A stretch of 64,000 nucleotides of DNA, taken from contig CACMIW010000001.1 of NCBI GenBank assembly GCA_902613845.1, forward strand, positions 124,001-188,000, given 5' to 3'. Under the pieces are notes generated by a model, which had not been told where the DNA came from, did not search any database, and worked only from the letters and a program-made list of their open reading frames with translations. Below, in pieces: positions 1 through 64,000 of the stretch. This DNA comes from an uncultured Alphaproteobacteria bacterium (GTDB lineage: Bacteria; Pseudomonadota; Alphaproteobacteria; HIMB59). The translations under genes were made by a program, and so were the position numbers. The first letter of the stretch is position 1. Every line of letters begins with the position of its first letter.

Positions 1-2128
1 TTGACGGTTTAACACCCCAAAGATCAAATTGGAATTTCCCTTCAGATAGAGGGGAACCTTTAAAAGTAGAGTAAGGCCCCTTATCAGTAGCAAGTTCCAT
101 TGATGCTTCTAAAGCCCCAAAATAAATTGTCTCAAAAATTTGTTTATTAATTATTTGTGCTTGAACAGAGTCATAAGGAATATTCATTTTAAAATAAACA
201 TCTGCTAAACCCTGTATACCGAGACCGATAGGACGGTGACGACTATTTGAGTTTTCAGTTTTATTAGTAGGATAGAAATTTATATCAATAACTTGATCTA
301 AATTCTTAGTCGCCAGTTTTGCAACTTGATATAAGTTTTGATAATCAAATTTACTTTCATCAGTTACAAATTTTGGTAATGCAATTGACGCAAGGTTACA
401 AACAGCAGTTTCATCTTTTTCAGAATACTCCACTATCTCTGCACAGAGATTAGAAGACTTAATAACACCAATATTTTTTTGGTTAGACTTATTATTAACA
501 GCATCTTTGTAAAGCATGTATGGCTGACCAGTTTCAATTTGGGCTTCGATTATTTTAGACATTAAAGCTCTTGCCTTTATTCTTTTTAAGTCAGGCATTT
601 CATTTTCATATTTTGTATAAAGATCAACAAACTCCTTGCCATATGTATCCGATAAACCAGGGCATTCGTGTTCACTCATTAGAGTCCAATCGGCATCTTC
701 TTCGACTCTTTCCATAAATAAATCAGGGATCCATAAGGCGTAGAATAAGTCTCTGGCTCTAAATTCTTCAGCTCCAGTATTTTTTCTAAGCTCTAAAAAA
801 GCCTCAATATCTGCATGCCACGGCTCCAAATAGACAGCAAAAGACCCCTTTCTTTTACCTCCACCCTGATCAACAGACCTTGCTGTTTCATTAAAAATTT
901 TAAGGAAAGGTATCAATCCATTAGACTTACCATTGGTTGACTTAATACGGCTACCGCCACCTCTAATGTTATGAGCATGAAGACCAATGCCACCAGCGGT
1001 TTTTGAAATTAAAGCGCAGTCTTTTACAGTATTAAAAATTCCTTCGATAGAGTCATCTTCCATTCCAATTAGAAAACAGGACGACAATTGTTGCATCTTC
1101 AAACCACTATTAAATAGAGTGGGGGTTGCGTGTGTGTAGAAACCCTGAGATAGGCTGTCATAAGTTTTTTTAACCTGATAAAAATCAAACTTATCTCCGG
1201 ACACACATAAAGCGACTCTCATCCATAAATCCTGAGGTCTTTCTGCTGTTTTATTGTTTGATTGTAAAAGATAAGCTCTGAACAAAGTAGTCAATGCAAA
1301 ATAATCAAAGTAATAATCACGATCGTAGTCAATAATTTTTTCAATCTCTTCAGCGTTAGCTTTTACTTTTTCATAATATTCATCACGCAATAAACCATCC
1401 TCATAGAGATTTTTTGTTGCAATAATAAAACCTGGTGTTTCTTTATGTAGAGCATTAGCTTTAATCCTCCCAGCTAGATATGAGTAATCGGGATGTTCTA
1501 CTGTCAGAGCAGCAGCTGTTTCTGCTAAGTAAGTGTCAATTTCATTTGTTGTGATACCATCGTAAAGACCTTGAATTGCCTTTTGTGCAATTGTAATAGG
1601 ATCTATTTCTAAACCGTTTGACAAAATAGAGATACGATTTGTAATTTTTTCTAAAGAGATATCCTCTTTGTTACCATCTCTTTTGGTAACAGCCATTGTG
1701 GATACTTTGGCACCAATTTGTTCATTTAGTTGAGCAGTCTTATAACGTTGGTTAGCTCTTTGTTCTCTGTAGAGTACATAGGCGCGAGCTACTTTATGAT
1801 GTTCACCCCTCATGAGGGCTAATTCCACTTGGTCTTGGATATCCTCGATATGAATCATATCACCGTTTGCAATACGTCTAGTTAGAGCCGCGGTGACTGT
1901 TTCAGTTAACACTGAAACATTTTTGTCAATTTGTTTGCTATCACGAAGATCAGTTTGTGCCAAAAATGCTTTTCTTATAGCATTTGCAATTTTGTCAGAT
2001 TTAAAAGGTGTTATCGATCCATCACGCCTTACAACACTGAGACTTAGCAGGTTTATTTCTTCGTTTTGCTTATTTATAACTGTATTTTTTGTTGAATTTT
2101 CAAGTGATTCTGCGTTATTTGTTTCCAT
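1..2128 (-). CDS. nrdA: Ribonucleoside-diphosphate reductase alpha subunit, class Ia (partial, 3' end outside window)
   Basis: Large subunit of the aerobic, NrdB-dependent reductase that makes deoxyribonucleotides. About 709 codons are present; the gene runs off the left edge. Two ATP-cone regions follow each other, at about residues 33-125 (VVRRDGSITPFKSDKI) and 145-235 (VTKRDGNKEDISLEKI). The catalytic barrel follows, with the first redox Cys in SSCFLIG, the glycyl loop TAGGIGLHAHNIRGGG, and the Asn/Cys/Glu set in SNLCAEIVEYS. From the second cone onward it reads much like eukaryotic RRM1 and its bacterial relatives rather than E. coli NrdA. The ATG at 2126-2128 is preceded by two NrdR boxes. 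NrdB is not in the window. The family call is very secure. Confidence 0.96.
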   Translation of the reverse strand, partial: METNNAESLENSTKNTVINKQNEEINLLSLSVVRRDGSITPFKSDKIANAIRKAFLAQTDLRDSKQIDKNVSVLTETVTAALTRRIANGDMIHIEDIQDQVELALMRGEHHKVARAYVLYREQRANQRYKTAQLNEQIGAKVSTMAVTKRDGNKEDISLEKITNRISILSNGLEIDPITIAQKAIQGLYDGITTNEIDTYLAETAAALTVEHPDYSYLAGRIKANALHKETPGFIIATKNLYEDGLLRDEYYEKVKANAEEIEKIIDYDRDYYFDYFALTTLFRAYLLQSNNKTAERPQDLWMRVALCVSGDKFDFYQVKKTYDSLSQGFYTHATPTLFNSGLKMQQLSSCFLIGMEDDSIEGIFNTVKDCALISKTAGGIGLHAHNIRGGGSRIKSTNGKSNGLIPFLKIFNETARSVDQGGGKRKGSFAVYLEPWHADIEAFLELRKNTGAEEFRARDLFYALWIPDLFMERVEEDADWTLMSEHECPGLSDTYGKEFVDLYTKYENEMPDLKRIKARALMSKIIEAQIETGQPYMLYKDAVNNKSNQKNIGVIKSSNLCAEIVEYSEKDETAVCNLASIALPKFVTDESKFDYQNLYQVAKLATKNLDQVIDINFYPTNKTENSNSRHRPIGLGIQGLADVYFKMNIPYDSVQAQIINKQIFETIYFGALEASMELATDKGPYSTFKGSPLSEGKFQFDLWGVKPS

Positions 2129-2498
2129 TCTTCCTACCAAGTTTAAGTGTACTTTTTTGAATAATCACTAGATGTAGTGTTTATTGCCTAGTGACTATAC
2201 AATCTATAGACAATCTTAGTCAATTTATTTTGTATTAAATTCTGAAAAGCCAATAAATTCAATTGGAAATTAAAGATTCAATTAACAAGTAATTTGAAAA
2301 TATTCACAGGTTTTTATCAAATTTTCTAAAACTACGAATATTTCTTAAAAAATATTATTTAGGTCCATTTTTAGTAGTCCTAATTCTGACCTGATTCGCA
2401 TTTTGCATATCAAAAACAATTCACATTTATGTTCAACTTTCATAAGGAATTCAGGATTTTTTAATAGACCTCCGTTTAAAATCCCTTACTTTCATGTG
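2129..2498. promoter_or_regulatory. Divergent intergenic region between nrdA and the adenosine kinase gene
   Basis: This 370-base, very AT-rich stretch separates nrdA (leftward) from the SAM-cycle operon (rightward). The part next to nrdA holds the NrdR boxes. In the remainder I see no tRNA, no clear riboswitch and no convincing open frame. An in-frame TTG at 2403 could extend the kinase by 32 residues, but that extension has no family resemblance. Promoters for both directions must lie here. Confidence 0.5.
2165..2212. promoter_or_regulatory. Two tandem NrdR boxes upstream of nrdA
   Basis: The 16-mer TCACTAGATGTAGTGT (2165-2180) matches 13 of 16 positions of the NrdR consensus acaCwAtATaTwGtgt. 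A weaker 16-mer, ATACAATCTATAGACA (2197-2212), keeps the C-8-G core and matches 11 of 16. Their centres are 32 bases apart, the three-helical-turn spacing known for paired NrdR boxes. They lie 37-84 bases upstream of the nrdA ATG, so NrdR repression of ribonucleotide reductase is expected. Confidence 0.75.
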
Positions 2499-3449
2499 GT
2501 GAAAAAAATTCTAGGGGTAGGAACTGCTTTGGTTGATGTCATATGCCAGGTAGAGGACAGTGTCATCAATAATTTGAAATTAACTAAAGGCTCTATGACA
2601 TTGATTGAGGAGTCTCAAATTAAGGAAATTAGGTCAAATTTCGATAATCCATTAATTACTTCGGGTGGATCAGTATGTAATACTATCCATGAATTAAACT
2701 TTGGCTCTCATGAGGCAAGTTTTTACGGCAAGGTCAATGATGATGAGTATGGAAATGCTTTTGTTCAAGATTTACAAAAAGAAAATATCTCGTTTAAAGG
2801 TGTCTCCAATAAAACAGATCTTCCAACTGGCTGCTGTAATATTTTAGTTTCACCCGATGGTGAAAGAACAATGGCTACACACATCGGAATAGGATCGCAA
2901 TTAAATCCAGATGAAGTCAATGAAGATATACTCAATTCAATTGATCATGTGTACATGGAGTCATATCTTTGGGATCATGAACTAACAAAAAAAACACTCA
3001 AAAAATTTTCAGATATTGCAAAATCAAAAAACATAGAAATATCTCTTTCATTGTCAGATCCCTTTTGTGTTGATCGACACAGAGATGAATTAAAAAATTT
3101 TATTACTGATAATGTAGATTTAGTTTTTTGTAATTTTGATGAAGCAAAGATGTTTACACAATCTGATTCAATGGCAGATGTGAGTTCTTTTTTTAAAAAT
3201 TTTGGAAAAAAAATTGTTATGACCTCTGGTGCAGAGGGTGCATATTATTTTTTTGAAGACGATGTAAAACATCAATCTGCTCAAAAAATAGAAAATGTTC
3301 TGGACACAACAGGTGCAGGAGATAATTTTGCTGCAGGATTTTTAGATTTTTACTTATCTGGAAAACCTGTCGATGAAGCGCTTAAAAATGGTAATAGAAA
3401 GGCTGAAGAAGTTATTCAGCAGCTGGGACCAAGGATAAAAAGAGCTTGA
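2499..3449 (+). CDS. PfkB-family adenosine kinase
   Basis: Likely phosphorylates adenosine to AMP with ATP. The 316-residue protein has the ribokinase-fold N-terminus (ILGVGTALVDVICQV), the substrate-side motif SGGSVCNTIHEL and the C-terminal PfkB signature DTTGAGDNFAAGF with the catalytic Asp. It sits directly before SAH hydrolase, which releases adenosine, so removing adenosine to pull that reaction forward fits well. I chose the GTG at 2499 because family members start just before this strand. A GTG at 2496 or a TTG at 2403 would add 1 or 32 unsupported residues. Another PfkB substrate such as a sugar or nucleoside cannot be excluded. Confidence 0.85.
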   Translation: MKKILGVGTALVDVICQVEDSVINNLKLTKGSMTLIEESQIKEIRSNFDNPLITSGGSVCNTIHELNFGSHEASFYGKVNDDEYGNAFVQDLQKENISFKGVSNKTDLPTGCCNILVSPDGERTMATHIGIGSQLNPDEVNEDILNSIDHVYMESYLWDHELTKKTLKKFSDIAKSKNIEISLSLSDPFCVDRHRDELKNFITDNVDLVFCNFDEAKMFTQSDSMADVSSFFKNFGKKIVMTSGAEGAYYFFEDDVKHQSAQKIENVLDTTGAGDNFAAGFLDFYLSGKPVDEALKNGNRKAEEVIQQLGPRIKRA

Positions 3450-3504
3450 TAATGAAGAATAAATCATATTTTATTTTAAATAGTCTATCTAAAAGGAGGG
3501 TTAA

Positions 3505-4785
3505 GTGGATTACAAAGTAAAAGATATTTCCCAACATGAATTCGGGAGACAAGAAATTGAAATAGCAGAAACTGAAATGCCAGGATTAATGGCTATTCGT
3601 GAACAATATGGAGATTCAAAACCGTTGGCTGGAGCCAATATTATGGGTTGCCTTCACATGACCATCCAAACTGCTGTTTTAATTGAAACACTTGTAGCAC
3701 TTGGTGCCAAATGTCGATGGAGTTCTTGTAACATTTACTCTACTCAAGATCATGCAGCTGCTGCGATTGCCCAAAGCGGTACACCTGTTTTTGCCTGGAA
3801 GGGTATGAATGAAGAGGAATTTTGGTGGTGTATTGATCAAACAATTGAGGCAGATGGGTGGGAGCCTAATATGATACTAGACGATGGTGGAGACCTAACA
3901 CTTCGAATGCACGAGAAGTACCCTGAGCTATTAAAAAATGTTAGAGGACTATCTGAAGAAACTACCACAGGCGTTCTTCGTTTAGAGCAAATGGCGTCTA
4001 AAGGAACTCTTCAAGTTCCTGCTATAAATGTGAATGACTCGGTAACAAAAAGTAAATTTGATAATTTATACGGTTGTAAGGAGAGTTTAGTAGACGGTAT
4101 TCGAAGAGGAACTGACGTAATGATGGCTGGTAAAGTTGCAGTTGTTGCTGGGTTTGGAGATGTTGGAAAAGGTAGCGCTGCTTCATTAAGAGGGGCCGGG
4201 GCTAGAGTTCAAGTAACAGAAGTTGATCCTATTTGTGCACTTCAAGCAGCAATGGAAGGCTATGAGGTTGTCACTATGGATGATGCATGTAAGTATGCTG
4301 ATATATTTGTAACTGCAACAGGCAACAAAGATATCATTACCCAAGACCATATGAGAGAAATGAAAGACCGAGCAATTGTCTGTAATATCGGACACTTTGA
4401 TAATGAAATTCAAATAGATGATTTGCAAAACTATAAATGGGAAGAGATAAAACCTCAAGTTGACCAAGTAACATTTCCGGATGGTAAGAAGCTAATAATT
4501 CTTTCAAAGGGAAGGTTAGTGAACCTAGGTAATGCCACTGGCCATCCTAGTTTTGTGATGAGTGCATCATTCTCAAATCAGGTTTTAGCTCAAATCGAAA
4601 TTTGGGAGAATTACAAAAACTATGAAAATAAAGTCTATGTCCTTCCTAAAAAACTAGATGAAATGGTTGCAATGTTTCATTTACAAAAAGTTGGTGCTAA
4701 ACTGACTGAAATGTCCAAGGAACAGAGTGATTATTTAGGAGTTGAGCAACAAGGTCCATTTAAGAAAGATACATATAGGTACTAA
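3505..4785 (+). CDS. ahcY: Adenosylhomocysteinase (S-adenosyl-L-homocysteine hydrolase)
   Basis: Reversibly hydrolyses S-adenosylhomocysteine to homocysteine and adenosine using bound NAD. It is 426 residues with the N-terminal substrate domain ([33 protein letters not shown]), the active-site stretch [10 protein letters not shown], the Rossmann motif [15 protein letters not shown] and the C-terminal lysine/tyrosine tail ending KDTYRY. The GTG start at 3505 has a strong Shine-Dalgarno (AAAAGGAGGG, 3491-3500). It lies between adenosine kinase and metK (one base between ahcY and metK), forming a SAM-recycling operon. Certain at family level. Confidence 0.97.
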
Positions 4786-4786
4786 A

Positions 4787-5959
4787 ATGAGAAAAAATTA
4801 TATTTTTACATCTGAGTCAGTGTCTGAGGGACACCCAGATAAAGTTTCTGATCGAATTTCTGATGCAGTTGTTGATCATTTTATCTCCAAAGACCCATTT
4901 GCTAGAGTCGCTTGTGAAACATTAACAACAACCAACAAAGTTGTTTTATCTGGTGAAGTAAGAGGACCAGTCCAAGAAGACAAAGATGAAATTATTTCAA
5001 AAGTAAGGGAGTGCATAAAAGACATCGGCTATGAGCAAGATGGTTTTCATTGGCAAACCGCAGATATCCAATATTTACTTCACGGACAATCCGCAGATAT
5101 TGCAATGGGTGTAGACTCATCATCTGACAAAGACGAGGGGGCGGGTGACCAAGGAATTATGTTTGGATACGCTTGTACGGAAACACCTGAACTGATGCCG
5201 GCACCAATTTTTTATTCTCATAAAATCTTAGAGATAATGGCTAAGGGAAGAAAAGATGGCAGCTTAAAAGGATTAGAGCCTGACTCAAAGAGCCAGGTAA
5301 CTCTTAAATACGTTGATGGTAAACCAAGTGCAGTTACATCTGTTGTTATATCAACACAACATGCTGATGGATTGTCTCCTGCTGATGTTAAAGAAATAGT
5401 AAACCCAGCATTAAAAGAGTCTATCCCTGAAGAGTTATTAAAAAATTTAGATGATAAAGAATACTACGTTAATCCAACAGGTAATTTTGTGATCGGAGGA
5501 CCAGATGGTGATACGGGATTAACAGGAAGAAAAATTATTGTCGACACCTATGGTGGTGCAGCGCCTCACGGTGGAGGGGCTTTCTCTGGAAAAGATCCTA
5601 CAAAAGTCGATCGCTCTGCTGCTTATGCTTCACGATACTTAGCAAAAAATATTGTTGCTGCTGGTTTATGTGATCAGTGTACTATCCAGTTGTCTTATGC
5701 AATCGGTGTAGCCAAACCATTGTCAATTTATGTGAATACTCAAGGCACTAATAAAATAGATGAAGCAAAAATTGAGTCTGCGATACCTGACATTATGAAT
5801 CTTTCTCCAAGAGGAATCAGAGAGAAATTACAGTTAAATAAGCCAATTTACGAACAAACGGCAGCTTACGGTCATTTTGGTAGAACACATGACAGCTCTT
5901 CAGGGGCTTTTTCATGGGAAGCTCTAGATTTAGTGTCCGATTTCAAATCGCTAGCTTAA
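4787..5959 (+). CDS. metK: S-adenosylmethionine synthetase
   Basis: Makes S-adenosylmethionine from methionine and ATP. The protein is 390 residues from the ATG at 4787, one base after the ahcY stop. It carries [13 protein letters not shown] at the N-terminus (ATP-binding His), the hexapeptide-like [12 protein letters not shown], the P-loop-like [17 protein letters not shown] and [16 protein letters not shown] longer frame back to 4742 overlaps ahcY and adds residues absent from MetK, so I rejected it. Its stop touches the TTG start of tsaE, so the operon probably continues rightward. Confidence 0.97.
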
Positions 5960-6409
5960 TTGAGTTTGAGATTTGTTGTCTCAAATGAAATTGAGTTAAA
6001 ACCTTTAGCTAGAAATATATCTAGGTCTATTTCTAAAAACCAGATTATTTTTTTTGAGGGAGAGGCCGGTTCTGGTAAGACAACTTTAATTAGATATATC
6101 TTAAGTGAAATTAGTAAGTCAGAAAAAAAAACTTTTTCCTTCCAAGGGAGCCCCACGTATCAAAGAGAACATATTTACAATTTTAATAAGTTTAATATTA
6201 TTCACTTTGATTTTTATCAGGTTCTAAATAACAAACTAGATTTGGATGAGTATTTTAATGATAATTGTATTCTTATTGAGTGGCCATTAGAAAATCTTAT
6301 TAAAAGATATAATCATATGGCTTTATCTATTAATATTTCGGTTACTGGTGAGAAAAGAAATATAGAGATAAAATCAAGTAATAAAAAATGGCTTCACAAA
6401 ATAAAATAA
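5960..6409 (+). CDS. tsaE: tRNA threonylcarbamoyladenosine biosynthesis ATPase TsaE
   Basis: ATPase partner of TsaB/TsaD in forming t6A37 on ANN-decoding tRNAs. It is 149 residues, normal for the family. The Walker A GEAGSGKTTLIRY is near residue 35, followed by FSFQGSPTYQRE and a Walker-B-like IIHFDFYQV, with the C-terminal ILIEWPLE motif typical of TsaE. The TTG start directly follows the metK stop, with a second TTG two codons later. The end overlaps the following kinase gene by 22 bases. The tsaE-kinase-nucleotidyltransferase order is common in Alphaproteobacteria. Confidence 0.92.
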   Translation: MSLRFVVSNEIELKPLARNISRSISKNQIIFFEGEAGSGKTTLIRYILSEISKSEKKTFSFQGSPTYQREHIYNFNKFNIIHFDFYQVLNNKLDLDEYFNDNCILIEWPLENLIKRYNHMALSINISVTGEKRNIEIKSSNKKWLHKIK

Positions 6410-7356
6410 ATCTAATCAAAATAAAAAACCACCTTCAAAATAAAAATTTTAAAATAGGGGGCTTTTTAAATTTCAAGTCTGATGCATCAGAAAAAATTTT
6501 CAAATTATGTAAAACAGCAAATCAATCATTACTTGTCCTCTCTTTTTTAAATAAACCTAGCGATTATAAAAAATATATTAAAGCAACTGATATTTTAAAT
6601 TCTCAAGATGTTAATACACCAAAAATAATTGACCAAAGTAATTTATATAAGTTTGTAATCATGGATTATTTCCCTATTGCAAATGCATCAAAATATTTCA
6701 AAAAACCACAAATTAAAAAAATACTTCCATTGGCTGTGAGAGCTCTTACAAATCTTCAAAAACCCAAGAAAAAGTTTTCAGGCGTTCAAGTAAAATCACA
6801 AAATAATTTACTCAAGGATGCATTGAACGGTATTGAGACTTTTATTGACCATTATGATCACAAGATCCAAATTGGTTTTTATCTCAATAAACTTGTGAAA
6901 GTATCTCTGAAAAAAAGTACTGAAAAATATAGAAAATTTAAGCCAACTTTAACTCACGGTGATTTTTTTTTAGATAATTTAATTTATTACAATAAAAAAG
7001 TTTATGTTATTGATCATCAAGATACTCACTACAACCATCCATTATTAGATATTTCTTCATTGATTTTTGATGCTAGGAGATCTTATTCTACCAAAGTCGA
7101 AGATAAATTATTGAAGCTTTATGCAAGAAGAATGAAACTTAATCTCAAGCAGCTTAGGTCAGACATTCATATGATTAGTCTTTTACGTAATCTGAGAATT
7201 CTTGGTAATTGGGTGCAATTATATAATGCTGGAAAACCAAAATATCTTAAAGTCTTTAGAAAAAATACATGGGCCCAAATATTTAAACATGTCGAATATT
7301 TAAGACTTTGGGATTTAAGAGAAATATTTATGGAGATATATAACAAAACAAGTTAA
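6388..7356 (+). CDS. Aminoglycoside phosphotransferase-family sugar kinase, AmgK-like
   Basis: Belongs to the APH fold. The Brenner-type motif THGDFFLDNLIYY (catalytic Asp and metal-binding Asn) and the following VIDHQDTHYNHPLLDISSL are intact. Neighbouring tsaE and a MurU-like nucleotidyltransferase match the genes for the AmgK/MurU cell-wall recycling route, in which AmgK phosphorylates N-acetylmuramic acid at the anomeric position. That substrate is inferred from order and family, not from specific residues. It has 322 residues, is rich in Lys/Asn, and abuts the next gene (stop at 7356, ATG at 7357). Confidence 0.8.
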   Translation: MASQNKINLIKIKNHLQNKNFKIGGFLNFKSDASEKIFKLCKTANQSLLVLSFLNKPSDYKKYIKATDILNSQDVNTPKIIDQSNLYKFVIMDYFPIANASKYFKKPQIKKILPLAVRALTNLQKPKKKFSGVQVKSQNNLLKDALNGIETFIDHYDHKIQIGFYLNKLVKVSLKKSTEKYRKFKPTLTHGDFFLDNLIYYNKKVYVIDHQDTHYNHPLLDISSLIFDARRSYSTKVEDKLLKLYARRMKLNLKQLRSDIHMISLLRNLRILGNWVQLYNAGKPKYLKVFRKNTWAQIFKHVEYLRLWDLREIFMEIYNKTS

Positions 7357-7998
7357 ATGGACGCTCTAATATTAGCTGCAGGTTATGGAATGCGAATGGA
7401 TAACTTAACCAAAGATATCCCTAAACCCTTATTAAAAATAAAAAATAAAACACTTATTAGCTATGCAATCGATCTCATTAAAAACATGTCATTTGATAAA
7501 ATTTATATCAATACCCACTATAAACATAATATGTTAGAAAGATTTATCTCTGAAAATTACCCTGATATTACAATTTCTTATGAAGAAACTATCTTAGGAA
7601 CAGGAGGTGGTATAAAAAACATACAAACAAACGATACAGTAATTCTAAATACAGATAATTTATGGGACCAGTCCTTTGAAAATGAATTAGAAAAATCAAT
7701 TAAATTTTTTGATGAAAATAAAAGTTTTGATAGTGTCCTTCTTATAAATTCTAAAAATAATAATTTTGATCTTGAAGTAAATAATGAAGGGCTTATTAAC
7801 TTTCCATCAAAACTATGCAATACTTCATTTCAAGGTTGTCATATTATTAGAAAAAACTCTTTACATCCTTACCCTGAAATTTTTAACATTCAAGACTTTT
7901 GGAAAGATTGTTCGTTAAATGAAAAAATCTATGGATATGAGACTACTAAAATCAATGCTCATGTTGGGACTAAAGATGAGTATTTGAAATACAAATAA
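7357..7998 (+). CDS. Sugar-phosphate nucleotidyltransferase, MurU-like
   Basis: Predicted to join a nucleoside triphosphate to a sugar-1-phosphate. The N-terminal signature LILAAGYGMRMDNLTKDIPKPLL carries the glycine-rich loop, Arg and Lys of nucleotidyltransferases. The GTGGGIKN stretch and NTDNLW (metal-binding Asp) follow. It has 213 residues, close to MurU (about 220). With the preceding kinase it would convert MurNAc to UDP-MurNAc. A mannose-1-phosphate guanylyltransferase role is the main alternative. Confidence 0.8.
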   Translation: MDALILAAGYGMRMDNLTKDIPKPLLKIKNKTLISYAIDLIKNMSFDKIYINTHYKHNMLERFISENYPDITISYEETILGTGGGIKNIQTNDTVILNTDNLWDQSFENELEKSIKFFDENKSFDSVLLINSKNNNFDLEVNNEGLINFPSKLCNTSFQGCHIIRKNSLHPYPEIFNIQDFWKDCSLNEKIYGYETTKINAHVGTKDEYLKYK

Positions 7999-8017
7999 TA
8001 ATAACCATATTAAGTAT

Positions 8018-8344
8018 ATGACAGTTGAACAAATAAATGACGATGAATTTAATCAAAAAGTTCTTGAAGGATCAAAAGATAAGCCTGTTTTGGTAGATTT
8101 TTGGGCTGAGTGGTGTGGTCCATGTAAGGCTATTGCTCCTATTTTGGATAATTTAGCCTCTGAAATGGGCGATAAGATATCTATAAAAAAAATTAATATA
8201 GATGAAAATCCTCAAGCACCAGCAAACTTTAGTATTAGGAGCATACCCACAATGATACTCTTTAAAGATGGATCAATGGCTGATGCAAAGATTGGCTTAG
8301 GCTCAGAAGCGGACTTAAGAAGTTGGATTAAGAGTAAACTTTAG
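8018..8344 (+). CDS. trxA: Thioredoxin
   Basis: Cytoplasmic thiol-disulfide reductant of 108 residues. The active site FWAEWCGPCKAIAP is at about residues 28-41, with the cis-Pro loop SIRSIPTMILFKDG. It starts at ATG 8018, 20 bases after the nucleotidyltransferase, and its stop overlaps the convergent alcohol dehydrogenase stop (8341-8344). In many Alphaproteobacteria addB and addA lie between the nucleotidyltransferase and trxA; here they are absent. Confidence 0.96.
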   Translation: MTVEQINDDEFNQKVLEGSKDKPVLVDFWAEWCGPCKAIAPILDNLASEMGDKISIKKINIDENPQAPANFSIRSIPTMILFKDGSMADAKIGLGSEADLRSWIKSKL

Positions 8345-9453
8345 AAGAAATTCATCTCAGAACACGCTTTATCAAATGAGATTTTATTTCCAATAAAATT
8401 TTTTCCCCTTTCACCTTGAAAAGCATCCTCAACATATTTATCCCATTCAATTTTTGGTATTCCAATTTCATTTAAATTTAATGGTGCTTCAAGAATTCTC
8501 AATGTCTCAGATAGTCTTTTTGAACTCTCAATGAGATCGACATTATAAATTTTTTCTAGGGATTTTTCTGTTTTTTCATCTTGGCCAATCAGACTCCTCA
8601 TTATTGTTGGCAAAGTAAAAGAACAAGCTATTCCATGTGGAACATTAAAATTAATTGTTATCGGGTATGAAATATTATGTGCTATTGCAGTTTTAGTATT
8701 TGAAAAAGCTAGACCTGCATGAACACAAGCTTTAGCCATTAAAGTTCTCAACTCTATGTTTTTTAAATCATTTACAAGTTTTGGAAGTGTTTCGATCACG
8801 GTTTGAGCACCTGCAATTCCATGAAATGTTGAAATCGGATTTGAGTTTACATTCCAAATGCTTTCTAAGGAGTGGGATAATGCATCAAGACCAGTAGAAA
8901 TAGTCAGATTTTTTGGCTTGTTGATCATTAACTTAGGGTCAATAACTGATATTTCAGGATATAAAGATTTATCTGCTAATGAAAATTTACTTTTATATTC
9001 TTTATCCCAGACTGTAGCCCAACACGTAAGTTCACTCGATGTGCCCGAAGTAGTAGGTATAGCTATAATTTTTTTTGGATCTTGAACGTAAGCTGATTTT
9101 TTATTTCTTACAAAATCATTTAAATATTTATTTTCACCTTTAAAAGCTGCAAGTAATTTGGCCGTATCCATGACAGAGCCGCCTCCAAGAGCAACAACTG
9201 TATCAATTTGACTTTCTATTTTTGAAAATTTTTCCCCTGCAGAAATTAAATCTTGATAGTCTGGATTTGGTTGAACATCATCAAAGATTTCTAGAGGCCT
9301 ATTTGATAAATTGTTAAAAAACTCTCTATACGTATCAAAGTTATCATCAGGATGGGTAACAAGAATGTACTTTCGATTACTTATTATATGTTCAATTTCA
9401 TTAAATTTTTCCGAACCAAAAATAACATTTACCGGATTATAATATTCCCACAT
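8341..9453 (-). CDS. Iron-containing (group III) alcohol dehydrogenase
   Basis: NAD(P)-dependent Fe-ADH family protein of 370 residues. It has the nucleotide-binding GGGSVMDTAKLLA, IPTTSGTSSELT, and metal ligands in GLDALSHSLES (Asp, His), AIAHNISYP and NVPHGIACS. It is the last gene of the leftward phnA-phnY-binding protein-MetE-like series, 5 bases after the MetE-like gene. The phosphonoacetaldehyde reductase PhpC belongs to this same family, so oxidation of 2-hydroxyethylphosphonate to phosphonoacetaldehyde, the substrate of PhnY, is an attractive inference. Family assignment is secure; substrate is unproven. Confidence 0.85.
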   Translation of the reverse strand: MWEYYNPVNVIFGSEKFNEIEHIISNRKYILVTHPDDNFDTYREFFNNLSNRPLEIFDDVQPNPDYQDLISAGEKFSKIESQIDTVVALGGGSVMDTAKLLAAFKGENKYLNDFVRNKKSAYVQDPKKIIAIPTTSGTSSELTCWATVWDKEYKSKFSLADKSLYPEISVIDPKLMINKPKNLTISTGLDALSHSLESIWNVNSNPISTFHGIAGAQTVIETLPKLVNDLKNIELRTLMAKACVHAGLAFSNTKTAIAHNISYPITINFNVPHGIACSFTLPTIMRSLIGQDEKTEKSLEKIYNVDLIESSKRLSETLRILEAPLNLNEIGIPKIEWDKYVEDAFQGERGKNFIGNKISFDKACSEMNFF

Positions 9454-9458
9454 AAGAT

Positions 9459-10541
9459 TTAGAGATTTTTAACAGCTTTTGAGAGAATTTGCATTTTTTG
9501 TTTTGCTTGATTTCTATCAAAAAACCCTAGACCACAATCAGGAGCAGCAATTAATCTTTCCTCATCAATATGCTCAAGAACTTCTCTGATCCTTTTTTGA
9601 ATTTCCTCGACACTTTCCATACGACTTTTAGCTACATCAATCAAACCCATAATAACTTTGGTTTTTTTAAATTTCTCTAATAATTTTAAATCTAAAGGTC
9701 GGTGAGAGTCTTCCAAAGAAACTTCGTCTATACTAGAGTCTTCAACTAAGTCAGCAATTTTATCATATGCATCTAGGTCTGCTTTTTTGTAGTGTTCTGA
9801 GTCAAGCGAGTTAGGATAACCGCAGCAAATATGACAAGCTTTTTGAGTTTCTTTTAGTATTCCATGCATTGCTCTTTCTAAGTTTTCCATACCATAATCG
9901 TGTGTTTCTTCTGGTTTTCTGGCGAACACTGGTTCATCAATTTGAATGTATTGACAACCAGCTTCGGATAGAGCCTTAACTTCATTACTAATACATAAAG
10001 CTAGATCATAACCCATTTTTTTGGGATCATTATAATAGTCATCAGCAATGGAGTCAGTTATTGTCATAGGACCAGGTATAGTTATTTTCACTGGGTTATT
10101 AGTAAACTGCTGTGCAGATTTCCAATCATCTACTAATCGTAATGATTTATTTGAAACTTTACTTGTAATTGTTGGGAGTGTTGCTTCAAAAGCTCCTTTC
10201 CTGACTGATTTAGTCGTTAAGTGTTCAAAGCTTACCCCATTAAAAAATCTCAATTGATAAAAAATATAGTTTTCTCGCCTTACTTCACCATCTGTGGGGA
10301 TATCTATTCCGCTACTTGTCTGATCAAGAATTACTTCTTCAATAGCTTTTAAGAATAGTTTTTCTTTTTCCTCATCTTTCTCTTCATATACTTTATGGTC
10401 TTCACTTTTGGGATCCCAATTTGATAACAATCCCTTGGATTGTTTTTTTTCTTCGTCAGATTTATCTTGGAGAAACCAATCTCTTATAGGTGTGTAATTA
10501 GGTTTTGGATAAGCTCCAATGGTTGTAGTTTTGATGCTCAT
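9459..10541 (-). CDS. Short MetE-like (cobalamin-independent methionine synthase C-terminal domain) protein
   Basis: This 360-residue protein corresponds to the catalytic half of MetE (full MetE is about 750). It starts with TTTIGAYPKP, typical of the domain, and keeps the zinc ligands His237 and Cys239 (ACHICCG), a candidate Glu277 (SLEDSH) and Cys336 (APDCGLGF). IDEPVFARKP holds the conserved acidic residue. Such short forms lack the N-terminal folate-associated domain and may use another methyl donor. Its place between a phosphonate binding-protein gene and an alcohol dehydrogenase suggests either methionine synthesis or methyl transfer from an imported compound; neither is shown. Confidence 0.8.
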   Translation of the reverse strand: MSIKTTTIGAYPKPNYTPIRDWFLQDKSDEEKKQSKGLLSNWDPKSEDHKVYEEKDEEKEKLFLKAIEEVILDQTSSGIDIPTDGEVRRENYIFYQLRFFNGVSFEHLTTKSVRKGAFEATLPTITSKVSNKSLRLVDDWKSAQQFTNNPVKITIPGPMTITDSIADDYYNDPKKMGYDLALCISNEVKALSEAGCQYIQIDEPVFARKPEETHDYGMENLERAMHGILKETQKACHICCGYPNSLDSEHYKKADLDAYDKIADLVEDSSIDEVSLEDSHRPLDLKLLEKFKKTKVIMGLIDVAKSRMESVEEIQKRIREVLEHIDEERLIAAPDCGLGFFDRNQAKQKMQILSKAVKNL

Positions 10542-10543
10542 TT

Positions 10544-10580
10544 AAAAAAAAAACAGCAGCCAGTATACTAGCTGCTGTTT
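10544..10580 (-). terminator. Intrinsic terminator/attenuator after the binding-protein gene
   Basis: On the minus strand AAACAGCAGC and GCTGCTGTTT pair over 10 bases around a 10-base loop (10580-10551; two more pairs inside). Ten consecutive T residues follow (10553-10544), and then the ATG of the MetE-like gene. This is a textbook Rho-independent terminator. It sits inside the gene series, so it should reduce transcription into the MetE-like and Fe-ADH genes relative to the binding protein. Confidence 0.85.
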
Positions 10581-10612
10581 AAAAATCTAATGATAAACGG
10601 AATTAAAAAGAC

Positions 10613-11848
10613 CTACATTAAGTCTTCAATTTCCTCCATCATTTCTTCCTGAAGATCGGCCATGTCGTCGGCGTCACCTGTAGCAATGGTCTCCGTGTAG
10701 TCATAGATTACCTGAGTCACAGCAAGACCGTTTTCTCCAGGATATGCGAACCAATCAGCTAACAAAGGCAGCTGATTAACAGCAGTTAACTTGTTGGGGT
10801 TTGCATCATAAAAATCACCTAACAGGTCATTTGCAGCTTTGTTAGGAGGAACGTAACCTGTTGTTTCTGCAACAGCAGCTGCTCCTACACCTGATGTGAT
10901 AAACTTTAAAAATGTCCATGCCGCTTGTACTCTTTCAGGATCATCTGAAGTAGTAACTAACATCGCTGCGTTACCACCGGCAGGTAGTCTAGCTGGAGTT
11001 CCACCATTAACACCAGGTATTCCTGGGAAAGGCGCAGTCTTTAGTTCAAAGTCAGCTTTTGCAGCTTCAACAGAGCCTAAACTACTAGTACTCCAAAACA
11101 TCATACCAATAGTACCTGCATTAAACGCAGCTTGTCCGTCAGCAATAGAATAGTTAGGCATATTACAGCCACCCATGATATCTTTCATTTGCTCTAAAGT
11201 TTTTAGACCAGCATCTCCTCCCATATTAACAGCTCCATCTTTAACCATTGGAACATTTTGGCTATGCATTAGAGCTTGATGGAACCAGTTACCTGTAATA
11301 TTCCATCCAAAGTAAAGTGTACCGTGTCCTGCAGCTTCTAATTTATTACAAGCGTCAATGACCTCATCCCAATTTGATGGAATGCTGCTAACACCAGCAC
11401 TTGCTAAAAGATCCATGTTGTAGTAACCAACTGGAGTTGATACTGAAAATGGCAAGCCATAAACCTCTCCTCCAAAGGTAGATAAGCTCAACATAGCTTC
11501 ATGATAACCGTCTTTTGCAAAATCTGGCTCATTAGCAATGAAAGGCTCTAAAGATAAAGCGATACCTTTGTCTACTAAAGGTGCTTGTCTATTAAGACCT
11601 TGCATGGTGATATCAGGTAAGTTTCCTGATGTTGACTCTCTTAGTATAGTAGCAGTAGCATCTTCATAGTTTTCATAAGTTGCTCTGAATTTAACTTTAA
11701 TGTCAGGATGAGCTTTTTCAAACTCTGGCATAATTGCCTGGTATGTCACATCGAACAAACCTGAATAAGGATATGCAAATTCAATTTCTACCGCATTAGC
11801 GTTGTATGCGAAAACTGATGCAAAAAATCCTAAGATTACTTTTTTCAT
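10613..11848 (-). CDS. ABC transporter family-1 substrate-binding protein, UgpB-like
   Basis: Periplasmic solute receptor of 411 residues. The N-terminus MKKVILGFFASVFAYNANAV is a signal peptide. The mature part begins EIEFAYPYSG and has the family-1 hallmark GNLPDITMQG, with VYGLPFSVSTPVGYYN resembling UgpB. The C-terminal tail is strongly acidic. Good Shine-Dalgarno (minus strand AAGGAGGGA). The matching ATPase and two permeases lie divergently at 14791-17763. UgpB binds glycerol-3-phosphate and diesters; linkage to phnA/phnY suggests a phosphonate or phosphonate ester here (inference). Confidence 0.88.
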   Translation of the reverse strand: MKKVILGFFASVFAYNANAVEIEFAYPYSGLFDVTYQAIMPEFEKAHPDIKVKFRATYENYEDATATILRESTSGNLPDITMQGLNRQAPLVDKGIALSLEPFIANEPDFAKDGYHEAMLSLSTFGGEVYGLPFSVSTPVGYYNMDLLASAGVSSIPSNWDEVIDACNKLEAAGHGTLYFGWNITGNWFHQALMHSQNVPMVKDGAVNMGGDAGLKTLEQMKDIMGGCNMPNYSIADGQAAFNAGTIGMMFWSTSSLGSVEAAKADFELKTAPFPGIPGVNGGTPARLPAGGNAAMLVTTSDDPERVQAAWTFLKFITSGVGAAAVAETTGYVPPNKAANDLLGDFYDANPNKLTAVNQLPLLADWFAYPGENGLAVTQVIYDYTETIATGDADDMADLQEEMMEEIEDLM

Positions 11849-11980
11849 AGTCCCTCCTTAAAATAATAATAATTAATTATTAAATCCTTAATGTTAAGAA
11901 TATGTTAAATTTTTAAAGCAAAGTACAAATAATAAGTATGTGTGAGAAAAAATCTGTGAATAATTCCTAAAAGCTATTAA

Positions 11981-13420
11981 TTACCAAGGTAATGAGAAGG
12001 TTTTTACATTTGTGTAACTTTTCATAGCCTCTATTACACCCTCTTTATAGCCTAATCCTGAGTCTTTTATTCCGCCAAAAGGTGACATCTCAATTCTGTA
12101 ACCGGGCACTTCCCAAATATTAACTGTGCCCACATTGAGACCGCTTATGTATTTTTTAATTCTTCTAAAATCGTTACTACAAACACCTGATGACAAACCA
12201 AAGGCCGTTGAATTTGAAATTTCCATTACTTTTTCATCATCATTGGGAACTCTAATGACAGGCACAATTGGACCAAAGGTTTCTTCAACAACAAGTTCTG
12301 ATTTATAATTAACGTTGTCTAAAAAAATTGGTGGCACAAGAGCTTCTTGGACCCCAGGGTTATAAAGAATTTTTGCACCATCCTGTTCAGCTTTATTTAC
12401 TCTGTCATTAAACATACTTGCTGCCTCTTTATTAATTACTGTACCCAACTGATTGTTAACATCCATAGGATCACCATATTTAATTGCTTTTGCTTTTTCC
12501 AAAGCAAGCTCGACAAATTTATCAGCTACTGATTCTTGAACTAATATTCTTTTTACAGCAGTGCATCTTTGGCCAGAGTTTTTTGTTGCTCCCATGATTG
12601 CAAGATCAGCTGCTTTATTTAAATCATCATCATCTAAGTCACTCAAAACTATTAAAGGGTCGTTTCCACCTAACTCTAAAACAGTTCTTTTGTAACCTGC
12701 ATTTTCAGCTATCAGTTTTCCAACACCAACGCTTCCTGTAAAAGTAATCAAATCTATATTTTTATTTTTAATTACTTCATTCCCAATATCTTCAGGCCAT
12801 CCTGTTAAAATTGAAAACATTTCTGGAGGAAGGCCACATTCATATAAAATATCTGCAAGTAGCATAGCTGTTAAAGGGGTCAATTCTGTTTGTTTACAAA
12901 CAGTACAGTTGTTAGTTGCTATTGATGGAGCAATTTTGTGAGCAACCATATTTAAAGGATGATTAAATGGAGTGATTGCAGATATTGTGTTAAGCGGTTC
13001 TCTAATTGTAAATATTTTTCTTTGTTTTCCGTGAGGTGTTAAATCACAAGAATAAATTTCTCCATCATCCTGGATACAAAGCTGAGCAGTAAGAGAAAAT
13101 ACATCAAAGGCCCTACCAACTTCATAAAGCGTATCTTGTTTCGATAGCCCAGACTCAAGTGAAATTAGATCAGAGATTTGTTCTTTTCTTTCAACAAGAG
13201 TTTCAGCAGTCTTTTGAAGTATTTTTTGACGATCATATCTAGATAAATTGGGTTTATAATTTGCAGCAATATCAAAGGCTTTTTGAGCATGTTCTGCTGT
13301 GCCAGCTGGTACTGTGCCTATAACTTTACCTGTGAAGGGATAGATAACATCAATCTTGTTATCAGTGTGAACAGTTTTTCCACCAATCCTCATACCCTCA
13401 TTAATAATTTTATCAGCCAT
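11981..13420 (-). CDS. phnY: Phosphonoacetaldehyde dehydrogenase
   Basis: Aldehyde dehydrogenase oxidising phosphonoacetaldehyde to phosphonoacetate with NAD. It has 479 residues, with general-base Glu249 (VLELGGNDP), Arg285-Cys286 nucleophile ([11 protein letters not shown]), Asn153 (TPFNHPLN) and the nucleotide loop [10 protein letters not shown]. An Arg just before the catalytic Cys matches characterised Sinorhizobium PhnY, where it contacts the phosphonate. The gene is 2 bases downstream of phnA, so co-transcription is near certain. Without phnA, a general ALDH call would be the fallback. Confidence 0.88.
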
Positions 13421-13422
13421 GA

Positions 13423-14658
13423 TTAAGCTCCATTAATAGCATAAAAAAATGCATCATAGTTATTTAAACTTTGATCTTTGGCAATGTTTAGTTTTTTATT
13501 AGAAATAAAAGGAACTTCTCTTTCATGATGACCTCCATGAGATCTAAGGGGTTCCTTTAATTTTGAAAGATCATGATTAGCTTTTGAGGTACCAATTGTC
13601 ATATCTTCAGATGACATGCATACGATATCACCTATTCTATCTGAAGGTAGCCTATATTCTCTACATGCTTCATCTTGTTTAACAACTACTTCAATTTCTT
13701 TAATTGATGATATTTTGCTAATTGTTTCATCAATTTTTGATTTATCTTTTACATATATAGTGGCAAACGATCCTAGTGAACCATGATGAACTACATAAGG
13801 GTCAGTAATTGGAAGTATTACTTTAGCCTCATCTTTACCCATTTGATCATCTAAATAATCTTGTAGAAAGATGGCATTAGGTTCTCCATTAATATTTGCT
13901 TTAGACTTCATTCCATGATCTGCAGTGATGACAACCGAATTCCCATTACTACAAATTTTACTGACATACTTATCAAACATCTGATAAAAATCATTTGCTT
14001 CTTTATCTCCAGGTGCATATTTGTGTTGAATAAAGTCAGTGGTAGATAAATACATAATGTCAGGATTAAATTCCTCAAGTAATTTTACCCCAGCTGCCAT
14101 AACAAATTCTGATAGATCCTGAGAATATACTTCAGGTACTTTCATTCCAATCCAGTCATTAATATTTTCAATACCATTTTCACTGAGAGTGGCCTGATCT
14201 GATTTTTCTGATGAAAAACAGATTGCTCTTCCTTCATTAAATTTTAAACCATTACCTAAAAGAGTTCTTAATTTATCCTTAGCAGTGATTACTGCTATTT
14301 TATAACCTTCATTATAATATTTCTCAAAAATAGTTGGAGCTCTTAAATATTGTGGATCATTCATCATCACTTCTTCACCGGTTGATGGGGTATAAAAGAA
14401 ATTACCACTTATTCCATGAACATCACTAGGCTGCCCTGTGACTATCGAAATGTTGTTAGGGTTTGTGAAACTAGGAATAGCACTGTTAGCCATCAGATAT
14501 TGCCCATTTTCCAGTATTTTATCAAGATTTGGTGTCAATCCTTTTGAAGAGGCGATATCAATATACTCTTTTTGACTACCATCGAGGCATATAACTACTA
14601 CAGTTGAAGAAAGTGATTTATTGTATTGTCTTTTATTTATTTCAATTTTATCACTCAT
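13423..14658 (-). CDS. phnA: Phosphonoacetate hydrolase
   Basis: Alkaline-phosphatase-superfamily enzyme that cleaves the C-P bond of phosphonoacetate to acetate and phosphate. The seven two-zinc-centre residues are all visible: Asp26 (VICLDGSQ), nucleophile Thr65 (PSFTNPNN), Asp208 and His212 ([10 protein letters not shown]), Asp247 and His248 (ITADHGMKS) and His374 (RSHGGHHE). Their spacing equals that of Sinorhizobium PhnA with a constant shift. It is 411 residues and cytoplasmic (no signal peptide). It is first in the leftward operon. PhnW and PhnX are not in the window, so the source of phosphonoacetaldehyde must be another enzyme or locus. Confidence 0.9.
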
Positions 14659-14790
14659 AATTACTATTGCCCCCTATAAAGAACAAACTTCCGATTAATC
14701 TAAAATTCATAAAGTTTTAACATAAAATTTACAAATTTACTTTTAAAATGTCTTAATCAGAACTATTTTAGTGTTGAGGAATAAAAATAG
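14659..14790. promoter_or_regulatory. Divergent promoter region, phnA / UgpC-like operon
   Basis: This 132-base AT-rich region separates the leftward phnA operon from the rightward importer genes and must carry both promoters. A tandem AAATTTAC repeat lies near 14726-14742. I could not find a convincing Pho box (CTGTCAT-type direct repeats), so substrate rather than phosphate control is possible. Prediction from gene layout only. Confidence 0.45.
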
Positions 14791-15909
14791 ATGGGGACAA
14801 TTTCTTTAAAGAACATCAATAAGTCATTTGGCTCAACTGAGGTGCTTAAACAACTAAGCCTTGATATCCAAGATGGTGAATTTTTAACATTAGTCGGTCC
14901 GTCCGGTTGTGGCAAATCCACTTTGTTAAAAATTATTGCCGGATTGGAGCAACAAAATAGTGGTGACGTAATTATTGATGATAAGAATGTTAACAGCACT
15001 AGAGCTAGCAAGAGAGACTTAGCAATGGTTTTCCAATCTTACGCTCTTTACCCGCACCTGACAGTCAGAAAAAATTTAGAAACACCTTTGAAATTAAGAG
15101 ACTATAGTTTTGTAGAGAGGTTGCCTCTTATTGGTAATTTTGTACCAAGTAGAAAAGAAAAAAAGAAATCAATTGATGACCTTGTTTTCAAAACATCTGA
15201 AACTTTAAAAATAACAGAACTACTTGATAGGAAGCCAGGTCAACTATCTGGTGGTCAAAGACAAAGAGCGGCCCTAGGAAGAGCGATGGTAAGAGAACCA
15301 GTCGCATTCTTAATGGATGAACCTTTATCAAATCTTGATGCAGCATTAAGAGTTCATATGAGATCTGAACTATCTGAGCTTCATAATTCTTTAAAGACCA
15401 CTTTCATTTATGTGACGCATGATCAAGCTGAAGCACTTACAATGTCAACTCGAATGGCGGTAATGATTGATGGGGAGCTTTTGCAACTTGATACCCCAAG
15501 TGAGGTTTATAATAATCCATCATCTTTAAGGGTTGCAGAATTTGTTGGCAGTCCAAAGATTAACACATTTGCTGCTCAGATTAGCCCTGATGGCTCTGTT
15601 GAATTTATGGGTATTAAGCTTGAAAGAAAATTTAATACTAATAGTCAAAAAGCTTTAGTTGCTGTGAGACCAGAACATTTAGAAATTACAAAAGACTCAA
15701 ACAAACCTGCATTTGAGGCTACAGTTTCATACCGAGAAAACCTTGGTTCTGATATATTTTACCATGTTCAAGTTGATCAATCTGACTTTAAAATCATAGT
15801 CAGAGGCTCACCACAAGCTGGACTGATCTCAAATGGGGAAACTGTTAGAATAAGTCTCTCTCATGCAGAGGCTATGCTTTTTGAAACATCTGGTGAGCGT
15901 ATCCGATAA
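14791..15909 (+). CDS. ABC importer ATP-binding protein, UgpC/MalK-like
   Basis: Drives the importer encoded with the following two permeases. It has 372 residues with Walker A GPSGCGKST, Q-loop MVFQSYALYPHLTV, signature LSGGQRQR, Walker B FLMDEPLSNLDAALR, H-loop YVTHDQAEA and a C-terminal TOBE region (VAVRPEHLEI). Between the Q-loop and signature there is an insert of roughly 20 residues (VERLPLIGNFVPSRKEKK) not usual in UgpC. It starts at ATG 14791 and is followed after 2 bases by the first permease. Confidence 0.92.
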   Translation: MGTISLKNINKSFGSTEVLKQLSLDIQDGEFLTLVGPSGCGKSTLLKIIAGLEQQNSGDVIIDDKNVNSTRASKRDLAMVFQSYALYPHLTVRKNLETPLKLRDYSFVERLPLIGNFVPSRKEKKKSIDDLVFKTSETLKITELLDRKPGQLSGGQRQRAALGRAMVREPVAFLMDEPLSNLDAALRVHMRSELSELHNSLKTTFIYVTHDQAEALTMSTRMAVMIDGELLQLDTPSEVYNNPSSLRVAEFVGSPKINTFAAQISPDGSVEFMGIKLERKFNTNSQKALVAVRPEHLEITKDSNKPAFEATVSYRENLGSDIFYHVQVDQSDFKIIVRGSPQAGLISNGETVRISLSHAEAMLFETSGERIR

Positions 15910-15911
15910 AT

Positions 15912-16868
15912 ATGCACCACTCTAAAGCACATATTTGGTTTGTTTGGCCTGCAATCATACTAATGATTGTCATATTAATACTTCCAATTTTTTTAGCCGG
16001 AGGTATCTCATTTACTAATTACAATCTTGGTAATTCTAGTTTCGAATGGGTAGGTACGGAGAATTATGAAAAAATGTTCTCAAGAAAAACTTACATAAAA
16101 ATGATTATATCAACGGCAACTTACGTGTTGATCGTTGTTCCTGTTTCAGTGGTATTAGGTTTAGTTGCAGCCATTATGCTCAACTCTCTTCGATTTGGAG
16201 CTGATATTTATAAAACAATTTTCTTTCTTCCGGTGATGGCTACTTTATTGGCAATGGCTATTGCTTGGGAATTTACTCTTCATCCAACTCTTGGAATAAT
16301 TAATTCTTTCCTTGCCAATGGATGCGGAGGTATTAGAGAATTTATTTTAGGTTTTCATTGGCTACCGTGGGTTAGTTCCGAGGACAGTTGGTACAGTGTT
16401 GCTTGTGCTAACAATATGGATTTCCCGTATTGGCTCAAAGATAAAAAAACAGCGATTTGGACAATTTGTTTTATTGGAGTATGGCAAGCCTTTGGATTTA
16501 ATATGGTGTTATACTTAGCTGGTTTAACAAGCATACCAAGAGAACTGTATCATGCTGCAGAAATGGATGGTGCTCAGTCAACTTGGGAACAATTTAAACT
16601 TGTAACTTGGCCAATGTTAGGTCCAACAACTCTTTTTGTGGTTACCATAACGACAATAAGGTCATTTCAAGTATTTGACACAATTGAAATTCTTACAAAA
16701 GGCGGTCCTGCCAAAACAACGTATGTAATGATGTACGCAATTTTTGAAAAAGCAATTCAACAAAATATTACAAGTATTGGTGCAGCGATTACTGTTGTGT
16801 TTATAATTTTTATAATCTTGCTAACATTCTTCCAAAGATATGTGATTGAGAAAAGGGTACATTACTAA
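15912..16868 (+). CDS. ABC importer permease, UgpA/MalF-like
   Basis: Inner-membrane subunit of 318 residues with six predicted membrane helices and the cytoplasmic EAA-type loop (ELYHAAEMDGAQSTWEQFKLVTWPML) that contacts the ATPase. A periplasmic stretch at about residues 133-178 is longer than usual and holds two Cys (138 and 165), possibly a disulfide. The pattern is matched by two Cys in the partner permease. Substrate is unknown; see the linked binding protein. Confidence 0.9.
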   Translation: MHHSKAHIWFVWPAIILMIVILILPIFLAGGISFTNYNLGNSSFEWVGTENYEKMFSRKTYIKMIISTATYVLIVVPVSVVLGLVAAIMLNSLRFGADIYKTIFFLPVMATLLAMAIAWEFTLHPTLGIINSFLANGCGGIREFILGFHWLPWVSSEDSWYSVACANNMDFPYWLKDKKTAIWTICFIGVWQAFGFNMVLYLAGLTSIPRELYHAAEMDGAQSTWEQFKLVTWPMLGPTTLFVVTITTIRSFQVFDTIEILTKGGPAKTTYVMMYAIFEKAIQQNITSIGAAITVVFIIFIILLTFFQRYVIEKRVHY

Positions 16869-16869
16869 A

Positions 16870-17763
16870 ATGTTAGCTAGACATTATATTGGAGAGTCAT
16901 GGAAGCATGGACTGCTCATCATTGGAGCATTAATTGTGTTGATCCCATTCTACATGATGGTTTCAATGTCACTTAAATCTCAACAAGAAATTCAGTCAAT
17001 ATCTGGAGGTTTAGTCGGAGCACAGGAGATTCAAACATTCCCAGTTTGTACTAAGCACGGATATACTGAAGAGGTATGCACAATGCGACCTTATAAATAC
17101 AATTTCTGGTTTGCATTCAAAAAAGCGCCAATTCCAAGGTATTTAATGAACGGTTTGATTGTGACTGTTTCAATCTTTTTAATACAAGTATTGATTGCAC
17201 TTCCATGTTCTTATGCACTAGCCAAGCTCAGGTTTAAAGGCAGGGAATTTGTCTTTTCGATGGTTCTGTTCTGTTTATTAATACCTGTGCATGCAATCGC
17301 TTTACCGTTGTATGTCATGTTAGCAAAAGCTGGACTGGTGGATACCTACGCAGCCTTAATAATACCGTGGACGATATCCGTGTTTGGAATTTTTCTAATG
17401 CGGCAATTTTTTATGACAGTACCAGATGAACTAATTGATGCTGCAAGGATGGATGGTATGGGAGAATATTCTATTGTTTGGAAAGTTATGCTTCCTGTAG
17501 CCATACCAGCGTTACTCGCTTTTGCAATTTTCTCAGTTGTTGCTCACTGGAATGATTATTTTTGGCCTAGGATTGTTATCACAGGTAATCGTGATTTATT
17601 TACACCACCACTTGGTATTAGAGAATTTAGAGGCGGAATTGATAGTGATGAATTTGGACCGATGATGGCGTCGATTGTTACTGTTACCATTCCACTTATT
17701 GTGGCTTTCATAGTTGCTCAAAAAAGATTTGTTGAAGGTATTACTATGACTGGAATGAAGTAA
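16870..17763 (+). CDS. ABC importer permease, UgpE/MalG-like
   Basis: Second membrane subunit, 297 residues from ATG 16870, one base after the previous stop. A TTG at 16846 would overlap the first permease. It has six predicted helices and the EAA loop DELIDAARMDGMGEYSIVWKVMLP. The first periplasmic segment (about residues 38-80) is enlarged and contains Cys60 and Cys70 ten residues apart. Its stop abuts the stop of the convergent SMR gene. Confidence 0.9.
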   Translation: MLARHYIGESWKHGLLIIGALIVLIPFYMMVSMSLKSQQEIQSISGGLVGAQEIQTFPVCTKHGYTEEVCTMRPYKYNFWFAFKKAPIPRYLMNGLIVTVSIFLIQVLIALPCSYALAKLRFKGREFVFSMVLFCLLIPVHAIALPLYVMLAKAGLVDTYAALIIPWTISVFGIFLMRQFFMTVPDELIDAARMDGMGEYSIVWKVMLPVAIPALLAFAIFSVVAHWNDYFWPRIVITGNRDLFTPPLGIREFRGGIDSDEFGPMMASIVTVTIPLIVAFIVAQKRFVEGITMTGMK

Positions 17764-18093
17764 TTATTTACCCAGAGCGTTTACCATAACAATACCAAGT
17801 ATAATCAGCCCACAACCAAGAATTCCAAATAAGTTTGGACCCTGACCAAACTTAATTATACTTAATATGAACGTTCCAAAAATCACTAAACCAGCATAAG
17901 AGGCATAGGCAATTCCCATTGGTAAAAACTTCATTACCTTAGAAATAAAAAAGACCGCGATTACTATGGAAATAGCACTTAGTGAGGTTGGTATGAATTT
18001 CTCGTATCCATTTGATATTTTTGCAAAATTATTTGAAAGTATCCCGAAGAAGACCGCTGCAGCTAAATAAAAATATCCAATCAGTTTAGATAT
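17764..18093 (-). CDS. SMR-type small membrane protein with non-standard start
   Basis: An open frame of up to 109 codons encodes four hydrophobic helices with clear small-multidrug-resistance features: a KISNGY turn after helix 1, MGIAYASYAG in helix 3 and a C-terminal GILGCGLIILGIVMVNAL. It has no ATG, GTG or TTG near the expected N-terminus. The first codons after the upstream stop are ATA TCT AAA CTG ATT, overlapping the dddP stop, so translation probably starts at ATA, CTG or ATT by coupling. The membrane Glu essential in EmrE (Glu14) is replaced here, apparently by Gly in AVFFGIL, and EmrE Trp63 by Tyr. Transport of a cation by proton exchange is therefore doubtful. Confidence 0.7.
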   Translation of the reverse strand: MSKLIGYFYLAAAVFFGILSNNFAKISNGYEKFIPTSLSAISIVIAVFFISKVMKFLPMGIAYASYAGLVIFGTFILSIIKFGQGPNLFGILGCGLIILGIVMVNALGK

Positions 18094-19372
18094 CTATCTC
18101 ATAAGGAAATGAACTTAGTTGCTTCAAGCCATCTTTGGTTACAACGAACTGATCCTCGAGTTTAATTCCTTCTTTGCCGCCAACTTCACCAATATAACTC
18201 TCTACACAGATAGTCATATTTTCCTCAAAATTGGCTGAGTAATCCGCGTTGCTAAAATCTCTATTTGGGTAAGCAACAAGTGGCCATTCATCACAAAGAC
18301 CGACACCATGAATAATGCATGGATAATGATTATCGTAGCAATTATCAGGCAATTTCCAGGATTTTTCTGCAAATTCTCTAAAATTTAAACCAGCTTTAAT
18401 CAGAGATTTGTTATGATTAATATGCTCTAAAGACATTGAGTAGAGCCTTTTTTGTTCATCATTTAGACGATTGCCCTCAACAAAGGTTCGAGAGATATCA
18501 GCACAGTAACCGTACGGTCCAACCATATCTGTGTCAAAAGCAACTAAATCTCCAGACTCAATGACTCTGTTACTGCATTCTTGAAGCCAAGGATTTGTTC
18601 GTGGTCCAGATACTAAAAGACGAGTCTCAAACCATTCCCCACCATTTTCAATATTGACTTTATGCATGTATGACCAAAGTTCTTCTTCTGTCATACCTGC
18701 CTGAAGTTTGTCTCTCATTAGCCACATTCCTTTTTCAGCAGTCTCAATAGAAGCTTTCATGCAAATTAACTCATCATCAGATTTAATAGATCTTGCAAGC
18801 TCAATATACTTTTGGGCGTTCACTAGTTTAACATTAAACTGTTTAAGTAACATTTGTATTCCAACTGGATCGGAAACATCTATTGCAAGACAATTATTAT
18901 CAGGTGAATGCTCTCTCATTAAATCTTGAACAGTGCCAGCCCATTTTTTTGCATTTTTATCAACAAAATTATTTGCTGAAAAAAAATCCCAACTATCAAC
19001 TGCTCGAATATCATCAATCGTGCATAAATGTTCTGAGAGATGCTCGCTCTTTGGATAATCAAATAGTATTACTTTTCCCTCTGCAGAAATAAATACGAAT
19101 CGAACGAGTTCATGCATTGTAAATAAACTCATATTTCTACTGTCGGTTGCATACCTTATATTGATCGGATCAAATAATATGCAAGCACCAACATTATTTA
19201 ATCGTAGTTGCTCTAAAACTCTATTGAGTCGATACATACGTAAACGGTCGAAGTCTATTTTTTCTTCGTAGAGCCTAGGTTTATAAACTTGATTTTCAAA
19301 ATTTTGGTTAATTGTTTCGAAAAACTTTGGGCCAATTTTACGGTCTGCAAATTTACTTGTAAAATTACTCAT
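18086..19372 (-). CDS. dddP: DMSP lyase DddP (M24 peptidase-fold)
   Basis: Cleaves dimethylsulfoniopropionate to dimethyl sulfide and acrylate. It is 428 residues from the ATG at 19372. The metal set seen in DddP crystal structures is complete: Asp280, Asp282 (AFDTDMVG), Asp292 (YCADISR), His355, Glu391 (CVESY) and Glu406 (IKLEDQ), plus the catalytic Asp361 in HGVGLCDEWPLVAYP. Long DddP-specific blocks (FDPINIRYATDS, GGEWFETRLLVSGPRTNPW) separate it from ordinary prolidases. It overlaps the upstream methyltransferase-like gene by 8 bases and the downstream SMR gene start. No acrylate-utilisation gene is adjacent. Confidence 0.9.
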   Translation of the reverse strand: MSNFTSKFADRKIGPKFFETINQNFENQVYKPRLYEEKIDFDRLRMYRLNRVLEQLRLNNVGACILFDPINIRYATDSRNMSLFTMHELVRFVFISAEGKVILFDYPKSEHLSEHLCTIDDIRAVDSWDFFSANNFVDKNAKKWAGTVQDLMREHSPDNNCLAIDVSDPVGIQMLLKQFNVKLVNAQKYIELARSIKSDDELICMKASIETAEKGMWLMRDKLQAGMTEEELWSYMHKVNIENGGEWFETRLLVSGPRTNPWLQECSNRVIESGDLVAFDTDMVGPYGYCADISRTFVEGNRLNDEQKRLYSMSLEHINHNKSLIKAGLNFREFAEKSWKLPDNCYDNHYPCIIHGVGLCDEWPLVAYPNRDFSNADYSANFEENMTICVESYIGEVGGKEGIKLEDQFVVTKDGLKQLSSFPYEIDI

Positions 19373-20477
19373 CCAAATGACTTTTAAAATTATTCTTTTC
19401 AAACCTTAAAAGATTATCACTAAATTGCAATTTAAGTTTTTTTGCACTATTGCTAATTTTATCAAGGAAATTAATACTTATTTTAATACTTTTTTGTTCA
19501 TTTTCGGATATTTGACCAACATAGGTGATAGCATTCCATAATCCAAGAGAGTTCATCGGTGAAAATTTTTTCTTAGAGGATAACGATAGGTTTATAAATG
19601 AAAATAAAAATGAAGATATGGATACTTTAAATTTTTTTCTAAAATGAGGTATTTTTTTATTCAGGCTTTCTACAAATTTTTTGGGATCACTAAATTGATA
19701 GGGATTAATCTTTGGAAAGAATAATTTGAGAAGCTTTTTTGAAAAATCATTTCCGGATGAATAAATAAAAAATAGCTGACCTTTTACATCTAACATTTTT
19801 AATAATGGAATAAGTACTAGCTTAAGTGTTCTGTTGTAAGGAGACCTTAGCCTGAAAGCTTGAGATGCAATTATATAGTCGTAAAACTTTGGAATACTCT
19901 CTAACTTACTTGGTATCAAATGCTTTAATGCAATTTTTTGATCCCTCCTGTAAATAACCATCAGTGTCTTTTGCCTCGGTCTCAATATGGTTGAAGAAGT
20001 ATCTTCTTTTATATCCCAATTTTTTCTTATAACCTCACCCATATTCATGAGTTGCTGATTGAAACTAAAACTTGAATTTCCAACTAATTCTTTTTTTATT
20101 AACTTACAATCTGTGAAACGATTATCATTAATTTCTCTGTAAGATGCATTAGTTATACAGAAAACTAAATTCTTATGTTCAAAAAATCTATAACCAAGAT
20201 AATTCAGAAGACTGTTAATATCATCGATACTAATTTCTTTTCCAACAACTATAATTGGATCTTCAGGAAATTTGTCATGAACAGCCGATAGCAATGTGCA
20301 GATGACTGAGCCATCTCCTGTCCCAGCATCAAAAATTCTAAATGCATCTTCAGTAATTTTAGAATTTTTTAAATACTTCGCTAATTGAAAAGCTATTCGA
20401 CTTTTTTCGTTGGTAGAATTTACAAATGATAAATATTTATCTCTTGAATCAAAAAAATCTGACTTTTTTGCCCCCAC
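19365..20477 (-). CDS. Predicted class I SAM-dependent methyltransferase, unclassified
   Basis: I do not recognise the subfamily. The 370-residue protein has a SAM-binding motif I (FRIFDAGTGDGSV, residues 47-59) after an N-terminal helix resembling histamine methyltransferase-like proteins (YLSFVNSTNEKSRIAF). A Lys/Phe-rich C-terminal half follows with no known domain. The GTG start at 20477 follows AGGAGAAATAAG. It is first in a three-gene leftward operon with dddP and the SMR gene. It does not obviously match the DMSP-synthesis methyltransferases DsyB or MmtN, though I cannot exclude a role in sulfonium chemistry. Confidence 0.55.
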   Translation of the reverse strand: MGAKKSDFFDSRDKYLSFVNSTNEKSRIAFQLAKYLKNSKITEDAFRIFDAGTGDGSVICTLLSAVHDKFPEDPIIVVGKEISIDDINSLLNYLGYRFFEHKNLVFCITNASYREINDNRFTDCKLIKKELVGNSSFSFNQQLMNMGEVIRKNWDIKEDTSSTILRPRQKTLMVIYRRDQKIALKHLIPSKLESIPKFYDYIIASQAFRLRSPYNRTLKLVLIPLLKMLDVKGQLFFIYSSGNDFSKKLLKLFFPKINPYQFSDPKKFVESLNKKIPHFRKKFKVSISSFLFSFINLSLSSKKKFSPMNSLGLWNAITYVGQISENEQKSIKISINFLDKISNSAKKLKLQFSDNLLRFEKNNFKSHLDE

Positions 20478-20553
20478 CTTATTTCTCCTAGTTTTTTTTT
20501 AAACTAGAAATGCATTGATTACCATAATAGAGTTAATTTGTTAGATCATAAAT

Positions 20554-20646
20554 ATGACTTTAGAAACCTCGCTTTTATTGGGTATATTTGGCGCAGTTTT
20601 AGCAATAGCGATAATGGTTTTTGATATTTACAAAAGAAACAAATAA
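20554..20646 (+). CDS. Possible 30-residue membrane peptide
   Basis: A short frame from ATG 20554 encodes 30 residues with one clean hydrophobic helix (LLLGIFGAVLAIAIMVF) and a basic tail DIYKRNK, the usual inside-positive layout. It lies 36 bases upstream of the ferredoxin reductase gene on the same strand. The ribosome-binding site is weak. Composition supports a real small membrane protein, but chance cannot be excluded at this length. Confidence 0.4.
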   Translation: MTLETSLLLGIFGAVLAIAIMVFDIYKRNK

Positions 20647-20681
20647 TCTAACTCAAGTAACATTTATTATAATAATAAGAC

Positions 20682-21716
20682 ATGACCAATATTATTAAAT
20701 CAGGTGGAAGCCACGAAACAGACGTTGTAATTATCGGTGCTGGTCCATGTGGTCTGTTTCAAGTCTTTGAATTGGGTCTTTTAGATATGAAGGCTCATTT
20801 AATCGACAACCTTGATAAAATAGGAGGGCAGTGCGCAGAATTATATCCTGATAAAAATTTATATGATATTCCAAGCAGGCCTGCTATTACCGGCCAAGAA
20901 CTAACCGATGATTTAATGAAACAAGCTGAGCCTTTCAATCCTTCATATCATCTCAATCAATTAACCTCTAAAATATCTTTAAATGATAATGATATTTTAG
21001 TTGAAACCGATAAGGGCACATCCATTAAATGCAAGTCTCTTGTGATTGCAGCGGGGGCTGGTAGTTTTGTTCCAAGAAAACTTCCTGCAGAGGGCTCTCA
21101 GGAGCTAGAAAATAAAAATATTTTTTACTCTGTTAAAAAAAGATCTGATTTTCAAGATAAGAATATTTTAATAATCGGCGGTGGTGACTCTGCGCTTGAT
21201 TATGTTATGGGATTTCAAGGAATAGCCAAAAAAGTTTCTTTGGTCCACAGAAGAAAAGAATTTAAAGGAGTTCAAGACTCTGTAAATAAAGTTATGTCTT
21301 TAGTTGATAAAGGCGATGTAAACTTCAACATGGGAAGTTTAAAAAAGGTTGAAAAAAATGATAACGGTAAAGTCACAGTGACACTTGATGATGAGACAAC
21401 ACTAAGTGATATTGACGCCATTTTTCCGTTTTTTGGATTAAAAATAGAATTAGGCCCAATAGCAGATTGGGGCTTAAATTTAGAAAACAATTTAATATCA
21501 GTGAATACCGAGAATTTTGAAACTTCTGTTCCAAGAGTTTTTGCTGTTGGAGATATTTGTATTTATCCTGGTAAATTAAAGTTAATTTTAAGTGGCTTTC
21601 ATGAAGCAGCTCTTGCAGCAAAAAAAATGTTTGAATATTGTCATAGTGATAAGAAATACGTGTTTAGGTACACGACCTCTTCTAGTGATTTAAAAAAAAA
21701 ACTTGGCGTAAAATAA
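20682..21716 (+). CDS. Ferredoxin--NADP reductase, thioredoxin-reductase-like type
   Basis: FAD enzyme moving electrons between NADPH and ferredoxin. It has 344 residues with the FAD motif VVIIGAGPCGLFQVFELG, the flavin-side motif DKIGGQCAELYPDK, the NADPH motif ILIIGGGDSALDYVMGF and the closing AVGDICIYPG. It lacks the CxxC of true thioredoxin reductases, and the C-terminal KLKLILSGFHEAALAA is typical of the YumC-type FNR. The stop meets the stop of the convergent regulator. Role is probably housekeeping. Confidence 0.9.
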   Translation: MTNIIKSGGSHETDVVIIGAGPCGLFQVFELGLLDMKAHLIDNLDKIGGQCAELYPDKNLYDIPSRPAITGQELTDDLMKQAEPFNPSYHLNQLTSKISLNDNDILVETDKGTSIKCKSLVIAAGAGSFVPRKLPAEGSQELENKNIFYSVKKRSDFQDKNILIIGGGDSALDYVMGFQGIAKKVSLVHRRKEFKGVQDSVNKVMSLVDKGDVNFNMGSLKKVEKNDNGKVTVTLDDETTLSDIDAIFPFFGLKIELGPIADWGLNLENNLISVNTENFETSVPRVFAVGDICIYPGKLKLILSGFHEAALAAKKMFEYCHSDKKYVFRYTTSSSDLKKKLGVK

Positions 21717-22811
21717 CTAAGATAAATGCTTATAAACGGTCGTTCTCGAGATATTTAAAGTTCTTGAAACACTGCTAACTTTTTCGCCAGTTTGCTTATA
21801 TGTTTTTTGAATAAGAATACACTGCTTTTCTTTTATTGCAGATCCTTCGCAATTAACACAAGGCTTATATGGCTGTTTTAAATTATTATTTACCCTATTA
21901 GAATTTGATACTTGTCTTTGAAATAGCTTAATAAAAAGACTTGAGCCCAACCAATCTTTTACTTTTAAAACTTTATCTAAATTTAAATCATAAGCAATTT
22001 TATGATATGGAGTAGTAAAGATATTAAAAAAATCATTTGTTGTATCTTTAAAAATACCACTTAGCATAACTCTTGCGTTAGAATTTACTCCTTCTATTTC
22101 TCCATCATCATTAACAGCAATCAAACCTATACTATTTGTATTCAGGTATTCGCTTCTTGGGTGAAAAGAGTAAATGTTAGTGTGCTGAAATGAATTCAAA
22201 AATAATTTCTGTTCTACAGATTTTGCAGATAGTTTAACAAGAGCCAAAGTATGATCCTGTCTTGATGATGTATCAGTTGAAGCGTCTATAATACCAACAA
22301 TATTTTGGTTATGATCAAAAATAGGACTTGCAAAACAGGAAAGTTGACAATGTTCATTAAAAAAATGTTCACCTCCAGCAACTATTGATGCAGACTTTGT
22401 TTTAAGTGTTAATCCTAATCCATTCGTTCCTCTATACTCTTCTTTCCACACTGAGCCGGGTATAACAACCTTTCTTGCTTTGCTGTTATAAAATTCATTA
22501 TCATAGAGTGTGTCGAGAACAACTCCCTCTTTATTCGCAAAAGCAACCATAAAGTTTGTTCCAGCAATTTGAGAATGAAGAAGCTCCAACTCTGGTAAAA
22601 TAAAACCTCTGATATCGTTATACTCATTTTGGAGTTCATTTAATTTTGATGCACTTATTACACTTTCAATAGAATTGCTCTCAGGACTTAAACCATTTTC
22701 AAAACATCTAATCCAACTATCAACAATTTTTTTATCTGTAAAATCTAAGGATATGTTTCTATCCTTTTCCAAAAGACGAGTTCTTTCAATTAACTGTCTG
22801 TAAGATTGCAT
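21717..22811 (-). CDS. GAF-PAS-Fis transcriptional regulator, AcoR-like without AAA+ domain
   Basis: A 364-residue regulator. The N-terminal region (SWIRCFENGLSPES) and GAF-like domain (about residues 70-190, GTNGLGLTLKTKSASIVAG, HEHFF-type stretch) match AcoR-family activators. A PAS-like segment (about 215-265, LIAVNDDGEIEGVNSNAR) follows, then a Fis-type helix-turn-helix at the C-terminus (SVSRTLNISRTTVYKHL). The sigma-54 ATPase domain (GAFTGA, Walker A) is missing, so it cannot act as a normal sigma-54 activator. It is divergent from the alcohol dehydrogenase operon and probably controls it, as AcoR controls acetoin or alcohol genes elsewhere. Confidence 0.8.
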   Translation of the reverse strand: MQSYRQLIERTRLLEKDRNISLDFTDKKIVDSWIRCFENGLSPESNSIESVISASKLNELQNEYNDIRGFILPELELLHSQIAGTNFMVAFANKEGVVLDTLYDNEFYNSKARKVVIPGSVWKEEYRGTNGLGLTLKTKSASIVAGGEHFFNEHCQLSCFASPIFDHNQNIVGIIDASTDTSSRQDHTLALVKLSAKSVEQKLFLNSFQHTNIYSFHPRSEYLNTNSIGLIAVNDDGEIEGVNSNARVMLSGIFKDTTNDFFNIFTTPYHKIAYDLNLDKVLKVKDWLGSSLFIKLFQRQVSNSNRVNNNLKQPYKPCVNCEGSAIKEKQCILIQKTYKQTGEKVSSVSRTLNISRTTVYKHLS

Positions 22812-22854
22812 TTTTGAAAATTAGCAATTTCATAAAATTATTACAACTTCTAAG

Positions 22855-22875
22855 ATTGTTCAAAAAATGAACAAT
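22855..22875. promoter_or_regulatory. Inverted repeat, candidate operator of the GAF/Fis regulator
   Basis: ATTGTTC and GAACAAT form a perfect 7-base inverted repeat with a 7-base A-rich spacer. It is centred in the divergent region, 44 bases from the regulator start and 100 bases before the alcohol dehydrogenase start. A related half-site TTGAACA follows near 22916. No GG-N10-GC sigma-54 promoter was seen, consistent with the missing AAA+ domain. Confidence 0.5.
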
Positions 22876-22974
22876 TTTTTGATTTTTTTCTTTTAAACAA
22901 GAGTATGCATCAATTTTGAACATTGGATCTGTGGACTTTTTATAGTTAAATAAATGTAATTTTGGGAGGAATTG

Positions 22975-24036
22975 ATGAAAGCACAAGTATTACATAGCTA
23001 TGACCCTGAGATGAAACAGGACGTTTGGGTAAAGGAAGAGGAAGTTCCAAATCCAAAACTTGAAAAGGCATCTGACGTCATTGTTAAAATTGGAGCAGCA
23101 GGCGTCTGCAGAACAGATTTACATGTCATCGAAGGTGAGTGGAGACATATTCAGGACCCTGATGATAAACTTTTACCATGTGTAATGGGTCACGAAAATG
23201 CTGGATGGATTGAGGAAGTTGGAAGTGATGTAGAGGGATTTAAAAAAGGTGACTCAGTTATTCTCCATCCAATTATCTCTGGAACCAATGGCACTTGTTT
23301 AAGTTGTAGAAAAGGTTTAGACACTCACGCAGAGAACGGAATTTTTCCAGGATTAAATGTTAAAGAAGGTGGTTACTCTGAATTATTAAAAACAAGTGTA
23401 AGAAACCTTATTAAGATTCCGAACACATTAACCCCTAAGGATGTTGCACCATTTTCTGATGCGGGTTTAACAGCATATCGTGTTGCAAAAAAAGCAACAA
23501 GACATCTTTTACCAGGTGAGAACTGTGTTGTAATAGGTGCTGGCGGTTTGGGTCACATAGCTATCCAATGTTTAAAAGCAATGTGTGCTGCAAATATAAT
23601 TATTGTAGAAAAATCAGAAACTGCTCTTAAGCATGCTATGCCTCTTGGTGGAGACCATGGTGTTTTAATTGATGGCAATGAAGTAGAGAGAGTTATGGAA
23701 TTAACCAAAGGTCTCGGTGCTGAGGCAGTCATCGATATGGTGGGAGAAAAAGGTTCAACTTCAATGGGTCTTAGTATGACTAAAAACACTGGGTCTTATT
23801 ATATAGTCGGTTACGGAGAAGATATTAAAATCAAATCCGTTGATATGATTATTTCTGAGAGAAATATCATAGGAAATTTAATTGGTACATGGTCCGAACT
23901 TTATGAGCTAATGGAATTAGCGAATAAAGACCTAGTAAGGTTATCCATGCAGGAGTACAAGCTAAGCGAAGCCAATAAAGCTCTGCATGATCTTAATAAC
24001 GGTCTTGTAAAAGGAAGAGCAGTTTTAGTACCATAA
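22975..24036 (+). CDS. Zinc-dependent medium-chain alcohol dehydrogenase
   Basis: NAD(P)-linked alcohol/polyol dehydrogenase of 353 residues. The catalytic zinc ligands are Cys in AAGVCRTDLHVIEG and His-Glu in GHENAGWIEEVG, and the Rossmann motif is VVIGAGGLGHIAIQ. The structural-zinc lobe is reduced: GTCLSCRKGLDTHAENG shows only two of the usual four Cys. ATG 22975 was chosen over TTG 22972 because it has proper spacing from GGGAGGA (22964-22970). It heads a rightward operon with a polyol-type ABC importer and is divergent from an AcoR-like regulator. Confidence 0.88.
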   Translation: MKAQVLHSYDPEMKQDVWVKEEEVPNPKLEKASDVIVKIGAAGVCRTDLHVIEGEWRHIQDPDDKLLPCVMGHENAGWIEEVGSDVEGFKKGDSVILHPIISGTNGTCLSCRKGLDTHAENGIFPGLNVKEGGYSELLKTSVRNLIKIPNTLTPKDVAPFSDAGLTAYRVAKKATRHLLPGENCVVIGAGGLGHIAIQCLKAMCAANIIIVEKSETALKHAMPLGGDHGVLIDGNEVERVMELTKGLGAEAVIDMVGEKGSTSMGLSMTKNTGSYYIVGYGEDIKIKSVDMIISERNIIGNLIGTWSELYELMELANKDLVRLSMQEYKLSEANKALHDLNNGLVKGRAVLVP

Positions 24037-24095
24037 AAAGTTTGTTATCAGATTAATTTCTGAGCAAAAAACGAAGTATTAAGGGAGGGAAATAT

Positions 24096-25622
24096 ATGAA
24101 ACTTAAAACTTTGATAAGCGCCTTGGCGTCTGTCCTCTTGATAGGCAGCCAAGTTGCACATGCAGACAAGTGGGGAGATCAATTTCCACACATCGCTGCT
24201 ACAGGAGATATTCCTGGAATGTGTTCTTATGAGTCTATGTCTCAAAAAGACTATAGCGGGAGAACACTTACTATAAATACACACGCTATCCCTGTTATGG
24301 GAGAGCCAACTGCTCTTCACGCTGAGCAGTTTGAAAAATTGACTGGTGCTAAAGTAGAAGTAACACATACTCCTGCTGGTGACCTTTACTCAAAGGCAAT
24401 GGTTCCGTTCCAAGCTGGTCAGGCTCCATATGATATCGTCTTTGGTTTTTCAAACTTTATCAATGACTGGAAAAGATATTTAGCGCCTGTGCCACAAGAA
24501 TATGTGGACCAAATGGATGGTGTATCAGCTTCACACAAGGCTATCGCTTCATGGGACGGTGTAATGTATCAGTATCCTGTTGATGGTGACAGACACTATT
24601 TAAAATACAGAAAAGACGTTATCGATAATCCTGAGATGCAAGCTAAGTATAAAGCTGACACAGGTAAGGAACTAAAAGTTCCAACTACTTGGAAAGAGTA
24701 TGGAGAAATGGCTTCTTACTTTAATGGTTGGGACTGGGATGGTGACGGAGAACTAGAATATGGTTCTGCAGAGGTTATGAAAAAAGATGACCTTATGTAT
24801 GCTGCTTTCTATTCTCGTTCAGTTGCTTACGCCAAAAATGAGAGTACCCCAGGAGGTTTCTTCTTTGATTTAGAAACTATGGAACCATTAATTAATAACC
24901 CTGGATTTGTTGAAGCTCTCACAGATTGGGTTGATGCAGTTAACTATGTACCACCTGGTGGAATTAACTTTGGTTTAGGAGATGAAATTAACTCTTTTGG
25001 AGGAGGCCAGACCTTATTTAGTTTCTCTTGGGACGATGCTTTTGTAGCAGCAATGCAACCAGATAGTCCAATTGCAAACCAAGTTGGTGCCGCACAACTT
25101 CCTGGTGCTGATAAAGTATGGAATAGAAACAATGGAATGTGGGATGCTAAATACAATCAAGCTCCTTTCTTCGTATGGGGATGGGCAGTTGGTGTTGCAG
25201 GAAAGTCAGAAAATAAAGATGTCGCTTTTGATTATCTTTGCTTCTTTGCAAATGGCGCTAATCACCAAGCAGATATCGGAATTGGTCGATTTGGCGTGAA
25301 CCCATTTATGGAAGAGGACTTCAAAGCTGATGTTTGGACACAAATTGGTTGGGATGCAGATATTGCTCAATCATACGTCGACACACTTGCTGATATGGAA
25401 AAAAGCACTAACAGAGTATTTCCATTAAGAGTTCCTGGTACTTTTGAGTTCAACAGTGCATTAGCGACTGGAACTGCAAAAGCTCTAGCAGGACAACTAT
25501 CTCCTCAAGAGGCACTTGACGAAGTTTATGCTGAGTGGGTATCAATTCTTGACAGAGTTGGTGCCGATAACGTTAGAGATGCATACGCTGTTGGTGTCAA
25601 AATGGAAGATAACGAATTATAA
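24096..25622 (+). CDS. ABC substrate-binding protein, GlpV-like (glycerol/polyol type)
   Basis: Periplasmic receptor of 508 residues, longer than usual family-1 proteins (about 420) and close to GlpV of the Rhizobium GlpSTPQUV glycerol importer. It has the signal peptide MKLKTLISALASVLLIGSQVAHA and a strong Shine-Dalgarno AAGGGAGGG (24081-24089). Domains show GQAPYDIVFGF, YPVDGDRHYLKYRKD and GGGQTLFSFSWDDAF. A calcium-like DWDGDGE segment lies at about residues 212-218. It is followed by two permeases and two ATPases. Glycerol or a related polyol is the best guess. Confidence 0.85.
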   Translation: MKLKTLISALASVLLIGSQVAHADKWGDQFPHIAATGDIPGMCSYESMSQKDYSGRTLTINTHAIPVMGEPTALHAEQFEKLTGAKVEVTHTPAGDLYSKAMVPFQAGQAPYDIVFGFSNFINDWKRYLAPVPQEYVDQMDGVSASHKAIASWDGVMYQYPVDGDRHYLKYRKDVIDNPEMQAKYKADTGKELKVPTTWKEYGEMASYFNGWDWDGDGELEYGSAEVMKKDDLMYAAFYSRSVAYAKNESTPGGFFFDLETMEPLINNPGFVEALTDWVDAVNYVPPGGINFGLGDEINSFGGGQTLFSFSWDDAFVAAMQPDSPIANQVGAAQLPGADKVWNRNNGMWDAKYNQAPFFVWGWAVGVAGKSENKDVAFDYLCFFANGANHQADIGIGRFGVNPFMEEDFKADVWTQIGWDADIAQSYVDTLADMEKSTNRVFPLRVPGTFEFNSALATGTAKALAGQLSPQEALDEVYAEWVSILDRVGADNVRDAYAVGVKMEDNEL

Positions 25623-25644
25623 ATTATTAATTTGATTTAACTTA

Positions 25645-25672
25645 GTGATCGCTCATAATACTGAGCGATCAC
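25645..25672 (+). terminator. Strong hairpin between the binding-protein and permease genes
   Basis: GTGATCGCTCA pairs perfectly with TGAGCGATCAC (11 base pairs, 6-base loop). There is no T-run directly after it, so it is more likely a 3'-end-stabilising or partly terminating structure that keeps binding-protein mRNA in excess over the permeases. Confidence 0.65.
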
Positions 25673-25707
25673 CCCAAAGATTAATTTTATAAAATATTTA
25701 TTACTGA

Positions 25708-26571
25708 ATGAACTTTAAACATAAATATGTATTTTTACTTCCCGGTTTAATAGTTTTAATTGGTATACTAATTTTTCCAATAATTTTTACTGTAAGGTTA
25801 AGTTTATCAGGATGGAATAGTTTTAATCCTGGATTAGATTTTATAGGTCTTAAAAATTATATTCGATTATTTACTGATGACCCTCGTTTTTGGCAGTCAT
25901 TTTTTAGACTAAGTTTTTTAGCAATAACTACGGTTTTTCTTCAATATATAATTGGGTTTGCTTTGGCCCACATGGTCTGGAAGGACATTAAGTTTAAAAG
26001 ATTTTTTAGAGTTTTGTTTCTTATTCCTATGATGACAACTCCAGTAATTATGACTGTTATTTGGAGAACTTTTTTTCATGAATCCTTAGGACCTTTAAAT
26101 GATTTTCTGAGTATTTTTGGAGTACAACCCCCATGGTTATCTAGCCCTGGTTTAGCAAAAGTCTCCATTATTGTAGTAGAAGTTTGGCAGTGGACATCGT
26201 TTATGTTCCTATTAATGTTGGCTGGACTTTTAAGTTTACCTAAAGAGCCTTTTTTAGCAGCAGCAGTTGATGGTGCCTCCCCATTTAAAAAATTTATATA
26301 TGTCACTTTTCCTTTGATGGCACCCATATCTATTGGTGCAATAATAATAAGACTTATTGAAGCCTCCAAAATTATGGATACAGTTTTTGTTTTGACAAGC
26401 GGTGGTCCGGGTACGTCTACGGAAACATCTAGCTTTTTCATTTTTATAAAAGGGCTTCGCGAATTCCAAATGGGATACGCCGCAACAGCCTCATTTACGT
26501 ACCTTATTATCATGATCATAAGTTTGACAATTATTGTTAAAGTCTTAACGAAGGTTTTGATGAGAGAATAA
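25708..26571 (+). CDS. ABC importer permease, GlpP/MalF-like
   Basis: Inner-membrane subunit of 287 residues with six predicted helices. The N-terminal helix FLLPGLIVLIGILIFPIIFTV leads into SGWNSFNPGLDFIGLKNY, typical of MalF-type permeases. The EAA-type loop KEPFLAAAVDGASPFKKFIYVTFPLM is intact. It follows the binding-protein gene after the hairpin and is one base from the next permease. By order and likeness it corresponds to GlpP of the glycerol importer. Confidence 0.88.
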   Translation: MNFKHKYVFLLPGLIVLIGILIFPIIFTVRLSLSGWNSFNPGLDFIGLKNYIRLFTDDPRFWQSFFRLSFLAITTVFLQYIIGFALAHMVWKDIKFKRFFRVLFLIPMMTTPVIMTVIWRTFFHESLGPLNDFLSIFGVQPPWLSSPGLAKVSIIVVEVWQWTSFMFLLMLAGLLSLPKEPFLAAAVDGASPFKKFIYVTFPLMAPISIGAIIIRLIEASKIMDTVFVLTSGGPGTSTETSSFFIFIKGLREFQMGYAATASFTYLIIMIISLTIIVKVLTKVLMRE

Positions 26572-26572
26572 A

Positions 26573-27421
26573 ATGCCAAAATTATATACATTTTTGAAAT
26601 ATTTCTTTGTCGTACTTTGGGCTTGCTTTGTTATAGCGCCTTTTCTTTGGGCCATATCAACCTCTTTTAAGGATTTTAATTCAGTTACAGGTGGAGCGAC
26701 ATATATCCCTTGGTTGCAGTTTGAACCAACGTTAGACGGATGGAGTGTTTTATTTAAGCCTGGTTCCCAAGGTGGAATAAATATTATCGGACCATATTTC
26801 AATAGTATTTTTGTTACACTAACAGCAAGTTTGATCAGCATTGTTTTAGGCACATTAGCTGCATACGCTTTATCTCGTTACACTTTCAAAGCTGGAATTG
26901 TTAAAAATAATGATATTACGTTCTTTTTTATATCCCAAAGAATTATGCCACCTGTTGTATTGTCAATTCCTTTTTTTATTTTTTTAAGCTCCTTAGGGCT
27001 TCTAGATAGTCTCGCTGGTTTAATTCTAGTTTATATTGTTTTATTAATGCCCATTGCTGTTTGGATTATGGTTGATTTTTTTAATCGTGTTCCCAGAGAA
27101 ATTGATGAAACAGCTTTAATTGATGGATGCAATCCATTTCAAGCTTTTTTTAAAGTCGTTCTTCCTAATTCAGTTCCGGGTATGTTAGTAGCAGGTTTGT
27201 TTTGTATTATATTTGGTTGGATTGATTTTTTCTTTGCTTTTATATTAACCTTTACAAAAGTACAGTTGTTGCCAGTCAAAATTGTAGCATTAAATTCTTC
27301 AATTACACCTTGGTGGAGCTTATCTGCAGCAGCACTTGTATCTGTTGCACCGTTAATAATCGTAGCGTTTATTGTAGAGCGTTATTTATCAAAGGGCAAT
27401 TTATCTGGAGCTTTAAAATAA
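26573..27421 (+). CDS. ABC importer permease, GlpQ/MalG-like
   Basis: Second permease, 282 residues, six predicted helices, EAA loop REIDETALIDGCNPFQAFFKVVLP and the family-typical ISQRIMPPVVLSIPFFI. The stop codon shares its last base with the ATG of the first ATPase (27421), implying coupled translation. A GlpU-like small membrane protein, present in the Rhizobium operon, is not found here. Confidence 0.88.
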   Translation: MPKLYTFLKYFFVVLWACFVIAPFLWAISTSFKDFNSVTGGATYIPWLQFEPTLDGWSVLFKPGSQGGINIIGPYFNSIFVTLTASLISIVLGTLAAYALSRYTFKAGIVKNNDITFFFISQRIMPPVVLSIPFFIFLSSLGLLDSLAGLILVYIVLLMPIAVWIMVDFFNRVPREIDETALIDGCNPFQAFFKVVLPNSVPGMLVAGLFCIIFGWIDFFFAFILTFTKVQLLPVKIVALNSSITPWWSLSAAALVSVAPLIIVAFIVERYLSKGNLSGALK

Positions 27422-28494
27422 TGTCTTTAATGCTCAATCATATTTCTTTTAAACCAACAGAGGAATATCATTTAAATGATATTAGTTTGAGATTTGATTC
27501 AGGAAAAATGTACACGATATTAGGTAGAACTTTATCAGGTAAAACCACACTTTTGAAAACTATTGCTGGTCTTCAAACTCCTGACTCGGGATCTATAAAT
27601 TTTGAAGATACAGATTTTTTATCAATTCCTGTTTGGAAAAGAAATGTAGCGATGGTGTATCAACAATTTATAAATTATCCGCATTTAAATGTCAGAGATA
27701 ACGTCGCTTTTCCACTAAAACAAAGGAAAATGGATGCAAATCTAATTGAAAAAGAAGTTCAAGAAGCAATGGAAAAAGTTGGTTTAATCGGTTTTGAGTC
27801 AAGAAAAATTCAAGAACTATCTGGTGGACAACAACAAAGAGTAGCTCTCGCAAGGTCTTTAGCAAAAAAAGCTAAAATACTTTTATTAGACGAACCTCTC
27901 GTTAACCTTGATTACAAATTGAGAGAAGGCCTTCGAGAGGAATTTAAAAAACTTTTTAATGTATCTGACGAGTCAAACTCAATTTTAATTTATGCTAGCA
28001 CAGATCCTTTAGAGGCGATGCAACTCAACGGCGATATTATTGTAATTGATGAAGGTAAAATACTTCAGACAGGTACAGCTAAAGATGTATTTGAAAATCC
28101 TGCAACTGCTAAAGTTGCTGAAATTACTAATGACCCTGCAATGAACATCAATAAATGTTTTATACAAGATAATTCTTTGATTATGAATGATAGCGTTCAA
28201 ATCCAAATCCCTGATGAACTCAAGTCTATACCTAACGGAAAGTATTTAGTGGGCATTAGAGCCACAGATATATATCTTGATGACCAAGGTTTTGCTTTTG
28301 ATGTAGAAATTTCTGAAATATCAGGTTCAGAGACTTTTCTTCACTTACGTAATAATAATTTAAAATGTGTTGCCACAATTGAAGAAGTAAAAACATATAA
28401 CACAAATGAGGTTGTAAAAATTAATTTTGATAAATCAAAAATTTATTTGTTTGAGGAGTCAGGGGATCTCCGACACTCTCCCTATCAACAATAA
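27421..28494 (+). CDS. ABC importer ATPase 1, GlpS-like, H-loop His replaced
   Basis: A 357-residue nucleotide-binding subunit. Walker A GRTLSGKTT (35-43), Q-loop MVYQQFINYPHLNV, canonical signature LSGGQQQR (133-140) and Walker B ILLLDEPLVNLD are present. The switch histidine expected in the YVTHD motif is Thr194 (YASTDPLEAM). A C-terminal TOBE-like region follows. A longer frame back to 27310 lies inside the permease gene and was rejected. With ATPase 2 it can form one complete and one degenerate ATP site. Confidence 0.88.
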   Translation: MSLMLNHISFKPTEEYHLNDISLRFDSGKMYTILGRTLSGKTTLLKTIAGLQTPDSGSINFEDTDFLSIPVWKRNVAMVYQQFINYPHLNVRDNVAFPLKQRKMDANLIEKEVQEAMEKVGLIGFESRKIQELSGGQQQRVALARSLAKKAKILLLDEPLVNLDYKLREGLREEFKKLFNVSDESNSILIYASTDPLEAMQLNGDIIVIDEGKILQTGTAKDVFENPATAKVAEITNDPAMNINKCFIQDNSLIMNDSVQIQIPDELKSIPNGKYLVGIRATDIYLDDQGFAFDVEISEISGSETFLHLRNNNLKCVATIEEVKTYNTNEVVKINFDKSKIYLFEESGDLRHSPYQQ

Positions 28495-29567
28495 TGGCTA
28501 AAATAATTTTAGAAAACATTGCACACACATACGAGCCCAATGCAAGCAACCCAATATTCGCTTTGAAAGAAATGTCTCTTTCTTGGGCAGATGGTGGACG
28601 TTATGCACTACTTGGTCCTTCAGGTTGTGGAAAGACAACAATGTTAAATATAATGAGTGGTTTAGTGAACCCATCTCATGGAAAAGTATTTTTCGATGAA
28701 AGAGATGTAACCTCAATGATTACTGAAGAAAGAAACATCGCCCAAGTGTTTCAATTCCCTGTAATTTATGGAACAATGACAGTATTCGAAAATCTTTCTT
28801 TTCCCTTAAAATGCCGACAGTTTCCTGAGGATCAAATAGAAAGGAAAGTCAAAGAGGTCGCAGAAATACTGAATTTGCAAGATTATTTGAACAATCGAGC
28901 AAAAGGATTAACAGCAGATCAAAAGCAATTGATTTCTCTTGGAAGAGGTTTAGTTCGGGAGGATGTAGCTGCTATATTAATGGATGAACCACTGACAGTT
29001 ATTGATCCTGACTTAAAATTTCGTCTCAGAAGAAAATTAAAAGAAATAAATGATAAGTACAAGACAACATTGATATATGTAACTCATGATCAGAATGAGG
29101 CTATGACATTTGCAGATAATATTATAGTTATGGATCAAGGTGAAGTTGTGCAGGCAGGATCACCAAAGGACCTTTTTGAGAGACCTCAAACAACATTTGT
29201 TGGTTATTTTATTGGTTCACCTGCAATGAATTTATATGAATGTTCCGCAAGTTCTAAAAATGAAATTAGTATAGGTGTTAATTCATTCAAAGTTCAAACT
29301 AATATTAACAATTCTAAATCGGAAAATTTAAAACTAGGAATTCGTTCTGAGTATATTACAGTTGAAGATGAACATAGTGATAATTCATTAGAAGCGGACA
29401 TAATCGAAGTCGAAGATTTTGGAAATTATAAACTTATTACAGCGTCTTTTGATTCATTTAAAATAAAAGCAAAAGTTAAAAGAGAATTAGACATACCGTC
29501 AGAAAAAGTTATTCTAAAATTACCAGCAGAACATTGCTGCATATATGAAGATAATAAACTCATTTAA
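28494..29567 (+). CDS. ABC importer ATPase 2, GlpT-like, degenerate signature
   Basis: Second nucleotide-binding subunit, 357 residues, ATG overlapping the previous stop. Walker A GPSGCGKTT (41-49), Walker B ILMDEPLTVID and H-loop YVTHDQNEAM (His198) are intact. The ABC signature is LTADQKQL (139-146) in place of LSGGQxQR. This is the mirror image of ATPase 1, arguing for an obligate heterodimer with unequal sites. The family call is secure; the mechanism is inferred. Confidence 0.88.
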   Translation: MAKIILENIAHTYEPNASNPIFALKEMSLSWADGGRYALLGPSGCGKTTMLNIMSGLVNPSHGKVFFDERDVTSMITEERNIAQVFQFPVIYGTMTVFENLSFPLKCRQFPEDQIERKVKEVAEILNLQDYLNNRAKGLTADQKQLISLGRGLVREDVAAILMDEPLTVIDPDLKFRLRRKLKEINDKYKTTLIYVTHDQNEAMTFADNIIVMDQGEVVQAGSPKDLFERPQTTFVGYFIGSPAMNLYECSASSKNEISIGVNSFKVQTNINNSKSENLKLGIRSEYITVEDEHSDNSLEADIIEVEDFGNYKLITASFDSFKIKAKVKRELDIPSEKVILKLPAEHCCIYEDNKLI

Positions 29568-30627
29568 AAAAACTTTTTTATTTACATTTTGTCTATTATC
29601 TTTTAGTGCATACACGCATTCTATAACCTTAGAGAAAACACCAGTATCTTTAAATAATCCTTGGGGTATGAGTTGGACGGAAAATCAGTTATTGATCACG
29701 CAAAAATCAGGTGAAATTTATCTTGTTAACACAAATGATTATACAAAAATAAAAATTGATCATAAAATTCCTTTTGTTCAACATGGACAAGGAGGACTTC
29801 TTGATATAGTAAGTGATAAAAATATTATATGGGTCACTGGTTCTATTAAAAAAAATGGTAAATACACTACTGCCATTTATCGCGCTGAGCTTAAAAACAA
29901 TATCCTCATAAATGAACAACTTATTTATGAAGCATTACCATACTTCAGTAATGGTAAGCATTTTGGTTCACGAATAGAAATTCTTGATGATTATCTTTAT
30001 GCTAGTATAGGGGAAAGAGGCAAGGGTATGATTGCCCAAGATTTTTCAAACTCTATTGGTTCTATAATCAGAATTCACAAAAATGGTGAAATTCCTGATG
30101 ATAATCCTTTCATTTCAGGCAATAACTGGTTACCTGAGTTATACCAAATTGGTATAAGAAACCCTCAAGGGATGACATTGGATCCTCAAACAAATTCAAT
30201 TTATATATCTAATCATGGACCTAAAGGAGGCGACTTCATAGGAAAAGTTGTAAGTGGATCAAATTATGGTTGGAAAAAAATAGGTTGGGGTGGAACCAAT
30301 TACTCAGGGACTAAAATAGGTGACGGTAATGCGTGGGAGCCTGGATTTATAAAACCTGATTTTATTTGGGTGCCATCAATAGCAGTTAGTGGTATTAAGT
30401 TTTATCATGGAGATGCCTTCCCAGAGTGGGAAAATTCACTCTTAGTATCTTCACTAAAATATCAATACCTTTCTGTTTTACACAGAAAAGATAATAAATT
30501 TGTTAAAGAGGAGATAATTTTTAAAGATAAAATTGGAAGAGTAAGAGATTTAGAGATAGATCAACAAGGCAATATATATGTTATCGCAGATGAAAGGGAC
30601 TCAAATTTATTTGTTCTTAAACCCTAA
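29545..30627 (+). CDS. Periplasmic PQQ-type aldose/sorbosone dehydrogenase (GSDH family)
   Basis: A 360-residue six-bladed propeller protein with signal peptide (KKTFLFTFCLLSFSAYTHS). Family landmarks are NNPWGMSWTENQLLITQKSGEI at the N-terminus, FGSRIEILDDYLYASIGERG, the IGIRNPQGMTLDP blade and NHGPKGGDFIG. Members oxidise sugars at C1 using PQQ; no PQQ genes are in the window. It overlaps the ATPase 2 gene by 23 bases and precedes a lactonase, so sugar to lactone to acid is a coherent path. Confidence 0.85.
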   Translation: MKIINSFKKTFLFTFCLLSFSAYTHSITLEKTPVSLNNPWGMSWTENQLLITQKSGEIYLVNTNDYTKIKIDHKIPFVQHGQGGLLDIVSDKNIIWVTGSIKKNGKYTTAIYRAELKNNILINEQLIYEALPYFSNGKHFGSRIEILDDYLYASIGERGKGMIAQDFSNSIGSIIRIHKNGEIPDDNPFISGNNWLPELYQIGIRNPQGMTLDPQTNSIYISNHGPKGGDFIGKVVSGSNYGWKKIGWGGTNYSGTKIGDGNAWEPGFIKPDFIWVPSIAVSGIKFYHGDAFPEWENSLLVSSLKYQYLSVLHRKDNKFVKEEIIFKDKIGRVRDLEIDQQGNIYVIADERDSNLFVLKP

Positions 30628-30662
30628 CTATTCTCTATGATCTAAATAAAGATTATTTTGAG

Positions 30663-31535
30663 ATGAATATAAATAAGGTTTCAATAGCTCTAGACTGTAA
30701 AAACCATATTGGAGAAAGTTGTTTTTGGGACTCGAAAGAAAATTGCTTAATTTGGACAGATATCGAAGGTAAAACAATTTGGAAACTTGATGAGAGTAAT
30801 CAAAGTTTTAAATTTAATTTACCAGATAGAGCTGGTTTTATTTTACCAAGAAAAAAAGATGGATTTATAATTGGATTTCCAAAGTTTATTGCAATTTCTA
30901 ATCAAAATTTTTCATCTTTTGAAAAAATATGTGACGTTGAAATTAGTATTAAAAAGACACGAATAAATGATGCAAAAGTAGATCCATATGGTGGAATTGT
31001 ATTTGGGACTTATAATGAAGATCCAGATAAATTAAATAGAAAACCTATTGCAAATCTTTACAGACTTGCTCCAGACTTGTCCTTAACTCATCTCTTATCA
31101 AATATTACTGTCTCCAATGGACTAGCCTTCTCTCAAAAGGATAATATTATGTATTTTGCAGACACCCCAACTGGTCGGATACAAAAATTTAGCTACAATC
31201 AAGATTTTAAAAAACTAATTGAATTAGAGTCAAATATGATTTTCAAAGATGTTGGAGAACCAGATGGTGCCACTTTGGATATTGATGACAACTATTGGTC
31301 AGCAAGGGTTAGGGGAAAATGTATTATATGTATTGATACAAAAAATGGCAAAATCATTGAAAAAATTGATCTCCCTACTAGCACACCTACTTGTGTAACA
31401 TTTGGAAATTCTGATTTATCATGTCTTTATGTGACCTCTTTAAGAGCAGATCCAATTAACGACAGTGCTGACGGCAATCTATATAAAATTAAAACAAGGA
31501 CTCAAGGTTTAAAGCAACTTTTGGCTGATTTTTGA
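30663..31535 (+). CDS. SMP-30/gluconolactonase family lactonase
   Basis: Calcium-dependent sugar lactonase of 290 residues, cytoplasmic (no signal peptide). It begins in the family style with HIGESCFWDSKENCLIWTDIEGK (metal-binding Glu in GES). It continues with KTRINDAKVDPYGGIVFGTYN (Asn/Asp ligands), SNGLAFSQKDNIMYFADTPTGRI and EPDGATLDIDDNYWSARVRG. It lies 36 bases after the sugar dehydrogenase, whose lactone product it could open. The exact sugar is unknown. Confidence 0.87.
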   Translation: MNINKVSIALDCKNHIGESCFWDSKENCLIWTDIEGKTIWKLDESNQSFKFNLPDRAGFILPRKKDGFIIGFPKFIAISNQNFSSFEKICDVEISIKKTRINDAKVDPYGGIVFGTYNEDPDKLNRKPIANLYRLAPDLSLTHLLSNITVSNGLAFSQKDNIMYFADTPTGRIQKFSYNQDFKKLIELESNMIFKDVGEPDGATLDIDDNYWSARVRGKCIICIDTKNGKIIEKIDLPTSTPTCVTFGNSDLSCLYVTSLRADPINDSADGNLYKIKTRTQGLKQLLADF

Positions 31536-31538
31536 TTT

Positions 31539-32501
31539 TTATAAATATTCTTTATTCACTAAATTTTCGACATTTAATTCACTCATGTTCTTTAAGAAAA
31601 AAACAATATTTTGTGAAGCTTCTAAGGACATCCTTTCCCTACATTCTAATGTTAATGCTGCATTGTGAGGTGTCAGCAAAATATTATCTAGCTTAAAAAA
31701 TGGATGATTGGACTCAGGCGGCTCAGATACAAACACATCCATTCCTGCACCTTGAATTTTTTTTGATTCTAAAGCTACGCATAAGTCATTTTCGTTAACG
31801 ATTCCACCTCTCGATGTATTAACAAGAATAGAGTTTTTCCTCATCAAATTTAATTCTGTTTGGGAGATAAAGTTCTTAGTATCTCTATTTAACGGTAAAT
31901 GGATAGTAATAAAATCAGCTATAGCTAAACCTTGGTTTTTCTCAATCGGTATACATTGATTTCTAATAATTATTTCATTATCTAAAAAAGGATCATGTAC
32001 ATATACTTCCATATCAAATCCGAGACATCTCTTAGCAACTTCTTTTCCTATTCTACCAAATCCAATAATAAGTACTTTCTTTTTATACAATTCAAAAAAA
32101 TTGGGTAATTCAGATCTTTTTTCAAAATTACCTTCTTTAACCAGACTATCTGATAGAGATAATTTTTTTGTTAAATAAATGAAAAATGATAATACATGTT
32201 CAGCAACACTTACAGCATTAGAAGTAGATGTAATGCAAAGCGCAATTTTATTATCATTGAGAAAATCAAGATCAACGTTATCGTAACCAACTCCATGCCT
32301 TGATATAATTTTTAAGTTGTCACAATGTTCTAAAATTTCTTTATCAAGTTTTGTAGTTCTTAATAAAATTCCATCAATATCTTTTAATTGTTCCTTTAAG
32401 TTTTGTATTTCAAAACTCTCAATTTCAATGACTTTGAATCCGTTTTCTTTCAAAAACGATAAGCCTTTTTGGTCAACTTTACCTAGTACAGCAACTTTCA
32501 T
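31539..32501 (-). CDS. D-2-hydroxyacid dehydrogenase (SerA/GyaR-like)
   Basis: NAD-dependent oxidoreductase for a 2-hydroxyacid/2-ketoacid pair, 320 residues. Visible are SRHGVGYDNVD, the Rossmann motif VLIIGFGRIGKEVAKRCLG, catalytic Arg in NTSRGGIVNE, Glu in FVSEPPES and His in LTPHNAAL. No regulatory ACT domain, so it is not standard SerA. It is convergent with the lactonase (3 bases apart) and divergent from the IolD-like gene. In this island it may act on sugar-acid breakdown products. Confidence 0.87.
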   Translation of the reverse strand: MKVAVLGKVDQKGLSFLKENGFKVIEIESFEIQNLKEQLKDIDGILLRTTKLDKEILEHCDNLKIISRHGVGYDNVDLDFLNDNKIALCITSTSNAVSVAEHVLSFFIYLTKKLSLSDSLVKEGNFEKRSELPNFFELYKKKVLIIGFGRIGKEVAKRCLGFDMEVYVHDPFLDNEIIIRNQCIPIEKNQGLAIADFITIHLPLNRDTKNFISQTELNLMRKNSILVNTSRGGIVNENDLCVALESKKIQGAGMDVFVSEPPESNHPFFKLDNILLTPHNAALTLECRERMSLEASQNIVFFLKNMSELNVENLVNKEYL

Positions 32502-32614
32502 ATTTTCTCTTGACTCAAAGTTATGTCAAAAAAGTGTCAATTTTTAAAGGTTTTTCATTCAAATTATCTTTCTATCGTGTAATATCTTTAACGGTTAAGT
32601 TTTTTGGAGGAATA

Positions 32615-34459
32615 ATGAAAACCATCAAATTGTCTTGTGCTCACGCATTATTTAAATATTTAATTGCGCAAAAAACTATCATTGAAGGTAAGAAAGCACC
32701 ACTATTCCCAGGAGCATTTGCTATTTATGGGCATGGTAATGTTGCTTGTTTAGGCCAAGCAATGGAAGAGTTCCAGTCTGACCTTCCTGGTTTTAGAGGT
32801 CATCATGAACAAAGTATGGCTTTGACTGGTATTGGATATGCTAGAGCCATGAGAAGAAAACAAATCTTTATTGCCACCTCATCAGTAGGCCCTGGGGCAA
32901 CAAACATGGTTACAGCTGCAGCAGTAGCTCTTAGCAATCGACTGCCAATATTGTTATTACCAGGAGATACTTTTGCTAGTCGATTTCCTGATCCTGTTTT
33001 GCAACAAGTTGAAAATTTCAACTCACCTATTGAAACCGCAAATGATGCTTTTAAACCTGTTTCAAAGTATTTCGATAGAATTACAAGACCAGAACAAATT
33101 CTTGCTTCTCTTCCTCAGGCTATCCAAGTCATGCTTGACCCCTCTGACTGTGGACCAGCAACTATTGCAATGTCACAAGATGTTCAAGGTGAGTCATTTG
33201 ATTACCCTGAAGTATTTTTCGAAGAAAAAGTACACGAGATAAGAAGAGTTCATCCAGATCCAAGTCAGATCAATCAAGCAGTTGAAAAAATAAAAAACTC
33301 AAAACAACCTATTATTATTTCAGGAGGCGGCGTTCTCTACTCTGAAGCAGAGCAAGAACTCTCAAAATTTGCAAAAAAACATAACATTCCTGTCACTTCA
33401 ACGGTAATGGGTATTGGTTGTATGACTAAAGATGATCCGTATTATATTAGTGCGGTTGGTGCGTTGGGAGAGGGCTCATCAAATAGTTTATCTAAAGATA
33501 CCGACTTAGCTTTAGCCATTGGTACAAAGCTCGCAGATTTTACAACAGGCTCATGGGCAAATTTTGAAAATCCTAATTTCAAATTAGTTTCCGTAAATAC
33601 AGCTCGATACGACACCACAAAACATTTAGCAACCCCTGTTATAAGCGATGCTAAAGTAGGTCTTCAGAAAATATCTGAAGCTCTCGGTGATTGGAAAGCT
33701 CCTGATGACTGGTATAAAAGAGCAATTAAGGAAAAGAATGAATGGGATGCTTATGTTGAAAAACAAAGCGGACCCACCAATCAAGAGGAGCCCTCCTATG
33801 CTCACGCGGTAGGTGCAGTTTATAGAAATTCAGATCCAAGTGATATTGTAGTAACAGCAGCAGGGGGACTTGTTGGAGAAGTTGTACAAGTTTGGAAACC
33901 AAAGCAACTTAATACCTTTGAAACTGAGTGGGGCTTTAGTTGTATGGGATATGAAATTTCAGGCGCACTAGGAATTAAAATGGCTAAACCCGATCAAGAC
34001 GTAGTGGTATTTGTTGGTGATGGTTCTTACTTATTAAACAATACAGATATATATAGTTCAGTTATCTATGATCAAAAGCTCATTATTATAGTATGTGATA
34101 ATGGAGGGCATATGGTCATTAATCGCCTTCAATTAGCTAAAGGAGGAAAAGAATACATTTGTAATCTTCGTGCTGCTAGAGCTACCAACCTTAAATTTGT
34201 AGATTTTGAAAATCACGCAAAAAGTATGGGAGCTAATGCAGAGACTGTAAGCTCAACCTCAGAGTTAGAGGCAGCCTATAAAAGAGCCAAAGACTCAGAT
34301 AAAACTTATGTTATTACAATTAAAACACATGGTTATGAATGGTTAGAGGGGACTGCATTTTGGGAAAGCCCCACATTACAAGATCCAATTACTGTTAATA
34401 ATAAAAGTGCCCTTGAGGATTTTGAGTCTGGAAAGAGCAAACAGCGTAAGGGTGTTTAA
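32615..34459 (+). CDS. iolD: ThDP-dependent hydrolase, IolD-like
   Basis: Resembles 3D-(3,5/4)-trihydroxycyclohexane-1,2-dione acylhydrolase, which opens the ring in inositol breakdown. It has 614 residues from ATG 32615 with Shine-Dalgarno TGGAGGA; a start at 32510 adds unsupported residues. N-terminal PYR-domain features are IYGHGNVACLGQA and FRGHHEQSMALTGIGYA (catalytic Glu). The C-terminal ThDP motif GDGSYLLNNTDIYSSVIYDQK ends in CDNGGHMVINRLQ, which is IolD-like. No other iol genes are in the window, so the true substrate may be a related cyclic or diketo sugar. Confidence 0.85.
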   Translation: MKTIKLSCAHALFKYLIAQKTIIEGKKAPLFPGAFAIYGHGNVACLGQAMEEFQSDLPGFRGHHEQSMALTGIGYARAMRRKQIFIATSSVGPGATNMVTAAAVALSNRLPILLLPGDTFASRFPDPVLQQVENFNSPIETANDAFKPVSKYFDRITRPEQILASLPQAIQVMLDPSDCGPATIAMSQDVQGESFDYPEVFFEEKVHEIRRVHPDPSQINQAVEKIKNSKQPIIISGGGVLYSEAEQELSKFAKKHNIPVTSTVMGIGCMTKDDPYYISAVGALGEGSSNSLSKDTDLALAIGTKLADFTTGSWANFENPNFKLVSVNTARYDTTKHLATPVISDAKVGLQKISEALGDWKAPDDWYKRAIKEKNEWDAYVEKQSGPTNQEEPSYAHAVGAVYRNSDPSDIVVTAAGGLVGEVVQVWKPKQLNTFETEWGFSCMGYEISGALGIKMAKPDQDVVVFVGDGSYLLNNTDIYSSVIYDQKLIIIVCDNGGHMVINRLQLAKGGKEYICNLRAARATNLKFVDFENHAKSMGANAETVSSTSELEAAYKRAKDSDKTYVITIKTHGYEWLEGTAFWESPTLQDPITVNNKSALEDFESGKSKQRKGV

Positions 34460-34462
34460 TTT

Positions 34463-35197
34463 TTGACATCTAAAAAAAGAGTTGTCTTAATAACAGGCGC
34501 TGAGTCAGGTATAGGAAAAAGTACATCTAAAATTTTTTTAGATAACGGATATAAAGTTATTTGTACTTACCTTAAAAATAATAATAACAAAAATACTAAA
34601 GATACTGAATATCATCGCATTGATATTACTAAGAATAAGGATTGGGAAATTCTAGCTCTGTATATTAAAAAAAAATTTAAAAAAATTGATGTCTTAGTGA
34701 ATAGCGCAGGTGTCAGATTGAGTGGAAATTTAGAGACCACGTCTATGAGTGATTGGTCATACCATCTCAATAATAACGTAACAGGCACCTTTCTTGCTTG
34801 TAAGTATATTTTACCTTTTCTTAAAAAAGCTAAAAATTCTTCAATTATAAATGTTGCATCAATAAACAGTATTAGAGGAGCAAAAAATATGTTGGCATAC
34901 GCGACTTCTAAAAGTGCGGTAATATCTTTTACAGCGTCACTTGCTCTGGATTTAACAAAAAATAAAATCAGAGTAAACGCTGTTGCTCCAGGGGCCATTG
35001 AAACACCAATGTTGGCTTCCTTTAAAAAAGATTTATCACTGAAAGAGTATCAAAAAAGAATGAGAGAAAACCATCCCATAGGAAGGGTTGGCAAACCAAA
35101 AGAAGTGGCCAATGTAATATATTTTTTAGCAAGTGAGAGTGCATCTTTTATGACGGGTTTGACTATACCAGTAGATGGTGGAAGAAGTATAAGGTAG
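34463..35197 (+). CDS. Short-chain dehydrogenase/reductase
   Basis: NAD(P)-dependent SDR of 244 residues. The cofactor motif is TGAESGIGKSTS, followed by NSAGVR, catalytic Ser in INVASINS, Tyr-x3-Lys in YATSKSAVI and the closing PVDGGRSIR. The TTG start at 34463 lies three bases after the IolD-like stop, so the two are probably co-transcribed. It is likely a polyol or sugar dehydrogenase by context; FabG-type fatty-acid function is less likely. Confidence 0.87.
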   Translation: MTSKKRVVLITGAESGIGKSTSKIFLDNGYKVICTYLKNNNNKNTKDTEYHRIDITKNKDWEILALYIKKKFKKIDVLVNSAGVRLSGNLETTSMSDWSYHLNNNVTGTFLACKYILPFLKKAKNSSIINVASINSIRGAKNMLAYATSKSAVISFTASLALDLTKNKIRVNAVAPGAIETPMLASFKKDLSLKEYQKRMRENHPIGRVGKPKEVANVIYFLASESASFMTGLTIPVDGGRSIR

Positions 35198-35201
35198 ACA
35201 C

Positions 35202-36524
35202 TTATTTCAAGTATTTTTGAAATTCATAATAAGAATTTTTGGGTATTCTCTTAAAGTTTTGGAAATCAGTAAAAACTAAACCAAATCTTTTTGAGTAACC
35301 AAAGGCCCACTCATAGTTATCAAGTAATGACCAAGCAAAATACCCTTTAACTGGTAATTTTTCATTCACACAATTTAACACCTCTTTTAAGTGTACATTG
35401 AAAAATTCAATTCTATCATGATCCTGAATTCTATTTCCTAAAGATAATTTGTCATTATTAGCCATCCCATTTTCAGTAATATAGATTGGAATATTATTAT
35501 CGTATTCTTTATTAATTCTTTTAATAAAGTAGCTCAATCCCTCAGGATAAAATTCCCACCCCATATCTGTTTTTTTTAGGGTCCCACTATTACACTCATA
35601 ATCGACACCATCATCTGATTTTTTATATTTGATTAAAGACCGGGTGTAATAATTCAATCCTATCCAGTCAATTGGTGAAGATATTAATTCTAATTGTGTT
35701 TTGTAATTTTCTGGGAGGTATTTTTCTAGGATGGATAAAGCTAATTCTGGATATTTACCTTTAAATATAGCATCGGAAAACCATCTGTTATGAATCTCAT
35801 CAAACAGTTTTGTTGCTTGAATATTTTCTTCATTACTATCTATAGGTTGACCAAATTGATTATTTAAAACTATTCCGATCTGATGATCATTACATGACCT
35901 TAATGCTTCAACAGATTGCGAGTGTGCAAATAAAATATTATGCATTGTTTTAGCAGCTGATTGGATATTTTTAATACCTGGTGCATGCTCTCCTAAATAA
36001 TGACTTAACCAAGAAACACACCAAGGCTCATTAATGGTTGAAATTTTTTCAAATTGATCTCCAAATGTTTTTGATATGAAAAAAGATAATTCTCCAAAAT
36101 GTTTACAGGTTTCTTGATCTTCCCAACCTTTAATTTTTTGAAATCTTATGGGAAGATCCCAATGATAAATTGTTGGGAAAGCCTCTAAATCACAATTATT
36201 TATTTCTTCTAATAATTGCTTGTAAAAATCCACACCCTTTAAATTGACATCTTTATTGTTGTCTGGAAATAATCTAGGCCAAGCAAATGAGAAACGATAG
36301 GCCTTAAAACCCGCATCTTTTATAAGTTTAATATCCTCTTTGAAATATTCAATATGATTACAAGCAAGTTTCCCATCAATGCCATTCAATTTTCTCTCAG
36401 CAAAATCATCCCAAATTGATTTACCACAATTGCCATACATCGTTCCTTCAATCTGATAAGAGGAAGTAGCAACTCCAAAGTTAAAATCTTTTGGAAAGTC
36501 TTGAAGAAAAGATAAGTTAATCAA
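35202..36524 (-). CDS. Glycoside hydrolase family 1 beta-glucosidase
   Basis: Retaining beta-glycosidase of 440 residues, no signal peptide, so it acts on imported glycosides. Markers are FGVATSSYQIEGTMYGNCGKSIWDDF, the acid/base Glu in STINEPWCVSW and the nucleophile Glu in IYITENGMAN. The C-terminal AWSLLDNYEWAFGYSKRFGLVF is also family-specific. It overlaps the ATPase gene upstream by 8 bases and is the last gene of the glucoside-importer operon. Confidence 0.92.
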   Translation of the reverse strand: MINLSFLQDFPKDFNFGVATSSYQIEGTMYGNCGKSIWDDFAERKLNGIDGKLACNHIEYFKEDIKLIKDAGFKAYRFSFAWPRLFPDNNKDVNLKGVDFYKQLLEEINNCDLEAFPTIYHWDLPIRFQKIKGWEDQETCKHFGELSFFISKTFGDQFEKISTINEPWCVSWLSHYLGEHAPGIKNIQSAAKTMHNILFAHSQSVEALRSCNDHQIGIVLNNQFGQPIDSNEENIQATKLFDEIHNRWFSDAIFKGKYPELALSILEKYLPENYKTQLELISSPIDWIGLNYYTRSLIKYKKSDDGVDYECNSGTLKKTDMGWEFYPEGLSYFIKRINKEYDNNIPIYITENGMANNDKLSLGNRIQDHDRIEFFNVHLKEVLNCVNEKLPVKGYFAWSLLDNYEWAFGYSKRFGLVFTDFQNFKRIPKNSYYEFQKYLK

Positions 36525-37593
36525 TTCTCATTTTATTACTAGAATTGAACAAATTTGTTTTGTTTAAATCAAATTTAATTTTAACATCATCACCAACTTT
36601 AATTAAACTATCCCCTGATGCCTCAACTACTATTGGATCACCTTCATTATCTAAATAAATAAAAGTGTTGGAGCCTAATTTTTCTACAACGAACGCTTTG
36701 CCTTGGAAATCATAATCTGAGCCATCAGCAATTATTATATCTTCAGGTCTAATTCCAAAAATAATATAACTATTTTCATTTGAATTAATTTTTTTTGAAA
36801 TTGTAATCTTTGAACCTAAAACATTAATTTCAACTTTATTTTGATCTATTGATGAAATTTGAGCATTTATAAAATTCATCTTAGGAGAACCAATGAAACC
36901 TGCAACAAATAAATTTTTTGGGTTATTATATAATTCTATAGGCCTACCTTGTTGAGAAATTTCACCTTGATCTAACACAACAATCTCATCAGATAAAGTC
37001 ATTGCCTCAGTTTGGTCATGTGTCACATAAACCATGGTTGCATCCAAGTGGTCATGTAATTTTGCTAATTCAATTCTCATTTGAACTCTTAAAGCGGCAT
37101 CTAAATTAGATAAAGGTTCATCAAATAAAAAGACTTTAGGTTTTCTAGTTATTGCTCTACCAATAGCAACTCTTTGTCTTTGACCTCCTGATAACTGTTT
37201 AGGCTTTCTTAGAAGATAATCTTCAATTTGTAAAATTTTTGCAGCCTCATGTACTCTATCTTTAACTTCATCTTTAGGTCTTTTCTCTAATTTCAGTCCA
37301 AATGCCATATTGTCAAAAACAGTCATATGGGGGTAAAGAGCATATGATTGAAAAACCATGGCAATATTTCTTTCTTTAGGAGGGAGGTTATTTACTTCTT
37401 CTCCACCAATTGATATTTTGCCCGAATTAGTTTCTTCTAACCCAGCTATCATCCGTAATAATGTCGATTTCCCGCATCCAGAGGGCCCAACAAGTGTTGT
37501 AAATGACTGACTTTTAATATTGAGTGAAAAATCCTTTATTACATGGGTTTTTCCAAAGAATTTATTAATTGAGCTGAGTTCTATATCTGCCAT
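36517..37593 (-). CDS. ABC importer ATP-binding protein, AglK/UgpC-like
   Basis: ATPase of the glucoside importer, 358 residues, all motifs canonical: Walker A GPSGCGKST, LSGGQRQR, Walker B FLFDEPLSNLDAALR, H-loop YVTHDQTEAM and the C-terminal TOBE stretch IIFGIRPEDIII. It lies between the GH4 gene (stop shares the start region at 37593) and the GH1 gene. As a lone canonical ATPase it probably forms a homodimer, unlike the pair at 27421-29567. Confidence 0.92.
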   Translation of the reverse strand: MADIELSSINKFFGKTHVIKDFSLNIKSQSFTTLVGPSGCGKSTLLRMIAGLEETNSGKISIGGEEVNNLPPKERNIAMVFQSYALYPHMTVFDNMAFGLKLEKRPKDEVKDRVHEAAKILQIEDYLLRKPKQLSGGQRQRVAIGRAITRKPKVFLFDEPLSNLDAALRVQMRIELAKLHDHLDATMVYVTHDQTEAMTLSDEIVVLDQGEISQQGRPIELYNNPKNLFVAGFIGSPKMNFINAQISSIDQNKVEINVLGSKITISKKINSNENSYIIFGIRPEDIIIADGSDYDFQGKAFVVEKLGSNTFIYLDNEGDPIVVEASGDSLIKVGDDVKIKFDLNKTNLFNSSNKMRID

Positions 37594-38912
37594 CAGCTTA
37601 AATATCCTAAAAATTTTGATTGTTTATTAATCATAGTATTTAAAAGTTTCTCAGCCTTAATTGCATCATCAACAATAGGATCTGACAAAAGAGCTAAATA
37701 CGCACCGTGTTTTGATTTATTTAAAATAGCCTCTGTTGTTAATTGTATGACTCCTGTTTGCGAATTTAAAAGAGCGCCAAATGTTTTAGGATAATTATCT
37801 AGTTTTTTTCCATTCGCACCTTTCTTATTAATAACAGCTGGCACTTCTACTACAATATCATTTGGTAAATATTCAATAAAATTATTATTTGGGATATTTA
37901 CTGCATGTTCAAGTCTATTGTCATCTTCAATAATACTTTCAATAATTGGCACAACTCTCTCATCTAGTTTTGGTTTGCTATTATCAAAAAACCTCCCATA
38001 CAAAAAGTCATCTTCGTAAAAATTTAAACATCTATTTTTATATTTTTTATAAAAATCTGAAATTCCTTCGTGATCAGCAACACTGAAAGCCCATTGCATG
38101 TATTCTCCAACATGACTGTCTGTTGTAATGGGAAGGTAAGAATATTTTTTAAATAACTCAAAGAAGACCCCTCTTTCAGCGCCAGGGTCTGACTCAAAAC
38201 CCTCGTGATCGTTAATTAAGTTAGAGTAGTAGCTATTAAATTTATCTCGAATAATAGGATATCCATCTTTTTTGGTGTCTTTATACTTGACATCCAATAG
38301 GATACTAAAATGATTTAGCCCTCCTGCTTCAAATTCTATATTGTCGAGGTCGGTATTGAGCAACGTTGGCAATTGTCTTTCCATAGAATGAATTTCGTGG
38401 CATAAGCCAATTATATTTAGATTTGGAAATTTTGTGGTAAGAGCATGACATATTCTTTGCATGGGGTTCGAGTAATTAAATACAACGGCGTTCGGGCAAA
38501 TCTTTTCTATATCCTCACAAATTTCTAAGATCACAGGAATTATTCTTAAAGCATGAAATAGACCTCCGGGGCCTCCGTTTTCTCCATAAATTTGTTTAAA
38601 ACCATACTCAACTGGTACCCCCCAATCTTGTTCCCAGAGTTCAAATCTATTTCCAACTTCAATAGAGATTAAACAAAAATCAGCACCTTTGAGAGCTTCT
38701 TCTCTTAAAGTAGTGGCTTCAATTTGAAAATCTACCTGAAGTTTTTCTTTATAATTTTCAGCAATTTTCTTTGTTTTTTCGACTGCTTCGGACCTTATGT
38801 CGTGGAGGACGATAGTGGATCCTTTAAGGATTTGAGACTTATAAAAGTCACCAATTATCTTCAAACCAAAGTTAGTGCTTCCTGCACCTATTATTACAAT
38901 TCTTTTTCCCAT
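37593..38912 (-). CDS. Glycoside hydrolase family 4 (NAD- and metal-dependent alpha-glycosidase)
   Basis: GH4 enzymes cleave glycosides through NAD-dependent oxidation/elimination with Mn2+. The 439-residue protein starts RIVIIGAGSTNFGLKIIGD (NAD motif) and shows VFNYSNPMQRICHAL, the metal Cys in GLCHEIHS, His in GGLNHFSILLD and YGENGGPGG. Subfamily motifs look closer to alpha-galactosidase/alpha-glucosidase members than to 6-phospho-glycosidases, as expected with an ABC importer rather than a PTS. It lies between permease and ATPase genes. Confidence 0.9.
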   Translation of the reverse strand: MGKRIVIIGAGSTNFGLKIIGDFYKSQILKGSTIVLHDIRSEAVEKTKKIAENYKEKLQVDFQIEATTLREEALKGADFCLISIEVGNRFELWEQDWGVPVEYGFKQIYGENGGPGGLFHALRIIPVILEICEDIEKICPNAVVFNYSNPMQRICHALTTKFPNLNIIGLCHEIHSMERQLPTLLNTDLDNIEFEAGGLNHFSILLDVKYKDTKKDGYPIIRDKFNSYYSNLINDHEGFESDPGAERGVFFELFKKYSYLPITTDSHVGEYMQWAFSVADHEGISDFYKKYKNRCLNFYEDDFLYGRFFDNSKPKLDERVVPIIESIIEDDNRLEHAVNIPNNNFIEYLPNDIVVEVPAVINKKGANGKKLDNYPKTFGALLNSQTGVIQLTTEAILNKSKHGAYLALLSDPIVDDAIKAEKLLNTMINKQSKFLGYLS

Positions 38913-38932
38913 AATTTATTTACCTATTATCA

Positions 38933-40072
38933 TTAGCCTTTTACTGATCCTGCTACAAGTCCTCTAATAAAATATCTTTGAAGAGAAAAGAAAATAAATA
39001 AAGGCACCGTCATTGATACAAAGGCACCTGTTGTTAAAATTTCCCAATTTTCTCCCCTCGATCCAAGAAGCTCTTTTAATTTTGCTGTTAAAATAATCTC
39101 ACTTGGATGTTTGTCTAAAAAAACTAAACCAACAAGCAAATCATTCCATACCCATAAAAATTGTAAGATAAAAATCGATGCAAAAGAAGGTATTGATAAT
39201 GGCACTACTATTTTTATAAAAGTATCGTAATGTGTTGCTCCATCAACTCTAGCTGCCTCGATCATTTCGCTAGGTAGTGTTTTTAGAAAATTCCATAATA
39301 AAAAAGTAGTTGACGCAAGACCAAATCCCGTATGTGCCATCCAAATACCGGGATAAGATTTGGCAGAGACACCGAATAATGCCCCAAAGTCGTTGTATAT
39401 TGTTAGTACAGGTATTAAGCACATCTGCAATGGAACAACCAGAGACGCTATTATAGTAGCTAGTAGAAGATCTCTACCATAAAATTTCATCCAGGTAAGT
39501 GCATACGCAAAATATGAGCAAATAATTAAAGGTATCAAAGTTGCAGGAAGTGCTACTGCAAATGTATTTAAGAATGCTTGCCCTAATCCCTCTTTAAGAA
39601 GCACCTCTTTATAATTATCAAGTGTAAAGCTTGGAGGGCTCTTAGCTGATACAAAAATTCTTTTCCCTTTTTTCTTTTTAAACTCTTCTTTTGATTTCCA
39701 GACATAATCACCATTTTCAAAAACTGTAATTTCTGTTTCATCTTTAAATAATGCAGTCTCACCAACCTCATATTCATCAATATTCTTAGAGGTAATTCCA
39801 AACCGATAAATCTCTTTAACCTGATTTTCATCAAATAAATTACTTTTTATAAAATAGTAATCTCCTTCTTTGATCTGGTCCTCTTTACCTTTTGTACGAT
39901 ATATTTCGTTGACCTCAGTAGTGGTAAACGAGGTCCACCAACCACTTATAGCTAAAACATCTTTATCTCTTAGAGAGCTGATAAATAGCCCAAATGTTGG
40001 AACAATCCATGCAATTACGAATAATAATAACAAAAGTTGTGAGAATACTGAGGTAAAGGTTAGTTTTTTCAT
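38933..40072 (-). CDS. ABC importer permease, AglG/MalG-like with large periplasmic insert
   Basis: Membrane subunit of 379 residues. After the first helix there is an insert of about 100 residues (roughly 45-150, charged, Lys/Glu-rich) before the remaining five helices. AglG of the rhizobial alpha-glucoside importer has the same enlarged size. EAA loop: SEMIEAARVDGATHYDTFIKIVVPLS. It overlaps the upstream permease by 4 bases. Confidence 0.88.
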   Translation of the reverse strand: MKKLTFTSVFSQLLLLLFVIAWIVPTFGLFISSLRDKDVLAISGWWTSFTTTEVNEIYRTKGKEDQIKEGDYYFIKSNLFDENQVKEIYRFGITSKNIDEYEVGETALFKDETEITVFENGDYVWKSKEEFKKKKGKRIFVSAKSPPSFTLDNYKEVLLKEGLGQAFLNTFAVALPATLIPLIICSYFAYALTWMKFYGRDLLLATIIASLVVPLQMCLIPVLTIYNDFGALFGVSAKSYPGIWMAHTGFGLASTTFLLWNFLKTLPSEMIEAARVDGATHYDTFIKIVVPLSIPSFASIFILQFLWVWNDLLVGLVFLDKHPSEIILTAKLKELLGSRGENWEILTTGAFVSMTVPLFIFFSLQRYFIRGLVAGSVKG

Positions 40073-41052
40073 ACGTTTTGCTCTTGCTTATGTCTGTATA
40101 AGTTCCAAGCCAATATTGGGATAACTCCAATCAAGATACAAAAAGCAAGAACACTCCCCCTACCTGAGTCACCTCCCCCTCTGAACATCCAATCGTACAT
40201 TAAATTTGCCAGAACTTCAGTTTGCCACTGACCATTGGTCATTGCATAGATAATGTCGAAAACTTTTAAAACTAGAATTGTAATTATCGTCCAAATTACC
40301 AAGATTGTCTGCTCTAGATATGGAATGATAATTGACCAGAAAATTTTCAATTCACTTGCACCATCTATCCTAGCTGCATCTAAAGTTTCATTAGGAATAC
40401 TCCTTAGAGCTGCACTAAAAATAACTAGGGCAAGACCAGTTTGTATCCAGATCATAATTGCCATTAAAAAAAGATTATTCCACAATGGAATTGTTAACCA
40501 TGCTTGTGGTTCAAAGCCTAAAGCGACTGCTATTGCATTTAAAAGTCCAATTTGTTGATCACCTGGTCCTCTGTAATCATACATAAATTTCCATATCACA
40601 CCTGCTCCGACAAATGAGATTGCCATAGGCATAAAAATTATTGACTTTGCAATTGATCCCCACCAAATTCTATCTGCTAGATTTGCAATCACTAAACCAA
40701 AAAAAGTACTTAAAGTTGGAACAACAATTAACCAACCTAAATTATTAATAATACTTCTTCTAAAATCAGGATCATTAATTGCCCAGGTATAATTGAAGAG
40801 CCCTACAAAGTTTTCACCCACTTTGTCGTAAAAACTCAATCTTATAGTTTCAAATACAGGATAAATAATAAAAACAAATAACACTATAAAAGCAGGTGCT
40901 ATAAAAATAATAACCCTAATAGAATTTTCAAAAGCAAAATTTTTAGATGCTTTTACCCTAAAATAATCTAGTAAAAAATTTGATAAGTGAAAAAATAATA
41001 CAAAAAAGAGAACGCCAACTAAAACAGTAATTGCTAGGGAGAAAATACTCAT
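40069..41052 (-). CDS. ABC importer permease, AglF/MalF-like
   Basis: Membrane subunit of 327 residues. An extra N-terminal helix (IFSLAITVLVGVLFFVLFFHL) precedes the six core helices. EAA loop: NETLDAARIDGASELKIFWSIIIPYL. The short WMFRGGGDSGRGSVLAF before the last helix is seen in AglF proteins. It follows the binding-protein gene after a hairpin and shares four bases with the second permease. Confidence 0.88.
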   Translation of the reverse strand: MSIFSLAITVLVGVLFFVLFFHLSNFLLDYFRVKASKNFAFENSIRVIIFIAPAFIVLFVFIIYPVFETIRLSFYDKVGENFVGLFNYTWAINDPDFRRSIINNLGWLIVVPTLSTFFGLVIANLADRIWWGSIAKSIIFMPMAISFVGAGVIWKFMYDYRGPGDQQIGLLNAIAVALGFEPQAWLTIPLWNNLFLMAIMIWIQTGLALVIFSAALRSIPNETLDAARIDGASELKIFWSIIIPYLEQTILVIWTIITILVLKVFDIIYAMTNGQWQTEVLANLMYDWMFRGGGDSGRGSVLAFCILIGVIPILAWNLYRHKQEQNV

Positions 41053-41067
41053 TGTATTAGAAAGATG

Positions 41068-41099
41068 CTAAGGGCAAATAATACACTATTCGCCCTTAG
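41068..41099 (-). terminator. Hairpin between glucoside-binding-protein and permease genes
   Basis: CTAAGGGC (41068-41075) pairs with GCCCTTAG (41092-41099); inside it, one A/C mismatch and then AATA/TATT extend the stem to 12 pairs around a 6-base loop. The following minus-strand bases are only weakly T-rich, so partial termination or mRNA protection is more likely than full termination. Confidence 0.65.
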
Positions 41100-41119
41100 T
41101 TTAGAAATTAACTATTTTT

Positions 41120-42430
41120 TTATTGACCAGCTTCCCAGCTAGTTTGGATTTCGTCAGCAACATCCTGAGCTGATTTACCATTGGTGTAATCAACCATTCC
41201 TGTCCAGAAAGATCCTGCACCAACCCAACCAGGCATCAAGTCTGAGCCATCAAACCTGAAAGTTGTTGCATTTATTAGGATATCATGCAGACCTCTGAAC
41301 GTATCGCTAGAGTATTTGCTTGTATCCACATACTTATGAGGTGTCAAAAAACCACCTTTTTCCATGAATCTTTCGTTGGCTTCTGTGTGAAGCAAGAATT
41401 TCATGAATTCAGTAGTGACTTTTCTGTTATTAGTTGGGGCCATTAAAGTACCAGCACCTAAAACAGGTTTTCCTAGGTCTATAGACTCAAAAGGTGGAAA
41501 GTAAAAGAAGTCATAGTCAACACCAGCTTCAGCTCCCTCAGGGAAGAATGCAGGAATAAAGCTTGCTTGTCTATGCATCATACACTCAGCAGGTGATGTG
41601 AAAAGACCATTTGGTGAGTCTCTAAAATCTGTTGTAGCAACAGCTTTAGTTCCACCATTTACATAAGAGTCGTTTAATGCAATTGAACCAAAAAATTCCA
41701 TCGCATCAATTACTCTTTGGTCATTAAATTTCATATCGTTAGATACCCACTGATCATAAATATGAGGTGCGTGAGTTCTTAACATAATGTCTTCCATCCA
41801 GTCTGTAGCTGGCCAACCAGTTGCGCCACCAGAACCTAGTCCGATACAGAATGGAGTATTCCCATCACTGACCATTTGATCAGCTAATGCTAATAACTCT
41901 TCCATACTGGAAGGTGTCTCATACCCGTTGTCTTCAAAGTTATCTGGTGAATACCACACTAAGCTTTTTACATTGACTCTATAAAAAACACCATAGAACT
42001 TATCAAAACCAGTTGGATCTTTATATGTTGTAAGATCAACCCAAGATTGTCCTGCAGCATAATTGTCAAGAACCATTTGTTTGACGTCATCACCTAATGG
42101 AGATAAACAACCAGTAGCTGCAATGTTTGCTGCTAATCCTGGCTGAGGGAATACAGCTATGTCAGCTGGACTACCTGCTTGACAGTCAATATTAATAATT
42201 GATTCAAATTCATCAGAACCACCATACTCGACAGACGCTCCTGTTGCTGCTTCAAAAATTGATATGACATCCCTGAAATCATCATCTTGTGGCGCCAACC
42301 AAGGACCAAAGATTGTTAATTTTTCTCCCGACAGGTCAGGGCCTGTATATGCGTGAGAACCAGCATTTGCATAGCTTGCCCCAAATAGAGAAATAGCTAT
42401 CAAAGCTGTAATCGTTTTAATTAATTTCAT
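41120..42430 (-). CDS. ABC substrate-binding protein, AglE-like (alpha-glucoside type)
   Basis: Periplasmic receptor of 436 residues with signal peptide MKLIKTITALIAISLFGASYANA. The mature start GEKLTIFGPWLAPQDDDF and GSPADIAVFPQPG fit AglE-like family-1 binding proteins; IGLGSGGATGWPATDWMED is also characteristic. A good Shine-Dalgarno (minus strand TAGGAGGAGGA) explains high expression. It heads the leftward operon importer-GH4-ATPase-GH1. Possible ligands: sucrose, trehalose, maltose or glucosylglycerol. Confidence 0.88.
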   Translation of the reverse strand: MKLIKTITALIAISLFGASYANAGSHAYTGPDLSGEKLTIFGPWLAPQDDDFRDVISIFEAATGASVEYGGSDEFESIINIDCQAGSPADIAVFPQPGLAANIAATGCLSPLGDDVKQMVLDNYAAGQSWVDLTTYKDPTGFDKFYGVFYRVNVKSLVWYSPDNFEDNGYETPSSMEELLALADQMVSDGNTPFCIGLGSGGATGWPATDWMEDIMLRTHAPHIYDQWVSNDMKFNDQRVIDAMEFFGSIALNDSYVNGGTKAVATTDFRDSPNGLFTSPAECMMHRQASFIPAFFPEGAEAGVDYDFFYFPPFESIDLGKPVLGAGTLMAPTNNRKVTTEFMKFLLHTEANERFMEKGGFLTPHKYVDTSKYSSDTFRGLHDILINATTFRFDGSDLMPGWVGAGSFWTGMVDYTNGKSAQDVADEIQTSWEAGQ

Positions 42431-42609
42431 AGAAATCCTCCTCCTATAAAAATATGTGAGAATGAATTTAACAAAATGAGTATGATTTCAAACACATTAA
42501 AAGCTTAAATAATATGCAATTAGCTGATATCAAAAGATCAATATTATCAACATTTATTCATATTCAATCCACTTTCTTATGGATTTTAGTTCCTCAGCTA
42601 TGTTTAAAA
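42431..42609. other. Intergenic region, no gene seen
   Basis: This 179-base AT-rich gap lies upstream of the AglE-like gene and downstream of the cytochrome gene. It should hold the promoter of the glucoside operon. I see no open frame, tRNA or strong hairpin in it. Confidence 0.4.
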
Positions 42610-43092
42610 TTAATGTTTACTTATAGTATCGTATTTTCTTTGAATTGACTCAGGCCAAACAGATTTCATGTAAGCTAAAATAGACCATATGTCATTGTCA
42701 TTTAATTTCTCGTTACCTTGCATTTTACCATCGTAGTTTTCATTATAAATTTTAAACCCATACCTAATTATGTTAAAGAGCTGCTCTTGACTGTGATGCC
42801 ATGTATGACCTGTACCATTTAAGGGTGGGGAGAGATTATGACCATCTTTATCTTTTTTAGTAATCCAGTTGGGTTGACCTTGTAAGTTGTCCCCATGACA
42901 TGACGCACAATGAGTTACATAAAGAGATTTACCTAAGTTAATTTGACTAATTAATTTTTCATCAATTTCGATATTAGTTATTTCAATATCATCATTTTCT
43001 TTTTTATTAGGGTTTAAAAAATACAGAAGAGAAATTATCACTGCTGCGAAACCAATAATAAATATTAAAATTCTTTTTAAAAGAAACGACAA
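42610..43092 (-). CDS. Membrane-anchored class I cytochrome c
   Basis: A 160-residue protein with an N-terminal membrane anchor (ILIFIIGFAAVIISLLYFL) and one haem-binding CxxCH (VTHCASCHGDNLQG) near residue 64. A likely axial Met lies in NYDGKMQGNEKLND, followed by the usual last helix DNDIWSILAYMKSVWP. It acts on the periplasmic face in electron transfer. It lies 5 bases after a CsoR-type repressor gene, so expression may be tied to copper. Confidence 0.9.
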   Translation of the reverse strand: MSFLLKRILIFIIGFAAVIISLLYFLNPNKKENDDIEITNIEIDEKLISQINLGKSLYVTHCASCHGDNLQGQPNWITKKDKDGHNLSPPLNGTGHTWHHSQEQLFNIIRYGFKIYNENYDGKMQGNEKLNDNDIWSILAYMKSVWPESIQRKYDTISKH

Positions 43093-43097
43093 TGTTT

Positions 43098-43391
43098 TTA
43101 ATTATTAAATTTTCTAAGTAAATCTTGTAATTCTTCTATTTTTTGTTTTTTTTGTTTGTCGTTTTTTTTCATAGCATCTACAACACAGTGGTCAATGTGC
43201 TTATTGAGTATGTTATTTTCTAGAGATTTTATTGCCGAAGTTATGGCTCTTGTTTGTTGTAAAATTTCAAGACAATATCGTTTTTCAACAATCATTTTTT
43301 CAACACCTTTAAGCTGACCATGAATTCGATTAATACGATGAATATTTTTAATATGATCTGGATTATTATTTATTTTAATTATATTTGACAT
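43098..43391 (-). CDS. csoR: CsoR-type copper-sensing repressor (DUF156 family)
   Basis: All-helical repressor of 97 residues. RINRIHGQLKGVEKMI is the family DNA/dimer motif. The ligand set is Cys40 (KRYCLE), His65 and Cys69 (NKHIDHCV), with C-x24-H-x3-C spacing as in Cu(I)-binding CsoR rather than the nickel sensor RcnR or formaldehyde sensor FrmR. A perfect palindrome lies directly upstream, between it and the divergent DUF4396 gene. Cu(I) binding would release the operator. Confidence 0.88.
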   Translation of the reverse strand: MSNIIKINNNPDHIKNIHRINRIHGQLKGVEKMIVEKRYCLEILQQTRAITSAIKSLENNILNKHIDHCVVDAMKKNDKQKKQKIEELQDLLRKFNN

Positions 43392-43401
43392 ATAAGCAAT
43401 A

Positions 43402-43423
43402 TACTATATACCAGTATATAGTA
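43402..43423. promoter_or_regulatory. Palindromic operator for the CsoR-type repressor
   Basis: TACTATATA-CCAG-TATATAGTA is a perfect 9-base inverted repeat with a 4-base centre. It fills the 44-base gap between the divergent csoR (ATG ends 43391) and DUF4396 (ATG 43436) genes, where it can overlap both promoters. Its TATACC core recalls CsoR-family operators, although it is less G/C-rich. Confidence 0.7.
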
Positions 43424-43435
43424 AATAAAAAAATA

Positions 43436-43882
43436 ATGTTTGTTTCAACTCTCACCAACTTTAATTGGAAATGTAAACACACTTGGAAAAAAAGTGCTCA
43501 TAATACTAAGTGGTGTTTAATTGGATGTGCCATAGGAGATCTTGGTACGATATTCTATTTTCAAGTTAATGAAATTGCTTGGCCTACCTTAAATATAATG
43601 ATTTTAGCAATTATCAATGGACTGATTACAAGCATTATTCTTGAAACAATAATTCTTTTAAGACAAAACTTTTCTTTAAGACAGGCAATTAGTACTGCTC
43701 TTGGAATGAGCTTCATATCTATGATATCAATGGAAATAGCTATGAATGTTACAGATGTAATTTTAACGGGAGGAGCAATGCTTACTTGGTGGGTCGTTCC
43801 TATAATGCTTTTTGTTGGTTTTATTACTCCTTGGCCCTATAATTATTGGCGTTTAAAAAAGTACAATATTGCGTGTCACTAA
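43436..43882 (+). CDS. DUF4396 membrane protein
   Basis: Polytopic membrane protein of 148 residues from ATG 43436. Starts further upstream would lie in the operator. It has four hydrophobic helices, including TKWCLIGCAIGDLGTIF and GMSFISMISMEIAMNVTDVIL. The Met/Cys-rich helices and TPWPYNYWRLKK end match the DUF4396 family, often found with copper genes. Divergence from a CsoR-type gene suggests copper-responsive expression. Biochemical function unknown. Confidence 0.75.
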   Translation: MFVSTLTNFNWKCKHTWKKSAHNTKWCLIGCAIGDLGTIFYFQVNEIAWPTLNIMILAIINGLITSIILETIILLRQNFSLRQAISTALGMSFISMISMEIAMNVTDVILTGGAMLTWWVVPIMLFVGFITPWPYNYWRLKKYNIACH

Positions 43883-44337
43883 AATTTTCTATTATTTACC
43901 TAATTTTCTCACTGTTTTTACTCATAAATAACCTATTTGCCTCTCATGTCACTGTAGTTGATGGAGATACAATTAAATTAGGTGATGTTAAAATACGTTT
44001 TAATGGAATAGATGCTCCTGAAATTAATCAGACGTGTGTTGCAAGTGAAGGGAAGGTTGCATGTGGAAAAATATCAAAAGATATTTTACTTACAAAAGTT
44101 ACAAATAATAAAATTAGCTGTACAGATGAGGGAAAAGACTTTTATGGAAGAGTATTAGGTGAGTGCTTTGTCAATGGAGAGTCATTAAGTAGTTATTTAG
44201 TCAGAGAGGGTTTTGCCTTTGCTTACAGAAAGTATTCAGATAAATATATTTTAGATGAGGAGTATGCTAAATCTAACAAACTTGGAATGTGGTCTATGAA
44301 ATTTGAATATCCATGGGACTTTCGAAAAAATAATTAA
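43873..44337 (+). CDS. Secreted thermonuclease-like nuclease (SNase domain)
   Basis: A 154-residue protein with an N-terminal hydrophobic signal (SLKFSIIYLIFSLFLLINNLFA). The staphylococcal-nuclease domain is HVTVVDGDTIKLGDVKIRFNGIDAPE (calcium Asp and catalytic Arg), YGRVLGECFVNG (second Arg) and the tail YILDEEYAKSNKLGMW. GTG 43873 is preferred; it overlaps the DUF4396 stop by 10 bases. Probably periplasmic nucleic-acid scavenging. Confidence 0.88.
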   Translation: MSLKFSIIYLIFSLFLLINNLFASHVTVVDGDTIKLGDVKIRFNGIDAPEINQTCVASEGKVACGKISKDILLTKVTNNKISCTDEGKDFYGRVLGECFVNGESLSSYLVREGFAFAYRKYSDKYILDEEYAKSNKLGMWSMKFEYPWDFRKNN

Positions 44338-44342
44338 ATGTT

Positions 44343-44915
44343 TTGTCAAAAATATATTTCTTAATTATAACTTTTATTATTAATCTAAGTTTTTATCAAA
44401 GTTTATACTCATCAGATCAAGATTACTGCGTTGGTTACTTAGAAGAAGTTTACTGGTCTTTAGATCCTATTGAACAGATTGAAGTTCGAGAAAGAATAAT
44501 TAAATTTTTTGATGATAATTTTGAGGGTGCAGAAAACCTAAACTATGACTTATATTATGACTCCCAATCAAAGCAGTTTTTAATTGATTTAGAAGGTGTA
44601 GATATTAGTAAATATAAAAAAGTCAATTATCCTAATTTTGAAATCTTAGTATTAGATGCATATGTCAATCTATTTAAGGGAGATGGAATAAACTATTGTC
44701 CTGCGTTTTGGGATAATTGCAGTGAGGAGTCATTGAAGTCTTTTTTTCAAGCCTCAGAGGATTTTAGTCAATCTTGGAGTGGTGAGGACAATGCAATGAA
44801 ATTTCTCACAGATCACTTCGTCAATCATCATTGCACCATGTATCTTGATACCTCTATTGATCAAAAGACTTTCATAAGCGATCTAAATATTTTAATTAAT
44901 GAATTAACCAAATAA
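44343..44915 (+). CDS. Hypothetical secreted protein
   Basis: A 190-residue protein with a signal peptide (FLIITFIINLSFYQSLYSS) then a mature, acidic domain. Cysteines occur as DYCVGY near the start, then NYCPAFWDNCSEE and HHCTMY, so disulfides are possible. I recognise no family. The TTG start at 44343 follows the nuclease by 5 bases, so it is probably co-transcribed. Exported, perhaps an inhibitor, chaperone or binding protein, but nothing in the sequence decides this. Confidence 0.65.
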   Translation: MSKIYFLIITFIINLSFYQSLYSSDQDYCVGYLEEVYWSLDPIEQIEVRERIIKFFDDNFEGAENLNYDLYYDSQSKQFLIDLEGVDISKYKKVNYPNFEILVLDAYVNLFKGDGINYCPAFWDNCSEESLKSFFQASEDFSQSWSGEDNAMKFLTDHFVNHHCTMYLDTSIDQKTFISDLNILINELTK

Positions 44916-44988
44916 TTTATTAACAACTTTTTTTATTTATGCGTAACTTCTATCAAAGACTGATCTATATGTATGATATCAATCATTA

Positions 44989-45207
44989 ATGGGCTGGTGG
45001 AATGGTAAAGAGGAGTTATTTGAAAATAATGAAATTCCATATAATAAGTGTTCTGAATGTGGTGATTACAAGGAAGTCTCAAAGAAATATATCAATAAAA
45101 TCAACGATGAAATGATTACGATTTGTTACGATTGTAGTAAAAAACGATATATTGAAAGCTTAATGGTTGTTTCTTCAATAGAAAATATTGGCGATTTTGA
45201 GTCTTAA
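44989..45207 (+). CDS. Small zinc-ribbon protein
   Basis: A 72-residue protein with two CxxC pairs (YNKCSECGDYKEV and TICYDCSKKRY) about 25 residues apart, the pattern of a single zinc ribbon. It starts MGWWNGKEELF. No recognisable catalytic domain. It stands alone between the secreted protein and the FadN-like gene. Possibly a nucleic-acid or protein adaptor; function unknown. Confidence 0.65.
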   Translation: MGWWNGKEELFENNEIPYNKCSECGDYKEVSKKYINKINDEMITICYDCSKKRYIESLMVVSSIENIGDFES

Positions 45208-45269
45208 TATTTTCTTTTAAAAGATCTTAACTATATAGGCGTTTTTGCTATTATCCCTGTCTTATTACT

Positions 45270-47609
45270 ATGAGTAACTTTAATAAAATTGTTGTAATTG
45301 GTGCTGGTACAATGGGTTCAGGTATCGCTGCTCACTTAGCTAATTCAAACCGCCAAGTAGTTTTGCTTGATCTTAAAGGAAAAGACAAGCCTAACCAAAT
45401 TTCTGAAAATGCGATTGATATTATCAAAAAGTCAGATCCACCTCTATTAGTGGAAAGATCTAGAATTGATCATATCAAACCAGGTAATCTCGATGATGAT
45501 TTTAATGAGATTAAAGATGCAGATTGGGTAATAGAAGCTGTTGTTGAGCGCATCGATATCAAACACAAACTTTACTCCCAAATTGATAAAGTTCGAAGCT
45601 CCAACTCTATTGTTTCATCTAATACTTCGACAATTCCTCTTTCAATTCTGACACAAGAGATGTCTGATAGTATGAAAGCAGATTTTTGTATCACTCACTT
45701 TTTTAACCCTGTCCGATTTATGAGATTATTAGAGATCGTTGAAACACCAACGATGAATAAAGATAAGATGAGTGGACTTCGAGATTTTTGTAAAAATGAG
45801 TTAGGTAAAGGAATTGTCAATTGTAACGATACCCCTGGTTTTATTGGTAATCGAATTGGTGTTTACGCGATGCAAGTGGCAATGTATGAGGCTTTAGAAC
45901 GAGGTCTTCCAGTAGAAATCGCAGATGCCTTATTTGGCCGACCATTAGGAATTCCTAAAACAGGCGTTTTTGGACTCTATGATCTCATTGGCATAGATTT
46001 GATGAAAGATGTGCTTGCGAGCTTTAAAAAAGAATTACAAGAAAATGATCCTTTTATGGATGTGGTAAAACCTCATCCTCTGGTCGAGCAGTTACTTGAA
46101 AAAGGTTTTAATGGAAATAAGGGACCTGGTGGTTTTTATCAAACAACAATTGTTGAGGGCGATGAACATGTTAAAGCCATGAACACTTCAGACATGAGTT
46201 ATTATGATTTTGATAAAGTAGATTTAGAAATTGCTAGAAGAGTTGAGAAAGAGGGCATCAAAGCACTCCTTGATGATGATAGTGAGTATGGTCGATATGC
46301 TTTTGCAGTTCTAGCAAAAATCATTAATTATAGCGCTTTTTGTATTCCTGAAGTTTCATCAAGGGTAACAGATATAGATGATGCTCTTCGTATGGGATTT
46401 AACTGGAATGAAGGGCCATTTGAATTATTAAATGAGTACGGGCTCACCAAATTTGTCCAACGACTTCAAGATGAAAAACAAGAAGTTCCTGAGTTGTTAA
46501 CAACTATGATTAAGCTAAAACAAGAACCTTACGACTCAGCTTCTTCACGAGCCTATAATCATGAGGCAGGTATGAAGTTTATCTCTAGAGGAGAGGGTGT
46601 TCGCCGATTAGGTGATCACAAGAAATATGCTAACCCTTTATCTAAAAATTTTGCTGCCACTATATGGCAATTTAATGATGAGCCACGAGAACAGAAGATA
46701 CTATGTTGTGAATTTCACACTAAGGCTAATGCTTTGAACGCAGATGCCATGAAAATTTTAGAGGAGTCAGTAGATCGTCTTGAGCAAGATAATTATCAAG
46801 GGCTTGTAGTTTATAATGAGGCTATGAATTTCTCTGCAGGCGCTGATTTAAATACTATGATTGGTTTAGCTGACGTGAAAGATTGGAAAGGTATCGATAA
46901 ATACCTATCTGATTTTCAATCAGCGTGTATGAAAATGAAATATGCGTCAAAACCAACAGTTAGTGCTGTTGCAGGTTTAGCTATTGGAGGTGGTTTTGAA
47001 GTAGCATGTCAAACTTCTAAGATGGTTGCGCATATGAACAGCACTTTAGGTTTAGTAGAAACAGGTGTCGGCCTTGTTCCAGGTGGTGGTGGTTGTAAAG
47101 AATTATTATGGAGATGGGTGCAAGACAAAAAATATATAAATGACCATGATCAAGCAGCTCTTCAAGTATTTGATATTATAGGATATGGCCTAATGGCCCA
47201 TTCCCCATTGCAAGCTAAAAAGCATAAATTTTTTCTATATGATGATATTTTCGTTTTGAACAGAGATAATCTTCTTGTGGAGGCCTTTAATCAAGTATCA
47301 ATATTAAAGAATGGATATTCGGCTCCTGAAAAGCCAAAGTTCACACTAAGCGGACCTGAGGTAAAAGAGAAAATGCACAAAGTTTTATTGGATTTAGAGC
47401 AAAAAAAGATCATTTTTGGCTACGATGTTGATATTGGTCTTCATTTAGCAACCGTACTTAGCGGGGGTGATACAACTAAATCAAAAGAATTGTCAGAAGC
47501 CGATCTATATGATTTAGAGCGACAGTCTTTGATAAATTTAATACAATCCAATAAGACGAGGGATAGGATCCATGCAATGTTGTCTACGGGGAGAAGACTA
47601 AAAAACTAA
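45270..47609 (+). CDS. Fused 3-hydroxyacyl-CoA dehydrogenase / enoyl-CoA hydratase, FadN-like
   Basis: Beta-oxidation bifunctional protein of 779 residues. Domain order is dehydrogenase first (NAD motif VVIGAGTMGSGIAAHLA; ITHFFNPVRFMRLLEIV; TPGFIGNRIG) then hydratase (NFSAGADLNTMIGL; IGGGFEVACQTSKM; ETGVGLVPGGGGCKELL, keeping both catalytic Glu). This is the order of Bacillus FadN, opposite to E. coli FadB. The stop overlaps the ATG of the acyl-CoA ligase, so the pair forms an activation plus oxidation unit. Confidence 0.92.
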   Translation: MSNFNKIVVIGAGTMGSGIAAHLANSNRQVVLLDLKGKDKPNQISENAIDIIKKSDPPLLVERSRIDHIKPGNLDDDFNEIKDADWVIEAVVERIDIKHKLYSQIDKVRSSNSIVSSNTSTIPLSILTQEMSDSMKADFCITHFFNPVRFMRLLEIVETPTMNKDKMSGLRDFCKNELGKGIVNCNDTPGFIGNRIGVYAMQVAMYEALERGLPVEIADALFGRPLGIPKTGVFGLYDLIGIDLMKDVLASFKKELQENDPFMDVVKPHPLVEQLLEKGFNGNKGPGGFYQTTIVEGDEHVKAMNTSDMSYYDFDKVDLEIARRVEKEGIKALLDDDSEYGRYAFAVLAKIINYSAFCIPEVSSRVTDIDDALRMGFNWNEGPFELLNEYGLTKFVQRLQDEKQEVPELLTTMIKLKQEPYDSASSRAYNHEAGMKFISRGEGVRRLGDHKKYANPLSKNFAATIWQFNDEPREQKILCCEFHTKANALNADAMKILEESVDRLEQDNYQGLVVYNEAMNFSAGADLNTMIGLADVKDWKGIDKYLSDFQSACMKMKYASKPTVSAVAGLAIGGGFEVACQTSKMVAHMNSTLGLVETGVGLVPGGGGCKELLWRWVQDKKYINDHDQAALQVFDIIGYGLMAHSPLQAKKHKFFLYDDIFVLNRDNLLVEAFNQVSILKNGYSAPEKPKFTLSGPEVKEKMHKVLLDLEQKKIIFGYDVDIGLHLATVLSGGDTTKSKELSEADLYDLERQSLINLIQSNKTRDRIHAMLSTGRRLKN

Positions 47610-49234
47610 TGAATAATTTTGAACAGGGAATGCATAAAAATGATGCAAACTTTGTTCCTTTAACTCCCATAAGTTTCCTTGATCGAATAAAAGACGTATA
47701 CCCCGACTATGAAGCCATAGTATATAAAGAGAGAAAGTACTCTTGGAGACAAGTTTACGATCGATGCACTCGATTTGCCAGTGCTTTAACAAAAGTTGGA
47801 ATTGGCAAAGGTGATGTTGTTTCTATTATGGCAGCAAACACTCCTGAATTATTTGAAGCGCATTATTCTGTTCCTATGACAGGAGGTGTTGTTAACACAA
47901 TTAATACTCGTTTAGACACCAGAACAGTTGCCTACATACTAGATCATAGTGACTGTAAAGTTTTTATAGTGGATCGACAATTTCACAATGTAGCAATTGA
48001 TGCTATTGCTCAAGTCAATCGAGAGATCATCGTTATTGATATTGATGACAAACAAGCAGGTTTAGGAGATATTCCATCAATCGGAAAATTAGAGTATGAA
48101 AGTTTCCTGCAAACAGGTGATGAGGGGTTTGAATGGATAAGACCTGATGATGAGTGGCAGGCTATTTCGCTGAACTATACATCTGGAACGACAGGAAACC
48201 CAAAAGGTGTTGTATACCATCACAGAGGGTCTTATTTAATGTCAATGGGAAGTATCACTGCATGGAATATGCCTAACCGGCTTACCTATTTATATACAGT
48301 GCCAATGTTTCACTGCAATGGCTGGGGTTATCCATGGACTTTGGCGATGCTCCATGCCCGTGTAATATTTATACGAAATATAGTTGTCAAAGAAATTTTC
48401 GAATTAATCGATGAATATGAGGTGACTCATTTTGGAGGTGCTCCTATCGTATTAAATATGATAGCAAATGCCCCTGCAGACGATCAAAAAGCATTGAAAA
48501 ATAAGGTCTACGTTATGACTGCTGGCGCACCGCCTCCTAGTTCAATTCTTCAAAAAATGGAGTCTTTAGGTTTTGAGGTTATGCATGTTTATGGGCTGAC
48601 TGAAACTTACGGTCATGTTGTTCATTGTGCTTGGAATAAGGACTGGGATAATTTAGCAGATGAAAAGCGATCTGAACTAAAAGCCTATCAAGGAGTTCGC
48701 TACCCACACACAGAAATGGTATCGGTCATGAACCCAGAAACACTCGAACCCGTCCCTTCCGATGGAGAAACTATGGGGGAGATTATGATCCGAGGAAATA
48801 CTGTCATGATGGGGTACTACAAAAATGAAGAAGCCACTAAAGAGTCGATGAAAAGTGGATGGTTTCATTCAGGCGACTTAGCAGTAATGCACTCTAGTGG
48901 GTATATTCAAGTTAAAGATCGATCAAAAGATATCATTATTAGTGGTGGTGAAAATATATCATCGGTAGAAATTGAAAATATTATTACAAAGCACCCTGCA
49001 GTATCATTAGCAGCAGTTGTTGCTAGACCTGATGAAAAATGGGGTGAGACACCCTGTGCATTTATAGAGTTAATTGAAGGTCAAACAGTAGAAGAAGATG
49101 AGTTAAAGAAATTTTGTAGAGAGCACTTAGCTGGTTTTAAAATGCCTAAAACTTTTGTATTTCAGGTCCTACCAAAAACATCAACTGGTAAAATTCAAAA
49201 GTACGAGTTAAGAGAAACAGTAAAAAATCTTTAA
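47609..49234 (+). CDS. Acyl-CoA ligase, FadD/DmdB-like
   Basis: AMP-forming acyl-CoA synthetase of 541 residues. The ATP loop is NYTSGTTGNPKGVVYHH, followed by PMFHCNGWGYPWT, YGLTETYG, the hinge DRSKDIIISGGENIS and catalytic Lys in TSTGKIQKYEL. The HxxxW in the third motif is also seen in DmdB, the methylmercaptopropionate-CoA ligase of DMSP demethylation, which shares this sequence type. With dddP elsewhere in the window, DmdB-like action is plausible. Medium-chain fatty-acid activation is the alternative. Confidence 0.9.
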   Translation: MNNFEQGMHKNDANFVPLTPISFLDRIKDVYPDYEAIVYKERKYSWRQVYDRCTRFASALTKVGIGKGDVVSIMAANTPELFEAHYSVPMTGGVVNTINTRLDTRTVAYILDHSDCKVFIVDRQFHNVAIDAIAQVNREIIVIDIDDKQAGLGDIPSIGKLEYESFLQTGDEGFEWIRPDDEWQAISLNYTSGTTGNPKGVVYHHRGSYLMSMGSITAWNMPNRLTYLYTVPMFHCNGWGYPWTLAMLHARVIFIRNIVVKEIFELIDEYEVTHFGGAPIVLNMIANAPADDQKALKNKVYVMTAGAPPPSSILQKMESLGFEVMHVYGLTETYGHVVHCAWNKDWDNLADEKRSELKAYQGVRYPHTEMVSVMNPETLEPVPSDGETMGEIMIRGNTVMMGYYKNEEATKESMKSGWFHSGDLAVMHSSGYIQVKDRSKDIIISGGENISSVEIENIITKHPAVSLAAVVARPDEKWGETPCAFIELIEGQTVEEDELKKFCREHLAGFKMPKTFVFQVLPKTSTGKIQKYELRETVKNL

Positions 49235-49431
49235 TTTAATTTTTTATTTTTATCTTCAGTATTTATCACTTTAATAGCTTTTAGTTTTTTATAACACATG
49301 TAACAGACAAGATTATGATGACTTTTAATTAAATTTTGAACTTTCTTAGGCGCTGTTCGAATTTCAGACTCAATATACACACTGTCCATGACTGATAGCT
49401 CTCCTTCGCAATATTTGCATTTCTCAGCCAT
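49231..49431 (-). CDS. Small zinc-ribbon protein
   Basis: A 66-residue protein with CKYC near the N-terminus and CYMC near residue 43 (VCYMCYKKL), spaced for one zinc ribbon. Lys-rich C-terminus. Its stop overlaps the acyl-CoA ligase stop, and it follows the photolyase-part genes by 2 bases on the same strand. No family recognised; small size and basic charge would fit a nucleic-acid adaptor. Confidence 0.65.
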   Translation of the reverse strand: MAEKCKYCEGELSVMDSVYIESEIRTAPKKVQNLIKSHHNLVCYMCYKKLKAIKVINTEDKNKKLN

Positions 49432-49433
49432 GA

Positions 49434-49829
49434 CTAATATTTTAAATTTTTCTTAATTTTGTTCCAATACTGAAAAAATCTTTTTGCTGGATGAAGATAA
49501 TTCTCCTGCAATAAGAAGTAATCGGGTAACTGCTCTAAATCATATTTTTCACCTAATTTTTGAAATAAATTTTGGTAAATAGGTCTAAAAGTAGATTTTG
49601 TAATAATTTTGGATATGGCGTTTTGGTCATGAATCTCTTGCAATATCTCATATGTATTACCTCTATAGATTTCAGCACCTGCCTCTTTGGCTAAAAAGTA
49701 TCTATTTTCAATGATTTTGTCACTAAGCCAATAGCCTTCAGTTAAGGTATCATCAAAGATGTAAACGGGATTACCCTCAATACCGGCTGGCACTCTCATG
49801 AACTCGTCATATAAATAAATTAAGTTCAT
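49434..49829 (-). CDS. Photolyase/cryptochrome N-terminal alpha/beta domain as a separate protein
   Basis: A 131-residue protein resembling the antenna-binding domain of photolyases. NPVYIFDDTL matches the first beta strand region, NRYFLAKEAGAEIYRGNTYEIL the helix and 'x-x-G-x-x-x-x-L' strand of the family, and KYDLEQLPDYFLL the domain end. It lies downstream of, and overlaps by 4 bases, the gene for the FAD-binding domain, so the usual N-to-C order of the two domains is reversed and split. Function as a partner subunit is inferred. Confidence 0.6.
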   Translation of the reverse strand: MNLIYLYDEFMRVPAGIEGNPVYIFDDTLTEGYWLSDKIIENRYFLAKEAGAEIYRGNTYEILQEIHDQNAISKIITKSTFRPIYQNLFQKLGEKYDLEQLPDYFLLQENYLHPAKRFFQYWNKIKKNLKY

Positions 49830-50563
49830 AAATTGGGAAAGAGCCTCGAACTAATTTCTTCATAGCTGCCATCTATTTCTCGATTTTTCTCAGGTATAAT
49901 ATCTATGCTTCGGTGACAGTATTTGTGAACATTTTCTAAATTAAATATATAAGGTTTTCCTGCAAAGGTGCTCGCGATCCATTGCCAAGAGAAGTTATTA
50001 CTTGCAATATCTCCATCCAGTAAATGACTCATAAAAAACTTCGCTCCAGCTTGCCACTTCACTCTTCTAAAGTGAATAATATAAGAAGCCAAATACATAC
50101 GTGCATGGTTATGAAGGTACCCAGTGCTAGTGAGTTGCTCGATGAAAATATTAATAATCTGTGTTGGTGTTGTTGCTGACATAATATCCTCAGGCAAGTT
50201 ATCTTGATATTCTTGAGCTCGAAATCCAGTTTTATATTCTTCTACATCTGTCCATAGTTGATCAGGATGATGGTAGGCATAGCTTCTCCAAAAATCTCTC
50301 CATGCTAATTCTTGAATAAACTTTTCACTCTCAACAAAATTATATTTGTCTCGAATATATCGATAGAGCTCTTTGTTAGTGATGATTCCATATTTTATAT
50401 GGGCTGATAATCTTGAAATTTGTCCATTCAAAAAGTTTCTTGTTTTTGTATAGAGAGCAGGATTAAAAGAATTGAATTTTTCCAGCGCATCTTGTCTTGA
50501 TAACATGGAGATATTCGAATTTTTCGATATTGGTATTAGATCTTGAACACTTGAGATTTTCAC
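49826..50563 (-). CDS. Photolyase-type FAD-binding domain protein
   Basis: A 245-residue protein equal to the C-terminal flavin domain of photolyase/cryptochrome, without the alpha/beta domain. Landmarks are QELAWRDFWRSYAYHHP, GYLHNHARMYLASYIIHFRRVKW, the FAD-binding LLDGDIASNNFSWQWIAS and the tail NLENVHKYCHRS. It could repair UV damage or act as a light sensor. Its neighbour supplies the missing domain. The family call is strong, DNA repair activity inferred. Confidence 0.85.
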   Translation of the reverse strand: MKISSVQDLIPISKNSNISMLSRQDALEKFNSFNPALYTKTRNFLNGQISRLSAHIKYGIITNKELYRYIRDKYNFVESEKFIQELAWRDFWRSYAYHHPDQLWTDVEEYKTGFRAQEYQDNLPEDIMSATTPTQIINIFIEQLTSTGYLHNHARMYLASYIIHFRRVKWQAGAKFFMSHLLDGDIASNNFSWQWIASTFAGKPYIFNLENVHKYCHRSIDIIPEKNREIDGSYEEISSRLFPNL

Positions 50564-50587
50564 TTTTAATTATACATAAAATCTGTG

Positions 50588-51466
50588 CTAATAGATTGTT
50601 TGTAAATCAAAGGTAATTTTGGTTTCAGGGGGAAGCTGAGAGATTCTTGAAATATCTATTTCATTTAAAATAGCAATTTTTGGATATCCTCCAGTACAAG
50701 GAATGTCCCGCATTAATACAATGGGTTGCCCATCACTTGGTATTTGAATAGACCCAGGCAATATTCCTTCAGACAAAATATCATGAGACTTAGAACTAAT
50801 GAGACTCTCACCTTTGAGCCTGATACCCATTCGATCACTTTGATTAGTTATTGTAAAAACACCGCTAATAAAAGATTGTAGAGTATTGTCTGAGAAATAT
50901 TGAAGTTGAGGACCGGGATAAACTTTGAAATTGGTTATCTTCTCTAAATCAGGTTTTGGTATAGAGATAAGATCCCAAGAGCTTACATCTTTGCTAATGT
51001 AAAATATATCTTCATCATTTAAAGGGCGATTAATCGAACCTATTCCTGCTTTTGTGTCAGTAGAGTAGCTATTAAGACAAGGCTCTAACCCAAGTCCATG
51101 CTCGAAAGCTATGTATCCATATACTGAGTCTATTGTATTGTGAATAATCAATTCATCGCCCTCAAATAAATTAATACTTTTATAGGGCTGGCACTCAAGC
51201 TGGCTGTTGTTATTTTTCTGAATACTCATATTACAATTACCACCAACACAAATCTTAACAGATCCTTCTTTTACTTTTATTGAAGGCCCCACATAAGCAA
51301 ATTCTAGAAATTGATTTTGATGATTGGGTATAATTTTTTGTAGCTCTGTAATAATTCTTTGGTCCATTGCTCCACTTGGTGAAACTCCTAAGTGTTGATA
51401 TTGAAATCTTCCAAAGTCTTGTATCGTTGAATGAGTCCCTGCACGAGTGATTATGATCGAGTTCAT
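50588..51466 (-). CDS. pxpC: 5-oxoprolinase subunit C
   Basis: Subunit of the ATP-dependent PxpABC 5-oxoprolinase that opens 5-oxoproline (pyroglutamate) to glutamate. It has 292 residues with the biotin-dependent carboxylase-like fold: GTHSTIQDFGRFQYQHLGVSPSGAMD, NRPLNDEDIFY and the closing GGYPKIAILNEIDISRISQL. It overlaps pxpB by 4 bases. It was formerly annotated as allophanate hydrolase subunit 2 or KipA; the PxpA partner nearby settles the role. Confidence 0.9.
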   Translation of the reverse strand: MNSIIITRAGTHSTIQDFGRFQYQHLGVSPSGAMDQRIITELQKIIPNHQNQFLEFAYVGPSIKVKEGSVKICVGGNCNMSIQKNNNSQLECQPYKSINLFEGDELIIHNTIDSVYGYIAFEHGLGLEPCLNSYSTDTKAGIGSINRPLNDEDIFYISKDVSSWDLISIPKPDLEKITNFKVYPGPQLQYFSDNTLQSFISGVFTITNQSDRMGIRLKGESLISSKSHDILSEGILPGSIQIPSDGQPIVLMRDIPCTGGYPKIAILNEIDISRISQLPPETKITFDLQTIY

Positions 51467-52182
51467 GACGAGTATTCCTTGATCAATTCATTTAATGAAA
51501 AATTATATTTTCTAATCTTTTCAAACTCTGAAAGTGATACGGAGTAAAATTTTACTTCATCACCTGGAAGAAAAAGGGAAGGGTAAGAACTTTGTAAATC
51601 AAAAATATCAAATGGTATTTGTCCAATTATATTCCAACCTCCAGGTGAAACTTTTGGATATATACAGGTATTGGTTTTTGCTATGCCAATGGATCTAGCA
51701 GGAATTTTTACCCTTGGAGTAGCTAACCGCGGTGTGATTAATTGGGAGGGAACATCCCCTAAATATGGAAATCCCGGCATGAAGCCTATATAATATGTAT
51801 AGTAACGAACTGATGAGTGAAGATTGATAACCTCTTCTTTTGTAATCTGGTGTAGTTTTTGGATGATCTTTATATCTAAAGCAAAATCTTCATTATAACA
51901 TGCCGGTATTTCCCATGTTTTAGTGACCTTTTTGTTAGTTTGAGAGTTTGTATCTTTCATTTTCATACTAATTTTGTCTTTGTTTTGATCTCTAATTTTT
52001 GAATTTTCAAAAATTACAACTATTTTATTGAAGGAAGGAATAATATTTAGTGATTGAAGATTAAGGTTTGAAATATTTAAAAATGTCTCATTTACCTCCT
52101 GTGATATAGATTTTGAGGTTTCATTCCCAAAATCTAAGACTAAACCCCGATCCCCATAAGAATTTATTCCTTTGAAATACAC
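51463..52182 (-). CDS. pxpB: 5-oxoprolinase subunit B
   Basis: KipI-like subunit of 239 residues. The C-terminal half carries YYIGFMPGFPYLGDVP, LATPRVKIPARSIGIA and VSPGGWNIIGQIPF, family hallmarks. The N-terminal part is less conserved and Lys/Asn-rich. It starts at an ATG ending at 52182, 20-30 bases from the divergent pxpA start, and overlaps pxpC. Cytoplasmic. Confidence 0.9.
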   Translation of the reverse strand: MYFKGINSYGDRGLVLDFGNETSKSISQEVNETFLNISNLNLQSLNIIPSFNKIVVIFENSKIRDQNKDKISMKMKDTNSQTNKKVTKTWEIPACYNEDFALDIKIIQKLHQITKEEVINLHSSVRYYTYYIGFMPGFPYLGDVPSQLITPRLATPRVKIPARSIGIAKTNTCIYPKVSPGGWNIIGQIPFDIFDLQSSYPSLFLPGDEVKFYSVSLSEFEKIRKYNFSLNELIKEYSS

Positions 52183-52211
52183 GCTAATATCATAATGTAA
52201 CTTTGGTGCAT

Positions 52212-52979
52212 TTGAATAAAATTAATTTAAATTCTGATATCGCAGAAAAAGATCTCAGTTTTTTCGAGACTATTGATGTGCAGTTAATAAATAAAATTAG
52301 CTCTGCTAATCTTTCCTGTTTATATCATGGGGGGTCAGAAGACGTTGTTTTTAAAGCACTAAATTACTGTAAAACAAAACGTGTTTCAGTTGGTGCGCAT
52401 ATTTCTTTTTTAGATAGAGATAATTTTGGGCGCACAAAAATTAATTGGAACAAAAAATTAATCCAAGAAATTGTCAAAGACCAGTTAATGTTTATGCATA
52501 ATCTTGCCTCTAATATTAATTTTCCATTAACACATGTTAAGCTTCATGGAGCTTTGAGTAATATGGCATGTGTTGACCAAGACCTTTCTAGTGAAATAGT
52601 AGATGTTTTAAAAAAAAATTACCCATCAATGATATTACTTGCACCTGCTTTAAGTGAACTTGCTAAAATCAGTATGAATAGCAACATACCCACCGCCCTT
52701 GAGATTTTTGCAGATCGCACTTATGAAGATGATGCTACTTTAACACCTCGTTCCATTAATGACTCTTTGATAACAGATCCTAGAAGCGCCAAGGAGCATG
52801 TAAAAGCCATGCTTATACAAGAAGGGATCATTTCACGTAATGGGAATACTCTCAAAACAAACATTCATTCAGTGTGTGTTCACAGTGATACGCCAAATAG
52901 TGTTGAAATTTCTGAACAAATTTGCATACTCCTTCATGAAATGAAGATAAAAAAAGCAGCTCTTCCAGAATTTTTCTAA
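52212..52979 (+). CDS. pxpA: 5-oxoprolinase subunit A (LamB/YcsF family)
   Basis: Third subunit, about 255 residues. It starts INLNSDIAEKDL where typical PxpA has DLNCDLGE, keeps the GAHISFLDRDNFGR motif and HVKLHGALSNMA, and later EIFADRTYEDDATLTPRS and HSVCVHSDTPNSVE. The GF-HAGDP motif is altered to LYHGGSEDVV, so it is a divergent member. The start is uncertain: TTG 52212 fits the family N-terminus best; TTG 52203 and GTG 52206 are in frame. It is divergent from pxpBC. Confidence 0.85.
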   Translation: MNKINLNSDIAEKDLSFFETIDVQLINKISSANLSCLYHGGSEDVVFKALNYCKTKRVSVGAHISFLDRDNFGRTKINWNKKLIQEIVKDQLMFMHNLASNINFPLTHVKLHGALSNMACVDQDLSSEIVDVLKKNYPSMILLAPALSELAKISMNSNIPTALEIFADRTYEDDATLTPRSINDSLITDPRSAKEHVKAMLIQEGIISRNGNTLKTNIHSVCVHSDTPNSVEISEQICILLHEMKIKKAALPEFF

Positions 52980-52986
52980 GACTAAA

Positions 52987-53484
52987 ATGAATAATTATTT
53001 TTTTTACGGTACTCTTCGCTCTATTGCAATATTAGAGAAGGTTATAGGAGGAAAAACTGATCACTTAAAAATAACTAAAGCTTTTGCACCAAAAAGTGAA
53101 TTGCGTTTAGTCATTAATGAAAACTTCCCTGTAATAATCTTCGGTGAAAATTATTCTGGCGTTGAAGGTATAGTGGTTAAAGGATTAACCGAAGAAGATA
53201 TAGCACGTATACGTTTTTTCGAGGATGTAGAGTTTTCTCCTAAAACAATGATTATAGACATAGGGGGAATTCATGAAGAGGTCAATTATTTTTCACAAAA
53301 AGGAGTTGAGCCCTCTTTAGACCCTTGGTTCTATGATGAGTGGAAAGAAAAAGAGGAAGCTTTATCTTTAGTGACAACTGATCTTTGGATGCAACTTTAC
53401 GGAAAATATACAGCTGAAGATGCAGATCAATATTGGAATGACGTAAAAAAGCAGGCATATCATCAATACCTCTCACAACAATGA
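52987..53484 (+). CDS. Gamma-glutamylcyclotransferase-like protein
   Basis: AIG2/GGCT-fold protein of 165 residues. The N-terminal NYFFYGTLRSI is the family signature, and RIRFFEDVEFSP carries the expected acidic residue. Such enzymes release 5-oxoproline from gamma-glutamyl amino acids or glutathione products. Being 7 bases after pxpA, it could feed 5-oxoproline to PxpABC, giving glutamate. The exact gamma-glutamyl substrate is unknown. Its stop overlaps the following phosphatase gene. Confidence 0.85.
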   Translation: MNNYFFYGTLRSIAILEKVIGGKTDHLKITKAFAPKSELRLVINENFPVIIFGENYSGVEGIVVKGLTEEDIARIRFFEDVEFSPKTMIIDIGGIHEEVNYFSQKGVEPSLDPWFYDEWKEKEEALSLVTTDLWMQLYGKYTAEDADQYWNDVKKQAYHQYLSQQ

Positions 53485-54038
53485 AAATTGTTAATTTCTT
53501 TATCTTAATTTCTCTTTTTTTTACATTTAATTCTTTATCTGATGAAACAACAAGTTGGGAATTATTAAAAGAGGGTGGCAAAGTAGTTTTTATTCGTCAC
53601 GCATATGCTCCTGGAGGCGGTGATCCCAATAATTTTGAATTATACGATTGTTCAACACAAAGAAATTTAAATGAACAAGGAATTAATCAATCTAAACGAA
53701 TGGGTGTATTATTTTCTAAATATTCTATTCCAATAGACTCTGTTTATTCCAGCGAATGGTGTCGCTGCAAAGAAACCGCTCGTCTGGCATTTGGAAATTT
53801 TGAGAGTTTAAGTGCCTTAAATTCAACATTTTCAGCTGATTATCAAAAAAACCATTCAAAACAAATGTATGAATTAAATCAATTCATTAAAAATTGGGAC
53901 GGCAATCAAGGTAATTTAATTTTTGTAACCCATTATGTAATTGTTGGTGGTTTTCTTGATTATTATCCAAGTTCAGGAGAAATGGTGATAACAGATAAAT
54001 CTCTATCAGTTCTTGGCACTATTAAAATAAATTTTTAA
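53481..54038 (+). CDS. Exported histidine phosphatase-superfamily protein
   Basis: Branch-1 histidine phosphatase of 185 residues. The N-terminal KIVNFFILISLFFTFNSLSD is a signal peptide, so it is periplasmic or secreted. The catalytic RHAYAPGGGDPNNF differs from the standard RHG/RHA-E by its loop; VYSSEWCRCKETARLAF and FVTHYVIVGGF (second His) complete the active site. It probably dephosphorylates an exported small molecule or sugar phosphate. It overlaps the GGCT gene by 4 bases and the convergent HupE-like gene by 4. Confidence 0.85.
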   Translation: MKIVNFFILISLFFTFNSLSDETTSWELLKEGGKVVFIRHAYAPGGGDPNNFELYDCSTQRNLNEQGINQSKRMGVLFSKYSIPIDSVYSSEWCRCKETARLAFGNFESLSALNSTFSADYQKNHSKQMYELNQFIKNWDGNQGNLIFVTHYVIVGGFLDYYPSSGEMVITDKSLSVLGTIKINF

Positions 54039-55138
54039 AAGAATACTCTTTCAATAAACCAATATAAACCAATCATTGAAATTATAATCGAAATAGGAAT
54101 TTGCAAAAATGCTCTATACCAACTCTGACGTGAAGGTATTATAAAGATAATTGATGCTAAGATAATAATTGCTATCTGTGCTATTTCTACACCAATGTTA
54201 AATGAGATTAAACTTAAAACAAGTTGACTAGTATTTAACCCAATATCTCCCAGCACAAACGCAAAACCTAAACCATGAATTAATCCAAAAATAAAAATTA
54301 TTAAATACCGAAGTAAAGTTGAACGTCTTTGAAATATATTTTCAATTGCAACATAGCTTATAGACAATGCTATTAACGGTTCAACAATAGTAGCAGGTAT
54401 AAAAATTAAATTAAAACTAGCTAGAATAAGTGTGATCGAATGCGCAACTGTAAACATTGTGACTTGAAGTAATAAAGGTTTAAATTTGATGGCGTAAAAA
54501 AAGATACCTATTATGAATAAGATATGGTCAAGTCCCTTAGGAACAATATGCTCTATCCCTAAAACTAAATATTCAATTGTTGTACTTAAAGCTGAAGACC
54601 GTGTCTGTTGGGATATGAGTGATGATCTTTCAGCAGGTTGTAAATAAGTTGTAAATAAAACAGACTCTTTTGATAAATCCTCAAAATGTCTAATTACCAC
54701 GGGACCCAATTCTTTTTCAAATTGAATGGTAAAAGACTCATTTTTTATTTCAAAACCTATGTTTAAAGTTGTATCTCTGGGAAATTCGTCGTTTATTTCT
54801 TGAAAAGTATCTACATTTCTTAAAGAAAGCGGAATAGTTTCATCTCCGATATTGATTTTAATCTTATCTGTAAATTTGTTTTCATTTTCTATGACCATTT
54901 TCTCTACTTCTTCAGTAGAAAGAGCCCGTAAAGCATCATATTTTTGAGATTGAGGTGAGTCGTTGGTATCCTGATATAAAGAGGCATCAATTTCAGAAAG
55001 AACAGTTTCTGCATTTAATTTAAATTCGATTGATGCATTTCCTTCAATAATGGTAATATCCATCACCGCGGGTTTAATTTCGTGTGAATGCAGAGGAGAG
55101 CTCAATATTAAAATTAGAAAAAATAAGTACTTAATCAT
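54035..55138 (-). CDS. HupE/UreJ-like membrane protein
   Basis: A 367-residue protein from ATG 55138 with signal peptide (IKYLFFLILILSSPLHS). A periplasmic domain of about 170 residues starts HEIKPAVMDITI. The membrane part carries the HupE_2 motifs GLDHILFIIGIF, FTVAHSITLILA and GLIHGLGFAFVLG. The family is linked to nickel or other metal transport. It is divergent from a DUF4198 gene whose proteins also accompany metal uptake. Metal identity is not decided by sequence. Confidence 0.85.
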   Translation of the reverse strand: MIKYLFFLILILSSPLHSHEIKPAVMDITIIEGNASIEFKLNAETVLSEIDASLYQDTNDSPQSQKYDALRALSTEEVEKMVIENENKFTDKIKINIGDETIPLSLRNVDTFQEINDEFPRDTTLNIGFEIKNESFTIQFEKELGPVVIRHFEDLSKESVLFTTYLQPAERSSLISQQTRSSALSTTIEYLVLGIEHIVPKGLDHILFIIGIFFYAIKFKPLLLQVTMFTVAHSITLILASFNLIFIPATIVEPLIALSISYVAIENIFQRRSTLLRYLIIFIFGLIHGLGFAFVLGDIGLNTSQLVLSLISFNIGVEIAQIAIIILASIIFIIPSRQSWYRAFLQIPISIIISMIGLYWFIERVFF

Positions 55139-55144
55139 TCGGTC

Positions 55145-55978
55145 ATGTTTACCAAAATTCATCTAAAAATTCTTTATATTTTTTTGCTTCTTATTGCTTA
55201 TTCTATTAGAGCAAACGCTCATGAATTTTGGATCGAACCTACGCAATATCAACTTAATGATGACTTAATAAATGCTCATTTGAGGGTAGGACAAGAATTT
55301 CAAGGTATGGTTTTAATGTATAATCCACAAGATTTTAAAATATTTAAAATATTATCTGGATCCAAAAATAAAAAAGAAAAAATAAAGGGCATACTAGGTG
55401 ATGTACCTGCAATTAATATAACGACTAATTTAGACAATTTATTAATTATTTATCATGAAACTAAAGATCAATATGTTGATTATAAAAAGTTTCAAAAATT
55501 TGAGGATTTTGTAAATGAAAAAGGTTACCAGCAATTAATCAGTACTCATTTTGAGAAAGGATTTCCTGAAAGTAATTTTATTGAGAGTTATCGTCGTTAT
55601 GCAAAATCTCTTATTACTCTAAATGGCAGTGAGGGGAAGGATAAAAAAACAGGACTTCTATTTGAAATTGTTTTAGACCAAAATCCCTACAAAGAATTGA
55701 ATTCAAATCAAATGAGTGGAACTTTATATTACAAAAAAAAACCACTAAAAAAAAATCTTGTTACAATTTTTTCGAAATATAAAAATACAAAGTTATCAAT
55801 TGCAAATACCATAACGGATGATAAAGGAAAATTCACTTTTGATATTGAACCAGGAAGGGAATACCTTTTAGACTCAGTTGTGATTTATCCATTAAAAGCA
55901 GACCCAGAAAAAAATGAGCCAATCTGGCATAGTGATTGGGCATCAACAACTTTCTTAATACCTGAAAATAATCTTTAA
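55145..55978 (+). CDS. DUF4198 periplasmic protein
   Basis: A 277-residue secreted protein. The signal peptide ends RANAHEFWIEPTQYQL, the HxFW start being typical of DUF4198/NikK-like proteins, whose N-terminal His can bind metal after cleavage. A C-terminal immunoglobulin-like strand region (NTITDDKGKFTFDIEPGREYLL) follows. It is divergent from the HupE-like gene, only 6 bases apart, so they share a promoter region and probably a metal-uptake role. Confidence 0.8.
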   Translation: MFTKIHLKILYIFLLLIAYSIRANAHEFWIEPTQYQLNDDLINAHLRVGQEFQGMVLMYNPQDFKIFKILSGSKNKKEKIKGILGDVPAINITTNLDNLLIIYHETKDQYVDYKKFQKFEDFVNEKGYQQLISTHFEKGFPESNFIESYRRYAKSLITLNGSEGKDKKTGLLFEIVLDQNPYKELNSNQMSGTLYYKKKPLKKNLVTIFSKYKNTKLSIANTITDDKGKFTFDIEPGREYLLDSVVIYPLKADPEKNEPIWHSDWASTTFLIPENNL

Positions 55979-56008
55979 TTATTATTAATTAGTATAAAAT
56001 AGGTAATT

Positions 56009-56344
56009 ATGATTTTTGCTTTTAAAGTTTTATTAGCTGCTCTTGTGATTGCATTTGCAAGTTGGCTTTCCGGTAAAAAACCTGAGCTATCTGGATTTAT
56101 TATCGCTCTTCCAATAGCCAGTATAATAGCCATAGTTTTCTCTTTCTTAGAGCATAAAAATACTGAAAATACTGTAATATTTGCAAAAAGCATTCTTATT
56201 GGTGTACCTGTCTCATACTTATTTTTCTTACCTTTTTTCTTTGCAAAAAATCTAAATATGAATTTTTGGTTAATTTACTTGATTGGATTGACTTTACTCG
56301 TATTAGGATATTTTGTTCATAAATATATTATGAGTTTAATTTGA
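56009..56344 (+). CDS. Small integral membrane protein, DUF3147-like
   Basis: A 111-residue protein with four hydrophobic helices (FKVLLAALVIAFASWL, GFIIALPIASIIAIVFSFL, ILIGVPVSYLFFLPFFF, LIYLIGLTLLVLGYFV). SGKKPELSGFIIALPIAS resembles DUF3147. No catalytic residues. ATG 56009 follows a 30-base gap; the downstream GST gene starts at the next base after its stop. Function unknown. Confidence 0.65.
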   Translation: MIFAFKVLLAALVIAFASWLSGKKPELSGFIIALPIASIIAIVFSFLEHKNTENTVIFAKSILIGVPVSYLFFLPFFFAKNLNMNFWLIYLIGLTLLVLGYFVHKYIMSLI

Positions 56345-56959
56345 ATGTTTGAGTTATTCGCAGACTCAACTCCAAATGCAAGAAAAATTTCAATAATGTT
56401 AGAGGAGATTAATCAGAGTTATGATCTGACTTTAGTTAATTTAAATAAGGGTGAACAATTCAACGAGGAGTTTAAAAAAATATCTCCATTTTCAAAAATT
56501 CCTGTTTTAAGACATAATAAAAAGACCATATTTGAGTCTGGTGCTATTTTAATTTACTTAGCAGATTTATCAGGAGAATTTTATGGCTCAAATCAAAGTT
56601 TAACAACCCAGTGGTTGATGGCTCAAATGGGTTATATAGGCCCAATGCTAGGTCAGCATCATCAATTTCATCATTATAATCCCGGTAAAAGTGATTTTGG
56701 TGAAGATAGATATTTTAAAATCGCAGAAACGATATACAAAAATTTAGATGATCATTTATCTATAAATGAATATTTGGCAAATGAATATTCAATTGCAGAT
56801 ATTGCAACATTTCCTTGGATCGCCAGACATACAATTCATGATATAGGTCTGAATAAATATATCAATCTATTGCGTTGGTATAATCAAATATCACTTAGAC
56901 CTGCTGTTTTAAAGGGATATGATCTATTTAAAGATGGCTCAATACCACCACCCGCGTAA
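56345..56959 (+). CDS. Glutathione S-transferase family protein
   Basis: A 204-residue two-domain GST. The thioredoxin-like N-terminal part has ADSTPNARKISIMLEEI (Ser/Thr near the catalytic position), FSKIPVLRH (cis-Pro) and TIFESGAILIYLAD (glutathione-binding Glu-Ser). The helical C-terminal domain has YSIADIATFPWIARH, a common GST signature. ATG 56345 follows the membrane-protein stop directly. It may conjugate or reduce small electrophiles, resembling the YfcG/YghU group. Confidence 0.88.
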   Translation: MFELFADSTPNARKISIMLEEINQSYDLTLVNLNKGEQFNEEFKKISPFSKIPVLRHNKKTIFESGAILIYLADLSGEFYGSNQSLTTQWLMAQMGYIGPMLGQHHQFHHYNPGKSDFGEDRYFKIAETIYKNLDDHLSINEYLANEYSIADIATFPWIARHTIHDIGLNKYINLLRWYNQISLRPAVLKGYDLFKDGSIPPPA

Positions 56960-56964
56960 TCAAA

Positions 56965-57315
56965 ATGAAAGTATACTTTAATGGTTCATGTAATATTTGT
57001 AATGCAGAGATAAGTCACTATAAAAAGAAAACCTGTAATATAAACTATGTTGATATTTCAAAAAATAAAGATGAACATATAAATCATCTCTCCAAAAAAG
57101 ATTTATTTAGAAGAATGCATGTATATCATAATGGAAAAATTTTTTCTGGATCAGAGTCCTTTTTAGTTTTATGGGACACAATTCCAAGATGGAGATACCT
57201 ATCCTTATTGTTGAAGCTACCATTATTTAGACAATTATGGAAAATTGCATACGAAGGGTTAGCTTTACTACTTTATTTGAAAAACAAGAAAGGAATAAGG
57301 AAGAACCATTCTTGA
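56965..57315 (+). CDS. DCC-family thiol-disulfide protein (DUF393)
   Basis: A 116-residue protein beginning MKVYFNGSCNICNAEISHYK, the CxxC of the DUF393/DCC family in the predicted redox site, followed by IPRWRYLSLLLKLPLFRQLW, a conserved aromatic-rich helix. It lies 5 bases after the GST gene, so a shared role in thiol metabolism is plausible. Its 3' end forms one arm of a 13-base-pair hairpin. Confidence 0.82.
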   Translation: MKVYFNGSCNICNAEISHYKKKTCNINYVDISKNKDEHINHLSKKDLFRRMHVYHNGKIFSGSESFLVLWDTIPRWRYLSLLLKLPLFRQLWKIAYEGLALLLYLKNKKGIRKNHS

Positions 57316-57337
57316 AGAAAACCACAAGAATGGTTCT
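57302..57337. terminator. 13-base-pair hairpin at the end of the DCC gene
   Basis: AGAACCATTCTTG (57302-57314, inside the DCC coding end) and CAAGAATGGTTCT (57325-57337) are perfect inverted repeats with a 10-base spacer. No T-run follows on the plus strand, nor a strong one on the minus strand. It sits between the convergent DCC and folC genes, where a bidirectional 3'-end structure is expected. Confidence 0.6.
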
Positions 57338-57449
57338 GGAGGATTAAGGTTAGTTATTAATTCGTACTTTTCTGAGAAAATTTAGATCAATCAATATGTC
57401 TTTATAAATGAGGATATTTTTGCTATTTAGCATTATATAGGGACAAAAT

Positions 57450-58697
57450 CTAATTTTTTAAACGATTTAATTTTATCACTTCACCAATAAAATATAATGA
57501 TCCTCCAAAATAAATTGAGGTCTGATTTGATGAGTGTTGATTAATCATTTTAAATGAATTTGTTAAGGAATTTGCAAAATAGAGTTTAAGGTATTTGGGA
57601 AGTAGATCCTCAGTAATAGAATTTTCCTCATTCATTTTAACAACAATTAATTTATTAAAATGATTTGATAAGCTAGAAAGCATCTGAATATATTTTTTAT
57701 TATTTAAAAAAGAGCATATGAGTATTTTCCTATTTCTTGGTAATGATTTAATAAATGCTTTCATGCCATCGATATTGTGAAAGCCATCTAAATAAATATT
57801 CTTATATTTCTTTATTTTTTTATTTAAAAGTCCACTCTTAATTTGTTGCAATCTCCCAGGCCACTCACAATTCATCAACGCTTTTTCTGTTTTTTCAATT
57901 ACAAATTTATCTTTCAATATATTCCTAGCTAAGTGTATTGCTAATCCAGCATTAATTAATTGATGTGATCCTTGTAAACTTAATTTTGATAAATTAACTT
58001 TTATATCATTCGATAAATAAAAATTAGATTTTATTTTCCAATGATTATTAAATAGATTTGCAGTTAATTTTCTTTTTTTTAATTGTGACTTAATATATTT
58101 CATAACATTTGTTTTCTGTCGATTAATAAATATCTTACTTTTTGGATTTAATATTCCTAATTTCTCAAAAGCAATTTGAAGCAATGAATTTCCTAAATAA
58201 TCTTGATGATCTATGGAAATTGGAGTGATAGCTGCATACTTTGATTTTTTTAAAATATTTGTAGCATCAAATCTTCCTCCAAGCCCAACCTCTAATATCA
58301 GATAGTCAGCTTTATGATCTTGAAAAGCTTTAAACGCTGCCGCAGTAGTAATTTCAAAAAATGTTATCAAGTTTCCTTCATTTTTATCTTCGCAATACTT
58401 CAAATATTTTAATAATTTTTGATTTGAAATTTCTTTTGATCTTAATTGAATTCTTTCATTAAATTTTACTAGGTGAGGTGTGGAGTATACGTGTGTTGAA
58501 TAATTATGATGATTGAGAATTGACTTCAAAATAGCTGCAGTTGAGCCTTTACCATTAGTACCAGCTATATGAATTACTTTCGGCAGTAAATTTTCATCAA
58601 AATTTATTTTTTTTAAAAGTTTTTTAATTCTCCCTAAAGATAAATCTGAAAATTTTGGATGTAGATTTAGTAGCCTTTGAAAAATGGGATCTTTCAA
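57450..58697 (-). CDS. folC: Folylpolyglutamate synthase / dihydrofolate synthase
   Basis: Adds glutamates to folates and may form dihydrofolate. It has 415 residues with the ATP loop VIHIAGTNGKGSTAAIL, the VHVYSTPHLV-type folate region, LEVGLGGRFDATN and ITPISIDHQDYLG. Very rich in Lys/Asn/Ile. It is last in the trp-accD-folC series, 4 bases after accD; a trailing position next to accD is conserved in many Alphaproteobacteria. Confidence 0.93.
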   Translation of the reverse strand: MKDPIFQRLLNLHPKFSDLSLGRIKKLLKKINFDENLLPKVIHIAGTNGKGSTAAILKSILNHHNYSTHVYSTPHLVKFNERIQLRSKEISNQKLLKYLKYCEDKNEGNLITFFEITTAAAFKAFQDHKADYLILEVGLGGRFDATNILKKSKYAAITPISIDHQDYLGNSLLQIAFEKLGILNPKSKIFINRQKTNVMKYIKSQLKKRKLTANLFNNHWKIKSNFYLSNDIKVNLSKLSLQGSHQLINAGLAIHLARNILKDKFVIEKTEKALMNCEWPGRLQQIKSGLLNKKIKKYKNIYLDGFHNIDGMKAFIKSLPRNRKILICSFLNNKKYIQMLSSLSNHFNKLIVVKMNEENSITEDLLPKYLKLYFANSLTNSFKMINQHSSNQTSIYFGGSLYFIGEVIKLNRLKN

Positions 58698-58701
58698 GAA
58701 T

Positions 58702-59547
58702 TTATTTTTTTACGAATGATAAAACTTTTGAAAGTGTCTGACTTAATTCTTTTCGATGGACAACCATATCAACCATTCCGTGTTCAAGAAGATACTCGGC
58801 AGTCTGAAAATCCTCAGGTAATTGTTCTTTGATCGTCTCTTCGATAACTCTTTTTCCAGCAAAACCAATCATACTTCCTTTTTCAGCAATAATAATATCT
58901 CCAAGCATTGCAAACGAAGCACTTACACCTCCAGTAGTAGGATGAGTTAGAACACTCACGTAAGGGATTTTATGTTGGTCTAGCATATTCACTGCTGCAA
59001 CTGTTTTAGGTAGTTGCATTAAACTTACAATACCCTCTTGCATCCTTGCACCTCCTGAGGAAGCAACAGATATAAATGGACAATTTAAATCAACAGCGTT
59101 TTGACAACCAATTTTAAATGCTTCACCAACAAATTGACCCATTGAACCACCCATAAAATTAAAATCTAAAATAAAAATTACAACCTTTATGCTTCCAATT
59201 TCACCTTTAGCTAAAATAGCGGCATCTTTTTGATCAGTTTTTTTTTGTGCAGCTTTCATCCTATCTGTGTATTTTTTAAGATCTTTAAATTTTAGAGGAT
59301 CATTATTTTCAAAAGGCACCTCGATTAATTCATAATTTTCGTTACCAAATAAATTTTTTAATCTACTTTTTACATCCATCCCCATATGAAAGTCACAATA
59401 TGAACAAACATTAAGATTTTCTTTTAAATCACTTACATATAGGGTTCTTTCCCCGCATCCACACTTAGTCCATAAATTAGATGGAGACTCTTTTCGATTA
59501 ACAAGGGAGCTTAATTTAGGTTTTACATAATCTGTGAGCCAGTTCAT
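58702..59547 (-). CDS. accD: Acetyl-CoA carboxylase carboxyltransferase beta subunit
   Basis: With AccA, transfers carboxyl from biotin to acetyl-CoA to make malonyl-CoA. It has 281 residues. The zinc-finger region at about residues 27-53 reads KCGCGERTL...NVCSYCDFH, where the first pair is CxC rather than the usual CxxC. The catalytic half has MGGSMGQFVGEAF, SSGGARMQEGI, VLTHPTTGGVSASFAMLGD and GFAGKRVIEETI. Flanked by trpA and folC in conserved order. Confidence 0.95.
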   Translation of the reverse strand: MNWLTDYVKPKLSSLVNRKESPSNLWTKCGCGERTLYVSDLKENLNVCSYCDFHMGMDVKSRLKNLFGNENYELIEVPFENNDPLKFKDLKKYTDRMKAAQKKTDQKDAAILAKGEIGSIKVVIFILDFNFMGGSMGQFVGEAFKIGCQNAVDLNCPFISVASSGGARMQEGIVSLMQLPKTVAAVNMLDQHKIPYVSVLTHPTTGGVSASFAMLGDIIIAEKGSMIGFAGKRVIEETIKEQLPEDFQTAEYLLEHGMVDMVVHRKELSQTLSKVLSFVKK

Positions 59548-59549
59548 AT

Positions 59550-60335
59550 TTAGACCTTAACCTCTTTGATAAATTTTTTAAGGCTTTTAAGGTACCTATT
59601 AAAATCCATTTTTAGATCAAAATATTTTTGAATAAGAGCTGAGCCAATTATAACACCGTCTGCATTTGTTTTTTTGGATATATCAATGACATCTTTTTTA
59701 GACTTAATCCCAAATCCAACTAAAACAGGAACAGAAGACATTTTTTTTATAGACTTAACATTTCTATTTATTTCTTTGTAATCTAATTTATTTGAACCTG
59801 TAATTCCTGTTGCTGATATATAATAAATGAATCCTTTTGAATTTTTTAAAAGTTTTTGTGATCTTTTTTTATCAGTCATTGGAGAGATTAACTTGATCAA
59901 GTGTATGTTATTTTTAGACAATGACTTTTTGATCGCACCTTCCTCTTCAAATGGCAAGTCAACAATTATTATACCATCGACAAAATTTTTAATATTTTTG
60001 ATAAATTTATTTAATCCAAATTTACGAACAGTATTTAAATAACACATGATAACAAATGAAGTATTATTTTTATATTTACTCAAATATTTAATTAAATCGA
60101 GTGATTGTTGTGTAGATAATTTTGATCTAAGTGCAAGTTTATTTGCTTCTTGGATAATAGGCCCGTCTGCCATTGGATCGGAAAAGGGAAGCCCAAATTC
60201 AATAATATCAGGTTGATGAGACAGCATTTCATTAAAAATCTTTTTACTATGATTTAGTGTAGGGAACCCACACGTCATAAATAGAGAAAGTATTTTTTTC
60301 TTAGGAAGCGTATCGAGACTATTCATCTGCATCAA
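59550..60335 (-). CDS. trpA: Tryptophan synthase alpha subunit
   Basis: Cleaves indole-3-glycerol phosphate to indole and glyceraldehyde-3-phosphate. It has 261 residues with FMTCGFPTL, catalytic Glu and Asp in [16 protein letters not shown], and phosphate-binding [11 protein letters not shown] and DGVIIGSAL. The start overlaps trpB by 17 bases; the ATG at 60335 or one three codons later are both possible. Works as an alpha2-beta2 complex with TrpB. Confidence 0.95.
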
Positions 60336-61524
60336 ATCCTATTGCTTTAGCTGCAGTAAATAAATCTTTATCACCTCTTCCACACAAATTTAAAATTACA
60401 ACTTTGTTTTTATGTTTATTTTTAAATGCTTTAATTAAGTAGGCTAGAGCATGGGAAGGTTCCAGTGCTGGAATAATTCCCTCTAGTTTTGAACATGTTT
60501 GAAAAGCTTCAAGAGCTTCTTTATCAGTTATACCAAAGTACTTAACTCTTTTGATATCTTTTAAGTAAGAGTGTTCAGGTCCTACACCAGGGTAATCGAG
60601 ACCGGCTGAAATAGAATGAGCCTCTTTTATTTGTCCATCACTGTCCTGTAAGACATAACTGTAACTACCATGAAGAATACCGGGAGTTCCAGAGGTCATT
60701 GTAGCCGCTGTTTCTTCTGTTTTAGCGCCTCTACCAGCCGCCTCAACTCCAATAATTTTTACCTTTTTATCATTCAAAAATGGATAAAATAAACCCATCG
60801 CATTTGATCCGCCTCCAACGCAAGCTATCAAATAATCTGGTAATTTTTTCTCTACTTTTAATATCTGCTCTCTCGCCTCTTTTCCAATTACAGATTGGAA
60901 ATCTCTTACCATTTTCGGGTAGGGGTGAGGACCTGCAGTAGAACCGATAATATAAAAAGTATCTCTAACATTTTTAATCCAATCTCTCAAAGCTTCATTC
61001 ATAGCATCTTTTAAAGATTTACTGCCAGACTCAACAGGAATAATAGTGGCACCTAGAAGCTTCATTCTAAAAACATTTGGTTTTTGTCTCTCGATATCTT
61101 TAGACCCCATATAAATATAACAAGGAAGACTAAAAAGAGCGCAAACAGTTGCTGTTGCAACTCCATGCTGTCCAGCACCAGTTTCAGCAATAATTCTTGT
61201 TTTGCCCATTTTTTTTGCAAGGAGTATTTGCCCTAAGCAATTATTGATTTTATGGGCTCCTGTATGATTTAGCTCATCTCTTTTAAAATATACTTTTGGT
61301 CCATTAATATATTTAGATAAATTTTTTGCGTAGTGCAAAGATGAGGGTCTACCCACGTAGTTTTTAAAAAGATCATTTAGTTCTTTTTTAAATTTTTTAT
61401 CTTTTTGAATTTTTTTGTAAGATTTATCTAAATTTAACAAAAGAGGCATTAATGTTTCCGAAACATACATTCCACCAAAATCACCAAATCTTCCAACAGT
61501 GCTAGGTTGTTTATATGTTTTCAT
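60319..61524 (-). CDS. trpB: Tryptophan synthase beta subunit
   Basis: PLP enzyme joining indole and serine, 401 residues. [15 protein letters not shown] marks the N-terminus, [15 protein letters not shown] holds the PLP Lys, [13 protein letters not shown] and [13 protein letters not shown] are the substrate and phosphate loops. This is the standard TrpB1. The stop overlaps trpA, and the start shares a base with the trpF stop. Confidence 0.96.
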
Positions 61525-62150
61525 TAATTATAAATTGATGAAATAATACCATCTATCAAAGTAAGGCTTTTTTCACCTGGTTGTTCCTCTACACCAGAAT
61601 TTATATCAACAAAATCCGTGCCTGTTAAGTTAATTGCCTTTTTTATATTAGTGACATTTAGACCTCCTGATAAAATAAAAGGAAGTTTTTTAAAATTTTC
61701 AAAATCAGACCAATCCCAAGTTTTATTGTTTCCTCCAGGCATCTGATTTGAAGAGGGTTTCGCCTCGATGAGAAATTGATCTACATCAATTAACTCAGTC
61801 GTTTTAAAATCCTCTGGAGATATTGATTTATATATTTTTTTTTTAAAATAACTCTTAACTTTATTTATAAATTTTTGATCTTCACTCCCATGAAGTTGAA
61901 TTGTATCAAAATCAAAAACTTCTAATTTATCCTTAATTTCATCAATTGATGGATTAACAAAAACACCCACAAATTTATCTTTATGCGATTTAAAATATTG
62001 GTTAATTAGAGCTAGTGTGTCTGTATCTATGAATCTTGGACTTTTTTCATAAAAAATTAATCCTTGATAAGAAATATTTAAATCAAGACAGTGATTTATA
62101 ATTGCTGGATTATTTTGTCCACAAATTTTTATTTTTATGTTTTTCCCCAT
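61524..62150 (-). CDS. trpF: Phosphoribosylanthranilate isomerase
   Basis: Amadori isomerase of tryptophan synthesis, 208 residues. KIKICGQNN holds the catalytic Cys, [12 protein letters not shown] and [12 protein letters not shown] are barrel strands, [12 protein letters not shown] and [16 protein letters not shown] bind phosphate and carry the catalytic Asp. The ATG at 62150 lies 41 bases inside pyrF; no later start fits the N-terminus, so the overlap looks real. Confidence 0.93.
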
Positions 62151-62817
62151 ATTTTTTTAACAAATCTAATGGTTTTTTGCTTCCTATTAATTCTCTGCCT
62201 ATTACAACAAAGCTTGCACCATCTTGTAAAGCATTATGAACAAAAGCAACTCTTTTTTGATCATCATTTCTAGCAAACATTTTAACACCAGGTGTTATCT
62301 TAATTAATTTATTATATTTTTCTAAAATCCTAAGGTCATCACCTGAACAAATAAGGCCATAAATATTTTCATTATTTGCGATTTCAGTAAATTTTTTTGC
62401 AAGTTTTTTTGTATTTTTCTCTTTATATATTTTTTCGCTATCTTTCCCATCTAAGCTCGTTAATAAGGTTACTCCTAAGATTTTAGTTTTAAGTTTATTT
62501 TTCTTAATAGAGTTTAATGCAGCTTTCATCATCTGGTTGCCTCCTGATATGTGCAATGTAAGAAAATCAGGATTTATTTTCGATAAAGAGTCAATTGCAC
62601 TACTTACAGTATTAGGGATATCATGAAGTTTTAAATCAAGAAATAATTTACTTTTTTTATTTTTAATTTCTGAAATTAGTTCATCTGAGCGTTCATTATA
62701 GAAGGATCTATACCCAACTTTAAAACCGTATACATGATTGTAAAGTTTTTTTACAATGTTAATGTTTTGAGTATTTGATTTTAGATCTAGCGCTACAAAA
62801 AATCTAAATTTTTTCAT
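62110..62817 (-). CDS. pyrF: Orotidine 5'-phosphate decarboxylase
   Basis: Last step of UMP synthesis, 235 residues. The catalytic charged tetrad is seen in LFLDLKLHDIPNTV (Asp-x-Lys-x-x-Asp), with VALDLKS at the start, VTLLTSLDGKD, ITPGVKMF and FVVIGRELIGSKKPL (phosphate Arg). It overlaps ihfB upstream by 14 bases and trpF downstream by 41. Confidence 0.94.
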   Translation of the reverse strand: MKKFRFFVALDLKSNTQNINIVKKLYNHVYGFKVGYRSFYNERSDELISEIKNKKSKLFLDLKLHDIPNTVSSAIDSLSKINPDFLTLHISGGNQMMKAALNSIKKNKLKTKILGVTLLTSLDGKDSEKIYKEKNTKKLAKKFTEIANNENIYGLICSGDDLRILEKYNKLIKITPGVKMFARNDDQKRVAFVHNALQDGASFVVIGRELIGSKKPLDLLKKYGEKHKNKNLWTK

Positions 62818-63109
62818 TTAATTTTTTTATAATATTTTCACTTGCTTTGAATGAGACTTTCCATTTAGGTGGAATATATATTTTTTTTTGACTTCTAGGG
62901 TCAGAACCAAACCTAGAATTCATAAGTTTAGTTTTAAAAACACCAAAATTTCTTAACTCTATAGAAACATGATTACAAATATTTTTCTCTAAAATTTCAA
63001 AAAATCTTTTAAATATAGCCTCGTTAATTTTTGGAGTTAAATCAGTCTCTGATTGGAGATAAGTCCTAAGTATATCGGACCTATTCTTCTTTGGAGTCCT
63101 TATCCTCAT
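62804..63109 (-). CDS. ihfB: Integration host factor beta subunit-like protein
   Basis: DNA-bending HU/IHF family protein, about 101 residues. NRSDILRTYLQSETDLTP matches the IHF start helix, IELRNFGVFKTKLMNSRFGSDPRSQKKIYIPPKWKV the beta-arm region including the family G-x-DP segment. The ATG at 63109 lies within the 3' end of rpsA. Position behind rpsA is the usual place of ihfB. The arm lacks the typical 'GRNP' consensus, so DNA specificity may differ. Confidence 0.88.
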   Translation of the reverse strand: MRIRTPKKNRSDILRTYLQSETDLTPKINEAIFKRFFEILEKNICNHVSIELRNFGVFKTKLMNSRFGSDPRSQKKIYIPPKWKVSFKASENIIKKLNEKI

Positions 63110-64000
63110 CCAAAGCCTTACCAAGAATATCCCCTAAAACAGACCCAGAGGACTTAGATCCATATTTTTCTAACAAACTTTGTTCTTCATCTATTTCTAA
63201 CTGTCTTATTGAAAGTGAAAATTTTCGATTTGTATGATCTATAGAGCTAATTTTAGCATCTATTTTTTGACCCTCATTATATCTTGTGATATTCTGCTCT
63301 TCCTTGTTTTTTGAGAGCTCTTTTCTTCTTATTGTCGTCTCGATAAAACTAGCTACTTCGACATCAATACCATTGTTGCTAATTTTTGTAATTGTTGCAG
63401 AGACAATATCTCCTTTAGTTTTGTCTTTGAAGAATTCATAAAAAGGATCTGCAGACAATTGTTTTATTCCAAAGCTAATTTTTTCTTTTTCTGGATCTAT
63501 TTCTAATATTTTAACCTGAATACTTTGTCCTTTTTGATACTTTTTTAGGGTTCTATCACCGTTAGTATCCGTCCATGATAAGTCATTTTTATGGATTAGT
63601 CCGTCTATGTTTTCATTAAGTTTAGCAAATATACCAAATTCAGTAATATTTTTAATTTCTGTATCAATTGTTTGATCTTTTTTGTATTCATTTAAAATAT
63701 TTTCCCATGGATTAGGCTCAGTTTGCTTAATTCCAAGGCTTATTCTTTTCTTCTCTTTATCTATTTCCAGAATTTTTACTCTAATATTAAAACCAACTTC
63801 TAAGATTTTATTTGGATGTATATTTTTTTTAGTCCAACTTATATCGTTTGAATGAACTAAGCCTTCTAAATCTTTTTCTGTAAGTTGTACAAAAGCACCA
63901 TAATCAGTAATATGGGTAATTTTTCCATCATAAATTTCATTATGGGTAATTTTATCCTCAATTTTTTCCCAAGGGTCATCTTTAAGTTGTTTATAACCCA
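63081..64000 (-). CDS. rpsA: 30S ribosomal protein S1 (partial, 5' part outside window)
   Basis: Binds mRNA for translation initiation. The last about 306 residues are present and the frame is open to the right edge. Repeated S1 OB-folds are visible: GKITHITDYGAFVQL with EGLVHSNDISWTKKN; KNITEFGIFAKLNENIDGLIHKNDLSWTD; and a final ATITKISNNGIDVEVASF. Each ends with ISLGIKQ-type linkers. The C-terminal tail is acidic (KALDEDKDSKEE). The ATG at 63458 is internal, not a gene start. Confidence 0.95.
   Translation of the reverse strand, partial: GYKQLKDDPWEKIEDKITHNEIYDGKITHITDYGAFVQLTEKDLEGLVHSNDISWTKKNIHPNKILEVGFNIRVKILEIDKEKKRISLGIKQTEPNPWENILNEYKKDQTIDTEIKNITEFGIFAKLNENIDGLIHKNDLSWTDTNGDRTLKKYQKGQSIQVKILEIDPEKEKISFGIKQLSADPFYEFFKDKTKGDIVSATITKISNNGIDVEVASFIETTIRRKELSKNKEEQNITRYNEGQKIDAKISSIDHTNRKFSLSIRQLEIDEEQSLLEKYGSKSSGSVLGDILGKALDEDKDSKEE

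Follow-up and report, generated by a model that had tools for sequence, protein, structure and literature searches.

A phosphonate gene cassette without a detected PhnW in an uncultured alphaproteobacterium: a possible route from 2-hydroxyethylphosphonate to acetate and phosphate

Comparison with described phosphonate systems

The PhnWYA pathway of 2-aminoethylphosphonate (2-AEP) has PhnY, PhnA and the products acetate and phosphate in common with the cassette analyzed here, which differs in that neither PhnW nor an AepXVW- or PhnCDE-type importer was found in it, and in that its proposed entry step is the oxidation of an alcohol. Clusters encoding an FAD amine oxidase (PbfC/PbfD, the kind that we take the NCBIfam model HpnW_proposed to represent) likewise make phosphonoacetaldehyde without PhnW, but the source genome gave no match to this oxidase (TIGR03364) at E 1e-50, with 11 of 19 candidates scored, whereas oxidase and AepX-type importer occur together in all five PhnA-bearing relatives of its family that lack the cassette. 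The LysR-psrA-phnA-phnY clusters of Bradyrhizobium, Ensifer and Leisingera combine a PsrA-type iron-dependent alcohol dehydrogenase (Fe-ADH) with phnA-phnY, and show no phnW in the fetched stretch. They differ from the cassette in the presence of a LysR regulator, in that no MetE-like gene was seen, and in their importers: Leisingera has a PhnDCE-type one, Ensifer a peptide-type one with MFS close by, and in other cases no importer was recognised. PhpC of phosphonate biosynthesis, likened here by its description in PMC9381506, is also an Fe-ADH that links phosphonoacetaldehyde and 2-hydroxyethylphosphonate, but the Fe-ADH of the cassette stands in a catabolic cluster.

All eight genes of the cassette were confirmed at the positions originally proposed in the window (the whole stretch of 64,000 nucleotides analyzed; Table 1). 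The arrangement is not due to chance: among the loci fetched from the sister family, 8 of 20 show it in full, and 15 from the source genome's own family show it either complete or truncated at the end of a contig. No promoter consensus was found on reading the divergent intergenic stretch, and the only promoter-like site in 14500-15000 lies inside ugpC (1 vs. 3.0 in shuffles).

Table 1 Features of the cassette, with positions in the window
Feature	Positions	Strand	Basis
PsrA-like iron-dependent alcohol dehydrogenase (Fe-ADH), 370 aa	8341..9453	-	TIGR03405 385 bits, tree
MetE-core-like protein, 360 aa, catalytic domain only	9459..10541	-	PF01717 Meth_synt_2 118 bits
UgpB-like periplasmic binding protein	10613..11848	-	SBP_bac_8/1
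PhnY, phosphonoacetaldehyde dehydrogenase	11981..13420	-	TIGR03250
PhnA, phosphonoacetate hydrolase	13423..14658	-	TIGR02335
Divergent intergenic stretch, phnA/ugpC	14659..14790	.	gap between ORFs
UgpC-like importer ATPase	14791..15909	+	NF008653 382 bits, below cut-off 432
UgpA-like permease	15912..16868	+	PF00528; NF007852 100 bits, cut-off 335
UgpE-like permease	16846..17763	+	PF00528; NF008210 128 bits, cut-off 297

We consider it probable, at about two in three, that these genes form a catabolic module independent of PhnW, in which the UgpB-like importer, the Fe-ADH, PhnY and PhnA act in turn to convert 2-hydroxyethylphosphonate, free or esterified, to acetate and phosphate. The importer would bring in 2-hydroxyethylphosphonate, the presumed substrate, or, more likely, its ester, in which case a phosphodiesterase encoded elsewhere would release the acid. 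The PsrA-like Fe-ADH would oxidize it to phosphonoacetaldehyde, PhnY would convert this to phosphonoacetate, and PhnA would cleave the C-P bond of the latter. The alcohol oxidation is unfavourable in itself, and later steps can pull such a reaction; those of PhnY and PhnA would draw it forward. Such a module would be self-contained, making the phosphorus (and carbon) of a phosphonate available with no need of PhnW. Esters of 2-hydroxyethylphosphonate belong to the phosphonate of dissolved polysaccharides in the sea, and PMC5649143 shows C-P lyase as the microbial route by which they are broken down, with ethylene as a product.

The identities of phnA and phnY hold, both proteins scoring above curated cut-offs. 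PhnA reaches 485 bits against TIGR02335 (cut-off 407.6), has a phosphonoacetate hydrolase as its closest solved structure (3szy, 542 bits) and has motifs with D26, T65, D208, H212, D247, H248 and H374, presumably acting as ligands. PhnY reaches 762 bits against TIGR03250 (cut-off 635.7), and C286, which we take to be catalytic, lies within a stretch of 11 residues; its closest solved structure, PDB 4i3t (787 bits), was deposited as 'Aldehyde dehydrogenase (NAD+)' and is presumably a PhnY. Strong homology thus supports the assignment of PhnY, PhnA and the class of the ABC importer.

The Fe-ADH and the direction of its reaction

The best NCBIfam model for the Fe-ADH is PsrA (TIGR03405); its score lies below the curated cut-off of 423.7, which is passed in none of 162 genomes of the order, and we therefore call the protein PsrA-like. 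It nevertheless groups with proteins annotated as PsrA by NCBI: in a tree of 38 PsrA-type sequences picked from fetched loci, with four other Fe-ADHs as outgroups, a branch with support 100/99 separates the two sets. Residues D190, H194, H259 and H273, which we take to be metal ligands, are invariant among nine aligned PsrA-type proteins. Neither an assay of PsrA nor the basis of the NCBI name was found in the openly licensed literature.

Outside the order, phnA and phnY accompany psrA in 23 of 62 fetched stretches, and in 20 of these phnW is absent from the stretch. phnX is present in one of the 62. The other 38 have none of phnA, phnY and phnX, which counts against the proposed role; phnC together with phnE occurs in 20 of those 38 but not in the other 18. 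On plasmids, psrA stands with phnX in two clusters, product names in plasmid loci being those of the annotation except where separately matched. The co-occurrence of Fe-ADH and phnYA without phnW, which the original prediction had proposed to look for, is thus seen in further Alphaproteobacteria, at 20 of the 62 loci and also on plasmids, and the claim that the exact combination is undescribed did not survive for its core: this recurs elsewhere, and a pathway limited to phnYA has been termed 'partial' in print (see below), so that it is not unique to the window. The claimed family of the Fe-ADH stands in so far as tree and phnA-phnY loci place it in a phosphonate-linked clade; among the proteins compared, its nearest named relative is NCBI's PsrA. 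Because the Fe-ADH groups with PsrA, which is seen elsewhere with phnA-phnY without a nearby phnW, oxidation of 2-hydroxyethylphosphonate to phosphonoacetaldehyde is the best reading of its function, the putative substrate and direction being drawn from gene context and phylogeny.

The enzyme might instead work reductively, turning phosphonoacetaldehyde into 2-hydroxyethylphosphonate as a by-route of synthesis or to remove surplus aldehyde. An interpretation of this kind is given for phpC within 2-AEP operons in PMC9381506, and PsrA occurs together with PhnW in 68 of 75 sister-family genomes, so that the reverse direction, as proposed there for phpC, is possible in that family. In the family of the source genome, however, a reductase would have no known source of its substrate, since no PhnW was found and HpnW is confined to genomes other than the cassette carriers (plus one second locus in genome G114). 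The occurrence of phnA-phnY at 23 and of phnX at one of the 62 PsrA loci elsewhere, and the position of psrA directly after phnY in three sister-family loci (L073-L075), also speak against reduction, which we regard as improbable. As the gpx genes are PhnD-like (PMC12718374), we also considered PsrA as the glycerol-1-phosphate dehydrogenase of a Gpx importer; this was unsupported, and phnYA would not fit it. PtxB is the best match of two psrA-adjacent PhnD-like proteins, from Leisingera and Vibrio (112 and 138 bits); against PDB 9lf9, which we read as GpxB, they reach only 67 and 72 bits.

The importer and the MetE-like protein

The binding protein and UgpC/A/E are of the CUT1/UgpB type by Pfam and NCBIfam, which upholds the view of an importer outside the PhnCDE and AepXVW types, although the binding protein scores only 68 bits against the UgpB profile NF008211 (cut-off 411). 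With the UgpB/UgpAEC glycerophosphate importer it shares the CUT1 fold and the phosphate-contacting residues: Tyr61, Ser137, Thr254 and Tyr332 match the Tyr, Ser, Ser and Tyr of UgpB, and Trp182/Trp188 match its Trp clamp, but the glycerol-contacting Glu and Arg are replaced by Gly84 and Thr378 in all three alignment modes (residue roles in UgpB from PMC12718374). The change of Ser to Thr at position 254 is conservative. At the four phosphate-contacting positions MalE has none of these residues, and YcjN has a Tyr and a Thr. The first eight Foldseek rows for the binding protein are UgpB and dinucleotide-binding proteins, which supports this kinship. A point against is that UgpB ties with sugar binders in VIA-align, where the model had a mean pLDDT of 75, was derived from 10 sequences and was the best of five. 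A metallophosphoesterase-type gene lies beside homologues of the binding protein in all 11 plasmid operons examined, of 30 records, and the Rhodobacteraceae locus L131 has the order binding protein-UgpA-UgpE-UgpC-GDPD-PsrA, followed by a metallophosphoesterase and a MetE-like gene, ORF lists of GC-rich loci such as this being rough. The source cassette itself contains no phosphodiesterase gene; the nearest homologue, elsewhere in the genome, has 28-33% identity (PdeA of Delftia is a phosphodiesterase). Judged from residues and homologous operons, the importer probably handles a phosphorus ester, and the predicted ligand is an organophosphorus ester with a tail other than glycerol, not glycerophosphate. 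Of the 'esterified or sugar-linked phosphonate' suggested at the outset, the ester thus gains from the residues and the metallophosphoesterase neighbours, but the sugar link is unsupported, since what is held in common with UgpB is the phosphate head and not the polyol site.

The MetE-like protein has no N-terminal MetE domain. The motifs with H237, C239, E277, C336 and D202, presumably with zinc and substrate roles, are present, but the score against the MetE methionine synthase model TIGR01371 is 92 bits (cut-off 930), and the best NCBIfam model, NF006589, gives 209 bits (cut-off 392). As the methionine synthase of the cell it was rejected, the complete genome G111 and other relatives being without it. 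Loci of the homocysteine-methyltransferase type are also present elsewhere in the source genome (four PF02574 matches, at three genes), and on both grounds methionine synthesis does not depend on the protein, though it is possibly one of several such enzymes. In the window, ahcY (3505-4785) and metK (4742-5959) are 3.5 to 6 kb away from the gene, which counts against dismissing a methionine synthase role. Our guess is that the protein may be an enzyme of alkyl transfer to thiols, with a methyl or alkyl group on the imported compound as its target.

Importer and MetE-like gene might have to do with something else, be it a phosphodiester, some methylated compound or the synthesis of methionine, and be mere neighbours of the phosphonate genes. 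Homologues of the binding protein in Phaeobacter, Tistrella and others have no phn gene annotated in the stretch displayed, a second MetE-like paralogue adjoins an Opp-type importer, and the proximity of ahcY and metK points the same way. In the 20 fetched sister-family loci, however, the two are never without psrA and lie within a phnA-phnY-psrA run, and MetE-like relatives of at least 66% identity go together with a PsrA-like gene in 67 of 67 sister-family genomes; in the source family they do so in 18 of 21, the other three being cut by contig ends. An unrelated task is improbable in our view.

PhnW in the two families

In the source genome, which is 92% complete and which we read as belonging to the order HIMB59/AEGEAN-169, a profile search with TIGR02326 at E 0.001 found no PhnW, the sole match having 101.8 bits (cut-off 400.8). 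The protein concerned is BhcA-like (539 bits, below the BhcA cut-off of 650). PhnW was thus not found beyond the window either, in the genome or in about 52 sampled genomes of its family, and a phnW elsewhere in the genome, named in the original prediction as evidence against it, was looked for and not found in the genome searched. PhnW is present in 93 of 110 sister-family genomes vs. 0 of the approximately 52 of the source family. Among PhnA-bearing genomes the figures are 88/99 and 0/26 (Fisher p = 2e-18, a value that treats related genomes as independent, which they are not), these 26 being all the PhnA carriers of the source family; 21 of them have the cassette, in some cases cut by contig ends. 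That another enzyme supplies the phosphonoacetaldehyde, such as PbfA acting on 2-amino-1-hydroxyethylphosphonate or else the BhcA-like protein acting as an aminotransferase on 2-AEP, with the Fe-ADH as an accessory, is an improbable alternative. Although the protein most like PhnW belongs to the class-V aminotransferases, it is far nearer to BhcA than to PhnW, and an NCBIfam scan of the cassette genes and 20 further window ORFs, with strict E limits that left some ORFs without any match, found neither an aminotransferase nor PbfA.

According to PMC11366302, 30% of Ca. Nemonibacter have only phnY and phnA, termed a partial 2-AEP pathway, and the full pathway is present in more than 85% of Ca. 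Indicimonas. We read these clades as the two families compared here; if they are, the 'partial' pathway would be explained by an exchange of the entry enzyme rather than a loss of the pathway. No description of its completion by PsrA was found in the openly licensed literature searched. A further-reaching proposal is doubtful at present: that an abundant ocean clade mineralizes esterified 2-hydroxyethylphosphonate by way of an importer dedicated to phosphorus esters, the Fe-ADH, PhnY and PhnA, with no C-P lyase and hence no release of ethylene, the MetE-like enzyme moving an alkyl (methyl) group from the imported compound onto a thiol such as homocysteine.

If the alcohol-oxidizing module exists as proposed, genomes with phnYA but without phnW should count as users of other phosphonates, and marine surveys would have to recheck which direction they assign to PsrA/PhpC-type enzymes. 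Should esterified 2-hydroxyethylphosphonate prove to be the substrate, the cassette would represent a marine phosphonate sink that is missed by surveys keyed to PhnW, PhnX, PhnZ or PhnJ, and that surveys keyed to PhnA would count as use of 2-AEP.

Gene content of the cluster and the distribution of PhnW

The genome to which the window belongs (1.28 Mb, 28 contigs, 92% completeness) has the eight genes of the original prediction where they were placed, as an ORF check in the window confirmed. Five run leftward in the order phnA-phnY-binding protein-metE-like-psrA-like, and three, ugpC-ugpA-ugpE, run rightward, starting from a 132-base gap. Both PhnA and PhnY score above the curated cut-offs of their families, and solved proteins align to them over almost the full length. 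The iron-containing alcohol dehydrogenase (Fe-ADH) has TIGR03405 (PsrA) as its top family at 385 bits, under the cut-off of 423.7, and is therefore named PsrA-like. The protein described earlier as a short MetE-like one is the catalytic domain alone, as domain and family searches show; its zinc-type motifs, whose roles we presume, are intact.

Features of the window at and around the phosphonate cluster
Feature	Position	Strand	Remark
Phosphonate cassette	8341-17763		
ahcY and metK (methionine cycle)	3505-5959	+	on the strand opposite to the MetE-like gene, at a distance of 3.5 to 6 kb
M24-type protein, DddP-like (DMSP lyase)	18086-19402	-	371 bits, cut-off 600; between ugpE and the 370-aa protein
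370-aa protein	19365-20477	-	no Pfam match; SAM-methyltransferase-like by eye
CUT1-type importer, UgpA-like permease and two tandem UgpC-like ATPases	25708-29567	+	family search
CUT1-type sugar importer with an alpha-galactosidase-like protein beside it	36517-42430	-	family search

PhnW, the usual source of phosphonoacetaldehyde from 2-aminoethylphosphonate (2-AEP), had been noted as missing from the window, and none was found in the rest of this 92% complete genome either: the sole match to the PhnW model reaches 101.8 bits (cut-off 400.8) and is BhcA-like, with 539 bits to BhcA (aspartate-glyoxylate aminotransferase), under the BhcA cut-off of 650. Among the 162 genomes of the order, which we take to be HIMB59/AEGEAN-169, PhnA is present in 125 and PhnW in 93 at E 1e-40 (91 of them over the cut-off), while 95 genomes match TIGR03405 at E 1e-50. 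The TIGR03405 cut-off is reached by none of these 95, and the matches in genomes G112 (205 bits) and G119 (173 bits) are probably other Fe-ADHs. In the sister family of 110 genomes PhnA was found in 99, PhnW in 93 and both in 88, whereas the window's family of about 52 genomes has PhnA in 26 and PhnW in none, those 26 included (family sizes were counted by genome handle number, with some rows of the window's family unlisted). The split among PhnA-bearing genomes has a Fisher p of 2e-18, which describes the split and not the number of events, because the genomes are related. Genome incompleteness is unlikely to be its sole reason.

The PsrA-like dehydrogenase and the place of PhnW

In a tree with four other Fe-ADHs as outgroups and rows picked by hand, a branch with support 100/99 separates all 38 picked PsrA-type proteins, the window's included, from the outgroups; locus L151 was dropped for a stop in the fragment, and the long rows of L005 and L007 are unsurely placed inside. 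An alignment of nine PsrA-type proteins shows no variation at four residues, which we take to be the metal ligands.

A psrA scan of the genome collection gave at least 598 matching stretches, of which the best 80 loci were followed. This sample, with 18 loci in this order and 62 outside, favours close relatives. Within the fetched stretches of these 62, which are of unequal length, phnA and phnY occur in 23, phnX in one and none of the three in 38, of which 20 have phnC and phnE (18 of the 20 with a LysR gene too). The original prediction suggested a genome search for these genes without phnW; the Fe-ADH with phnYA and no phnW was found in 20 of the 62, all among the 23 loci with phnA and phnY, phnW being scored in the fetched stretch only. 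Plasmids show similar arrangements: psrA-phnDCEE-phnA-phnY in Leisingera, LysR-psrA-phnA-phnY in Ensifer, phnX-LysR-psrA in Agrobacterium, phnDCE-psrA-phnX in Comamonas and LysR-psrA-phnDCE in Vibrio. Since the Fe-ADH recurs with two different consumers of phosphonoacetaldehyde and with phosphonate importers, often in clusters that lack the usual aldehyde source, it is best read as making phosphonoacetaldehyde from 2-hydroxyethylphosphonate. The phpC gene of catabolic operons has been read as working reductively, with PhnW supplying the aldehyde (PMC9381506, in the parts covered), a reading that does not fit the window's family, in which no PhnW was found.

Of the 26 PhnA-bearing genomes of that family, 20 have the metE-like cassette gene, and 17 of the 20 a psrA-like match of at least 380 bits; in G158 metE-like and psrA lie on a 3.9 kb contig that has no phnA. 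The three lacking such a match are G153 and G159, with a truncated psrA at a contig end, and G138, whose contig stops inside metE-like. In G147 the contig edge comes after phnA-phnY, and the ugp genes are present. In the other five (G111, G116, G118, G120 and G128), genes for a TIGR03364 FAD oxidoreductase, an EamA protein and an importer of AepX type come after phnA-phnY. G111, a single 1.41 Mb contig, has a HAD protein in between, and its importer binding protein matches phnS2 at 523 bits (cut-off 393). We take the TIGR03364 oxidase to be of the same kind as published FAD enzymes of phosphonate metabolism. Those enzymes form phosphonoacetaldehyde from N-methyl-AEP or AEP (PMC10590968, in the parts covered). 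Genome G114 has the cassette plus a second locus with the oxidase and an AepX-type importer, and G135 has the oxidase and no PhnA match. With the cassette in 21 and the FAD oxidase set in five, all PhnA-bearing genomes of the family hold one of two gene sets at PhnW's expected place, and in the window's group the PsrA-like enzyme occupies that position.

The 20 fetched loci of the sister family, 19 of them with PhnW, show parts of the cassette arriving as units: importer, binding protein, metE-like and psrA-like genes accompany phnA-phnY in eight, psrA-like alone stands behind phnY in three, and neither is found in seven; one locus is cut at phnA and one is without phnA. A metE-like gene of at least 66% identity is listed in 67 genomes of this family, all 67 with psrA-like; eight more have psrA-like without it, some perhaps from contig ends. 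Identity between the window and the eight whole cassettes is 81-87% for the binding protein, 86-89% for the permeases, 71-73% for UgpC, 69-72% for PhnA and 58-63% for PsrA-like. This uneven divergence may mean that part of the importer is under strong constraint or was transferred. Relatives of the 370-aa protein (33-40% identity, with neither Pfam nor NCBIfam match) stand directly behind psrA or phnY in 13 of the 20 loci, so this protein may have belonged to the phosphonate operon from early on.

The importer and its predicted cargo

In UgpB, the phosphate is contacted by two Tyr and two Ser and the glycerol by Gly, Glu and Arg, with two Trp as clamp; the Tyr/Ser set is conserved in GPC- and dinucleotide-binding proteins and not in glucose binders (PMC12718374, in the parts covered). 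The window protein was aligned with UgpB of E. coli, the protein of locus L131, two relatives from the sister family and eight homologues from plasmids; three alignment modes agreed, the Phaeobacter to E. coli residue-number mapping being made in this analysis. The window protein has Tyr61, Ser137, Thr254, Tyr332, Trp182, Trp188 and Gly291 at UgpB sites, with Gly84 in place of the Glu and Thr378 in place of the Arg. The ten homologues match it at these sites, except Delftia (first Ser to Gly) and Bradyrhizobium (Arg to Ile), and the L131 protein retains Glu and Arg as true UgpB does. Of two control proteins, MalE lacks all four phosphate residues, and YcjN has one Tyr and one Thr.

At E 1e-60 the binding protein has 30 matching records in the plasmid collection, 17 of them from Phaeobacter. 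All 11 that were examined have a gene of metallophosphoesterase type within or adjoining the ugpCAE-binding protein operon. Ten were recognised by annotation (metallophosphoesterase, phosphodiesterase; 'phosphatase' in pAKD18) and that of Tritonibacter by tblastn; those of Rhizobium WL3 and Bradyrhizobium 62B are only distantly related to the others. Homologues share a stretch with psrA in 17 of the 18 loci of the order and in five of the 62 outside (L114, L125, L131, L143, L151), some kilobases distant in part of the loci. The window's genome has a homologue (28-33% identity) elsewhere, plus one GDPD. For the predicted binding-protein model (mean pLDDT 75, ten sequences), Foldseek places UgpB and dinucleotide-binding proteins nearest, and in VIA-align these tie with sugar binders. 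Residues, phosphoesterase neighbours and model together point to an importer predicted to carry a phosphorus ester other than glycerophosphate. The import of an esterified phosphonate proposed earlier is thereby supported as regards a phosphorus ester; that the cargo is an ester of 2-hydroxyethylphosphonate follows only from the importer's place in the cluster.

L131 (Rhodobacteraceae bacterium AH-326-L19, one 8.9 kb contig) encodes a binding protein whose residues are those of true UgpB, together with UgpA, UgpE, UgpC, GDPD, PsrA, metallophosphoesterase and MetE-like protein. It represents an independent form of the module, one that includes a phosphodiesterase.

The MetE-like protein and earlier descriptions

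The MetE-like gene is linked to psrA in the order, and in L131 it lies beside psrA and the GDPD-bearing Ugp operon, the contig ending inside it. A class-wide sample of 385 genomes gave 11 with a match at E 1e-60, including three from this order, and several of these loci have other importers, or none recognised, around it. In a distant alphaproteobacterium (L207, G470:C86) it adjoins, on the same strand, an AepXVW-type 2-AEP importer operon. Many genomes of the sister family have a second paralogue of about 50% identity. In most, not all, of 11 fetched loci its neighbours are an Opp-type importer and an ester hydrolase resembling PehA, with family assignments checked in L096 and L099. The MetE-like protein is probably a thiol alkyl-transfer enzyme acting on what these importers bring in.

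Phosphonate use is merely touched on in the parts of PMC10308909 covered, and those of PMC10734472 describe C-P lyase islands in HIMB59 and not the window's cluster. No description of PsrA oxidising 2-hydroxyethylphosphonate to feed PhnYA was recognised in the portion of the openly licensed literature covered. In Ca. Nemonibacter, phnY and phnA alone are present in 30% and are termed a partial 2-AEP pathway (PMC11366302, in the parts covered).
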